Source: Cymodocea nodosa (taxonomy: Eukaryota > Streptophyta > Magnoliopsida > Alismatales > Cymodoceaceae). Taken from it: a stretch of 64,000 nt of DNA. The notes under the pieces were generated by a model. The model was not told the DNA's origin, made no database searches, and saw nothing but the letters and a program-made list of their open reading frames with translations. Both the position numbers and the translations under genes were made by a program. Of the stretch, positions 1 through 64,000 are shown one piece after another. Location: positions 5,146,001-5,210,000 of the forward strand of contig JAZBRI010000011.1 of assembly GCA_036874045.1 (NCBI GenBank), written 5' to 3'. How positions within the stretch are numbered: position 1 is the stretch's first letter; the number at the start of each line of letters is the position of its first letter.

Positions 1-1500
1 CCTTAAGGCTTACCAAAGGGGGGGTGAATGTTAATAATTCATTTCTTAACCTTTTAGAAGTAGTTTAATGTAAAGACATAGCAAGCACATAATAAAAGAA
101 TTCACACAGAGATTTTAGGTGGTTTACCACTAACGGCTAGTCCACCCCCAAGGGATACTTGGGCTTCACTAAACTCTTGCAAACTTACAATCACTTGCTT
201 TAAGGTTTAAGCAAGAATCAACCAACCATTCACTTGAGCTTCCTTGTCGAAGCTTCAATCAATCCTTTCTTTGAAGTTTTGATCCGTGTACTTCAGTAAA
301 CACTAGCTTGTGAGCAACAGAGTTGAGTGCGTGATGAGCTTCTGAAATTCAGTCTGTAAACATTGAAGATGATTTGATCTCTAAAGCTTTTCTTCTGTTA
401 AGCTTGGTGTAAGTATGTATATGAGTAAAAGCTATCTAAATCCGTTGTCTGTATCTTGTATATATACCAAACATGTGTAACGATCATATTTTCTTCCAAC
501 GGATGTATTCTATTGTACTTGATTAGACTTAAGTCCCAAATATGGTAAGTTACCGTTTAAAAGTTATTTCAAGATGTCCTTCCGATTTTCTTAACCTTTC
601 GGATAGTTAGCTATGTAACTCTCCGAAGAATATCTGTAACTCACCGAAGGATCACTTAAACCTTTCTGCCATGTAGGATTCCAGAATATATACTGCGAGC
701 TGTCATTCAATCGGATACTTATAATTGTAACTTACCGAACAGTTATTTAACTATCGGATAGTTGGCTACAGTAACCCTTCGTTAACTTTCCGATTGCTTT
801 AATTTAGCACGTGCATAAAAGACTGACTTAAGTTTCAGATGGTTATCCCTGTAACTCACCGAAACGCTTCATGATTTTAGATAGTTATTTGTATAACTCT
901 CCGAAATCCTATATGAACTTCTGTCTGGAATTCTACATGTGGGGAATTCAGTGACTTAAGTTTCGAATAGTTAAACTGTAACTCACCGAAAATCTCTTCG
1001 AGATTTCGGATAGTTATCTATCTCTCCGATTTTTCCTTTTAAGCTTTTGACTGCCGGCTTCTCCATTCTACATGTGCGTAATAAGATGACTTAAGTTCCA
1101 AAAAGTTATACCTGTAACTCTCTAAAAAACTCGAATAGTTATCTAACTCTCCAAAAAGAAAACTCGGATAGTTATCTAACTTTCCGAAAAGTCCTTTAAG
1201 CTTCCATTCTATATTTCTGCACGTGATTAATTGAATGACTTAACTTTCAGATTGTTATACTTGTAACTCTTCGAAAAGTCCTTTAAGCTTCTAGATAGTT
1301 AACTCCTTAACTTTTCGATCATTCAATCCTTTCTTAACTGTCCGATTTTCTATAGCAGCACATTCTGAGATTTATTGCAACCTGTTTGCTACTTCGATTT
1401 GTTTGCCTTCTGATCTTTTTGCTGTACTAACTAAACTTGATAAATACAATTCAAAACCTTACATTGATTTTTGCATTATCAAAATCTAGAGGTCCTTTCA
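1..1500 (-). repeat. Element A 3' LTR (lacks its terminal 8 bp)
   Basis: It matches 6420-8049 along its length and ends at GGTCCTTTCA, directly before the polypurine tract. It is built from diverged tandem modules of roughly 100-130 bp. Each carries a CACGTG-like core, GACTTAAGTTT, and facing copies of CGGATAGTTA and TAACTCNCCG. A TATATATA box candidate on the minus strand lies at 459-466. It is about 130 bp shorter than the 5' LTR, which holds one extra module. Confidence 0.93.
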
Positions 1501-1795
1501 ATCTCCCCCTTTTTGATAATGGCAAAAGCCTTACAATGTATTACATGTATTTCTCTCCCTATATATCTATACAAGAAAAACACACGAGTAATACAGAGAT
1601 ATTTCTCCCCCTTTTTTGCCAATTGTCAAAAAGAAGTGAGAAGTCAGATACTGAGTTGGTGGAGCAATTATAGCTGAGTATCAAAATGTCTAAGTTGCTG
1701 TAAAATAGAGATGTTAGTAGAACAAGCTCCTAGTTGTGAGCTTGGAGAGTAGAGATATGAAATTATAAATCACATAAAGAACAAATCCCTAAATT
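1501..1795 (-). other. Element A 3' spacer with two polypurine tracts
   Basis: This short non-coding stretch lies between the end of pol and the 3' LTR. Minus-strand purine tracts AAAAAGGGGGAGAT (1501-1514, next to the LTR) and AAAAAAGGGGGAGA (1604-1617) are visible. The LTR-proximal one is the expected plus-strand priming site. Repeated tracts are known in Sireviruses. There is no room for a third ORF. Confidence 0.85.
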
Positions 1796-4700
1796 TCATC
1801 TAATATGATTAAATGTAGCTTCAGATAATGGTTTGGTGAAGATATTTGCAAGTTGTTCTTTAGTAGAGACATATTCTAAGGAAATATGACCTTTTTCAAC
1901 ATGGTCTCTTAAAAAGTGGTGCCTAATCTTGATATGTTTTGCTGTAGAGTGTAGAACTGTATTTTTGGAGAGATTGATGGCATTCCTGCTATCATAGTAA
2001 ATAATGGTATTCTAAAAATTTAGCTTATAATTTGCTAGAGTTTGTTGCATCCATAAGATCTGTGCACAAGATAGGCCTGTTGCCATATATTCAGCTTCAG
2101 TGGTGGATAGAGCTATAGAGTTTTGTTTCTTGTTGAACCAAGAAACAAGTGAATGACCAAGCAACTAACATGTCCCACTGGTGCTCTTTCGATCTGATTT
2201 TCATCCTACATAATCTACATCACTATATCCTGCTAATATCAATTGATTCTATGAAGAATAAAATAAGACAAAGTCTTTGGTACCTTGTAGATATTTAAAT
2301 ATACGTTTAATTGCTTTTAAGTGTGATGCTTTTGGAGAGGCTTGATATCTTGCACAAGCACAAATACTAAACATTATATTTGGTCTACTGGATGTTAGAT
2401 ACAGAAGTGATCCAATCATGCCTCTGTATTTCTTTTGATCTACTGGAATGCTAGAAATGTCCTTATCAAGTTTTTCATTGGAGTTCATGGGAGTACCTAC
2501 TACTTTGGATCTATCCATACCAAATTTTAAGAGAATCTCTTTGCAAAATTTTTCTTGATTCAGGAAAATGCCATGCTGAAGTTGATGATTTTGTAATCCT
2601 ATAAAGAATTTTAATTCTCAAATTCATTCTTCATTAAGATTTGAAAATCATGACATAGTTTCTCATGTGTGGCACCAAAAATGATATCATCCACGTTGAT
2701 TTGAATAATCAACGTATGAGAACTTTCAGATTTGATGAATAAGTTGTTGTCTGCAGTTCCTATGTTAAACTATTCTCAAGAAGGAAACTCTTCAGTTTAT
2801 CAGACCATGCACATGGTGCTTACTTCAAACCATAGAGAGCTTTATTTAGTTTGTATACATGGTATGGTTTTTCATCATTTTCAAAACCTAGTGGCTATTC
2901 TACATATACTTCTTCTTGCAGAATGCCATTAAGAAATGCACTTTTAACATCCATTTGATAAAGCTTGATTTTCATACTACTTGTAAAGGCAAGTAACATT
3001 CTAATTGCTTCAAGTCTTGCAACAAGTGCAAAAGTTTCTTCATAGTCGATTCCTTCCTATTGGTTGTATCCTTGAGCAACAAGTCTAGCTTTATTTTTGA
3101 TAATACTACCATTATTATCAAGTTTGTTCTTAAACACCCATTTAGTACCAATAATTGATTTTTCGATTGGCCTTTCAATCAAATTCTAGACTTCATTTTT
3201 CTTGAACTGATTTAGTTCCTCTTGCATGGCCATGATCTAGTATTCATTATTGTAGGCATCTTCAACTGTTGAAGGTTCAAGTTCAGACACAAAAGCACAA
3301 TAATTACAAATATTTTGAATTTTGCTTCTTGTTTGAACACCTTGATTTATATTCCCAATAATTTGTCTAATGGGATGTTCAGACTTTGTCTTCCATGCTT
3401 TTTCTGTCTCAATAGGTGTAGGCAGTGTTGAACTATCCTTTTTCTAAGGAATTTTTTGATTTATTAATTCACTTTCACTTTCACTATCTATTTTTAGCCT
3501 ATTCAATTTTCCTACCATATCTTCACCAAAGAATACATTTATTGACTCTTCTACTCTTCTTTCATGTTCAAAATAGACCCTGTAGGCCTTGCTTCTTGAA
3601 GAGTATCCAACAAGTAGAGTAGGATCAGACTTTGCATCAAATTTGTCCTTTTGATCCTTAGTGTTAAGCACAAAACATCTTGATCCAAAGACCTTAAAAT
3701 ATCCAACATTTGGTATTTTACCATACCATAGTTCAAAAGGTGTCTTATGTAGGATAAGTCTAAGGTGAGTTCTGTTTATAGAATAACATGCAGTATTTAT
3801 AGCTTCAGCCCATAGAGACTTTGGTAGATCAGATGCATTAAGAATTGTCCTTGCCATTTCTTGTACTGATTTATTCTTCCTCTCTACAACTCCATTCTGA
3901 GCAGGAGTTCTTGGACATGAGAATTCATGCAGTATGCCAAAAGAATTGCATAATTCTTCAAATCAGAATTTTCAAATTCACCTCCATGATCACTTCTAAT
4001 CTTCTTCACGGTTGATTCTTTTTCATTTTGAATTCTAATACAGAGATGTTTGAATTCATCACAGACTTCATTCTTGTGTGTTAAGAAAATAACCCAAGTG
4101 AATCTTGTATAATCATCAACTACCACTAAGGTATATTTTCTTCCTCCTAAACTAGCTGTCTATGTAGGACTAAACAGGTCCATATGCAATAGATCCAATG
4201 GTTGACATGTGGCAATGTCTTCAATACTCTTGTGTGTTGATTTCTTTTGTTTTCCAATTGTATAGTCACTACACAATTTATCTCTCTTGAATTTGAGCTT
4301 AGACACACCTCTAACAAGATCATGTTTGGTCAATTTTCTTATAAGTCTCAAGTTTGCATGATTTAATCTTTTATGCCATAACCATTCATCTTCATTAGAA
4401 GAAACTAAACATGCATCACTAGATATAATATCACATGGAAATTCCAAAGTATAAATTGAATTATTTCTATATCTAGTAAATTTGATTTCATGTGTATCCT
4501 GTTGTAATATAAAATAGTTTTCTGTAGTAAAAAGTATATTGTAACCTTTGTCACATAATTGACCTACACTTAGCAGATTCTGTTATAAACTATTTACATG
4601 TAAGACATTTTCTATTTTTTCATTTTCAGATGCAACATTTCCTATGATAGTAATTCTACATTTTTCATTGTTACCAAACTTAACAGATCCTAAATTGATT

Positions 4701-4801
4701 GATTTAATAGATTCCAGAAGTCTTTTTTTACCTGTCATATGCTTTGAGCAACTACTGTCAATGATCCACTTGGACATTTGAGCTTTCTTGTCCATGTAGT
4801 C
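1796..4801 (-). pseudogene. Element A pol (protease, integrase, RT, RNase H), degenerate
   Basis: The exon begins at the predicted acceptor with GAC TAC ATG, then protease with DSSCSKHMTG. The usual Copia site is DSG, so the active-site glycine is replaced by serine. The integrase zinc region (about 4160-4420) keeps LWHKRLNH, but its second CXXC cysteine is a tyrosine (CSDY). The integrase core carries VVDDYTRFTW and SDHGGEFEN. RT carries INVDDIIFG near 2660-2690, where most relatives have IYVDDIIFG. RNase H runs to a TGA at 1796-1798. A local frameshift covers about 3444-3857, and several in-frame stops are present. It should be inactive. Confidence 0.88.
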
Positions 4802-5366
4802 CTACAAGTCATGTTGAAATTAAGACTTTTGGTACCCATATCTTCTTGGGTCCATTACTGTTAGTCCTCTATATACTAAACCTGTTGCCTTTTGGTAGCC
4901 ATATAGATGTAGATCTCTTCTTAATGACAAATACAGTTGTACCATCTTTGTAAGATCTAATTTTTCCACCACAGTAAGGGGTTTCCTGTGGTACAGCATA
5001 CCTTAGGCCAAATTTACTTCTTCCTATTCTTTGAGATCCTATGATTTTGTTTAAACTATTTTCACCCTTAGTAAATTTACATATAGTTTTCTTTAAATCC
5101 GTAACTTCAGATAACAGATTTTTATTTTCTTTTTTCAGATCAAAATTTTTACAACTATAGCTATCCATTTTAGTTTTTAATTCCCTATTATCAACTAGGG
5201 CTTTTTCTAGTTCAACAAAAACATCTTCTAGATAGGAATTTAAACTCTTTAATTCTTTCTTGTACTTCTTACATTTTATATATAAGTTATCTACTGTATA
5301 GAGAAGACTATCTATATCTACATCATCATTTTCTTTTTCTGAGCAATAGGGAGATGTAGAACATAC
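4802..5366 (-). other. Predicted gag-pol intron of element A, also encoding the Gag tail
   Basis: On the minus strand the donor reads CAAGAG|GTATGT, a near-perfect consensus, and the acceptor reads ATGACTTGTAG|GAC. The 565-nt segment starts and ends in phase 0, so removing it joins the Gag codon GAG (5369-5367) in frame to Pol at 4801. Unspliced, it encodes a Lys/Glu/Leu-rich, probably coiled-coil tail, with a TAG near 4869 and further stops after a WVPK motif. The acceptor TAG is itself an in-frame stop in the unspliced reading. Compare the equivalent segments in F, G and H. Splicing is inferred, not shown. Confidence 0.6.
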
Positions 5367-6359
5367 CTCTTGTGTAGCAAAGCACACATTTGCAGATGCC
5401 TCCTCATTTGAGTCTGATGAGCTATTGGATGAACTGCTGTCATCCCAAGTGGCTTTCAAGGCCATTTTCTTCTTATTCTTCCTTTTCCATTTATGTTTGT
5501 GCTCCTCCTATTGAAAAGGACAATAAAGTTGAATGTGTCCTAGTTTCTTGCACTTGTAGCATGTAGGGACTTTTAGTTTTGAGGAGCCAGCTTTGCCTCC
5601 TTGTCTCATCATCCTTATGAAGTTCCTGGCCAGCAGTAACACTTCATCCTCATTCGAGATTAGTTGATCTTCTGTTGAGGAAAAAACTAGTTCTTTCTTT
5701 TTCTCTACTTTTCTTTCAGTGACTCCTTCTTCTTCCTTCCATTCCTTCATTTGGACTTCATTGGCTAGAAGGTTTCCCAACAGATCTTCAGCTGAATATT
5801 TCTTCAGATCCTTTGAATCCCGTATGGAAGTATACTTCTGCTTTCATTCGACTGTCAGGCTCCTTAGGATCTTTTGTACCTGTTCACAATTAGAAAAACT
5901 CCTCCCAAGGCCTCTTAGTTCATTCACAATTTCTGTGAATCTAGAAAACATTTTAGTGATACTTTCTTTTTCAAGCATTTTGAATAATTCATATTTTCTT
6001 AACAAAATGCTAATTTTAGTATCTTTAACTTGGCTGGTTCCTTCATATGTAATTTAAAGGATCTTCCAAGCTTCATGGGAGAATTTACAAGTAGATATTT
6101 TATTATACTATTCACTAGTTAGTGCACAGTAAATGGAATTAAGCCCATGAGCATCCATCTAGATGATTCTTTCATCCTCCTCAGTCCAATCACTTTCATG
6201 ACTGATTGGAGTTGGTGTACCACGTACAACCATTCTCCAAAGTTTCATATCTGTACTCTTGAGAAAGTACTCCATCCTATTTTTCCAGTAGCTATAATTG
6301 CTACCATCAAAGAGGGGAGGTCGATGGATATTCTGACCCCCTGCAGTGTGGAAAGTCAT
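5367..6359 (-). pseudogene. Element A gag (capsid and zinc knuckle), with in-frame stops
   Basis: Gag packages the element RNA into cytoplasmic particles. The start at 6359 (MTFHTAGGQN) is the first Met after the PBS and precedes the conserved PPLFDGSNY region. The zinc knuckle CYKCKKLGHIQLYC fits CX2CX4HX4C and lies near 5520-5565. An acidic Ser-rich stretch and ANVCFATQE follow, just before the predicted donor. The whole 331-codon region stays in one frame but has several stops, the first near 6159. Ending at 5367 assumes splicing; unspliced translation would continue into the next segment. Confidence 0.82.
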
Positions 6360-6397
6360 GATCTCAGATAGTTAAATCTATTAACGAGATCAACCTT

Positions 6398-6409
6398 GCT
6401 CTAATACCA
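6398..6409 (-). other. Element A primer-binding site
   Basis: The minus strand reads TGGTATTAGAGC, one base from TGGTATCAGAGC (initiator-Met tRNA 3' end complement). It lies two bases from the 5' LTR end. Confidence 0.9.
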
Positions 6410-6411
6410 AT

Positions 6412-8049
6412 TGTTAGGACCTTAAGGCTTACCAGAGGGGGGGGTGAATGGTAATAATTCGTTTCTTAACCTTTTAGAAGTAGTTTAATGTAAAGAGGTA
6501 GCAAGCACACAATAAAAGAATTCACATAGAGATTTTAGGTGGTTCACCACTAACGGCTAGTCCACCCCCAAGGGATACTTGGGCTTCACTAAACTCTTGC
6601 AAACTTACAATCACTTGCTTTAAGGTTTAAGCAAGAACCAACCAACCATTCACTTGAGCTTCCTTGTCAAAGCTTCAATCAATCCTTTCTTTGATGTTTT
6701 GATCCGTGTACTTCAGTAAACACTAGCTTGTGAGCAACAGAGTTGAGTGCGTGATGAGCTTCTGAAATTCAGTCTGTAAATGTTGAAGATGATTTGATCT
6801 CTAAAGCTTTTCTTTTGTTAAGCTTGGTGTATGTATGTATATGAGCAAAAACTATCTAAATCTGTTGTCTGTATCTTGTATATATACCAAACATGTGTAA
6901 CAATCATATTTTCTTCCAACGGATGTATTCTACTATACTTGATTAGACTTCAGTCCCAAATACGGTAAGTTACCGTTCAGAAAGTTATTTCAAGATGTCT
7001 TTCCGATTTTCTGAACCTTTCGGATAGTTAGTTGTGTAACTCTCCGAAGAATATCTGTAACTCACTGAAAGATCACTTAAACCTTTCTACCATGTAGGAT
7101 TCCAGAATATATACTGCGAGCTGTCATTCAATCAGATACTTATAATTGTAATTTACCGAATAGCTATTTAACTATCGGATAGTTAGCTACAGTAACCCTC
7201 AGTTAACTTTTCGATTGCTTTAATGCAACACGTACATAAAAGACTAACTTAAGTTTCGAATTGTTATCCCTGTAACTCACCGAAACGCTTCAGGATTTCG
7301 AATAGTTATCTTTATAACTCTCCGAAAACTTATTTGAGCTTCTCTTTGGAATTCTACACATGGGAAATTCAATGACTTAAGTTTCAAATAGTTAAACTGT
7401 AACTCATCGAAACTCTCTTGAATGTTTAGATAGTTGCCTTTCTAACTCTCCGAAATCTTATATGAACTTCTGTCTAGAATTTTGCACGTGGGGAATTCAG
7501 TGACTTAAGTTTTAGATAGTTAAACTGTAACTCACCGAAACTCTCTTCGAGATTTCGGATAGTTATCTAACTCTCCGATTTTTCCTTTTAAGCTTTTGAC
7601 TATCGGCTTCTCCATTCTACATGTGCATAATAAGATGACTTAGGTTTTGGAAAGTTATACCTGTAACTCTTCGAAAAACTCGAATAGTTATCTAACTCTC
7701 CGAAAAGAAAACTCGGATTGTTATCTAACTTTCTGAAAAGTCCTTTAAGCTCTTGTTCTGTATTTTTGCACGTGATTAATTGAATGACTTAACTTTCGGA
7801 TAGTTATACCTATAACTCTCCGAAAAGTCCTTTAAGCTTCTAGATAGTTAACTTCTTAACTTTCTGATCATTCAATCCTTTCTTAACTATCTGATTTTCT
7901 GTAGCAGCACATTCTGAGATTTACTGCAACCTGTTTGCTGCTTCGATTTGTCTGCCTTCTATTCCTTTTGCTGTACTAACTAAACTTGATAAATACAATT
8001 CAAAACCCTACATTGATTTTTTCATTATCAAAATCTAGAGGTCCTTTCA
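6412..8049 (-). repeat. Element A 5' LTR (1638 bp)
   Basis: On the plus strand it runs from TGTTAGGACC to GGTCCTTTCA, so on the element strand it has TG...CA ends. The near-complementary terminal stretches TGAAAGGACC and GGTCCTAACA are visible. It has the same modular U3 as the left LTR plus one extra module of about 130 bp around 7330-7460. The flanking plus-strand sequence after 8049 (AGAAC...) is element B integrase, and AGAAC would be the right target-site duplication. Confidence 0.94.
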
Positions 8050-10527
8050 AGAACAACCAGTCTAGGAGGTAAACATTATGCTTTTGTACTAGTTGATGAC
8101 TATTCTAGATTTACTTGGGTCTATTTTCTAGCTAATAAAACTAAAGTTTTTGAAATATTTAAGATATTCTGTAATAAAGTTTAGAATAAGCAAAATGTTA
8201 AAATTCAAAAACTTAGGAGTGATCATGGTGCAGAATTTGATATCAATCAAATGGACACCTTTTGTGAAGAATTAGGCATAGATCATAGGTACTCATTTCC
8301 AAGAGCTCCTTCACAAAATGGGATAGTAGAACATAAAAACAGATCACTTCAGGAAATGTCCAGAACCATGTTAAATGAGAATAAGTTACCCCTATTTCTC
8401 TGGGCAGAAGTAGTTCATATAGCAAGCTATGTTATAAATAGAGTACATCTAAGACCAATTTTAGATAAAACTCCTTATGAGATATGGTATAACAGGGTTC
8501 CCAAAATAAGTTATTTAAAACCCTTTGGATGTAAGTGTTTTATTTTAAGCACTAAGGAACAAAGAGACAAATTTAAAGCCAAATCAGATGAAGGTATTTT
8601 TGTTGGTTATTCCATTAGAAGTAAAGCATATAGAGTTTATAATAAATCAACAAAAACCATTGAGGAAACCCTACATGTGAAATTTCATGAAAATTCTCAT
8701 TTGGATTTAAAACATGTTGAAAACTTTGATTCAGAAATTCTCCCAGAAATAATACCAAATGTTGTTGACAGAGAAATTGATAGATTATCTGACGAAATAA
8801 GAAATCTAAGTTTGAATGATGAAAATTTAGAAGAAAATAATGTCATACCTATAGAAAATGTGGAACAACATAGAAATTGGTGTTATGCTTCATCTCATCC
8901 AATTGATCAGATAATAGGTGATCCTAATCAAGGAGTTAGGACTCGATCATCGATAGTCAACATCTGTGGTGTTTATTCATTTGTTTCTTTACTAGAACCT
9001 AAGAAAATTGAAGATGCCTTAGAAGATGAATTTTGGTATTTAGTTATGCAAGATGATCTAAATCAATTTATAAGAAATGAGGTATGGGATCTAGTTCCAC
9101 CACTTGAAAATTAGTCCATAATAGGAACAAGGTGGGTATTTAAAAACAAAGTAGATCAAGATGGACATATAGTTAAAAATAAAGCTAGATTAGTTGGTCA
9201 AGGTTACAAGCAAGAGGAAGGAATTGACTATGATGAAACATTTGCTCTTGTTGCTAGACTAGAATCAATATGAATTTTGTTAGCATATGCTTGTTATATG
9301 GATTTCAAATTATATCAAATGGATGTTAAGACTGCTTTCTTAAATGGATATATAAAAGAATAAGTGTATGTAAAACAACCTCTAGGTTTTGAAGATTCAA
9401 AACATCCTGAGTTTGTTTACAAGCTTAAGAAGGCACTATATAGCCTTAAATAAGCTCCTAGGTCTTGGTATGAAAGATTATCTAAATTTCTTATGGAAAA
9501 AGGGTATTCTATGGGAAAGGCAGATCACACTCTTTTTATGAAGAAGATCAAAAAAGATATATTAGTAGTTCAAATCTATGTAGATGACATCATATTTGGA
9601 GCAACAAATGATAAATTAGTTGAGTCCTTTTCGGAAGACATGACTAATCAATTTGAAATGAGTATGATGGGTGAACTATCATTTTTCCTAGGCTTACAAA
9701 TTAAGCAATTAGATCAGGGTACTTTTATTTCACAAGAAAAATATACTCAAGATTTATTAAAGAGGTTTGGTTTAGACAACATTAAAACAAAGAATACACT
9801 AATGAGTACTATCACCAAGTTGGATAAAGATGACTTTGGAAAAACTGTAGATGTAAAACAATATAGAAGTATGATTGGTTCATTACTCTATTTAACAGCT
9901 AGCCGACCAGATATTATGTTTAGTGTGTGTACTTGTGCTAGATATCAATCTAATCCTAAGGAATCACACCTACTGGCTGTTAAATGAATTTTTAAATATC
10001 TATTAGGAACCATCAATTTCAGACTATTTTACTTTAAACATAGTTCTTTAAACTTAGTAGGTTATAGTGATGCTGATTTCGCAGGATGTAAGTCTAAAAG
10101 AAAAAGCACTACTAACACTTGTCAATTGTTAGGTAATTCTTTAGTGTCATGGTTCAGCAAAAAGCAAAATTGTGTAGCATTATCTACAACTAAAGCTGAA
10201 TATATAGCTGCTGCACTTTGTTGTGCTCAAATCCTGTATTTCAGACAAACCTTAAAAGATTTTAATTTAGACTATGAACCAACTAAGATTTTCTATGATA
10301 GTAGTTCTACAATAAGTTTATCTAAAAATCTTGTCTTACATTCACGAGCAAAATATATAGAAGTTCAACATCATTTTCTAAGAGATAATGTTATAAAATG
10401 AAAAATAGTATTAAATTTTGTTCCTACCACAGAACAATTAGCAAATCTATTTACAAAACCCTTAGATGAAAATACTTTCTCAAAATTACGATTAGAACTT
10501 AGTATCTGTAGGTTATCTAATATTTAA
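8050..10527 (+). pseudogene. Element B pol 3' part (integrase, RT, RNase H)
   Basis: The first codons after A match the integrase motif SLGGKHYAFVLVDDYSRFTW. Core motifs SDHG and SPRAPSQNGIVE-like sequence follow, then the GYS-RSKAYRVYN region. RT includes [11 protein letters not shown] (near 9577-9610) and [10 protein letters not shown]. RNase H includes ALSTTKAEYIAAALCC, and pol ends at TAA 10525-10527. In-frame stops are seen near 8184, 9112, 9271, 9361, 9451, 9985 and 10399. Those at 9112, 9271 and 9451 are C-to-T changes relative to C. The 8184 stop is shared with H. The copy is inactive. Confidence 0.9.
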
Positions 10528-12445
10528 ATGGTCCTATTCATTGTATTTTGGTTTGTTATAAAGGTAGTTTTAGAATTTAATGTCTTTATTATTAAAAAAA
10601 AAAATCTATTTTCGAATTTCAATTTTCTAGTAAAGAATTTATGAAATTCTGATTTTTATTGAAGTCAATTTATTTAAGAAAAATTCAGAAAAGATTACTT
10701 AAGGAAAGTTAAATTGATTCAATGCGAGTGTCAACTATATTTTTGTTACTTATGTATATGCTATTATAGAAATTTTAATAGGAAAATACATAGAAAGTAT
10801 GTACTTTTTATTAAAGGAAAGTTATTAACATTCTGTTAGAAAAATTAAGCCTTGCGGTTGCCTCTAATTTAAATTTACTATCTTGTTTTATTTTTTATTT
10901 GTTTTTGTCTGCAATTACTTGAGTAATTAAGTCTGTTGGGGGATCTTAAACCCTAGTCACTTAAACCAACTAGTTTGGGATGTGTTGATTGAAAACTCAT
11001 TTTGCATATAACAATCCTAAGCAAGGGATTATATTTAAATTTAAAAAAAAAAAAACCTGTTCTCACTTGTCATTAAGTAACTGGTTATCTTTCCCCTAAG
11101 CAAGAGATTGTGATCACCTAAAAAGATGATATTGTGGGAGGTAATACATAATATATATATATGAATATAAAAAAAAAAGGAGGCAATGTACTCAAGCTTA
11201 ATTTATCTTTCAAGGTGTTATAACAATCCTATCATAATCTATGCATATAATCTTTGTTATTATTATTTTTTTTTATCTACTCTTTACACATAATGTACGA
11301 TATTTATTGTCTTAAGTTTGTGTACTCATTATTGAATTCTTTTTAAGTTTCTAAAGGTATATCTTTATGAATTATCTTTTGTAAATTGACTAAGATAAAA
11401 GCTAGAAAGTCTAAATTGTTAACTCTACTACTTATTTCTGTATTTAATTCAAATTAAAAAAAAAGAGGAGAGACTCAAATCTATTTAAGGCTTAGCATCC
11501 TCTTTAAGTAAGCTATTTGACCTTTTAAAACCAAATCTACTTAGGGCTTGGTAACCCAGATTAAGTATGCCATAGATTCTTTACACTACATTTATGTAGG
11601 GGGAGTAATTTCTCGTATAATAATTCATCTCTTATGAACTATTATATGTTTTCATGAAAGAATCTGCATAATTTCAGCAAATACACTTTAATTAAGTACA
11701 TTTCTGAACTGTCGGTGACTTGCAGGTATTTTAATTCTTAAGTATCCAAATTTTCTATTATTTCGGCAAGTTATATTGCAAGTATCAGACTGTTGTGTTT
11801 TAAAACGTTCAATTGACTATTTTATTATTTCCTAAAGTACATGTGTCGAAACCATAATGCTTGACTTAAGTGGATTTTCGGTAAGTTATCTGTAACTCTC
11901 CGAAATGTGTCTGGGCATCAGAAAGTTAGATTTGTAACAGTCTGAAACATCTCTTTATTATAAAACTACTTAAGTACACGTGTCATGATCTGGAAGATTG
12001 ACTTAAGTTATCTTTCAGAAGGTTATCTGTAACTCTCCAAAATGCACATAAGCATCGGATAGTTAGGTTTATAAGTCTCCGAAACTTTCTGAACACCTTA
12101 AGTTCAAATTGTGCACGTGTTGAATTTCACTACTTTATAATGTCTCAGTTGAAACTCGAACAGTTATGTTTAACTCTTCAACTTTTCACACCTATTCCTT
12201 CAAGAAACTCGAATAGTTATCATAAATCTTCGAGTTTTCTCACTTTTCACTTAGCTTGAAGTTATTTTCTTTATATGAACAGTTACGCTAAGTATTCTAC
12301 AATTGTTGGTTGTAAAACTTGTACAATTATTGCAAGCACTCGAGTTATTTATTGGTAACGGATCTTATATTTATGATTTCAATGATTGAATCCGTTTATC
12401 CATTTATAAACTCGAAGAGTTATAAATGTTTTACTAACAACCTTT
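10528..12445 (+). other. Element B post-pol spacer with an internal PPT-like tract
   Basis: It is non-coding and AT-rich, with several poly-A runs. TTATGTAGGGGGAG at about 11592-11605 looks like a polypurine tract, but no LTR follows it. The same motif sits in the equivalent place in C (32365-32375) and G (49426-49437). Downstream, 11860-12230 repeats CACGTG-like, GACTTAAGT and TAACTCTCCGAAA modules that resemble those of the LTRs. No convincing ORF is visible. Confidence 0.75.
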
Positions 12446-15211
12446 TGATTAATCAGTTTGCACAAGTACCAAACAAATATACCAAACATGCACAACGAAA
12501 ATAAAAGAAAGAAATACAAGGGAATTTTAGGTGGTTCACCAACTTGGCTAGTCCACCCCCAAGGATCACTTGGGCTTCACTAAGTGTTCCAACACTTACA
12601 CACTTGCTTTTAGGTTGAAGCAAGAACCAACCACTTGAGCTTTTAGGTCGTAGCTTTAACCAACATTCAGAAGTTTTCAGGTATAAACTCTAGAAAACCA
12701 ACACTCAGAAGTTTTTAGGTATAAACTCCAGATAACCAACCTCTTAAGTTTTCAAGTCGAAACTCCAGAAATCCAACAATTGAATGAAGCTTTAAGGTTG
12801 AAGCCACAAACCAAATGATCCTTCTTGGATTAGACTTTCAGTACATGGAGAGCTTTAAGAATCTTCTTGTATATCTAGCTTTCAATCGATTCTATGTTAT
12901 AGTCAATCTGAATTGAGCTTTTCTTCTATAACAGTAATTGATATGCGATGTATACTGTATCCCTATATGTGATATCTATATTCTCACTTCATAGCTCTAC
13001 TGAATATTGAATGATCTATCTGTATTTATGCTTGAACTACCAACGATCATATTTTCACTTTCAACAGATTGATTCTATTGTACTTGCTAAGTTTGCAGAT
13101 CCAAATATGGTAAGTTACCATTCTGTATACTGTCTAGTTTGTAACCTTTCGATTCCCTTTGATTTTTGGATAGTTACCTATGTAACTCTCTAAAGAACAG
13201 TCGTAACTCATTGAAAATCTACTTAAGTTCTTTGTCTCATGAGTTTTAAGTCATACACGTGATGAGACTTAAGTTCGGATAGTTATAACTGTAACTCACC
13301 GAAATTCTCTTGACTTTCGGATGGTTAGCTATAGTGACTCTTTGATTTTCCTTTTGAGCTTCAGACTGCTGTCTTCTTAATTTTGCACGTGCATAATAAG
13401 ATAACTTAAGTTTCGGATGGTTATAACTGCAACTCAGCAAAACTTCTTGTTTTTCAGATAGTTAGCTTTCTAACTCTCCGAAAACTCATTTAAACTTCTG
13501 TTCTAGATTTCTACACGTGGGAAATTGAATGACTTAAGTTTCAGATAGTTAGCCTTGTTAGGACCTTAGGCTTACTAGAGGGGGGGTGAATGGTAAACAT
13601 TCGTTTCTTAACCTTTTAGAAGTAGTTTAATGTAAAGTGATAGCAAGCATACAATAAAAGAAATCACACAGAGATTTTTAGGTGGTTCACCACTAACGGC
13701 TAGTCCACCCCTAAGGGATACTTGGGCTTCACTAAACTCTTGCAAACTTACAATCACTTGCTTTAAGGTTTAAGTAAGAACCAACTAACCATTCACTTGA
13801 GTTTCCTTGTCGAAGCTTCAATCAATCCTTTCTCTAAAGTTTTAATCCGTGTACTTCAGTAAACACTATCTTGTGAACAATAGAGTTGAATGTGTGATGA
13901 GCTTCTGAAATTTGGTTTGTAAGTGTTGAAGATGATTTGATCTCTAAAAACTTTTCTTCTGTTGAGCTTGGTGTAAGTATATGTATGAGCAAAGCGCTAC
14001 TTAAATCTGTTGTCTGTATCTTGTATATATACCTGACATGTGTAACGATCATATTTTCTTCCAACAGACGTATTCTACTGTACTTGATTAGACTATAGTC
14101 CCAAATACGGTAAGTTACCGTTTAGAAAGTTATTTCAAGATGTCTTACTCATTTTCCTAACATTTCAGATAGTTAGCTATGTAACTCTCCGAAGAATATC
14201 TGTAACTCACCGAAAGATCACTTAAACCTTTCTACCAGGTAGGACTCTAGGATATTTACTACGAACTGACATTCAATCAGATGCTTATAACTATAACTTA
14301 CCGAATAGTTATATAACTGTCGGATAGTTGGCTATAGTAACCCTCTGTTAACTTTCCAATTGCTTCAATTCAGCACGTGCATAAAAGGCTGACTTAAGTT
14401 TAGGATGGTTATCCCTGTAACTCACCGAAATACTTCAGCATTTTAGATAGTTATCTTTCTAACTCTTCGAAAACATATTTGAGCTTCTTTTTGAAATTCT
14501 ACACGTGGGAAATTCAATGACTTAAGTTTCAAATGGTTATCCCTGTAACTCACCGAAACGCTTTAGGATTTCGGATAGTTATCTAACTCTTCGAAAAGAA
14601 AACTCGGATAGTTATCTAACTCTCTGACAAGTCCTTTAAGCTTCTGTTCTATATTTTTGCACATGATTTATTAAATGACTTAACTTTCGGTTAGTTATAC
14701 CTGTAACTCTCTGAAAAGTCCTTTAAGCTTCTAGATAGTTAACTCCTTAACTATCCAATCATTCAATCCTTCTTATCCTAAGAAATACAATTCTTAACTG
14801 TTCGATTTTCTACTACAGCATATTCTGAGATTTACTACAACCTGTTTGCTGCTTCGATTTGTTTGTCTTTTGATCTTTTTGTTGTACAAACTAATCCTAA
14901 TAAATACAATTCAAAACCTTACATTGATTTTTGCATTATCAAAATCTAGAGGTCCTTTCAAGCCTTTCTAACTCTCCAAATTTCCATGAGCTTTCGGATA
15001 GTTAACTCCTTAACTATCCGAAGGCTTTATAATTTTGAATAGTTATTCTTCTAACTATTTGAATTTCCTGTAGCTCTATAATAGCAAATTCTGGAACAAC
15101 CTGCATCAATTTATCTACCTTCTGATCTTTTGCTGAGTTGTCATATCTGTGAAATACAATTTGGTTTCCTCACATAGGTTTTTGCATTATCAAAATACTA
15201 GGGTCTTAACA
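12446..15211 (-). repeat. LTR D: diverged solo LTR related to the A family, interrupted
   Basis: Blocks such as TAGGTGGTTCACC, GGCTAGTCCACCCCCAAG and TTTTTGCATTATCAAAAT are shared with the A LTR in the same orientation. The right end reads GGGTCTTAACA. The left end is uncertain: it could be the TG at 12446 or may be truncated. Flanks CCTTT and AAATC do not form a duplication. Without the inserted solo LTR it is about 1.36 kb. There is no PBS or PPT on either side, so it is a solo or remnant LTR. Confidence 0.7.
13556..14960 (-). mobile_element. Solo LTR of the A family (1405 bp) with TSD AGCCT
   Basis: It runs from TGTTAGGACC to GGTCCTTTCA, exactly the ends of the element A LTR, and is flanked by AGCCT at 13551-13555 and 14961-14965. 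The 5-bp duplication is typical of Copia integrase. The absence of internal sequence indicates excision by LTR-LTR recombination. Joining the flanks restores a continuous LTR D, so it is younger than D. A minus-strand TATATATA box candidate lies near 14023-14032. Confidence 0.93.
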
Positions 15212-15281
15212 AAATCGATAATTCCTTTTGGTTGAACCGTGACTATATTTAAATAAGATTTTTTTTTTTTTTTTTTTTGTT

Positions 15282-18118
15282 TTAAGCAAAGCTTGAGTAG
15301 TCCTCTACTCTTACTTCTTCTATAACTCCAAAAGCATTTGTTGGTATTTTCAAAATAGGTCTAAGTCGTTGTCCATTTACTTTAAATATATTCTGATTTT
15401 TAAGATTTTCAATTTCAATAGCTCCATAGGGGTAAATATTTCGAACTATGTAAGGTCTTGCCCATCTAGATCTTAATTTTCTTGGATGGTTATGGAGTCT
15501 AGTCATGTAAAGATATACTTCTTATCCTATTTCAAAGGTTTTTGGAATAATTTTCTTATCATGCCAGAACTTCATTTTCTCTTTTTCTTTATAGTTTTTG
15601 AATAAGCTTCATTCCTAAATTCTTCTAATTCAATCAATTGTATTTTCCTATTTTCAGCAACTTGATTTACATTAGTGTTCAATGTTTTTAATGCCCAATA
15701 AGCTTTATGTTCAATTTCAGCTGGTAAATGACAACTTTTTCCATATACTAGCCTAAAAGGTGACATACCTAAGCTTGTCTTATAAGCAGTTCTATAAGCC
15801 CAAAGTGCATCTATCAATCTATTAGCTCAATCTATTCTTGTAGGATTTACTACTTTTTCTAAGATTAACTTAATTTGTTTGTTTGCACTTTCTACTTGTC
15901 CACTTTTTTGCAGATGATATGATGTTGCAATTTTGTGGTTTACTCCATATTTCTTCATTAAGGCTTCAAAACTTTTATTACTGAAATGAGTTCTTCTATC
16001 ACTAATAATACCTTTAGGTATTCCAAATCTAGTAATTATATTGGTTCTTACAAAATGTATTACCACTTTATTGTCATTAGTTTTTGTAGGAATAGCTTCT
16101 ATCCATTTAGACACATAATCCACCCCCAACAATATATAACTAAATTGATTAGACATAGGAAATGGACACATAAAATCTATTCTGCACACATCAAAGATTT
16201 CAACTTCAACAAAAGAATTAAGAGGCAGCATATTCCTCTTTGATATTCTTCCTATTTGTTGACATCTTAAACAACTTAAGCAGTATTTATGAGCATCTTT
16301 GAATAGTGTTGGCCAATAAAAATCACATTATAGAATTTTAACAATAGTTTTCCCTGAACCAAAATGCCCTCCACATGCTTGGTCATGGCAGAAAGACAAT
16401 ATGCTCTAATATTCAGTTTCTGGAACACACCTCCTTAAAACCAGATCAAGACATATCTTAAATAAGTATGGGTCTTCCCAATAGTAATATTTTACTCTTG
16501 AAAAGAACAATTTCTTATCTTGTCTATTCCAATCTTTAGGTGTTAAACCAATAACTAAGTAATTAACTATGTTTACAAACCAAGGCATTGTGTTGATGGC
16601 CATTAGTTGTTCATCAAGAAAATTATCCTTAATTTCAATATTTGATTTTTCCATTTGTAATCTTCATAAATGATCTGCTACTACATTCTTACAACCTTTT
16701 TTATCTTTAATCTCTAAATCAAATTCTTGTAATAATATCCACCAAATCAATCTAGGTTTGGTCTCTTTCTTTGCTATTAGGTGTTTTAAAGTTGAATGAT
16801 CCGTGTATACTATCACTTTAGCTCCTATCAGATATGATCTAAACTTTTCTAAGGAAAACACTACAGCTAACAGCTCTTTTTTAGTAGTTGTTTCAGTAGT
16901 TGTGTAATTAACTTGAGCATCATTTAAAGTTTTGCTTGCATTATGAATTACTCTAGGAGATTTTTCTATCTTCTGTCCCAACACTGCTCCTACAGCAAAA
17001 TCAGATGCATCGCACATTAATTCAAATGGATGACTCCAATCAGGTGTTTGTATTATAGGAGTTGAAATTAAGATAGTTTTAAGCTTGAAAAATGCTTCTT
17101 TGCAATTTTTATCAAAGTTAAATGGGACATCTTTTAATAGATTAGTTAAAGGTCTAGCTATTCTGCTAAAATCTTTAATAAATCTTCTATAAAATCCAGC
17201 ATATCCTAGAAATGATCTAATGTCTTTTACTGATTTAGGTTCTAGTAGATTAGAAAATACTTCTATTTTAGCTTTATCTACTTCCAACCCTTTCTTTGAA
17301 ACAATATGCCCCAAGACTCTTCCTTATTTAACCATGAAGTGACATTTTTCCCAATTCAGAACCAGACTTTTTTCCACACAACGTTTTAATACTCAGTCTA
17401 AATTGTTTAAACACACTTCATATGAAATTCCATAAATAGTAAAATCATCCATAAATATTTCTAAAAAATCTTCAGTCATTCTAGTGAATATGCCTTGCAT
17501 ACACCTTTGGAATGTGGCTAGCGCATTGCATAGTCCAAATGACATTCTCTTAAAAGAATAAGTTCCATTAGGACAGGTGAAGGTTGTTTTCTCTTGATCC
17601 TCTAATGCTATTGGGATTTGGTTATATCCTGAATACTTGTCTAGGAAACAAAAATATTCTTGCCTTGCTAATTTCTCTAACATTTGATCTATAAAAGGTA
17701 AGGGAAAATGATCTTTCCTAGTCACTGCATTCAGCTTTCTATAGTTTATACACACACTCTAGCCTGATTGAATTCTAGTAGGTATCAAGTCTTGGCTTTC
17801 ATTCGTAATAACTGTTAATCCTGATTTCTTGGGAACTACATGGATTGGACTAACCCATGAGCTATCAGAAATTGGATAAATTATGTCATTATCTAACCAT
17901 TTCACTATTTCCTTCTTGACTACTTCTTTAAGGTTTGGATTTAATCTTCTCTTAGGAATTCTAACAGGTTTAGCATTCTCTTCTAAATATATGTGGTGAC
18001 AGCATAAAGTTGGACTTAACCCTTTTATATCATTTATAGTCCATCCTATTGCTTCTTTATAAGGTTTTACTACATCTTTTAATTTAGCAATTTGATCCTC
18101 TTTTAAATCCGAAGCCAT
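15282..18118 (-). pseudogene. Element E RT, RNase H and integrase, degenerate
   Basis: RT begins near 18118 with a SDLKEDQ...IGWTI block, then SSWVSPIHVVPKKSG, the INYRKLNAVTRKDHFPLPF core, and FMDDFTIYG at the catalytic site near 17440. RNase H (17314-16664) includes [18 protein letters not shown] and [11 protein letters not shown]. The integrase HHCC finger is recognisable around 16240-16440. The core has a D in IDFM, a D in ISDRRTHF, and an E in VESANKQIK. A GPY/F-like C-terminal region ends at 15282. Stops break it into at least six pieces. The run of about 20 T after the end is noteworthy. Confidence 0.88.
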
Positions 18119-18133
18119 AATGATTAGACATGT

Positions 18134-18599
18134 TCATTTTTCTTCTAGAAATATATAGGTTAATTTAGGTGGTAAAGGTTTTAATTCTAAATATTGCCCG
18201 TCAGAAGCTAGGGCTCCTAATTGAACAACATCATTTTTTAAATTAATTTCTTCCTGCTCTCCTTCTATATTTATGCTTTCACTTTCTTCTAAAGTTTTAG
18301 AATTGAGTTGCTTGTTTAATTCTTCTTGAATCACATCATCTAGCATATCTCCTTCATCCTCTAAAAAGTATATATCCATATAGCACATCATCTAGCATAT
18401 ATCCTCTAGTATGTAAGGACATTTCTAACTCTTCAAACTTTTCTAATTTGAAAATGTTTAATTGAGTATCCTCATTACCATATGCTAACTTCATTACTCT
18501 AGTTTTACAATTAATAACAGCCTCTGATGTTGCTAAAAATGGTATTTCCAAAATTAAAAATGTATCATGATTTTTATGCTTAATTTGTTTGGAATCCAA
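18134..18599 (-). pseudogene. Element E protease-RT linker
   Basis: Two overlapping reading-frame pieces cover the region between protease and RT. The second ends in LELKPLPPKLTYIFLEE, which matches the Athila/Tat segment preceding RT. The upstream piece (IPFLATSEAVINCKTRVMKL) resembles the second half of the retroviral-type protease fold. The frame shifts between the pieces near 18354-18391. No separate function is implied. Confidence 0.7.
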
Positions 18600-18673
18600 A
18601 ATTACAATATCAATAGGATATATGAAGTTTTTGATTTTAATTAAGACATCCTCTATTTTTCCTCTAAGGTATC

Positions 18674-19999
18674 TTATATTCTATTAGCTAATTGAATAAA
18701 AGTACTAATAGAAGTTAAGTCTTCTAATCCTAAGGATGCAAATATATCACTTGGCATAACTTTTATACTTACACCGAGGTCTATCAAGGTTCTTTCTAGA
18801 ATAGTATTTCCTATGGTGCATGATATAACAGGAATTCCAGGATCATATAACTTTTTACGAATTTGTGGTAGAAATAGGTAACTACTTTGCTCAACTAAAA
18901 AGACTTTCCTTAAAACTTTTCGCTCTCTTTTCTTAATACACCAATCCTTAAGAAATTTAGCACAAGGTGGCATTTTCTGCAATAAGTCTAACAAAGGAAT
19001 GTTAACTTGTACTTTTTCAAAGATTTCTCTAATTTGTTCTTGTTTTTCAGGAAATGTTTGTTGTAATCTTTCAGGATAGGGTGCTAGTGATTGTGATTTA
19101 AAAGATTCTGTTTCTTTCATTTGATTTGTTTGATCATTTTTAATCTCATCTTCAGATTTAGATCTTTCTTCATTGATGCTTATGTTTCTAGATATTACAT
19201 TTTCATTATCATTTTGATTTTTGTTCTTATCCACCTTCATATTATTTTCTTTTTGAATTCTTGGTGGTATATTAGTTCCAGATCTTAATGTTATACATAC
19301 ATCTTCCAGATTTTCATTACTTTCTTGATGTTCTTGTATATCATTTTTGTGATTATGATCTTCAGCTGTTTTTAGTTTTAAATTGTATTCTTTAAATTCT
19401 GTTGCATTGGTGTTTTCTTTTGTTTGTATGTCTTGCAAATTATGTAGATCTATAACATTAAAGTTTTCATTTATGTTGTCCTTTTGGATAACTTGTAATT
19501 TCATTGTAAATTCATCCAATGCTTTTAGTTTTCTTTCCAAATCATCTAATCTCATTGCATTCAATTTTTGATCAATTTTCATTATGGTTTTTTCAGTTTC
19601 GTAAATGATATCAATTTTATGTTTTGAATATGCTTCCCTATAGTTTAATTGGTTGACTTCTTGTTGCTGACACATAAATTGTTCTAGTTTGTCCATGTTT
19701 TGCTCTAAGCTATGCTCCAGTCTGTCATACCTATCCCAAACTTCCTAGTCTCTCAACATATTAAACATTCTAAGCTGACCATTAGTTGGGTAAACCATAG
19801 GATTCTCACACTCAGCTCTATTATAGTGAAGATAATTCATTTGTTGTTCATGTGATCTAACCATCTGCAATCGTCTTAGCTTCAAACAATCAGAAATGTC
19901 GTAACCTTCCAAATTGCAGAATTCACATATACTAACTATAGGTTTCAGAAATCTTTGAGCATAAGCATATGCCATATTCTCAATTAGATAAGAAAACAC
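18674..19999 (-). pseudogene. Element E Gag remnant (zinc finger) and protease
   Basis: The first part (19999-19745) has CEFCNLEGYDISDC, a CCHC-like finger with the histidine replaced by tyrosine. A long Asn/Glu/Lys-rich, probably coiled-coil stretch follows, then ITLRSGTNI and the PERLQQ to FLKDW block typical of Athila Gag. Protease is marked by PVISCTIGN and DLGVS (usually DLGAS). The finger begins only about 100 nt from the PBS. The whole Gag capsid region that normally lies there is missing, so this is an internally deleted Gag. A TAG separates the two pieces near 19745. Confidence 0.8.
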
Positions 20000-20056
20000 A
20001 CACTCCTCTTGCTATTAAAACAAAACAGCACTCACAGTTGCTTAGCTTCTCAATCT

Positions 20057-20074
20057 CTCCCCAACAAGGACACT
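20057..20074 (-). other. Element E degenerate primer-binding site (Asp-tRNA type)
   Basis: The minus strand reads AGTGTCCTTGTTGGGGAG. It aligns with the Athila/Tat PBS TGGCGCCGTTGCCGGGGA with several mismatches, mostly transitions. Its position just upstream of the Gag remnant fits. Confidence 0.6.
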
Positions 20075-20084
20075 AGAAAACTTG

Positions 20085-21360
20085 TTTGGAGTTTAGTTAA
20101 CTTCTGTTTTTATACTTATATCAATAATTACCTTTAGAAGTAAACTAACAACCTTTCACACGAATTAGCTATTAATTCCAATTTGTGTTTTAACTGCAAG
20201 TGCATAGTGTATATTGTATTTGTTGTGTGCAAGTACAAGTCGATCCCATAGGGAGAGATAGAATAAAAGTTGTATACTATTCCAATTTTTATATTGGAAT
20301 TTATGTGTTCAGTAAAACACTCCGTTGAATTATAGTTAACACAACGGGCCTAGTTCGTGGAGTTATGGTTAACTCAACGAACTAACCTCGTGGACTTAAG
20401 TTAACTCCACAAGTCTAACAATACTGTTAATTACAAAGGAATTCGGCCAACCATTAGGCGATTCCACAGATTGTAAATAACATCAATTAAGCTCTTTGAT
20501 GCTAGCCAAGATTAGATTTATTATTAAGCAATACTAACATTCAAATATTTCAAATAGTAACCATTGAAATCTTCAAGTATTTGGAACGAATCAATTTCAG
20601 TAAACTATAAAACTATCATCTATTTTCTGAATCAATTAAACATAAAACATTCACAATATGAACAACGATAACATTAATCATAATACAAAACAAACAATAC
20701 AACACTTACATACTAACTGTAAACACAAATAAGTAGTTGTTTTTGGTATTTTTGTTTTTAATGTGTTCCTGAATATGAATGAAAGGTGAAATATAGAAAT
20801 CTCTATCGACAGTAAAAACTTCTGTCACTACATGCGACATGATTACACCACTAAAAATTTAATCACTTACAATCTTGTCTCCTCTTCCTATAGAATCGCG
20901 AGTCCAGAATTGCAAGATGATCTCCTCCTCAACATATTGGCATCAACCCGAAACCAAAGTTAAAAGCTTTACGATCTCCTAAGATATGAACTAGTGCTTG
21001 ATGAAAATGGCTTTCTTTCCCGTGATGCAATCACTCCTCATAGTGGTTGTTAGGCACCGTGTTTGGCTCGGAATCGACCCGACATCAAGAAAGTATCCTC
21101 ACAGACCTCCGATGGTTGGTGATGGTGTTGGTGTGGAGCTTCAAGTAACTTCCGACTTTGCCTGTAATTAGCGTGGTTCTCCAACACACTTTTCTACGTC
21201 TTTTATATTTCTTACAATAGTAACTGCTCCCGCTTAATTGATCAGTTAGATTTCCTTCATTCATATCAACAATGGTGATTTCTTCTTCATTCCATGAATG
21301 AATTCCTACGTGATACGTGTAATGGTGGTCTTCCTTCGAATGTCCTGTTTCTACAACTAC
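20085..21360 (-). repeat. Element E probable 5' LTR
   Basis: This non-coding region between the PBS and element F holds a block reading CAAGTACAAGTCGATCCCA (20231-20249), familiar from plant Gypsy LTR ends. It also has a more GC-rich stretch (20880-21190) and a minus-strand TATA box. There is no second copy in the window to fix its borders, so both ends are approximate. Confidence 0.55.
21201..21207 (-). promoter_or_regulatory. TATA box of the element E LTR
   Basis: The minus strand reads GAAATATAAAAGACG. It lies inside the presumed 5' LTR and points toward E gag. Transcription would start about 30 bp further along the minus strand, near 21170. Confidence 0.5.
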
Positions 21361-21361
21361 T

Positions 21362-21995
21362 ATAGTGGCATATTAGAAAATATATGGTCTGTGGAGTTAC
21401 AGATAATGCAACGGACTTACTTCGTTGATTTAACTATAAAACATGTGCAATAAAGAAATAAGCTGCTAACATAACGCGTTACCTTAGTGTGTATTCATGT
21501 CACTCAATGCGTATAGTTATGCGAACTTAACGAGTTAAATATGTGCATTTCATGTGATATACTAAAGCATTTAAATTCAACATGTGCATAAATCTAACTT
21601 AACGAGTTCAGATATACAACTTACGGTTTTTACTCAATAACTCTACGAGTTGGTATTGTGTACCTTTTACACATTTAAGCCTTTAACTCAACGAGTTGTT
21701 ACTGTGTACCTGCATATTCTTTTAACATTTAAAACATAACTATTTGGTACATTAAATATAACTCTCCGAAATAACAGACAATTTGGATACTTAAGAATTT
21801 TACAGCCTGTAATTTACCGATAGTTTAGAAATGTCCTAAATTAACATTAATTCCCTGAAATTATGCAAATTCTTTCATTAAAGCAAATAATAGTGCAATT
21901 ATAACATAATGGCTTAATTCTCATATGATAAGCTAAATATTATGCAATTAACCATCATTTAACTGTTAATATTATGCACTTTTTCATTCTGAACA
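21362..21995 (-). other. Element F post-pol spacer remnant
   Basis: It is non-coding. It carries AACTTAACGAGTT repeats and ACGCGTTACCTTAGTG-like sequence as in the G/I LTRs. A block at about 21760-21870 is alignable with the C spacer at 32200-32345. I read it as the spacer after pol brought next to a truncated RT by deletion. Its assignment to F rather than to another remnant is inference. Confidence 0.5.
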
Positions 21996-23755
21996 GTACC
22001 CTTTTGCAACTAATCTAGCTTTGTTTCTTATAACTTGACCAGTCTCATTAGTTTTATTTCTAAAGATTCACTTTGTACCTATTATGGACTAATTTTCTAG
22101 TGGAGAAACTAATTCCCAAACATCATTTCTAATGAATTGATTTAGTTCATCTTGCATTGCCACTATCCAATTTTCATCAAATAATGCTTCTTCTATATTC
22201 TTTGGTTCCACCATAGAAACAAACATACATAAACTATTTAAATTTACTGATGCTCTAGTTTTAACTCCCTCATTTATATCACCAATGACTTGAGTGATGG
22301 GATGTGATGAAGAATAACACCAATTTCTATGATTCTCCTCAATATTCTCACCAACAATTGAAGATACATCACTTTGATCATTAGCTTGATCATTTAAGTT
22401 CATATTATTAATTTTCTCAAATAAATCTTCAATCTCTTTGTTAATCTCTAATTCTTTAGGGAAGTTGATCATATTATCATTATCAACTTTAGATTGAAAT
22501 TCTCTAAAAGAATTTTCATTGAAGCTTACATGAAGGGTTTCTTCGATAGTTCTACAAGTCTTATTATAAACTCTATAGGCTTTACTTCTGGTAGAGTAAC
22601 CTATAAAAATTCCTTCATCTACTTTGGCTTGAAATTTATCCCTTTTATCCTTAGTATTAAGAATAAAACACTTACAGCCAAATGATTTCATATAGGAAAT
22701 TTTTGGAACCCTATCAAACATAATTTCAAAAGGAGTTTTATTAATAGGAGGTCTTAGGTGACTTCTGTTAATAATATAACAAGCTGTATTTACTACTTCA
22801 TCCTAAAGATTTTGAGGTAAATTATGTTCATTTAACATAGTTCTAGCCATTTCCTAAAGTGATTGATTCTTTCTCTCAACAACACTATTCTGTGATCAAT
22901 GCCATTATTTTTACAATAATTATCCATTTGATCATTTTCAAATTTAGTACTATGATCACTCCTAAGTTTTTAAACAAAGACACTTTGTTCATTTTGAACA
23001 AGATTGCAATACATTTTAAATGTTTCAAAAACTTCAATTTTAGTTGCTAGAAAATATACCCAAGTGTATCTAGAGAAGTCATCTACTAAAACAAATACAT
23101 ACCTTTTACCACCAAGACTCATGACTCTTGTTGGTCCAAATAAATCCATATGTATAAGTTCTAAGAATCTCTTGCTTGATATATCAGTTTTGGATTTAAA
23201 AGAGTTTTTGTGAAGTTTACCTAACTCACATGCATCATACATGAAATCCTTTGAGTATTTAATCTTTGATAAACCTCTCACTAAATTTTTTCTAAACAGT
23301 TTATGTAACAATTTCATATTTATATGCCTGATCCTTCTATGCCAAAGATACGCATCACTAGTTTCAGCTAGCAAACACGAATTTAAGTCAACTACGCTAG
23401 AAGGTAAAGATAAAATACATACAAAACCTTTTCTTTTAGCAATAAACTTAAGTTCATTTGTAATTTTATCAATAATTTTGCATACATTATCTTCAAACAC
23501 TACATAGTATCCATTATCAATTAGTTTTATAACACTCAACAAATTAAACCCTAGGTTTTCTACATATAGTACATTTGAAATAACACAAGTAGGAGTTATT
23601 TAAACATTGCCCATACCTATGATTTTATCCTTACTTTTGTTTCCAAATATTACACTTCCTTTCTTGGTATTTGTAAAATTTTTCAATAAACTTTTTTGTC
23701 TGGTCATGTGACTTGATGCTCCACTATCTAAAATCCATTTCGATGTTGTTTCCTC
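21996..23755 (-). pseudogene. Element F pol 5' part (protease, integrase, start of RT)
   Basis: The exon starts at the predicted acceptor with GAG GAA ACA ACA, then the protease site LDSGASSHMT. The integrase zinc region (LWHRRIRHIN ... CELGKLHKNSF), the core with VLVDDFSRYTWVYFL, and the SYMKSFGCKCFILNTKD region follow. RT reads only to NKARLVAKGY before the break at about 21996. The YVDD region and RNase H are missing, so it cannot support reverse transcription. Stops are present, including CAG-to-TAG after SPLEN near 22090. Confidence 0.88.
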
Positions 23756-24910
23756 CTACAAAAAAAATTAAGAAGAACTATTTCTTGGTACCCAATGTCT
23801 TTGAGGACCAAGTTCATTAAAAGCATATTTCTTCTTTTTGTTTAAAAATAACTTAATATTATTATTTAGATTCTTATTAGTTGTAAGTACTATTGATTTA
23901 TCATTAACATCAAACTTACTTATGAAATTATTGCTCTTATTGAGTTTCTGTTTATTTTTAGATGTAGTATAATCAAGACCAAATCGATTTTTATCAGAAG
24001 TTAAATTATTTTGATCATGCTCATACATTTCAGTAAGTTCGTACCAAGATTTTATACTTTTATTAAAATTTTCAGTATATACAAAATCTTTTTCTACACA
24101 TGAATTTTCAGATAAAGAACATGTAGAACTAGCAATTGGTCTAATATTTTGAATTTCATGCTCAGGTTTCTAAATTTTCAGTTTACTACTATTGTCTAAA
24201 ATTTTAGAAAGATTAATAACTAAATTTCTAGAACAGGAAACAAGATTTTTAGAAACATTAATAGTCATGTTAGAAGTACATTTAGACAAATCATATTGAT
24301 TTATATTATTACTACATGATTCATCCCTTAAAGTACCTACTTCTACATATTTATTACCTTGTTTCATGATAAAAGGAATTTTAGTCTTAGATTTACTTGA
24401 ACTACAACTAATAAATCCTTTGTTGGCTTGAGATTCAGGGTATTCAGGATAATCAAATCTTAAGCTAAATTTATATGACACTACAAGGGTACTAGTTAGT
24501 TTGTCTAACTTAGTTTGACTTAAATTCCATTTCTCAATGGTAGAATTTAAATCTAGCTCTTTTATTTTTAATCTATCAATTTCTAACTCAGGAACAATTA
24601 TATTGTTTCTCAATTTTTCATTTTCAGATTCTATCTTTAATTTTTCAGCATTTATATTTTGTATTTGTTCATGCAAGACACATTCATTAAATCTAAATTT
24701 ATGCAAATCTCTAGCGTGATTTTCATTATCACATGTGAACTTCTCTAAAGTAGTAGACAGGAAACAATTTTCTTCTTCCAAAATGGACAAAGAGTTTCTA
24801 ATATCCTTATTTTCCAGTTTATAGACTTTAAGTTTTTGTAATAATGCATGATAAGCACATAATAATTCATCAGAGTTAAAATCTGAATGACTTTCAAGAT
24901 CAGATATTAC
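23756..24910 (-). other. Predicted gag-pol intron of element F, also encoding the Gag tail
   Basis: On the minus strand the donor is TTTGAG|GTAATA and the acceptor CTTAATTTTTTTTGTAG|G. The 1155-nt segment is in phase 0 on both sides. Unspliced, it encodes a long heptad-like tail (LQKLKVYKLENKDIRN, then many Lys/Glu/Asn/Leu), ending in WVPRNSSS and TAA. The in-frame TAG of the acceptor comes 9 nt later. G shares the same borders and nearly the same length (1154 nt). Confidence 0.62.
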
Positions 24911-26020
24911 CTCAAACTCATCTGCCATGAAGCACACATGAGCAACATCTTCTAACTCTTGTTCTTCTTTTGAATGTGAAGATTTTGATGATAATTCTTT
25001 AGATTCAGACTCTTCTGATGTGTCATCTCAAGTGACCTTCAAAGCCTTTTTCTTATAAAACTTTTTTTGAGATTTCTACGCCATCTTCTTCTAATTCGTC
25101 CTACTTTACTTTTCATTTTTCCTTATAGGACAATCTAGAGAAAGATGTCTAGGTTTCTTGCAGTTGTAACATACATACTTTTTAGATGAAGAATTCTTTT
25201 CATTCAGTGACTTTGACATTGAGGGTTTGTCATTTTTGTTCCTTTGTTGTTCCCTAGCTTTCCATGCTTTCTTGAATTTCCTAGTTAGCAAAATCAAATC
25301 CTCGTTAGAATTAGTAGATATTTTAGAATTTGAATTAATGTCGAAGGCTATTTCTTTCTTCATTTTTAGTTTGTTGTGATTCAGTGAATCATTTAATTGA
25401 ACTTCATAAGTAGTTAAATTTCCTATAAGCTCATTTATAGTATAAATATTCAAGTCTCATGATTCTTTAATTGATGCCACTTTCTGAGACCACTTGGAAC
25501 TTAGGGATCTCAGAATTTTTCTCACTAAATCCTTCTACTCAAAGTTCTTTCCTAAGCATTTTAAAGAGTTTATTATATCTAGGAATTTGGAGAACATCTC
25601 AGAAATACTTTCGTCTTCATGCATCTTAAAGATTTCATACTTGTGAATTAACATATTAATCTTAGTCTCTTTAACTTGAGAAGTACCATCATATGAAACT
25701 TCTAATGCATGCCACACCTCATAAGCAAATTTATATACCGACACTTTACTGAACTATTCATAACTCAATGCACAAAATAAGATATTTAAGCCCTTAGCAT
25801 TCAGAGTTTCATTTCCTTTTTCAGTAATTGTCCAAGTATTATAAGAAGTAGTTAACAGAGTATATGGTTTAGAGATTATGAACCACAATTTGTGATCTAT
25901 ACTTTGAAGAAAGACTGTCATCCTATATTTCCAATATTCAAATTGTATTTCATCAAATAAAGGAGGAAGGTTAAGATTTTGGCCTTCATATAAAGAAAAA
26001 TTACCATTTCCAGTAGCCAT
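24911..26020 (-). pseudogene. Element F gag, with in-frame stops
   Basis: The start at 26020 (MATGNGNFSLYEGQNL) is identical to that of G. It covers the capsid-like region, a Lys-rich stretch and the knuckle CYNCKKPRHLSLDC. In the knuckle the usual glycine before His is arginine, while the metal ligands are kept. It ends at FMADEFE before the predicted donor. Stops lie near 25745, 25535 and 25454, and there are others after the knuckle. Confidence 0.87.
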
Positions 26021-26205
26021 CTTACATTAGATTTTTTAACTTATTTGATTTTAAACAGTTTAAAACTTTTAGAACAGCTTGAGCCTAAAATCAAGAAAGT
26101 TAAATGTATGCTCAGATATTAACTTCTGTTTAAAAACAAAAAAGGTAGAATAAGTAATGATATTAATTAAGTTGGTATCGATTTTATATCAAAGATTATT
26201 AACTT

Positions 26206-26217
26206 GCTCTGATACCA
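26206..26217 (-). other. Element F primer-binding site
   Basis: The minus strand reads TGGTATCAGAGC, complementary to the 3' end of initiator-Met tRNA, two bases from the LTR. Confidence 0.93.
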
Positions 26218-26219
26218 CT

Positions 26220-26997
26220 TGTAGGATCGAATGGCTACACAAGAGGGGGGTAAATTGTGTTTTTCAACATTTTTGATTATAATTGAAACTTTAAAAATAA
26301 AATCAAGTCGAGACACTATTTTATCAAATCATTTTATTCAAGATTTCAATTACAATATACAATTCAATTCTCCTCTGAAATTATAGATGCAATTATATAA
26401 CAATACCATGTTTCATCTAACCAATTTCATAACTACAAATAGAGAAAACTAATTTACGGAATTTAAAACATTTCTCACTGTTCGAGATTTTCCTTCTTCT
26501 TCTTCTTCTTCTTCTTTTTCTTCTACAATTCTTTAGTGACAAATATCTGACTTTCTTTGCTTCACCGAATTTGCTTTCTTCTAATACTTTAGATCTTCAG
26601 TGACATAAATTTGACTTTTTTTACTTCACTGAATTTTCTTTCACCTGAGAGCTTTTCCTTGAAGAGGTGTTCTTGATCCCTGAAAAGATATTTCTTTTGG
26701 TATGCAGGGATAATTGATCGACAAGAATTCTATGCCTTTTATACTATATATTTACTTCATGCATATCTTCCACGTTTAATCAATATCAGTTTTCCACTCT
26801 TTACATCTTTTGTTTTTCCTTCATCGAAATACACACGTTCTAACCTACATTTTCTTTTCGAATTTTCTTTAATCATCAATCTTGGATCTCTAAAAAATGT
26901 CCTACAAAATAAACTTTATTGTCTAAAATTTTTCATCAAATGTAATAAGAAGTCGTTGTGTTAATGTTAACTAAACGACTAACACACGTATATTTAT
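26220..26997 (-). repeat. Element F 5' LTR, part (778 bp, cut by H)
   Basis: It starts at TGTAGGATCGAATGG, as in the I LTR, and aligns with I 58446-59260. It has a TTC microsatellite-like stretch near 26491-26522 and a minus-strand TATAAAAG box at 26736-26743. The alignment is broken at 26997 (GTATATTTAT), where the H LTR begins with TGTTAGG. The missing U3 half is not in the window. Confidence 0.9.
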
Positions 26998-27346
26998 TGT
27001 TAGGAATTTTGTTTTGATGATATATGCTTTATTAAAGTTTTTAAATAAGTCTAAATAATATTCTCTAAGTATATTTCTCTAAGTATAATAGTTAACAGAT
27101 TATCGGAAAGTTTCATTTTTAGGTCGGATAAGTTAAAGTTTTTCGAAGAGTTAGATTTTCGAGAGTTAAACTTTCAGATAGTTAACGTTTTGTTTTTGTC
27201 GAATAGTTTATGTTAAAAACTTGTATAGTTAAGTTATCTACACGTGTGTTTCTAATGTTTTAAGTTATCACATGTTTTCCATGTGCGTTCGGTAATGAAA
27301 ATCGAATAGTTAGATAACTGTTCGAGTTTTTATATGCATGGATAGA
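26998..27346 (+). repeat. Element H 5' LTR, first part (before C insertion)
   Basis: It begins TGTTAGGAATTTTG, the start of the C-family LTR in plus orientation. It runs to GCATGGATAGA, where C interrupts. The continuation is at 38957 after the repeated ATAGA. The LTR rejoined across C is about 1206 bp, matching the C LTRs. It contains CGGATAAGTTA, ACGTGT and TAGTTAGATAACTGTTCGA modules. Confidence 0.93.
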
Positions 27347-28532
27347 TGTAGGATCGATCGTATCACAAGAGGGGGGGTGAATTGTGTCTTTAGCAATTAA
27401 ATATTAGCGGATAAAACAAGAGCACAAAACACTCGTAAATGAAATTCTATTCTTTTATTTCAAGATAGAATTTACAATATCTTTTCAACTCAATTCCCTT
27501 CTTGACGGTTTTGATACAGTAATGTTCGATATACAATTCAAATAGGAAAACAAAGCTCTTATTCAAAACTAATTTTGAATTGTATATAACCTGATCTTTA
27601 TGCACACAGCTTCTTTCTTTCTCTTTGCTCAGCTTCTATATCTCTTCTTCTCCAATTGTCGAATTTCCAGACTTCTTATGTTTGCAGCTCATTTTCTAAA
27701 ATTGCTTGGAATTTCGAACTTCTTCTGATGTTGGAGAATTTTTCAAAATATGAATATTCAAATTTAACTTTTCAGTTAGGGATCCGAATTGAATATTCAG
27801 ACTTGATTTTTGAGATTGGGATCCTCTGTTGTAATGTAGCTCGTACTCTCTATTAGTAGTCGAACTCTGTTGTCTTTCACCTTCAGCATGTTCATCCACT
27901 TGATCCACAATCCATAATCCATAATCCACGTACTAATTTTCTCTTTAATCCAAATTACTTTCTATTTTAATTTCCACTTTCTCCACTAACATTTTGAATT
28001 TTCACGATCTCCACTTTGTAGATTCACCGAAACTTTTTCTTCCTAGAGTCTTGTAGAATATCTTCTAAGTCTTCGATTTAGTCGAACATTTATCCTTTAA
28101 GTCCTGTAAAAACTCAAACACTTATCCTTTAACTCTTCAAGTTTTTGCATCTGCAAAACACGTGACTAAACAAAGAAACTTATCTGTTCGTTAGTCTTTT
28201 TATAAAACTAGAACAGTTATCTATCCATGCGTATAAAAACTCAAACAGTTATCTAACTATTCGATTTTTCATTACCAAATGCTCATGGAAAACACGTGAC
28301 AACTTAAAATATTAAAAACACATGTGTAGATAACCTTAACTATCCGTAATGAAAGTTTAACTATCCGAAACGTTAACTATCCGAAAGTTTAACTATTGCA
28401 AATCTAACTCTTTGAAAATCTTTAATTTATTCGACATAAAAATGAGTATAAAGAAATATACTTAGAGAATATTATGTAGACTTATTTAAATACGTTAATA
28501 AAGCATATATCATCAAAATTAAATACCTAACA
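27347..28532 (-). repeat. Element C 3' LTR (1186 bp)
   Basis: It starts TGTAGGATCG and ends AAATACCTAACA, directly followed by the PPT. It holds facing modules such as TTAACTATCCGAAAG and a TTTATAAAAAGAC box candidate (minus) near 28195-28205. A 77-codon leader ORF candidate lies on the sense strand at 27929-27696; see the equivalent in H. Confidence 0.94.
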
Positions 28533-28858
28533 ATCTCCCCCTTTTTGATGATGTCAAAACCTAATAAGTCACATAATTTATATCTCCCCCTTTTTGGCAT
28601 TATAAAAAAGTAAACAAACTATTTTCTCCCCCTTTAGGAAGTTAAGCAAGTTAAATATAAGGAAGGAAATATTACTAAGTATATATTAATCAAAAAGATA
28701 GTTTCAAACATACATAGGATTTATGGATTAAGCATAAACTGTTTAATATCATAAACTATGAAAAATAATCACGTAACATTAAAATCAGTAAACAGTTTAC
28801 ATAATAGTTTTGGTTACAAATTACAAAAAATAAATCATGTAATATATAATTTGTAAAA
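28533..28858 (-). other. Element C 3' spacer with three polypurine tracts
   Basis: Minus-strand purine tracts of the form AAAAAGGGGGAGA lie at about 28533-28546, 28573-28586 and 28625-28636. The first abuts the LTR and should be the functional primer site. The rest is AT-rich and non-coding. Confidence 0.85.
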
Positions 28859-31441
28859 TCACAAGCCTCTTTGTCTTCGAAAAATTCCAATCAGAGTATC
28901 TAAAATTTTCTTTGCAATTTCTATACTAACTCTATTTATCTAATCAAGTAATGCTTGATCTAAATCATTTTGAGAAACATGTGATGGTTGCTATAAAAAT
29001 TCAGTGTGTATGTCTGTATCTATACCTATATGTATTTCTATATGTATACCTTGTTGTATATCTGTATGTTGCTGTGTTTCTGTAAATTATGTGGATTGTT
29101 GCTGTTGTGGCTGTGACTGTGTTTGCCGATCCTATTGTTGTTGTTGTCTGAGGACAGATGTATCTACTTCCTGGTATTTTTGGAGTTCCTTCGTAGAGAA
29201 AGATCTTGACTTTAATCTTTTCTATGGCCAAGGTGTAATATATGTTTGACTTGCCACAATTCTCAAAATCGTATCACCATAAAATAATTTACTCTACAAA
29301 TGTAAGATATGAGAAACAAAAATATCATACCAGTTCACCTATATATGGTTTATTAATGCGTATGTAGCATAAAGACAACATCTGCCAACTTCTGCCTCAT
29401 GACCAAACCTCTAAAACAATGTAGCATGCAATATTTTTGCAATAAAACGTGCTTGGCCATTTAAGTCATTTAGTAATCTTAATGGTTTGTTGGTAGTTGG
29501 ATCTTTGGCTAAACTTGTAATATCCCATCCCAATCGATAAACCTGTTTTCTTTCTGATAATTTAACTCCTCCATTTTTCAAACCAAGTACCTGATGAAGT
29601 AAATCTGGAGTTAAATATATGTCATTGTCTTGTATATTAAAAACAGGAATACCTTCTTCCATTGTTAAGTTTGAGTAAAAACAATTGATAAGTTCGGGTA
29701 TAGGAAGATGGTCTGGCTATTGTGGAAGTAGAGTCAACAAGCCTTGAAATTCAAATAGTTCTTGTATGTGTGCCATCCCTTCAAACTTAACTGGTCATGA
29801 ATATAAAACTGTAAAAGTTTTATATGTCTGAAATTTGTCATAATAGGAATTATTTCTGAACCATAATAGTGTATTTTCATCTAAACTCTGTTCAATATTA
29901 GGTATTTTCCTGTCATGATGTTTTGATCTGGGACTTGTTTCAATATTATCAACAATATCTATATTTTAAGATCTTTCAAAACTAGTGGAATTGCCATCAA
30001 AATTAGTATAAATGTCTGAAATATCTGTTATTGTTGTATCAATAATCTATTGAATTTCTTCTATTTGTTCTTTTGGAAACATTTCAGTAACAACAATCTT
30101 TGTAACAATCTGTATATCAGCAACATGTATATCTATATTTAATCTATTTAACTGTCTCTATATGAAAGAATGTTCTATATCTGTTTGTAGAATAGAATCA
30201 TCTTGTATTTTTGAATTTTGTATATGTGAGACATTGGTAGTATCATATTCTATTTGTAACTATATATGTTGTTGATTATATACATTTATCAACAAGTATA
30301 CTATATACTATAACAGACATAACCATATATATAAAGTGTAGTATAAGCAACTGTACCAAAATTCAAAAGTCTTTGTTCGAGATACAGTAAGAGGAAGAAT
30401 ATCTGTACATTCCTCTTCAGATGAAATATCTTCAAAATTCATAGACTCAGTGTCTATGTTATCAAAAATATCATCAAATTGGATATCATCTGTATATGTA
30501 TCATCAAAATTTCCTACATTCTCTATTTCCATAGGAAAAGAATGTGTGCTTGCATCATTGTGTGAAAAACTGTCTATTGTATTAAAAGATACATTATGCA
30601 CTAATGTGACACAATACCTTAGAGTATATGCTTGTAAGCCAATATTTGTCACATCTACTGGGATTCCTAACAAAAATGTCTATCCTGCTTCTGCAATAGA
30701 GAATAGTTTTCCATTTTTCACTGATTCTTCTTTTTGCTGTAATATTCCTTGTACACCTGTAGTTAGTCCAAAATATTCAATTATCCTTTTCTTTTTCCGA
30801 CTATATGTCTGTAGTGTTTCAGGTTGTTCAAGAGGTTCTAAAATTGTCTTAATTTCTCCTATTAAAGGCACTTGGGGTCTTGATGGTCCTTCACCATGAT
30901 GCCTAGGTGGTAATAATGGAATATAGAGTTTTAAGCTCTCCACCTCTACCATTTTGAGTTGATAAACACTTTGTCCTTCACTCAAAAGGCCCATTTTGCT
31001 AATGGTAGTTTTCTGTTCGTCTATATACTATTTAATATCATCTAAAACAGTTGGCGGAAAATAATGTTGGGAATACAAGGATTGTAATTCCCTGTTTGCA
31101 TTTTCGATCATTGGTCCCCACTTCTTTCCATAATAGGTGATAGACTATACCGATGTCTCTAGTACATGTCTAGAACTTACAACTGCAAGGTTAGGTTGTA
31201 AATTTCTTTTCCATAAATGCAATGCGAAAAGTTCAATTTGTTTTAGTCTAAATTGTGTTTCAACATAATTTCGAATAAATTTCCAACAGAAATGTTTCTC
31301 ATCTTGAACAGCTTTTCTTACTTCGTGTAGTACTTCATTTGAAAAAGTGTACCTAGAGTAAATGTCGTTGATTTCACTTTGTATTTTCTGAATTTCCAAC
31401 TCTCTTTTCTGCACTTTGGTCATTCTACCACGTCCTGACAT
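28859..31441 (-). pseudogene. Element C ORF3 (861 codons, one frame, many stops)
   Basis: It starts MSGRGRMTKVQKRELEIQK, basic like ORF3 of G. One frame is kept to TGA at 28859-28861 despite many stops. The central part is acidic and Thr/Ser-rich. The C-terminal domain (about 29250-29850) matches G ORF3 closely: ELFEFQGL, an FYSNL-like stretch, HQVLGLKNGGVKL, LNGQARFIAKILHATLF, and CLYATYALIN further on. A Gln/Thr-rich tail (about 29000-29150) and a short amphipathic end finishing in FRRQRGL follow. No signal peptide or membrane segment is visible, so calling it an envelope would rest on position alone. The motif pattern recalls the plant-transposon-protein domain seen in other plant LTR-element ORFs. 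Function unknown. Confidence 0.75.
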
Positions 31442-33447
31442 TGTCGATTAATCTTTGCTTTGCATTGTAGAACTTAGTGGAAGTAAAGATTGTGAAGCTA
31501 GGGTTGTACCAAGGTAGAAACATGAAAGGTTGTTAGTAAAACATTTATAACTCTTCGAGTTTATAAATGGATAAACGGATTCAATCATTGAAATCATAAA
31601 TATAAGATCCGTTACCCATAAATAACTCGAGTGCTTGCAATAACTGTACAAGTTTTACAACCAACAATTGCAGAATACTTAGCGTAACTGTTCATATAAA
31701 GAAAATAACTTCAAGCTAAGTGAAAAGTGAGAAAACTCGAAGACTTATAATAACTGTTCGAGTTTCTCGAAGGAATAGGTGTGAAAAGTCGAAGAGTTAA
31801 ACATAATTGTTCAAGTTTCAACTAAGACATCATAAAGCAGTGAAATTCAACACGTGCACAATTTGAACTTAAGGTGTTCAGAAAGTTTCAGAGACTTATA
31901 AACCTAACTATCCGATGCTAAGGTGCATTTCAGAGAGTTACAGATAACCTTCTGAAAGATAACTTAAGTCAATCTTCTAGATCACGACACATGTACTTAA
32001 GTAGTTTTATAATAAAGAGATGTTTCAAATAGTTACAAATCTAACTTTTCGATGCCTAGACGCATTTCGGAGAGTTACAGATAACTTACCGAAAATCCAC
32101 TTAAGTCATGCATTATGGTTTCGACACGTGTACTTCAGGAAATAATAAAATAGTCTATTGAATGTTTTAAAACACAACTGTTCGATACTTGCAATATAAC
32201 TTGCCGAAACAATAGAGAATTCAGATATTTAAGAATTAAAAAACCTATAAGTCATCGACAGTTCAGAAATGTACTTGATTAAAGTGTATTTCTTGAAATT
32301 TATGTAGATTCTTTCATGAAAACATATAATAGTTCATAAGAGATGAATTATTATATGAGAAATTGCTCCCCCTACATAAATGTAGTATAAAGAATCTATG
32401 GCGTACTTAATATGGGTTGCCAAGCCCTAAGTAGATTTGGCTTTAAAAGGTCAAATAGCTTACTTAAAGAGGATGTTAAGCCTTAAATAGATTTGAGTCT
32501 CTCCTTTTTTTTTAATTTAATTTGAATTAAATACATAAATAAGTAGTAGAGTTAACAATTTAAACTTTCTAGCTTTTATCTTATTCAGTTTACAAAAGAT
32601 AATTCATAAAGATATACCTTCAGAAACTTAAAAGGAATTCAATAATGAGTACACAAACTTAAGACAATAAATATCATACATTATGTGTAAAGAGTAGATA
32701 ATAACAAAAAATAACAAGGATTATATGTACAGATTATGGTAGGATTGTTATAACACCTTGAAAGATAAATTAAGCTTGAGTACATCGCTCCTTTTTTTTT
32801 TATATATATTTTATGTATTACCTCCCACAATATCATCTTTTTACGTGATCACAATCCTTTGCTTAGGGGAAAGATAACCAGTTACTCAATGACAAGTGAG
32901 AACTGGTAATATATATATATATATTTTTAAATATAATCTAAATTACTTGCAAAATGAGTTTTATGTCAGCACATCCCAAACCAGTTGGTTTAAGTGACTA
33001 GGGTTTAAGATCCCCCAACGGACTTAATTACTCAAGTAATTACAGACAAAAACAAACAAAAAATAAAATAAGATAGTAAATTAAATTAGAGGCAACCGCA
33101 AGACCTAATTTTTCTAACAGAATGTTAATGACTTTCCTTTAATAAAAAGTACATACTTCTATGTATTTTCCTGTTAAAATCTCTATAATAGCATATACAT
33201 AAGTAAGAAAAATATAGTTGGCACTCAAACTGAATCAATTTAACTATCCTTAAGTAATCTTTTCTGAATTTTTCTTAAATAAATTGACTTCAATAAAAAT
33301 CAAAATTTCATAAATTCTTAACTACCAGAAAACTGTAATTCGAAAATAGATATTTTGTTTTGTTTTGTTTTTTATCTTTTTTAACGATAAAGACATTAAA
33401 TTCTAAAACTACCTTATAACAAACCAAAATACAATGAACATGACCAT
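31442..33447 (-). other. Element C spacer between pol and ORF3
   Basis: This 2-kb non-coding stretch is alignable with B 10528-12445. It includes an internal PPT-like GTAGGGGGAGC (minus, 32365-32375) and, at 31780-32180, CACGTG and CGGAGAGTTA/TAACTATCCG modules like those of LTR U3 regions. It may hold the ORF3 promoter, but no clear TATA box was found. Confidence 0.7.
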
Positions 33448-36400
33448 TTAAATATCAGATAACCTACAGATACCAAGTTCTAACCGTAATTTTGAGAAAG
33501 TATTTTCATCTAAGGGTTTTGTAAATAGATCTGCTAATTGTTCTGTGGTAGGAACAAAATTTAATACTATTTTTCCTTTTATAACATTATCCCTTAGAAA
33601 ATGATGTCGAACTTCTATATGTTTTGCTAGTGAATGTAACACAGGATTTTTAGATAAACTTATTGCAGAACTACTATCACAAAAAATCTTAATTGGTTCA
33701 TAGTCTAAATTAAAATCTTTTAAGGTTGGTCTGATCCACAGGATTTGAGCATAGTAAAGTGCAGCAGCTATATATTCGGCTTCAGTTGTAGATAATGCTA
33801 CACAATTTTACTTTTTACTGAACCATGACACTAAAGAATTACTTAACAATTGACAAGTGCCACTGATGCTTTTTCTTTTAGACTTACATCCTATGAAATC
33901 CGCATCACTATAACCTACTAAGTTTAAAGAATTGTGTTTAAAGTAAAACAATTCTAAATTGATGGTTCCTAATAGACATTTAAAAATTTGTTTAACAGCA
34001 AGTAGGTGTGATTCCTTAGGATTAGATTGATATCTAGCATAAGTACACACACTAAACATAATATCTGGTCAGCTAGTTGTTAAATAGAGTAATGAACCAA
34101 TCATACTTCTATATTATTTTACATCTATAGTTTTTCCAAAGTCATCTTTATCCAACTTGATGATAGTACTCATTGGTGTATTCTTTGTTTTAGTGTTGTC
34201 TAAACCAAACCTCTATAATAAATCTTGAGTATATTTTTCTTGTGAAATAAAGTACCCTGATCTAATTGCTTAATTTGTAAGCCTAGGAAAAATGATAGTT
34301 CACCCATCATACTCATTTCAAATTGATTAGTCATGTCTTTCGAAAAGGACTGAACTAATTTATCATTTGTTGCTCCAAATATGATGTCATCTACATAGAT
34401 TTGAACTACTAATATATCTTTTTCGAACTTCTTGATAAAAAGAGTGTGATCTGCCTTTCCCATAGAATACACTTTTTCCATAAGAAATTTAGATAATCTT
34501 TCATACCAAGACCTAGGAGCTTGTTTAAGGCCATATAGTGCCTTCTTAAGCTTATAAACATATTCAAGATGTTTTGTATCTTCAAAACCTAGAGGTTGTT
34601 TTACATACACTTCTTCTTTTATATATCCATTTAAAAAAGCAGTCTTAACATCTATTTGATATAATTTGAAATTCATATAACAAGCATAAGCTAACAAAAT
34701 TCGTATTGATTCTAGTCTAGCAACAGGAGAAATTGTTTCATCATAGTCAATTCCTTCCTCTTGCTTGTAACCTTGAGCAACTAATCTAGCTTTATTTTTA
34801 ACTATATGTCCATCTTGATCTACTTTGTTTCTAAATACCCACCTTGTTCTTATTATGGACTGATTTTCAAGTGGTGAAACTAGATCCCATACCTCATTTC
34901 TTATAAATTGATTTAGCTCATCTTGCATAGCTAAATACCAAAATTCATCTTCTAAGGCATCTTCAATTTTCTTAGGTTCTAGCAAAGAAACAAATGAATA
35001 AGCACCACAGATGTTGACTACTGATGACCGAGTCCTAACTCCTTGATTAGGATCGCTTATTATCTAATCAATAGGATGAGATGAAGCATAACGCCAATTT
35101 CTATGTTGTTCCACATTTTCTATAGGTATGACATTATTTTCTTCTAAATTTTCATCATTCAAACTTATATTTCTTATTCCATTAGATAATCTATCAATTT
35201 CTCTGTCAACATCATTTGGTACTATTTCTAGGAGAATTTCTAAATCAAAGTTTTCAACATGTCCTAAATCCAAATGAGAATTTTCATGAAATTTCACATA
35301 CAAGGTTTCCTCAATGGTTTTTGTTGATTTATTATAAACTCTATATGTTTTACTTCTAATGGAATAATCAACAAAAATACCTTCATCTGATTTGACTTTA
35401 AATTTGTCTCTTCATTCTTTAGTGTTTAAAATAAAACACTTACAGTAGAAGGGTTTTAAATAACTTATTTTGGAAATCCTGTTATACCATATCTCATAAG
35501 GTGTTTTATCTAAAATTGGTCTTAGATGTACTTTATTTATAGCATAGCATGCTGTATGAACTACTTCTACCCAAAGAAATAGGGGTAACTTATTCTCATT
35601 TAACATGGTTCTGGACATTTCCTGAAGTGATTTGTTTTTACGTTCTACTATCCCATTTTGAGAAGGAGCTCTTGGAAATGAGTACCTATGATCTATGCCT
35701 AATTCTTCACAAAAGGTATCCATTTGATCATTATCAAATTCTGTACCATGATCACTACTAAGTTTTTGAATTTTAACATTTTGCTCATTCTGAACTTTAT
35801 TACAGAATATCTTAAATATTTCAAAAACTTCAATTTTATTAGCTAGAAAATAGACCCAAGTGAATCTAGAATAGTCATCAACTAGTACAAAAGCATAATG
35901 TTTGCCTCCTAGACTGGTTGTTCTAGTAGGTCCAAATAAATCCATATGCACTAGTTCTAATACTCTTTTGCTTGTTATTTCATTTAAGCTTTTAAAGGAT
36001 GTTTTATGTAATTTACCTAGTTGACATGCATCACACATAAACTCTTTCGACTACTTAATACTAGGTAAACCTCTAACTAGATTCTTTTTAGACAGCTTTT
36101 CTAATAATTTTAAGTTTGAGTGTCCTAACCTTCTATGCCATAAAATGACTTCATCCGATTTTGCAATTAAGCAAGCATTGTCTTTAATAATATCAGAAGG
36201 CAAATTTAGAATACAAACAGATCCTTTATTGTATGTAGTGAATAAAATTTCGTTTGTAGACATGTCCATAATTTTGTAGGAATCTTTTTCAAAAATTACT
36301 CTGTAAATCTTCATTAAAACAAGAACACTCAATAAATTAAAACCTAAGTTTTCCACTAATAAGACATCATTTATAAAGCATTTCTTACTTACCTGAACCT

Positions 36401-36544
36401 TGCCAGACCTAAGGATATTTGTTTTGCTTTTATTTCAAAGGTAACTTGTCTGTTCTTGGTCTTTGTTATTTCTGTAAGTAATTGTATATCTCCAGTCATG
36501 TGGTTGGATGCTCCACTGTCCATTATCTATTTTGATTTGTGTAC
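33448..36544 (-). pseudogene. Element C pol (protease, integrase, RT, RNase H)
   Basis: Protease begins immediately after gag: HKSK, a TAG in place of the Trp codon seen in H, then IMDSGASNHMTGD. The integrase zinc finger (LWHRRLGHSN ... CDACQLGKLH), core (VLVDDYSRFTW, SDHGTEFDND, a glutamate in NGIVE), RT with [11 protein letters not shown] near 34380, and RNase H to TAA at 33448 are all recognisable. Frameshifts lie near 36050-36350 and between 34200 and 34060. The 261-codon RT stretch at 34985-34200 is the longest intact piece. Confidence 0.9.
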
Positions 36545-37617
36545 CTCATTGGATTTTGCCATAAAGCATACATTTGCCAGATTTTCTTCTGAATCTAATG
36601 TTGATGAGGATTCGTTGTCTGATGTTGAATCCTTTGTTTCTTCACTTTGTGAAGCTGAAGAGTCATCCCATGTCACTTTAAGCGCCATTCTCTATTTGAA
36701 TTTCTTATTTCTGAAATTCCTCCTTGAATTCTTCTTATCTTTGTTGAGAGGACAATCAGTTTGAAAGTGACTTGACCTGTTGCACTTGTAGTATATACTT
36801 TTATCTTTCGTGAATGACTTCTTCTCCATATCTCCAAATGTCTTTGCTAACCTGAAGTTCTTGGGTTTCTTCAACAGATTTCTAAATTTTCTAGTCAACA
36901 ATAGTAAATCATCGTTAGAATCACTAGTGACTTTTGAGACTTTATCAACCTCAAAAGCCAGATCCCTTCTAGGATTTTCCCTTTTGGATCTAAATGTTGT
37001 ACTTCATAGGTTGTCAAATTTCCTATGAGATTATCGAGAGTATATGTATTTAAGTCTTTGAACTCTTTAATAGATGTTGTCTTTTGAGCCCAAATTTTAG
37101 TTAAAGATCTAAGGATCTTTCTTACGAAGTCTTTTTCCTGGAATTTCTTGCCTAAATATTTTAATGAATTTACAATCTCAAGAAAATGGGAAAACATGTT
37201 AGAGATACATTCATTTTCGTGCATTTTAAAAAGCTCATATTTATGTACTAACATATTGATCTTAGATTCCTTGACCTAATTAGTACCTTTGTTGGAAACT
37301 TCTAATGCATGCCATATCTCATATGCAGTTTGATATGCAGAAACTTTATTAAATTGATCATGAGATAAAGCACAAAACAATATGTTTAAACCTTTAGCAT
37401 TCAATGTCATTTGCTCCTTTTCATCAAAATTTCAAGTATCATTGGGAGTCATAACTAACACTATAGGATTGCTAATTATATACCATAATTTGAAATCAAT
37501 TGACTGAAAGAATACTTTCATCCTATATTTCCAGTAGCCATAATTGCTACCTTCGAACATAGGAGGATGATTAGTGGTCTGTCCTTCAGTCATAACTAAG
37601 ATTTCAGAATTATCCAT
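36545..37617 (-). pseudogene. Element C gag, joined directly to pol
   Basis: The start at 37617 (MDNSEILVMTEGQ) matches H. It includes PPMFEGSNYGYWKYRM and a degraded knuckle, YYKCNRSSHFQTDC, with the first Cys changed to Tyr. ANVCFMAKSNE follows, then pol at once. H has 984 nt between the same points. A TAG at 37278-37280 is shared with H at 55027-55029. A frameshift lies near 36900. Confidence 0.87.
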
Positions 37618-37703
37618 TTTAAACAGATGATCCGAAGTAAATGATAGGAAAAACCGATTCCTAAATAGAGAAATCAAGGCTTTTAATTATGATAATAATG
37701 AAA

Positions 37704-37715
37704 GCTCTGATACCT
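37704..37715 (-). other. Element C primer-binding site
   Basis: The minus strand reads AGGTATCAGAGC, one base from the initiator-Met tRNA complement. It is two bases from the 5' LTR. Confidence 0.9.
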
Positions 37716-37717
37716 GT

Positions 37718-38956
37718 TGTAGGATCGTTTGTATCACAAGAGGGAGGTGAATTGTGTCTTTAGTAATTAAATACTAGTAGATAAAACAAGAGTATAAAAC
37801 ACTCTAAATGAAATTCTATTCTTTTATTTCAAGATAGAATTTACAATATCTTTTCAGCTCAATTCCCTTCTTGATGGTTTTGATACAGTAATGTTCGATA
37901 TATAATTCAAATAAGAAAACAAAGCTCTTATTCAAAACTAGTTTTGAATTGTATATAACCTGATCTTTATGCACACAGCTTCTTTCTTTCTCTTTGCTCA
38001 GCTTCTATATCTCTTCTTCTCTAGTTGTCGAATTTCCAGACTTCTTACATTTGCAGCTCCTTTTCTAAAATTGCTTGGAATTTAAACTTCTTTTGATGTT
38101 GGAGAATTTTTCAAAATATGAATATTCAAACTTAACTTTTCAGTTAGGGATCTGGATTGAATATTCAAACTTGGTTTTTGAGATTGGGATCCTCTATTGT
38201 AATGTAGCTTGTAATCTCTATTAGTAGTCGAACTCTGTTGTCTTTCACCTTCAGCATGTTCATCCACTTGATCCACAATCCACGTACTAATTTTCTCTTT
38301 AATCCAAATTACTTTCTATTTTAATTTCCACTTTCTCCACTAACATTTTGAATTTTCACGATCTCCACTTCGTAGATTCACCGAAACTTTTTCTTCCTAG
38401 AGTCTTGTAGAATATCTTCTAAGTCTTCGATTTAGTCGAACATTTATCCTTTAAGTCCTGTAAAAACTCAAACACTTATCCTTTAACTCTTTGAGTTTTT
38501 GCACTTGCAAAACACATGACTAAACAAAGAAACTTATCTGTTCGTTAGTCCTTTTATAAAACTAGAACAGTTATCTATCCATGCGTATAAAAACTCAAAC
38601 AGTTATCTAACTATTCGATTTTTCATTACCAAATGCACATGGAAAACACGTGACAACTTAAAATATTAAAAACACATGTGTAGATAACCTTAACTATACG
38701 AGTTTTTAACATAAACTATTTGATAGAAACGAAACGTTAACTATTCGAAAGTTTAACTATCCGAAACGTTAACTATCCGAAAGTTTAACTATTGCAAATC
38801 TAACTCTTTAGAAATATTTAATTTATCTGACCTAAAAATTAAACTTTCTGATAATCTGTTAACTATTATACTTAGAGAAATATACTTAGAGAATATTATG
38901 TAGACTTATTTAAATACGTTAATAAAGCATATATCATCAAAATTAAATACCTAACA
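37718..38956 (-). repeat. Element C 5' LTR (1239 bp)
   Basis: It has the same ends as the 3' LTR (TGTAGG...CTAACA). A minus-strand TATAAAAG at 38551-38558 is the promoter candidate. The U3 part (38640-38860) has alternating AACGTTAACTATCCGAAAG modules, one more than the 3' LTR. Its terminal 380 bp or so is duplicated at 40070-40462. Confidence 0.94.
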
Positions 38957-39818
38957 ATAGATAAGTCTTTGAGTTTTATAAAATGACTAACGAACAAATA
39001 AGTTTGTTGTGTTTAGTCACATGTTTTGTAGGTGCAAAAAACTCGATGAGTTACAGATAAGTGTTTGAGTTTTTACAAGACTTAAAGGATAAGTGTTCGA
39101 CTAAATCGAAGACTTAGAAGATATTCTACAAGACTCCAATAAGATAAAGTTTCGGTGAATCTATGAGTGGAGATCGTGGAAATTCAAAATTATAGTGGAG
39201 AAACTAGAAACTCAAAAAGATAGTAATTTGGATTAAAGAAAAAAATTAGTACGTAGATTATGGATTAAGTGGATGAACATGCTGAACGTGAAAGACAACA
39301 AAGTTTGACTACTAATAGAGAGTACGAGCTACATTACAATAGAGGATCCCAATCTCAAAAACCAAGTTTGAATATTCAATCTGAATCCCTAACTGAAAAG
39401 TTAAGTTTGAATATTCATATTCTGAAAAGTTCTCCAACATTAGAAGTTCGAAATTCCAAGCAATTTCAGAAAAGGAGGTGTAAACGTAAGAAGTCTGAAA
39501 ATTCAACAACTGGAGAAGAAGAGATATAGAAGCTGAGCAAAGATAAGGAAAGAAGTTGTGTGCATAAAGATTAAGTTTTATATAATTTGAAAATAGTTTT
39601 GAATAAGAGCTTTATTTTTCTATTTTTATTGTATATCGAACATTACTGTATCAAAACCTTCAAGAAGGGAATTGAGCTGAAAAGATATTGTAAATTCTGT
39701 CTTTACATAAAGAATAGAATTTCATTTACGAGTGTTTCATGCTCGTATTTTATCTACTGGTATTTTAATTACTAAAGACACAATTCACGCCCCCTCTATT
39801 GATACAGACGATTCTACA
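38957..39818 (+). repeat. Element H 5' LTR, second part (first copy)
   Basis: It begins with the second ATAGA and continues the H LTR to CGATTCTACA. TATAAAAT at 38977-38984 is the TATA candidate. The PBS TGGTATCAGAGC follows at 39821-39832. With 26998-27346 it makes a full LTR. Confidence 0.92.
39269..39529 (+). CDS. Candidate leader ORF inside the C/H-family LTR
   Basis: An 86-codon sense-strand frame starts MDEHAERERQQSLTTNRE, about 290 bp after the TATA candidate, so in the R/U5 leader. It is Gln/Ser/Asn-rich and hydrophilic. Related frames are open in both C LTRs (27929-27696 and 38276-38082, minus) and in the duplicated LTR (from 40775). The opposite strand is also open here, so low stop density may explain it. 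I know no homologue. It could be a spurious or regulatory upstream ORF. Confidence 0.25.
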   Translation: MDEHAERERQQSLTTNREYELHYNRGSQSQKPSLNIQSESLTEKLSLNIHILKSSPTLEVRNSKQFQKRRCKRKKSENSTTGEEEI

Positions 39819-39913
39819 ACTGGTATCAGAGCATTTTATCTTAATTAAGAGCTTTTATTTCTCTATTTAGGAATCAGTTTTTCCTATCATTTACACAGGA
39901 TCATTTGTTTAAA

Positions 39914-40069
39914 ATGGATAATACTGAAATCTTAGTTATGACTAAGGGATAAACCACTAATCGTCCTCCTATGTTCGAAGGTAGCAATTATGGCTACTGG
40001 AAATATAGGATGAAAGTATTCTTTCAGTCAATCAATTTCAAACTATGGCATATAATTAGCAATCAAACT
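39914..40069 (+). pseudogene. Element H gag start, first (truncated) copy
   Basis: The first 50 or so codons of gag start at MDNTEILVMTK, with a TAA where C has Gln, then RPPMFEGSNYGYWKYRM. It stops at TTAGCAAT, where the tandem duplication restarts with C LTR sequence. The complete gag is the second copy at 54687. Confidence 0.85.
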
Positions 40070-40462
40070 CAAACAGTTATCTATCCATGCATATAAAAAC
40101 TCGAACAGTTATTTAACTATTCAATTTTTCATTACCGAACGCACATGGAAAACACGTGACAACTTAAAACATTAAAAACACACGTGTAGATAACCTTAAC
40201 TATACGAGTTTTTAATATAAACTATTTGATAGAAATGAAACGTTAACTATTCGAAAGTTTAACTATCCGTAACGTTAACTATCTGAAAGTTTAACTATTG
40301 CAAATCTAACTCTTCAGAAATATTTAATTTATCCGACATAAAAATTAAACTTTCCGATAATCTGTTAACTATTATACTTAGAGAAATATACTTAGAGAAT
40401 ATTATGTAGACTTATTTAAATACGTTAATAAAGCATATATCATCAAAATTAAATACCTAATA
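40070..40462 (-). repeat. Duplicated end of the element C 5' LTR
   Basis: It closely matches 38570-38956 and ends in AAATACCTAATA, then ATAGA. It is not attached to any C internal region, so it is a by-product of the tandem duplication. Confidence 0.88.
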
Positions 40463-41211
40463 ATAGACAAGTCTTTGAGTTTTATAAAATGACTAATGAA
40501 CAAATAAGTTTGCTATGTTTAGTCACATGTTTTGTAGGTGCAAAAAACTCGATGAGTTACAGATAAGTGTTTGAGTTTTTACAAGACTTAAAGGATAAGT
40601 GTTCAACTAAATCGAAGACTTAGAAGATATTCTATAAGACTCCAAGAAGATAAAGTTTCGGTGAATCTACGAGTGGAGATCGTGGAAATTCAAAATTATA
40701 GTGGAGAAAGTGGAAACTCAAAAAGATAGTAATTTGGATTAAAGAAAAAAATTTGTACGTGGATTATAGATTAAGTGGATGAACATGCTGAACGTGAAAG
40801 ACAACAGAGTTCGACTACTAATAGAGAGTATGAGCTACATTACAATAGAGGATCCCAATCTCAAAAACCAAGTCTGAATATTCAATTTGAATCCCTAACT
40901 GAAAAGTTAAGTTTGAATATTCATATTCTGAAAAGTTCTCCAACATTAGAATTTCGAAATTCCAGGCAATTTCAGAAAAGGAGCTGTAAACGTAAGAAGT
41001 CTGAAAATTCGACAACTGGAGAAGAAGAGATACAAAAGCTAAGCAAAGATAAGGAAAGAAGTTGTGTGCATAAAGATCAGGTTTTATATAATTTGAAAAT
41101 AGTTTTGAATAAGAGCTTTATTTTTCTATTTGAATTGTATATCGAACATTACTGTATCAAAACCTTCAAGAAGGGAATTGAGTTGAAAAGATATTGTAAA
41201 TTCTGTCTTTA
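40463..41211 (+). repeat. Element H 5' LTR, duplicated copy, before G
   Basis: It matches 38957-39710. It ends in TTCTGTCTTTA, where G begins. The continuation CATAAAGAATAG is found after G at 54479. The leader ORF candidate is open here from 40775. Confidence 0.92.
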
Positions 41212-42793
41212 TGTTGAGTATTTTTGTTTTAATGATGTGTGCTGAATGAAAATAATCATATTTGCTCAATTACTATTTGCTTGTGAAAAGAAATTAAAAT
41301 CATCAATTAATACAGAAAAAGCTTACTGATATAAATACTTGTCTGTATTGGATCTGAAGTTAAGAACTAATCGTTTGATTGCATTAATTTCTCATTTAGC
41401 TAAACGTTAAGTTAACGTGTGTTTTTATTGAAAAGCATGATATGTTTTAATGTTATATCTTCTATATCATGAACAGTGCACGTTTAGACAACTCGTTAAG
41501 TTAGAGTTTTGTTTGTATAGAGGTCACGTGAGAACTCGTTAAATTAGAGGCTTAAAGGTTAAAATAGGTCACGTGATAACTCGTTAAGTTAGTGAGTAAA
41601 AGAAGAGACGAACTTGTTAAGTTAGTGTTATACACGTGGTGAAATTATAAGTTACGAATGTTGTATTGTATCACGTGAGGTGCACATGTTTAACTCGTTA
41701 AGTTAACATAAGTAAACACGTTGAGTTGCTATATTGAACACTAAGGCAACGTGTTAGGTTAGCGTTATAAACTTAAGTTGTTATTTTTGCACGTGGTAAA
41801 ATTCTTATTATAAAAACATTTGTTTATTACTAGTTCGTTGAGTTATCATAACACAACGGAGATGGTTCGTTGAGATAGCATAACACCATGGACATAGTTC
41901 ATTGAGTTAGCTACAGTACTTGTCACATGAAATGGCACATGAGGAACTCGTTAAGTTAGAAACGTTAAGTTATATATATACTTGTGTTACTCGTTCAGTT
42001 AACATTAAAGTAACGACTTCTTATAACACTGATGAAAAACTTTTGGATGAGAAAGTTTATTTTGCAGGAAATTTTTCAGAGATCCAAGATTGATGATTAA
42101 AGAAAATTTGAAATATAAATGTGGGTTAGAACGTGTGTGTTTCGATGAAGGAAAAAAAAAAGACGTGGAGAAGTGGAAAACTAGTGGTGGTCAAACGTGA
42201 AGGATATGCATGAAATGAAGATACAGTATAAAAGGCATAGAATTCTCGTTGATCAATTTATCCTTGCACACAAAACGAAAAATGTTTTCAAGGATCAAAC
42301 CATCCCTGCACACTAAAAGAAAAATCTTTTTCAAGGATCAAAAACACCTTCTCGGGGAAAATCTCTCAAGTGGAAGAAAGTTCAGTGAAGCATAAAAAGG
42401 TAAGATTTTCATCACTGAAGATTTGAAGTATCGGAAGAAAGCAAATTTGGTGAAGCATGAAAAGACAAGATATTCGTCACTGAAGAATTGCTGAAGAAGA
42501 AAAAGAAGAAGAAGAAAGATCTTAAACAGGGAGAAAAGTTTTAAATTCTGCAAATTAGTTTTCTCTATTTGTAGTTATGAAATTGTTTAGATGATACATG
42601 GTATCAAAATATAATTGCATCTACAATTTCTGAGGAGAATTGAATTGTATATTGTAATTGAAACCTTGATTAAAAATGATTTTATAAAAACAATGTCTTG
42701 ACTTGTTTTTGAGTTTTAAAGTTTCAATTATATATCATAAAATATTAAAAATACACAATTCACCCCCCTCTTGTGTAGCCATATGATCCTACA
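41212..42793 (+). repeat. Element G 5' LTR (1582 bp)
   Basis: It starts TGTTGAGTATTTTTG and ends GATCCTACA. The U3 region has many AACTCGTTAAGTTA copies mixed with CACGTG cores, and a single copy of a 32-bp unit (GTTCGTTGAGTTATCATAAC...) that occurs three times in the 3' LTR. An AAGAAGAAAAAGAAG stretch lies near 42493. Confidence 0.95.
42227..42234 (+). promoter_or_regulatory. TATA box of the element G 5' LTR
   Basis: TATAAAAG in the context CAGTATAAAAGGCATAG. It is conserved in the 3' LTR (53908-53915), in F (26736-26743, minus) and in I (59005-59012, minus). Transcription probably starts near 42258. Confidence 0.75.
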
Positions 42794-42795
42794 AG

Positions 42796-42807
42796 TGGTA
42801 TCAGAGC
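42796..42807 (+). other. Element G primer-binding site
   Basis: TGGTATCAGAGC, a perfect complement of the initiator-Met tRNA 3' end, two bases after the LTR. Confidence 0.95.
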
Positions 42808-42993
42808 TTTGTTAATAATCTTTGATATAAAATCGATACCAACTTATTTAATATCATTGCTTATTCTACCTTCCTTGTTTTTAAACAAAAATTAATATCT
42901 AAGCATACGTTTAACTCTATTGATTTAAGGCTCAAGTTGTTTTAAAGTTTTTAGACTATTTAAAATCAAATAGGTTGAAAAATCTAAGGTAAA

Positions 42994-44103
42994 ATGGCTA
43001 CTGGAAATGGTAATTTTTCTTTATATGAAGGCCAAAATCTTAATCGTCCTCCTTTATTTGATGGAATACATTTTGAATATTGGAAATATAGGATGACTGT
43101 TTTTCTTGAAAGTATAGATCATAAGTTGTGGTTCATGATTTCTAAACCATATACTCCGTTAACTACTCCTTATAATACTTGGACAATTACTGAAATAGAA
43201 AATGAAACTCTGAATGCTAAGGGCTTAAATATTTTATTTTGTGCATTGAGTTATGAACAGTTCAGTAAAGTGTCGGCATATAAATCTGCTTATGAGGTGT
43301 GGCAAGCATTAGAAGTTTCACATGAAGGTACTTCTCAAGTTAAAGAGACAAAAATAAACATGTTGATTCATAAGTATGAACTCTTTAAGATGCATGAAGA
43401 CGAAAATATTTCTGAGATGTTTTCCAGATTTCTTGATATCATAAACTCTTTAAAATGTTTAGGAAAGAATTTTGAACAAAAGGATTTGGTGAGGAAAATT
43501 CTCAGATCCCTAAGTTCTAAATGGTCTCAGAAAGTAACATCAATTGAGGAATCACGAGATTTAAATGTTTATTCTATGAATGAACTTATAGGAAATTTAA
43601 CAGCTTATGAAATTCAATTAAATGAATCACTGAGTCACAACAAACTAAAAATGAAGAAAGAAATAGCCTTCGAAATTAATTCAGATTCTGATATATCTAC
43701 TGATTCTGACGAGGATTTGATTTTGCTGACTAGGAAATTCAAGAAAGCATGGAAAGCTAGGAAACAGCAAAGGAACAAAAATGATAAACCCTCAACGTCA
43801 AAATCATTGAATGACAAGAATTCTTCATCCAGAAAGTATGTATGTTACAATTGTAAGAAACCTGGACATCTTTCTCTAGATTGTCCTATGAGGACAAATG
43901 AAAAGCAAAGTAGGACAAATCAAAAGAAGACGGCTCAGAAAACTCAGAAAAAGTTTTACAAGAAAAAGGCTTTGAAGGTCACTTGGGATGACACGTCTGA
44001 AGAGTCTGAATCTGAGGAATCAGCATCAAAATCTTCACATTTAGAAGGAGAACAAGAGTTAGAAGACGTTGCTCATGTGTGCTTCATGGCAGATGAGTTT
44101 GAG
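42994..44103 (+). pseudogene. Element G gag, main part (370 codons), open frame
   Basis: Gag forms the particle and binds RNA. The start MATGNGNFSLYEGQNL is the first Met after the PBS and is shared with F. The N-terminal RPPLFDGIHFEYWKYRM motif and a capsid-type helical region fill roughly residues 1-220. The knuckle CYNCKKPGHLSLDC at residues 284-297 fits CX2CX4HX4C. A Lys-rich stretch, an acidic Ser/Glu stretch and VCFMADEFE follow. The frame stays open past the predicted donor to a TAG at 44479-44481, so unspliced RNA gives about 495 residues. It may still produce Gag. I list it as a pseudogene because the element's pol is broken. Confidence 0.88.
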
Positions 44104-45257
44104 GTAATATCTGATCCTAAAAGTCATTCAGATTTCAACTTTGATGAATTATTATGTGCTTATCATGCATTATTACAAAAACTTAAAGTATGTAAACTGG
44201 AAAATAAGAATATTAGAAAATCTTCATCCATTATGGAAGAAGAAAATTGTTTCCTGTCTACTACTTTAGAAAAGTTTAAATGTGATAATGAAAATCATGC
44301 TAGAGATTTGCAAAAATTTAGATTTAATGAATGTATCTTGCATGAACAAATACAAAATGTAAATGCTGAAAAATTAAAGATAGAATCTGAAAATGAAATG
44401 TTGAGAAACAATATAAATGAACTTGAATTAGAAATAGATAAATTAAAACTGAGAGAGCAAGATTTAAATTCTACCTTTTAGAAATGGAATTTAAGTCAAA
44501 CTAAGTTAGATAAACTAACTAGTACCCCTACGGTGTCTTATAAATTTGGCTTAGGATTTGATTATCTTGAATATCTTGAATCTAAAGCCAATAAAGGATT
44601 TATTAGTTGCAGTTCAAGTAAGACAAAAATTCCTTTTATTATGAAACAAGGTAATAAATATGTAGAAGTAGATACTTCAAGGGATGAATCATGCAGTAAT
44701 TATATAAATCAATGTGATTTGTCAAATTGTACTTCTAACATGACTATAAATGTTTCTAAAAATCTTGTTCTTGTTCTGGAAATTCAGTTTCTAATGTTTC
44801 TAAAATTTCAGACAATTGTAGTAAACTGAAAATTCAGAAACCTGAGCATGTAATTCAATACACTGGTATTAGACCAATTACTCATTCTGCATGTGATAAA
44901 ACAAAAAATTCTTGTGTAGAAAAAGATTTTGTATGTACGGAAAGTGTTAATACAAGTACAAAATCTTGGTATGAACTTACAGAAATGTATAAGCATGACC
45001 AAAATAAATTAACATCTGATAAAAATATGTTTGGTCTTGATTATACTACATCTTAAAACAAAAAGAATGATTGCAAAAGCAATAATGCTATATGTGAGTA
45101 TGAAGCTAATGATAAATCAATAGTACTTACAACTAATAAGAATATAAATGATAATGTTAAACTATTTTTAAACAAAAAGAAGAAATATGCGTTTAATGAA
45201 CTTCGTCCTCAACAACATTGGGTACCAAGAAAAAGTTTTTCTTAATTTGTGTTGCAG
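44104..45257 (+). other. Predicted gag-pol intron of element G, also encoding the Gag tail
   Basis: The donor TTTGAG|GTAATA lies after codon 370 and the acceptor TTTGTGTTGCAG|GAG at 45257. Removing 1154 nt joins the frames in phase 0 (GAG then GAG GAA ACA). The unspliced tail is heptad-like (LHEQIQNVNAEKLKIESENE) and ends after HWVPRKSFS in TAA at 45243-45245. A TAG at 44479, a one-base loss near 44770 and a TAA near 45054 are decay relative to F. TTAAT, overlapping the tail's stop, could serve as branch point, although it is only about 12 nt from the acceptor. Confidence 0.65.
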
Positions 45258-48200
45258 GAGGAAACAACATCAAAATGGCTCTTGGACAGTGGAGCGTCAA
45301 GTCACATGACCGGACAAAAAAAGTCTATTACAAAATTTTACAAATACCATGAAAGGAAGTGTAACATTTGGAAACAAAAGCGAAGATAAAATCATAGGTA
45401 TGAGCAATGTTCAAATAACTCCTAATTGTGTTATTTCGAATGTACTATATGTAGAAAACCTAGGATTTAATTTGCTGGGTGTCATAAAATTAACTGAAAA
45501 TGGATATTATGTAGTGTTTGAAGATAATGTATGCAAAATAATTGATAAAAATACAGATGAAATTAAGTTTATTGCTAAAAGAAAAGGTTCTGTATGTATT
45601 TTATCTTTACCTTCTATTGTAGTTGATTTAAATTCATGTTTGCTAGCTGAAACTAGTGATGCATATCTATGGCATAGAAGGATTGGGCATATAAATATGA
45701 GACTGTTACATAAATTATCTAGAAAACATTTAGTGAGAGGTTTACCAAAGATTAAATACTCAAAGAACTTTATGTGTGATGCATGTGAGTTAGGTAAACT
45801 TCACAAAAACTCTTTTAAATCCAAAACTGATATTTCAAGCAAGAGAGTCTTAGAACTTATACATATGGATCTATTTGGACCAAAAAGAATCATGAGTCTT
45901 GGTGGTAAACGGTATGTATTTGTTTTAGTAGATGACTTCTCTAGATACACTTGGGTATATTTTCTAGCATCTAAGACAGAAGTTTTTGAAAAATTTAAAA
46001 TGTTTTGCAATTTTGTTCAAAATGAGCAAAGTGTCTCTATTCAAAAACATAGGAGTGATCATGGAACTGAATTTGATAATGATCAAATGGATAACTATTG
46101 TAATGAGCATGGCATTGATCACAGATTTTCTTTTCCAAGAGCACCGTGTCAAAATGGTGTTGTTGAGAGAAAGAATAGATCACTTCAAGAAATGGCCAGA
46201 ACTATGTTGAATGAACATAAGTTACCTCAAAATCTTTGGGCTGAAGCAGTAAATACAGCTTGTTATGTTATTAACATAAGTCATTTAAGACCTCATGTTA
46301 ATAAAACTCCTTTTGAAATTATGTTTAATAGGGTTCCCAAAATTTCTTATATGAAACCATTTGGCTGCAAGTGTTTTATTCTTAATACTAAGGATAAAAG
46401 GGATAAATTTCAAGCCAAATCGGATGAAGGAATTTTTGCAGGCTACTCTACTAGAAGTAAAGCCTATTGAGTATATAACAAGACTTCTAGGACTATTGAA
46501 GAAACCCTCCATGTAAGCTTCAATGAAAATTCTCTTAGAGAATCTCAATCTAAAGCTGATAATGATGACTTGATCAATTTTCCAAATGAGTTAGAGATCA
46601 ATAGAGAGATTGATGATTTATCTGAGAAAATCAAAAATATGAACTTAAATGATCAAACTAATGATGAAAGTGATGGACTTTCAGATGTTGATGAGAATAT
46701 TGAGGAAAATCAGAGAAATTGGTGTTATTCTTCATCACATCCCATTACTCAAGTCATTGGTAATATGAATGAGGGAGTTAAAACTAGAGCTTCAGTAAAT
46801 TTAAATAGTATGTGTATGTTTGTTTCTATGGTGGAACCAAGGAATATACAAGAAGCATTATCTGATGAAAATTGGATAGTGGCAATGCAAGAAGAACTAA
46901 ATCAATTCATCAGAACTGATGTATGGGAATTAGTCTCTCCACCAAAAAATCAGTCCATAATAGGTACAAAGTGGATCTTTAGAAACAAAACTAACGAAAC
47001 TGGTCAAATTATAAGGAATAAAGCTAGATTAGTTGCATAAGGGTATACACAGGAAGAAGGATTAGATTATGATGAAACATTTGCTCCTATGGCTAGGTTA
47101 GAAAGTATTAGAATATTATTGGCCTATGCTTGTTATATGGATTTTAAATTATATCAAATGGATGTAAAGAGTGCATTTCTAAATGGTTTAATTAATGAAG
47201 AAGTCTATGTAAAACAACCACCTGGATTTGAAGATATTAAAAATCCTGACTTTGTGTATAAATTAAAGAAAGCCATATATGGTTTGAAGCAAGCACCTAG
47301 ATCATGGTATGAAAGATTGTCTACTTTTTTAATAGAAAAAGGCTATATCATGGAAAAAGTGGATCATACTCTATTTATTAAGAGAGATGGTAAAGATCAA
47401 ATTGTTGCTCAAATATACGTAGATGATATAATCTTTAGAACAACCTCTGATAAGTTGATAGAAATATTCTCTGAAGAGATGACTAATCAGTTTGAAATGA
47501 GTATGATAGGAGAACTTTCATATTTTCTAGGACTTCAAATTAAGCAAATGGATAAAGGTATATTTTTAAATCAGGAAAAATATGTAGATGAAATGCTTAA
47601 GAAATTTAATTTTAATGATACAAGGATTCGAGGAACTCCTATGAGTACTACTTTAAAGTTAGATATTGATGACATAGGAAAATCTATAGATCAAAGAAAA
47701 TACAGAAGTATGATTGGTTCTTTACTTTATTTGACTGCTAGTAGACCTGATATTATGTTTGCTGTGTGTGTTTGTGCTAGATTTCAATCTAATCCTAAAG
47801 AATAACACTTAATTGCAATTAAAAGAATATTTAGATATATACAAGGAACTAAAAATTTCGGACTGTATTATTCTAAGGATAGTTCAATAGATCTTATGGG
47901 ATATACTAATGCTGATTATGTAGGATCTAAATCTGATAGAAAGAGTACTAGTGGCACATGTCAATTATTGGGAAATAATTTTGTGTCATGGTTTAGTAAA
48001 AAGCAAAACTGTGTGCAGTTTCTACTACAGAAGCTGAATATGTTGCTGCTGCACTGTGTTGCACTCAGATTCTGTGGATAAGGCAAACTTTAGAAGATTT
48101 TGGATTATCTTATGATACAACTAAGATTTACTGTGACAGTAGTTCTGCAATAAATCTTTCCAAAAATCCTGTATTACATTCAAGAGCAAAGAATATAGAG

Positions 48201-48365
48201 GTTAGACATCATTTTCTAAGACATAACGTAATTAAAGGAAAAATTAAATTAGAATTTGTGTCTAGTAAAAATCAATTAGTTGATATATTTACAAAACCTC
48301 TAGACGAAAATACATTCTGCAACATTAGATTAAATTTAGGTATTTGTAGGCTATGTGATGTGTAG
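45258..48365 (+). pseudogene. Element G pol (protease, integrase, RT, RNase H)
   Basis: Protease begins EETTSKW and has LDSGASSHMTG. One extra A in an A-run near 45320 shifts the frame. From 45349 integrase reads for 373 codons, with zinc finger LWHRRIGHIN ... CDACELGKLH, core VLVDDFSRYTW, SDHGTEFDND, and a glutamate in NGVVE. It stops at TGA 46468-46470. RT follows with TAA at 47038 and the IYVDDIIF motif near 47416-47440. TAA at 47803 and a one-base slip near 48015 break RNase H, which ends in RLCDV at TAG 48363-48365. All domains are present, so decay is recent compared with C or B. Confidence 0.93.
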
Positions 48366-49952
48366 AATGCTTAAACTCCACATAAAAAGATAAATATTAT
48401 TGATGATGTTGTTCACCTCATAGATATTATATACTTATTATAAATATCTAAAGTAATATCTAAACTGCTGCTTAAGATACTATGTATTTATTATAAAATC
48501 CTAGTAGTATCTTATTGATTTTAAGTAGTTTATCAATTTTAATGGTTTTTACGATTTTAAGTGGAAGTGTAAATGAAAAACATTAAATACTTCTGACATT
48601 CTGAAATTTTGATTAAATGTTTTCTTTGAATCAAGGAAAATGCATATGATCATGCATAAATTAGACTTAATTGATTAAACTTGTAGAATAAGTTATATGT
48701 AACTCATCTTAAACTGTTAATCAAAAGTATAAGCTTATTGAAACTGATTCATATTCTTAGTACAATCATAGAAGTAGAAATTGTATGAGATTTGTGTTTT
48801 ATTGTATCTGTATTAATGGAATACATATATACTGTGCTTAAAATGAAAAGTGCTTACAAAGTTAAAATCTTTGAGAGTTTATTGATCAGTTTGATCACGA
48901 GCCTTTTGTACTTGAGCAGATAGGTATGTAAGGATTGTTGTCCTGAAAAAGGATTCTTTAAATCTGGCAACCTAAGATCTTGATCAGATTTGGGATTATT
49001 GACTGAAAGTTCATTACACGGGTACATTAGAAAGCTCTTGTATGATTCAAGCTTTTCAAACTAACTTTTAAAGAAAATTATCAATATTTACTATTTTGAA
49101 AAGAAAAAGTTGTTTCATTAATTACAGTTATCTTTGAATCGTATATAGTTTATACCAATATGACTACTAATTTATTGAATCAACATTAGTACTTTTGAAA
49201 ACGTTTATTTGAGATACACTCTTTTATTCTACTTGAATTAATCGAATTGAGTTCAAAGTTGTGTTTTGATTCATATACAGTAGGAATTGATTCTGGAAAT
49301 CATTTTTGATGATGTCAGGATAACGGAAGTCTCTGAAAATAAAATGTAAAAGTATAGTTATACTTAACATCTATTGTCACTACATGTATATTTTGTATTT
49401 TGATTGAATATATTTGAAGTATATTTGTAGGGGGAGCATTAACAATGTCAAAAACAGATTAATATAATTTAAAATGCAAATCTTAGTTAATCTGAATTAA
49501 TGTCCTCTTAAAATCTTGATGAAATAATTTAAAAAGACAAATAAACTATTCTAGATTCAAAAGACAAAATGTTCAAATAGTTTACAATGTTCTCAAGATA
49601 ATGTTAAGTTTAGCATGTGTGTGGTTTTCGGAAGGTTTTAGTTGGAAGCATCCGAAACTTGTTTAAGTGTACTAACTAGACGTTATATTAGATAAGGTAA
49701 CGTGTAAAACTGCCTCTAGACAGCATTTTACTCGTTAGGTTAGTTAACTCAACGAGTTATACTTGAATATTTCGGGTACTTTGATTGAATAAGCTTTATT
49801 CAATATTTATTTAATTTCTAAACCTGACTTCTCTTCACGTTGAGTTATACGCCTAAAAACCCTATTTAAACACTTATAACACGGGGACTTAGGTTATTTG
49901 TAAACTTTGTCAAGAAAATCTTTCCCGCTTGTTGTAGTTACAACTTGCGACG
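48366..49952 (+). other. Element G spacer between pol and ORF3
   Basis: This 1.6-kb stretch has no ORF. It holds an internal PPT-like TTTGTAGGGGGAGC (49424-49437). A block with TTTCGGAAGG, CATCCGAAAC and GTTAACTCAACGAGTTA follows (49620-49780). TATTTAAA (49863-49870) lies 83 bp before the ORF3 start. The same TATTTAAA sits 83 bp before the outer ORF3 start in I, so it is a plausible ORF3 promoter element. Confidence 0.65.
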
Positions 49953-52324
49953 ATGGTCTCCAAGTTCTACAAAGGTCGTGGCAAAGGAAAAGACAAAAGC
50001 AGAAGAGATGCAAAAGGAAAAGAAATAGAGAATGATGAAGTTCCACGTACTTGGTTCAAGAAAATATTTCAAGTGGACAAAAGGTTAGAAGAACTTTATA
50101 GAGATTACTTCTTTTCTCAGGATATATTAGATGAAGTTAGACAAGAACTTCAACATACTGATGCAAGTATTACATACTTGGGTATTCGAAGTAAATATGA
50201 TAGAGAATACAGAATGAAATGTGCTGAGATTGCATTTTGGAACAGTATGCAAAATATTTGGAAAAAGGTGTAGGTTCATCAAATACAACTCCTCAAACTC
50301 CTATAAACGGTACAAGACTACATGCATTTGAGGAAGAGCATGAATCAGCTATCCCTACTCCTTTATATTCAAAACAAGTAGAATCAGATATTGCTATAGA
50401 CAAAACAAAAGTTAACAGTCTTCGAAAGGCCGTTGCAATAGAAAGTGCCTTAGAAGAAGTAAAGTAGAAAACTTTTATGGAGCAATTTGAAAAGAAAACA
50501 ACAATACTTGAAAAGGAGAAACAAAAATGTTATAGAAGAAGGAAAGTCAGAAAAATTATGTCTAAGGAAACAAAGTCTATTGAAAAAGGAAAATCAGATG
50601 AAAATTTATTTTCAAAGGACAATGTATGTCTAGACATTGTACCTTATTGTGCATCTGATAAACTCATCAATTCCGAACACACTGAAACTGATGAAGATAA
50701 TGAGACTTTATTTTCCCTTGCTAGAAAGCTTGAGAAGAAATCCAAGTCAAATATAAGCTCAAGTTTTTCTATTAGTACAAGTCCTGATGATGCAGAAATT
50801 GACAAATCAGAGCATCAGGCACCTGACATTGAACAAGTTATTGCAAATATAATTGACAATGTTGAAGCAGTAACTAGTTCAAAGGCTGAATTGTCTGGAG
50901 TAGTAGATATTGAAATTGTTAAGACTCTAGAAGAGCTAAAAGTTAACCAGCCTTCTACGGAATCTATAGAAGCAGAGTCTGAGAATTCACAACATGAATT
51001 AATGGAAATATCTATTGAACAAAATGAACAATTACAGACAGATACACCGGTTGTAGAATTTGTAGAAAAATTGTACTCTAAACATTCTATAGAGACTGAA
51101 CAGATGAATGTTGAGCATATTGACAATGTTCCTAACACTATTGAAGTTGAAGAATCAAACTTACCTGAGCAGCTTCAAGATAATATTTTTGAAGACGAAC
51201 AACATGACATTCATTTTGAAGAAGAGGTTCCTGAAGATGAATTAAACTCTGAATCATGGCTTCAGATATCACCTTCTTTGTGTACAATGTTAAACATTCA
51301 AGGTAATACAATTCATTTTAGATCTGAAGAAGCATTGCAGAAATACAATAATCTGATTACATGTCAGATTCTGTATGCTCGTCCAATAAAATTCAGAAAT
51401 TTGATGGACATAAGAGATCTGTTTGAGTTTCAAGGCCTCATTAAATTCTTGCCAGTAGGAACGAAATGAAAGCAATACACAGAGCTTATTGCAGCTTTTT
51501 ATAGCAATCTGGTCAAGAATGGAAATTTTCTGAAAACTCAAATAAATGAACAGGAGTTTATATTGTCTCCTAAATTAATTTTTGAAGTTTTACGATTAAA
51601 GAATGAAGGTGTTGTTGTTACCAATAGATTTGACATGATAAGACAACTGGAATGGAACATTCAGTCTTTATCAAAAATTCCAAATGTATATTCTGAAATG
51701 AGATTAATGGAAAATCTGAATGCAGAGGCAAGGTTTATTGCAAATATATTGCATGCAAATTTATTTCAGAGAGTTGGACATAATATGGAAGTTAGCAGAA
51801 GTTGTTTATATGCAACTTATAGCTTGCTGAATAGAATTCAAATCAATTGGTTTGATGTTTTCACTTCTAAACTACAGCATATGAGTTCAAAGTTATTTTA
51901 TGGTGATGCTGTATGTAGGCTCATTGCAAGCCAATTGAATTTATCTGATTGGCCCTCTGAAACTAAAGGCATGAGAGCATTTAGTGTCAAAGATTTGCAA
52001 AAATTCCAGGCCATGCATAAACCTCAATGACAACAACAACAACAACCTGATACAGACCATATACAACAACAACCTGATACAGACCATATACAACAACCTG
52101 ATACAGACCATATACAACAACAACCTGATACAGACCATATACAACAACCTGATACAGACCATATACAACAACAACAACAACAAAGTTATTCAGTTCAAGC
52201 AGAACAGCAAACCCAGCTACCTCCTAACTTAGATGTAGTGCTTAACGACATCAGAAATGATATTAGGCATTTAGGAGATAAAATATGTAATGCTATAAGT
52301 GATATACTTAGGAGGGGTCGATAA
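49953..52324 (+). pseudogene. Element G ORF3 (about 790 codons, lightly broken)
   Basis: It starts MVSKFYKGRGKGKDKSRR, very basic. A helical segment (DILDEVRQELQHTD), a Lys/Arg-rich segment near residue 190, and a long acidic Ser/Glu region (about residues 220-430) follow. The conserved C-terminal domain has RDLFEFQGLIKFLP, FYSNL, LKNEGVVVTNR, LNAEARFIANILHANLF, CLYATYSLLN, NWFDVF and KLFYGDAVCRLI. Then come a Gln-rich repeat of PDTDHIQ units and a final amphipathic segment ending in ILRRGR. Defects are a one-base loss near 50237 (T-run), TAG at 50465, TGA at 51467 and TGA at 52028. The last three are C-to-T or G-to-A relative to I. No membrane segment is seen. Function unknown. Confidence 0.82.
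52042..52185 (+). repeat. Coding minisatellite in the ORF3 Gln-rich linker
   Basis: Five units of CCTGATACAGACCATATACA separated by one or two CAA pairs encode PDTDHIQ(Q)n. Element I has one unit in the same place (near 60715-60740), so copy number changed between related elements. Confidence 0.88.
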
Positions 52325-52830
52325 CTGTTTTTGTTTGTTTCTGAATACAAAATGTAATGTTTGTATTGCTTGTTTGATTCATTGAACAATACATTTTTCT
52401 GTAAATGTTTTCAATTATTATTCTTGTTTACAGAAAGAGTTGTTGTAATTATATCTCTTATATATGTATATATATTCTTTGTAATTATCTTTTTGATTAA
52501 TGACAAAAAGGGGGAGAAATATTATAAAAAGATGATTATGATCTTAATTGCATATATATATATATATTATAAAAGGAGATGCTATTTAAATGGTTATTGT
52601 AATCTGATAGATGATAATTAGAAAACTGATACTTATATAATTATTGACATCTGAGAGTTTTAGTTCTGAGAGGTAAAATTTACACAAACAATAGAAATAA
52701 GCTTAAGTGAACTTAAGTCAACAAACAAGTTTGTTGAATTAAAAGTTAACCCAACGAAGGTGCTTTGTTGAGTTATACATATTTCATAATTGATTTAATA
52801 TGGTTTTGTCATCATCAAAAAGGGGGAGAT
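52325..52830 (+). other. Element G 3' spacer with two polypurine tracts
   Basis: It is non-coding and AT-rich. CAAAAAGGGGGAGAA lies at about 52503-52517, and AAAAAGGGGGAGAT directly before the 3' LTR at 52817-52830. With the tract at 49426 this gives three PPT-like sites in G. Confidence 0.85.
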
Positions 52831-54473
52831 TGTCGAGTATTTTTGTTTTGATGATGTGTGTTGAATGAAAATAATCATATTTGCTCAATTACTATTTGCT
52901 TGTGAAAAGAAACTAAAATCATCAATTAATACAGAAAAAGCTTACTGATATAAATACTTGTCTATATTGGATTTGAAGTTAATAACTAGTCGTTTCGTTG
53001 CATTAATTTCTCATTTAGCTAAACGTTAAGTTAACGTGTGTTTTTATTGAAAAGCATGATATGTTTTAATGTTATATCTTCTGTATCATGAACGGTGAAC
53101 GTTTAGACAACTCGTTAAGTTAGAGTTTTGTTTGAATAGAGGTCACGTGAGAACTTATTAAGTTATAGGCTTAAAGGTTAAAATAGGTCACGTGATAACT
53201 CGTTAAGTTAGTGAGTAAAAGAAGAGACGAACTTGTTAAGTTAGTGTTATACACGTAGTGAAATTATAAATTACGAATGTTGTATTGTATCACGTGAGGT
53301 GCACATGTTTAACTCGTTAAGTTAACATAAGTAAACGCGTTGAGTTGCTATATTGAACACTAAGGCAACGCGTTAGGTTAGCGTTATAAACTTAAGTTGT
53401 AATTTTTGCACATGGTAAAATTCTTATTATAAAAACATTTGTTTATTACTAGTTCGTTGAGTTATCATAACACAACGGAGATGGTTTGTTGAGTTATCAT
53501 AACACAATGGAGATGGTTCGTTGAGTTATCATAACACAACAGAGATGGTTCGTTGAGATAGCATAACACCACGGACATAGTTCGTTGAGTTAGCTACTGT
53601 ACTTGTCACGTGAAATGGCACATGAGGAACTCGTTAAGTTAGAAACGTTAAGTTATATATATACTTGTGTTACTCGTTTAGTTAACATTAAAGTAACGAC
53701 TTCTTATTACACTGATGAAAAACTTTTAGACGAGAAAGTTTATTTTGCAGGAAATTTTTCAGAGATCCAAGACTGATGATTAAAGAAAATTTGAAATATA
53801 AATGTGGGTTAGAACGTGTGTTTCGATGAAGGAAAAAGAAAAGACGTGGAGATGTGGAAAACTGGTGGTGGTTAAACGTGAAGGATATGCATGAAATGAA
53901 GATATAGTATAAAAGGCATAGAATTCTCGTTGATCAATTTATCCTTGCACACAAAACGAAAAATCTTTTCATGGATCAAACCATCCTTGCACACCAAAAG
54001 AAAAATCTTTTTTAGGGATCAAAAACACCTTCTCGGGGAAAATCTCTCAAGTGGAAGAAAGTTCAGTGAAGCATAAAAAGGTAAGATTTTTGTCACGAAA
54101 GATTTGAAGTATCAGAAGAAAACAAATTTGGTGAAGCATGAAAAGACAAGATATTCGTCACTGAAGAATTGCTGAAGAAGAAAAAGAAGAAGAAGAAAGA
54201 TCTCAAATAGGGAGAAAAGTTTTAAATTCTGCAAATTAGTTTTCTTTGTTTGTAGTTATGAAATTGTTTAGATGATACATGGTATCAAAATATAATTGCA
54301 TCTACAATTTTTAAGGAGAATTGAATTGTATATTGTAATTGAAACCTTGAATAAAAATGATTTTATAAAAACAATGTTTCGACTTGTTTTTGAGTTTTAA
54401 AGTTTCAATTATATATCAGAAAATATTAAAAATACACAATTCACCCCCTCTTGTGTAGTCATACGATCCTACA
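52831..54473 (+). repeat. Element G 3' LTR (1643 bp)
   Basis: It begins TGTCGAGTATTTTTG and ends GATCCTACA. It is very similar to the 5' LTR, with scattered substitutions. The 61-bp length difference is mostly two extra copies of the 32-bp unit around 53450-53560. Confidence 0.95.
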
Positions 54474-54591
54474 CTTTACATAAAGAATAGAATTTCATTT
54501 ACAAGTGTTTTGTGCTCTTATTTTATCTGCTGGTATTTTAATTACTAAAGACACAATTGACGCCCCCTCTATTGATAGAGACGATTCTACA
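54474..54591 (+). repeat. Element H 5' LTR end after G, then PBS
   Basis: After the second CTTTA the H LTR resumes with CATAAAGAATAG and ends CGATTCTACA. The PBS TGGTATCAGAGC follows at 54594-54605. Confidence 0.93.
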
Positions 54592-54686
54592 ACTGGTATC
54601 AGAGCATTTTATCTTAATTAAGAGCTTTTATTTCTCTATTTAGGAATCAGTTTTTCTTATCATTTACACAGGATCATTTGTTTAAA

Positions 54687-55760
54687 ATGGATAATACTGA
54701 AATCTTAGTTATGACTGAGGGATAGACCACTAATCGTCCTCCTATGTTCGAAGGTAGCAATTATGGCTACTAGAAATATAGGATGAAAGTATTCTTTCAA
54801 TCAATCGATTTGAAACTATGACATATAATTAGCAATTCTATAGTGTTAGTTACGACTTCATATGATACTTGGACTTTTGATGAAAAGGAGCGAATGACAC
54901 TGAATGCTAAAGGTTTAAACATCTTGTTTTGTGCTTTATCTTATGATCAATTTAATAAAGTTTCTACATATCAAACTGCATATGAGATATGGCATGCATT
55001 AGAAGTTGCCAACGAAGGTACTAACTAGGTCAAGGAATCTAAGATTAATATGTTAGTACATAAATATGAGCTTTTTAAAATGCACGAAAATGAATGTATC
55101 TATGGCATGTTTTCCGATTTTCTTGAGATTGTAAATTCATTAAAATCTTTAGGCAAGAAATTCGAGGAAAAAGACTTGGTAAAAAAGATCCTTAGATCTT
55201 TAACTAAAATTTGGGCTCAAAAGACAACATCTATTGAAGAGTCCAAAGATTTAAATACATATACTCTCGATGTTCTCATAGGAAATCTAACAGCCTATGA
55301 AGTACAACATTTAGATCCAAAAGGGAAAAATCCTAGAAGGGATCTGGCTTTTGAGGTTGATAAAGTTTTAGAAGTCACTAGTGATTCTAACAATGATTTA
55401 CTATTGTTGACTAGAAAATTTGGAAATTTGTTGAAGAAACGCAGAAACTTCAGGTCAGCAAAGACATCTGGAGATATGGAGAAGAAGTCATTCACGAAAG
55501 ACAAAAGCATATGCTACAAGTGTAACAGATTGGGTCACTTTCAAACTGATATTCCCCTCAACAAAGATAAGAAGAATTCGAGGAGGAATTTTAGGAGTAA
55601 GAAATTCAGAAAGAGAAGGGCACTTAAAGTGACATGGGATGACTCTTCAGCTTCACAAAGTGAAGAAACGAAGGATTCAACATCAGACAATGAATCCTCA
55701 TCAACATTAGATTTAGAAGAAAATCTAGCAAACGTATGCTTCATGGCAAAATCTAGTGAG
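54687..55760 (+). pseudogene. Element H gag, with in-frame stops
   Basis: The start MDNTEILVMTEG matches C. TAG near 54722 replaces the Gln of C, and TAG at 55027-55029 is shared with C. From 55050 the frame is open past the donor. The knuckle reads CYKCNRLGHFQTDI: the last Cys is lost, so RNA binding is probably impaired. A basic stretch (RRNFRSKKFRKRR) and the acidic Ser region precede ANVCFMAKSSE at the donor. Confidence 0.87.
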
Positions 55761-56744
55761 GTATCCTCTGATCAAAATGCTAATTTTGATAGTTTTGATG
55801 GATTACTTGTTGAATACAATAGACTGGCCAGAAAATATAAGAAAGTCAAAATGGAAAGAAAGAACACTAGGAAAATGCTAGATGAATCTGAAAATAAGAT
55901 TGATTTTCTGAACTCTACATTGAATAAATTTTAAGAAGAAAATCAAAGGCATGCATAGGAAATTTTAAAGTTTATTACTATAGAAAGAAAATTGCATGCT
56001 AATTGTGAAAATTTAATTGCTGATAAGAAGAAAATGATTTGTGAAATTGAAAAACTGGAACTGACTATTACTGATTTAAATTCAGAAATTGATGTGTTAA
56101 AGATTAAGGTCTGCAATCAAAAGGCTATATTAAGTAAATGGAATAATAGTCGAACTATAACAAATAAACTTAGTAGTAAAATATCAAATGTAGAAAAACA
56201 TGGTATTGGTTTACTCGATGCATCTTCTGAAAATTATATATTGCATGATGGTATTGCTAAAAATAATGGTTTTATTTCCAATACTAAGAATAGTAAAGAA
56301 AAACTATTCCGTGTGTGATTAAAAAGGGAGATAAATATGTGCAAATTAATAAAATGCAGCATATATGAGAATAATCAAAAGAATGTCAAATTGATTAAAT
56401 AGCACATGATGCAAGAATGTCAAAAGAAATTTTCAGAAAAATCAAGCTAAGTCATTTGAGAATTTTAATATTCTTGATCAATTTTCTTCATATTTAAAGA
56501 ATATCGGATATTGGAATCAGAAATCAAATAATGTCAGAAATGAAAATTTCCACTCTGGTTTGCATAGAGATAAAAGTTTTGATAATTATAACACTAAGAG
56601 AAAGAAACACAAGAATAATTATCAGAAAATAGATAAGTTGAAGTTTAAAAATATTGATTATTCTAATTTGATTCTCTCTAAAATTCTTGGACCCATTCAA
56701 AAATGGGTTCCAAGAAATAAAATCTTTTTTTGATTGTTTTGTAG
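55761..56744 (+). other. Predicted gag-pol intron of element H, also encoding the Gag tail
   Basis: The donor AGTGAG|GTATCC follows a codon boundary and the acceptor is TTTGATTGTTTTGTAG|GCA. The 984 nt are a multiple of three and phase 0. Unspliced, the tail is a coiled-coil-like Lys/Glu/Asn stretch ending in KWVPRNKIFF and TGA. TTGAT around that stop could be the branch point. Element C, same family, lacks exactly this segment. Confidence 0.65.
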
Positions 56745-58445
56745 GCACATAAATCAAAATGGATAATAGACAATGGAGCATCCAGCCACATGATTGGAGA
56801 TATACGATTACTTACAGAAATAACAATGTCTAAGAATGGACAAGTTACCTTTGGAAATAAAAGCAAAACAAATATCCTTGGGTCTAGCAAGGTTCAAGTA
56901 ACTAAGAAATGCTTTATAAATGATGTCTTATTAGTGGAAAACTTAGGTTTTAATTTATTGAATGTTCTTGTTTTAATGAAGTTTTACAAAGTAATTTTTG
57001 AAAAAATTGTTGTAAAATTATGGACATGTCTACAAATGAAATTTTATTCACTGTATACAAGAAAGGATTTGTTTGCATTCTTAATTTGCCTTCTGATATT
57101 ATTAAAGACAATGCTTGCTTAATTGCAAAATCAGATAAAGTTATTTTATGACATAGAAGGCTAGGACACTCAAACTAAAAATTATTACAAAAGTTGTCTA
57201 AAAAGAATCTAGTTAGAGGTTTACCAAGTATTAAGTAGTCGAAAGAGTTTATGTGTGATGCATGTCAACTAGGTAAATTACATAAAACATCCTTTAAAAG
57301 TTTAAATGAAATAACAAGGAAAAGAGTATTAGAACTAGTGCATATGGATTTATTTGGACCTACTAGGACAACCAATCTAGGAGGTAAACATTATGCTTTT
57401 GTATTAGTTGATGACTATTCTAGATTTACTTGGGTCTATTTTGTAGCTAATAAAATTGAAGTTTTTGAAATATTTAAGATATTCTGTAACAAAGTTTAGA
57501 ATGAGCAAAATGTTAAAATTCAAAAACTTAGGAGTGATTATGGTACAGAATTTGATAATGATCAAATGGACACCTTTTTTGAAGAATTAGGCATAGATCA
57601 TAGGTACTCATTTCCAAGAGCTCCTTCACAAAATGGGATAATAGAACGTAAAAACAGATCACTTCAGGAAATGTCTAGAACCATGTTAAATGAGAATAAG
57701 TTACCCCTATTTCTCTGGGCAGAAGCAGTTCATACAACATGCTATGTTATAAATAGAGTACATCTAAGACCAATTTTAGATAAAACTCCTTATGAGATAT
57801 GGTATAACAGGGTTCCCAAAATAAGTTATTTAAAATCCTTTGGCTGTAGGTGTTTTATTTTAAACACTAAGGAATGAAGAGACAAATTTAGAGCCAAATT
57901 AGATGAGGGTATTTTTGTTGGTTATTCCACTAGAAGTAAGGCTTATAAGGTTTTTAACAAATTAACAAAAACCAATGAGGAAACCCTACATGTGAAATTT
58001 CATGAAAATTCTCATTTAGATGTTAGACATGCTAAAAACTTTGATTCAGAAATTCTCCTAGAAATGGTACCAAATGATGTTGTCAAAGAAATTGAGAGAT
58101 TATCTAACGAAATAAGAAATATAAACTTGAATGATGAAAATTTAGAAGAAAATAATGTCATACCTATAGAAAATATGGAACAACATAGAAATTGGCGTTA
58201 TGCTTCATCTCAACCTATTGATAAGATACTAGGCGATCCTAATCAAGGAGTTAGGACTAGGTCATCAATAGTCAACATTTATGGCGCTTATTCATTTGTT
58301 TCTTTATTAGAACCTAGGAAAATTGAAGATGCCTTAGAAGATGAATTTGGGTATTTAGCTATGCAAGATGAGCTAAATCAATTTATAAGAAATGAGGTAG
58401 GGGATCTAGTTCCACCACCTGAAAATCAGTCCATAATAGGAATAA
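56745..58445 (+). pseudogene. Element H pol 5' part (protease, integrase, start of RT), cut by I
   Basis: The protease site reads DNGASSHM, Asn for the usual Ser next to the catalytic Asp. The integrase zinc finger (DACQLGKLHK), core (VLVDDYSRFTW, SDYGTEFDND with His changed to Tyr, a glutamate in NGIIE) and the GYSTRSKAY region follow. RT stops at ENQSIIG, where I begins; the rest would lie beyond the window. A TAG near 57497 is shared with B. Several other stops and slips are present. Confidence 0.9.
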
Positions 58446-60059
58446 TGTAGGATCGTATGGCTACACAAGAGGGTGGTGAATTGTGTATTTTTAATATTTT
58501 CTGAAATATAATTCAAACTTTAAAAATCAAAAACAAGTCGAGATATTGTTTTCATAAAATCATTTTTATTCAAGGTTTCAATTACAATATACAATTCAAT
58601 TCTCCTCAGAAATTGTAGATGCAATTATATTTCGATACCATGTATCATCTAAACAATTTCATAACTACAAACAGAGAAAACTAATTTGCGGAATTTAAAA
58701 CTTTTCTCCCTATTTGAGATGTTTCTTCTTCTTCCTTTTCTTCTTCAGCAATTCTTTAGTGACAAATATCTTGTCTTTTCATGCTTCACCGAATTTGCTT
58801 TCTTCTAATACTTCAAATCTTTAGTGACGAAAATCTTACCTTTCTATGCTTCACTGAACTCTCTTCCACTTGAGAGATTTTTCTCGAAGAGGTGTTTTTG
58901 ATCCCTGAAAAAGATTTTTCTTTTGGTGTGCAGGGATGGTTTGATCCTTGAAATGATTTTTCGTTTTGTATGCAAGGATAAATTGATCAACGAGAATTCT
59001 ATGCCTTTTATACTGTATCTTCATTTCATGCATATCCTTCACGTTTAAACACCACCAGTTTTCCACTTCTCCACGTCTTTTCTTTTTCCTTCATCGAAAC
59101 ACACACGTTCTAACCCACGTTTATATTTCAAATTTTCTTTATTCATCAGTCCTAGATCTCTGAAAAATTTCCTATAAAATAAACTTTCTTGTCCAAAAGT
59201 TTTTCATCAGTGTAATAAGAAGTCGTTACTTTAATGCTAACTAAATGAGTAACATAAGTATATATATAACTTAATGTTTCTAACTTAACGAGTTCCTCAT
59301 GTGCCATTTCACGTGACAAGTACTGTAGCTAACTCAACGAACAATGTCCGTGGTGTTATGATATCTCAACGAACCATCTCCGTTGTGTTATGATAACTCA
59401 ACGAACCATCTCTGTTGTGTTATGATAACTCAACGAACCAGTAATAAACAAATGTTTTTATAATAAGAATTTTACCATGAGCAAAAAATAACAACTTAAG
59501 TTTATAACGCTAACCTAACGCATTGCCTTAGTGTTCAATATAGCAACTCAACGCGTTTAGTTATGTTAACTTAACGAGTTAAACATGTGCACCTCATGTG
59601 ATACAATACAACATTCATAACTTATAATTTCACCACGTGTATAACACTAACTTAACGAGTTCGTCTCTTCTTTTACTCACTAACTTAACGAGTTATCACG
59701 TGACCTATTTTAACCTTTAAGCCTCTAACTTAACGAGTTCTCATGTGACCTCTATTCAAACAAAACTCTAACTTAATGAGTTGTCTAAATGTGCACTGTT
59801 CATGATACAGAAGATATAACATTAAAACATATCATGCTTTTCAATAAAAACACACGTTAACTTAATGTTTAGCTAAATGAGAAATTAATGCAACGAAACG
59901 ACTAGATTTTAACTTCAGATCCAATACAGACAAGTATTTATATCAGTAAGCTTTTTCTGTATTAATTTATGATTTTAATTTCTTTTCACAAGCAATAGTA
60001 ATTGAGCAAATATGATTATTTTCATTCAACACACATCATCAAAACAAAAATACTCAACA
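58446..60059 (-). repeat. Element I 3' LTR (1614 bp)
   Basis: It starts TGTAGGATCGTATGG and ends ATACTCAACA next to the PPT. It aligns with both G LTRs reversed. It has two copies of the 32-bp GTTCGTTGAG unit (59340-59440), against one and three in G. The TATAAAAG box is at 59005-59012. Confidence 0.95.
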
Positions 60060-60560
60060 ATCTCCCCCTTTTTGATGATGACAAAACCATATTAAATCAA
60101 TTATGAAATATGTTTAACTCAACAAAGCACCTTCGTTGGGTTAACTTTTAATTCAACAAACTTGTTTGTTGACTTAAGTTCACTTAAGCTTATTTCTATT
60201 GTTTGTGTAAATTTTACTTCTCAGAACTAAAACTCTCAAATGTCAATAATTATATAAGTATCAGTTTTCTAATTATCATCTGTCAGATTACAATAACCAT
60301 TAAATAGCATCTCCTTTTATAATATATATATATATATGCAATTGAGATCATAATCATCTTTTTATAATATTTCTCCCCCTTTTTGTCATTAATCAAAAAG
60401 ATAATTACAGAGAATATATATACATATATAAGAGAATTACAACAACAATTTCTGTAAACAAGAATAATAATTGAACACATTTACAGAAAAATGTATTGTT
60501 CAATGAATCAAACAAGTAATACAAACATTACATTTTGTATTCAGAAACAAACAAAAACTG
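60060..60560 (-). other. Element I 3' spacer with two polypurine tracts
   Basis: Minus-strand AAAAAGGGGGAGAT adjoins the LTR at 60060-60073, and a second AAAAAGGGGGAGAA lies at about 60371-60384. The rest is AT-rich non-coding sequence matching G 52325-52830. Confidence 0.85.
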
Positions 60561-62830
60561 TTAGCAACCCCTCCTAAGTATATCACTTATAGCATTACAT
60601 ATTTTATCTCCTAGATGCCTAATATCATTTCTGATGTCGTTAAGCACTGCATCTAAGTCAGGAGGTAACTGGGTTTGCTATTCTGCTTGAACTGAATAAC
60701 TTTGTTGTTGTTGTTGTATATGGTCTGTATCAGGTTGTTGTTGTTGTTGTTGTCGTTGAGGTGTATGCATGGCCTGGAATTTTTGCAAATCTTTGACACT
60801 AAATGCTCTCATGCTTTTAGTTTCAGAGAGCCAGTCGGATAAATTCAATTGGCTTGCAAGGATTCTACATACAACATCACCAGAAAATAACTTTGAACTC
60901 ATATGCTATAGTTGAGACATAAAAACATCAAACCAATTTATTTGAATTCTATTCAGCAGGCCATAAATTGCATATAAATAGCTTCTGCTGACTTCCAAAT
61001 TGTGTCCAACTCTTTGAAATAAATTTGCATGCAATATATTTGCAATAAACCTTGCCTCTGCATTCAGATTTTCTATTAATCTCATTTCAGAATATACATC
61101 TAGAATTTTTGATAAAGACTGAATGTTCCATTCTAGTTGTCTTATCATGTCAAATCTGTTGGTAACAACAACACCTTCATTCTTTAATCCTAAAACTTCA
61201 AAAATTAACTTAGGAGACAATAGAAACTCCTGTTCATTTATTTGAGTTTTCAAAAAATTTCCATTCTTGTCCAGATTGCTATAAAAAACTGCAATAAGCT
61301 CTGTGTATTGCTTCCATTTCGTTCCTACTGGCAAGAATTTAATGAGGCCTTGAAACTCAAACAGATCTCTTATTTCCATCAAATTTCTGAATTTTATTGG
61401 ACGAGCATGTAGAATCTGACATGTAATCAGATTATTGTATTTCTGCAATGCTTCTTCAGATCTAAAATGAATTGCATTACCTTGAATTTTTAATATTGTA
61501 CGCAAAGAAGGTGATACCTGAAGCCGTGATTCAGAGTTTAATTCATCTTCAGGAACCTCTTCTTCAAATGAATGTCATGTTGTTCCTCTTCCAAAATATT
61601 ATCTTGAAGCTGCTTAGGTAAGCTTGATTCTTTAGCTTCAACAGTGTTAGGAACATTGTCAATATGCTCAACATTCATCTATTCAGTCTCTATAGAATGT
61701 TCAGAGTACAATTTTTCCACAAATTCTACAGCCAGTGTATCTGTCTGTAATTGTTCATTTTGTTCAACAGATAATTCCATTAATTCATGCTGTGAATTCT
61801 CAGATTCTACTTCTATAGATTCCATAGAAGGCTGGTTAACTTTTAGCTCTTTTGGAGTCTTAACAATTTCAATATCTACTACTCCAAACAATTCAGCCTT
61901 TGAACTAGTTACTACCTCAACATTGTCAATTATATCTGCAATAATTTGTTCAATGTCAAGTGCCTGATGCTCTGATTTATCAATTTCTACATCATCAGGA
62001 CTTGTACTAATAGAAAAACTTGAGCTTATATTTGACTTGGATTTCTTCTCAAGCTTTCTAGCAAGGGAAAATAAAGTCTCATTATCTTCATCAGTTTCAG
62101 TGTGTTCGGAACTGATGAGTTTATCAGATGCACAATAAGGTACAATGTCTAGATATACATTGTCCTTTGAAAATAAATTTTCATCTGATTTTCCTTTTTC
62201 AATAGACTTTGTTTCCTTAGACATAATTTTTCTGACTTTCCTTCTTCTATAACATTTTTGTTTCTCCTTTTCAAGTATTGTTGTTTTCTTTTCAAATTGC
62301 TCCATAAAAGTTTTCTGCTTTATTTCTTCTAAGGCACTTTTTATTGCAACGGCCTTTCGAAGACTGTCAACTTTTGTTTTGTCTACAGCAATATTTGATT
62401 CTACTTGTTTTGAATATAAAGGAGTAGGGATAGCAAATTCATGCTCTTCCTCAAATGCATGTAGTCTTGTACCGTTTATAGGAATTTGAGGAGTTCTATT
62501 TGATGAACCTATACCTTTTTCCAAATATTTTGCATACTATTCCAAAAATGCAATCTCAGCACATTTCATTCTGTATTCTCTATCATATTTACTTCGAATA
62601 CCCATGTATGTAATACTTGCATCAGTATGTTGAAGTTCTTGTCTAACTTCATCTAATATATCCTGAGAAAAGAAGTAATCTTTATAAAGTTCTTCTAACC
62701 TTTTGTCCACTCGAAATATTTTCTTGAACCAAGTACATGGAACTTCATCATTCTCTATTTCTTTTCCTTTTGCATCTCTTCTGCTTTTGCCTTTTCCTCT
62801 GCCATGACCTTTGTAGAACTTGGAGACCAT
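60561..62830 (-). pseudogene. Element I ORF3, lightly broken
   Basis: It is closely related to G ORF3. The start chosen is ATG at 62830, equivalent to MVSKFYKG in G; the frame is also open further upstream. It ends ILRRGC and TAA at 60561-60563. A TAG near 62534 replaces Gln, and the frame changes between 61679 and 61505. The 199-codon piece at 61505-60906 covers the conserved C-terminal domain intact (FEFQGLIKFLP, FYSNLDKNGNF, LNAEARFIANILHANLF). Only one PDTDHIQ unit precedes the Gln run. Function unknown, as for G. Confidence 0.85.
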
Positions 62831-63162
62831 CATCGTAGGTTGTAACAACAACAAGCGGGAAAAATTTTCTTGACAAAGTTTATAAATAACCTAAGTCCCC
62901 GTGTTATAAATATCCTGAGAAAAGAAGTAATCTTTATAAAGTTCTTCTAACCTTTTGTCCACTCGAAATATTTTCTTGAACCAAGTACATGAAACTTCAT
63001 CATTCTCTATTTCTTTTCCTTTTGCATCTCTTCTGCTTTTGCCTTTTCCTCTGCCACGACCTTTGTAGAACTTGGAGACCATCATCGTAGGTTGTAACAA
63101 CAACAAGCGGGAAAAATTTTCTTGACAAAGTTTATAAATAACCTAAGTCCCCGTGTTATAAG
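62659..63162 (-). repeat. 252-bp tandem duplication over the ORF3 start in element I
   Basis: 62659-62910 and 62911-63162 are near-identical; the few differences include CATGG/CATGA and CCATG/CCACG. Each unit holds the 5' leader and the first 57 or so codons of ORF3. The outer copy starts at ATG 63082 and runs into the inner leader, stopping after DIYNTGT at 62891. Only the inner start leads into the rest of ORF3. Confidence 0.93.
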
Positions 63163-64000
63163 TGTTTAAATAGGGTTTTTAGGCGTATAACTCAACGTGA
63201 AGATAAGTCGGGTTTAGAAATTAAATAAATATTGAATAAAGTTTATTCAATCAAGGTACCCGAAATATTCAAGTATAACTCGTTGAGTTAACTAACCTAA
63301 CGAGTAAAACGCTGTCTAGAGGTAGGTTTACATGTTACCTTATCTAATATAACGTCTAGTTAGTACACTTAAACAAGTTTTGGATGCTTCCAACTAAAAC
63401 CTTCCGAAAACCACACACATGCTAAACTTAACATTATCTTGAGAACATTCTAAACTATTTGAACATTTTGTCTTCTGAATCTAGAATAGTTTATTTGTCT
63501 TTTTAAATTATTTCATTAAAATTTTAAGAGGACATTAATTCAGATTAACTAAGATTTGTATTTTAAATTATATTAATCTGTTTTTGACATTGTTAATGCT
63601 CTCCCTACAAATATACTTCAAATATATTCAATCAAAATACAAAATATACTTCTAGTGACAATAGATGTTAAGTATAACTATACTTTTACATTTTATTTTC
63701 AGAGACTTCCGTTATCCTGACATCATCAAAAATGATTTCCAGAATCAATTCCTACTATATATGAATCAAAACACAACTTTCAACTCAATTCGATTAATTC
63801 AAGGAGAATAAAAGAATGTATCTCAAATAAACATTTTCAAAAGTACTAATGTTGATTCAATAAATCAGTAGTCATATTGGTATAAACTATATGCGATTCA
63901 AAGATATCTGTAATTAATGAAACAACTTTTTCTTTTCAAAACAGTAAATATTGATAATTTTCTTTAAAAGTTAGTTTGAAAAGCGTGAATCATACAAGAG
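63163..64000 (-). other. Element I spacer upstream of ORF3
   Basis: It is non-coding and matches the G spacer. Minus-strand TATTTAAA is at 63165-63172, 83 bp from the outer ORF3 ATG. A weakened internal PPT (GTAGGGAGAGC, one change) is at 63599-63608. CTCGTTGAGTTAACTAACC-type modules lie around 63275-63300. Confidence 0.75.

Follow-up and report, generated by a model that had tools for sequence, protein, structure and literature searches.

What do the closest described systems suggest about the boundary between gag and pol in plant retrotransposons? For the Sireviruses (SIRE/Maximus lineage of Ty1/Copia), a plant-wide lineage that makes up roughly one fifth of the genome in maize (PMC9073684; this and the other publications are cited from excerpts), translational bypass or internal entry has been proposed (Gao et al., 2003, via PMC2829016, PMC5009743). 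Their boundary holds a 27-nt motif able to form an 11-bp stem and, at a published spacing of 10 nt, a UAG near the Gag stop (PMC2829016, PMC5009743). In these excerpts, the recoding arrangement of 2003 leaves the conserved UAG and the changing relative frames of gag and pol unexplained (PMC2829016, PMC5009743). In Ogre, of the Tat lineage of Ty3/gypsy, partial splicing joins the ORFs of some transcripts into a polyprotein (PMC6317226). BARE1 of barley has an optional 104-nt GT-AG intron at the gag/protease border, the splicing of which shifts the frame into a stop and yields Gag only (PMC3735527), and in EVADE/ATCOPIA93 a spliced, prematurely polyadenylated RNA, shGAG, gives rise to Gag and the unspliced RNA to Gag-Pol (PMC8892269, PMC12786077).

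Here we have analysed a window of 64 kb, in which four elements, A, F, G and H, carry a segment with intron-like borders between gag and protease. We consider it probable that this segment is a coding, exitron-like GT-AG intron, retained for long Gag and removed for Gag-Pol. Unspliced RNA would be translated into long Gag, ending at a conserved stop after the last WVPK-type motif, while excision from GAG/GTA to YAG/G would remove a coiled-coil-like tail together with the stop and set gag in frame with protease, yielding Gag-Pol. The pol-frame UAG of A, F and H would then serve as the 3' splice site, a YAG that reads CAG in G, the efficiency of splicing would set the ratio of Gag to Gag-Pol, and occasional reverse transcription of spliced RNA would leave intron-less copies such as element E.

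With Ogre, such elements would share the splicing of a transcript subset to fuse two ORFs; unlike Ogre, they are Copia elements by their domains (PF14223, rve and RVT_2), and the segment lies not between GAG-PROT and RT but between Gag and protease, where it encodes a conserved Gag domain. BARE1 likewise belongs to Copia and carries its optional GT-AG intron where gag meets protease, and in EVADE, too, splicing governs Gag versus Gag-Pol in a Copia element. However, BARE1 loses 104 nt and its spliced product is Gag only, and EVADE makes Gag from spliced and Gag-Pol from unspliced RNA, whereas in A, F, G, H and E the spliced frame enters protease. Exitrons are introns inside coding exons and are coding when retained. 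The segment resembles them in that its retained form is protein-coding, and differs in lying in a mobile element, where it would switch between two polyproteins; judging by titles and abstract openings, no such case appears among the matching papers on exitrons and retrotransposons. The reverse polarity that a preceding sequence-only reading of this locus had claimed fits the descriptions of BARE1 and EVADE (PMC3735527, PMC8892269, PMC12786077). The published Sireviruses are alike in their long coiled-coil Gag, a pol that is often +1, a pol-frame UAG after the Gag stop, multiple identical PPTs and the PBS TATCAGAGC, and perhaps in a boundary stem; in the excerpts, they are credited with bypass or internal entry and with no intron, whereas we read the UAG as a 3' splice site (PMC2829016, PMC5009743). 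Among the titles and abstract openings of the best literature matches, which included few subscription papers, we found no report of a Sirevirus gag-pol intron.

Elements A, E, F, G and H are Sirevirus-type Copia elements (SIRE lineage). The Gag of G combines PF14223 and zf-CCHC with a coiled-coil-like extension, as is characteristic of Sireviruses. G is a complete insertion on the plus strand that has kept the segment, with a 5' LTR at 41212-42793, a 3' LTR at 52831-54473, CTTTA target duplications at 41207-41211 and 54474-54478, a PBS at 42796-42807 and PPTs at 52505 and 52817. Its LTR junction reads CA/AGTGG/TATCAGAGC, with a 5-nt spacer before the PBS, and the C-rich signal CACCCCCTC lies about 20 nt from the LTR end; both a junction of the form CA/5-nt spacer/TATCAGAGC and such a C-rich signal close to the end of the LTR are Sirevirus features, as are multiple identical PPTs before the 3' LTR (PMC2829016). 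The identical PPT AAAAAGGGGGAGA occurs twice in G, twice in A and three times in E, where one is shorter. A pol in +1 with a pol-frame UAG near the Gag stop, a feature of a subset of Sireviruses, is found in A, and F is in frame 0. G also contains a 333-aa open frame 3' of pol (50468-51469, plus strand) without a Pfam match, perhaps the extra 3' ORF of SIRE elements, which is present in 74% of them (PMC6317226). H is a fragment (54474-58446) that opens with the last 119 bp of an LTR and the PBS, and is flanked by a 5.5-kb inverted repeat (49035-54473 / 58446-64000), 94-96% identical in three pieces.

The coordinates of the four segments given in the sequence-only reading proved exact, and each segment starts at GAG/GTA and ends at YAG/G. 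In G, the gag upstream exon (42994-44103, plus strand), with PF14223 gag core, CCHC knuckle and VCFMA motif, is followed by the candidate coding intron or Gag tail at 44104-45257 (1154 nt; TTTGAG/GTAATA to TTTGTGTTGCAG/GAGGAA, the last six letters of the segment being TTGCAG) and by the start of the pol exon at 45258-45308 (EETTSKWLLDSGASSHM). F, on the minus strand, has a gag upstream exon with decay stops at 24911-26020 and the segment at 23756-24910 (1155 nt; TTTGAG/GTAATA to TTTTTTTTGTAG/GAGGAA). In H, on the plus strand, the end of the gag exon at 55029-55760 and the start of the pol exon at 56745-57122 (AHKSKWIIDNGASSHM) enclose a segment with stops and frameshifts at 55761-56744 (984 nt; AGTGAG/GTATCC to GATTGTTTTGTAG/GCACAT, its own end being TTTTGTAG). 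The segment of A, on the minus strand, is the shortest (4802-5366, 565 nt; CAAGAG/GTATGT to GACTTGTAG/GACTAC), and its unspliced pol is +1 to gag, with the UAG in the pol frame.

As had been claimed, both borders fall on codon boundaries in all four elements, in phase 0, and removal of the segment joins the gag frame to protease. The further claim that the acceptor TAG is itself an in-frame stop needs a distinction: the acceptor trinucleotide, TAG in A, F and H and CAG in G, is a stop of the pol frame in the former three, but in A it stands outside the gag frame, because pol of A is +1 to gag. The unspliced relation of pol to gag is thus +1 in A, 0 in F, and 0 in G save for one frameshift, with the tail of H being frameshifted. 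In a self-comparison of the window, identity between F and G is 87.6% across 5 kb, while G is 72% identical to E, which pairs with H, and 66% to A in pol. Being such close relatives, F and G do not allow the four copies to be treated as independent cases; they represent three lineages, A, F/G and H/E. In all three the splice phase is 0/0 despite the differing unspliced frames, and a splice reading therefore explains the +1 of A and the frame 0 of F at once.

The borders were scored with a hand-written plant splice-site matrix, over each segment plus 600 nt on each side, and came out at or near the top. By this matrix, the donor ranks 1/84 among all GT in A, 1/115 in F, 1/114 in G and 3/88 in H, and the acceptor 8/150 among all AG in A, 1/158 in F, 1/149 in G and 1/155 in H. 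The donors fall short of the ideal at +5/+6 in F and G and from +4 onward in H. GAG accounts for 28% of the Glu codons in these genes (n = 115) and GTA for 32% of the Val codons (n = 53), so that a GAG GTA donor in three lineages has a codon-usage probability of about 0.0007 if shared ancestry is ignored. In all four elements the segments are richer in T and poorer in GC than both neighbouring 200-nt stretches, by a slim margin on the pol side of A (T content 0.29 versus 0.22 and 0.28; slim there for GC as well). Furthermore, a YTNAY motif resembling a branch point, 15-16 nt ahead of the acceptor, includes the Gag stop in G (TTAAT; stop at 45243-45245, plus strand), F (TTAAT; 23768-23770, minus strand) and H (TTGAT; 56731-56733, plus strand); the TAA of G follows WVPRKSFS and precedes the start of exon 2 by 12 nt. 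Together with the joint of E described below, these site ranks agree with a spliceosomal GT-AG intron in donor, acceptor and exact excision.

If retained, what would the segment encode? By sequence, it is the ordinary Gag C-terminal tail of this Sirevirus-type lineage plus its terminator, and is therefore coding when retained. Read in frame, the 385 codons of the F segment include 3 stops, two being the terminal TAA and TAG, whereas its other frames hold 33 and 86, and for the 188 codons of A the numbers are 2 in frame versus 18 and 26; the segments of G and H are frameshifted and show no stop contrast between frames. A protein search returned 98 homologues of the G Gag, from plants wherever the organism is named, and among 25 long-tailed Gags hand-picked from these homologues for alignment, 21 end 2-4 residues past a final WVPK/R/I motif. 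The elements themselves have WVPR in G, F and H and WVPK in A, followed by a stop 4-9 nt before the acceptor YAG; at the boundary of A, this is TGA, 4 nt and TAG. The retained form is thus the standard Gag of the relatives, with WVPK motif and Gag stop, as the proposal of a coiled-coil-like Gag tail had implied; the coiled coil was judged by eye, and in A the Pfam matches of the tail lie below the cut-off. These homologies rule out four unrelated non-coding inserts, and the conserved stop after WVPK rules out that all tail stops are random decay. Nevertheless, every copy in the window is decayed, all four segment-bearing ones having stops or frameshifts; in G the tail stops at 44479-44481 and 45054-45056 have a frameshift between them, and another frameshift is present in pol. 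Between F and G, constraint on the tail seems weaker than on the gag core, with a dN/dS of 0.48 (shifted-frame controls 0.58 and 0.51) versus 0.21. As the value for the tail is hardly under its controls, the coding claim is based on stop counts and homology instead. The frameshift in G invalidates the F/G value for pol, and the dN/dS of 0.99 for H/E pol comes from only 122 codons; neither is used as evidence.

One insertion in the window lacks the segment exactly. Element E (27347-38956, minus strand) has two LTRs (5' LTR 38956-37718, 3' LTR 28532-27347; the two differ at 44 of 1171 aligned positions, with a further 87 in gaps), a PPT and matching TCTAT target duplications on both sides (38957-38961 and 27342-27346), and is hence a complete Sirevirus-type insertion and not merely truncated. 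In the self-comparison of the window, its gag matches H at 54482-55778 and its pol matches H from 56743, with nothing in between, and the H segment (55761-56744), used as a probe against E, found no match. A probe of exon 1, ending at H 55760, matches E up to 36545 (91.8%), and the match of an exon-2 probe whose first base is H 56745 begins with the third base, at 36542 (91.5%), which places the first base at 36544. The joint therefore lies at 36544-36545 on the minus strand, with GAG at 36547-36545 and GTACAC from 36544: where H reads GAG/GTATCC...TGTAG/GCACATAAATC, E, about 92% identical beside the joint, reads GAG/GTACACAAATC. Gag and pol of E share one frame, VCFMAKSNEVHKSK followed by a stop and IMDSGAS, and this stop, a TGG to TAG change relative to H, is the only break in the frame across the joint. 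Since A, F/G, H and the relatives all carry the tail, it is E that has lost it.

An AGG microhomology at the joint means that a repair deletion has to be weighed. We simulated 400,000 deletions in H, each 300-2000 bp long, and scored them with the same hand-written matrix; three had a GT-AG pair scoring as well as the joint of E, and all of these belong to the 32,819 deletions whose microhomology is 3 nt or more. Given this rarity, E looks like reverse-transcribed spliced RNA, which we regard as the better explanation. E is the one intron-less copy seen in the 64-kb window. Element B (8050-12445, plus strand) is 92.8% identical to E from mid-pol onward and cut at its 5' side, and is therefore uninformative on the spread of the intron-less form.

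Beyond the window, the donor position is recognisable in related proteins. After the LCLMA-type motif, E, K or Q is followed by V in 40 of 45 pol-less proteins (33 E, 5 K, 2 Q), compared with a mean of 12.7 and a maximum of 23 in 5000 draws of random windows from the same proteins, and all three pairs can be written as ..AG/GT codon pairs. Two of the five misses, P0020 and P0192, are a chimera and a fused model and not plain Gags. The conserved V may reflect an amino-acid constraint, and the proteins are related, some closely.

Published gene models also skip the tail. A search keyed on a fused protein gave mostly Citrus among the best 120 of 676 matches. Of 228 proteins, 147 were labelled and 135 were scorable, and in 105 of the latter pol begins within about 40 residues of the motif with no tail between. 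Such tail-less joints occur in nine plant genera, Citrus (83/98), Fagus (8/8), Vitis (4/4), Manihot (4/8), Cicer (1/2), and Pistacia, Rubroshorea, Cuscuta and Hibiscus (1/1 each), and in one ENA contig protein; by eye, E or K precedes V or G at the joint in all nine except Cuscuta and Hibiscus, where the joint is ambiguous, and one of the eight Fagus models, P0018, has the usual donor and a later acceptor. The other 30 have another joint or no motif: 15 of 98 in Citrus, two of which (P0144, P0164) resemble the usual joint by eye, 4 of 8 in Manihot and 1 of 2 in Cicer, and, in six genera with this outcome only, 4 of 4 in Hevea, 2 of 2 in Cannabis and single models of Ulmus, Malania, Tanacetum and Pinus. 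Eight models from Manihot and Hevea have other donors, and seven of them retain VCLKS or VCLIS as the beginning of pol. Gene models are weak evidence because prediction programs make up introns in order to avoid stop codons; considering this habit and a search keyed on a fused protein, the models point to conserved splice-like signals, not to splicing. The ENA protein P0044, from a contig that may be DNA or RNA or carry a gene model, shares 82% identity with the unspliced Gag P0023 as far as ...AHGDEV, and from precisely that point runs on in pol.

A relative with gag, tail and pol in one unbroken frame, which the sequence-only reading had named as evidence against itself, was not among 120 proteins with a protease motif (the best 120 of 676 matches, up to about 1386 aa), none of which has a WVPK within the 90 residues before that motif; the protein searches spanned 0.55-1.75 times the query length, so that unbroken frames of about 1430 aa or more would have been missed. 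In searches for the DNA of relatives, viral contigs gave 22 (gag alignment) and 50 (pol alignment) pattern stretches, and prokaryote genome contigs gave 84 with the gag alignment, none of which was confirmed. Plasmid records gave distant matches to pol, the best five being 24.8-32.7% identical and all 20 below 60%. Two of these 'plasmids', of Streptomyces camelliae and Kitasatospora cathayae (PLSDB NZ_CP115302.1 and NZ_CP115454.1; 5159 and 4649 bp), hold a nearly complete Copia-type pol and are perhaps plant retrotransposon DNA filed as bacterial plasmids.

Could Pol be made instead by translational recoding, be it bypass, frameshift, readthrough or internal entry, with a tail that is simply Gag, incidental splice-like signals and a chance deletion in E? 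Bypass or internal entry is the published idea (PMC2829016), and the boundary stem and the UAG near the Gag stop have been described for Sireviruses (PMC2829016, PMC5009743). All four elements here also have a predicted hairpin, some 15-65 nt ahead of the acceptor; in H it lies within 56680-56729 (plus strand) and overlaps the GPIQKWVPR codons, with homologous stretches in A (4817-4866, minus), F (23771-23820, minus) and G (45193-45242, plus), and H is the one element in which it clearly exceeds shuffles (z -4.6, compared with -1.8 in A, -1.5 in F and +0.3 in G). These hairpins are likened to the published 27-nt motif by description, not by letters. In G a single TAA separates the tail end from pol, but F would need to pass two stops. 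Moreover, recoding does not explain why the splice phase stays 0/0 when the unspliced frames of A and F differ, why donor and acceptor rank at the top, or why the joint of E is exact, and we consider it quite unlikely. That nothing functional is present, the pattern being due to decayed copies, the habit of gene finders and GT and AG from coding constraint, appears highly improbable: the stops or frameshifts in all four copies and a possible amino-acid constraint on the donor V would agree with it, but E is a complete insertion, and a joint like its own arose 3 times in 400,000 simulated deletions.

Splicing might also be real but a by-product, or serve another role such as removing genomic RNA, with Pol made mainly by another route. 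BARE1 and EVADE splice towards Gag-only RNA (PMC3735527, PMC8892269), E attests only to a one-time copying of a spliced RNA, and the gene models have varied donors, with the VCLKS or VCLIS start of pol kept in those seven of eight from Manihot and Hevea. Yet the spliced frame leads from gag into protease, and not into a stop, in all three lineages, and 40 of 45 relatives keep the donor codon pair; this possibility, too, seems rather unlikely to us. We therefore favour the coding intron. Of the intron first proposed, the intron-like borders, the in-frame fusion, a copy with the spliced structure and a retained form equal to standard Gag have been found, and the polarity fits; that the segment is spliced in RNA, that the spliced product is the normal source of Pol, and that splicing is regulated and sets the ratio of Gag to Gag-Pol, we infer.

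In some plant genomes the Sireviruses rank with the most abundant elements, and the excerpted account leaves open how they produce Pol, suggesting bypass or internal entry (PMC2829016). It seems to us somewhat better than an even chance that all of them express Pol via this coding intron, with the UAG as 3' splice site and intron-less insertions as fossils of packaged spliced RNA; in this wider reading, the shifting frames of gag and pol would reflect the freedom that splicing gives the unspliced frame. If true, the coding intron would provide one mechanism for Sirevirus Pol and a reason for the drift of gag and pol frames, and would turn round the known polarity of splicing in plant Copia elements, the product of which is Gag. 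Copies with an exact joint, such as E, would then offer a simple marker for counting the reverse transcription of spliced RNA.
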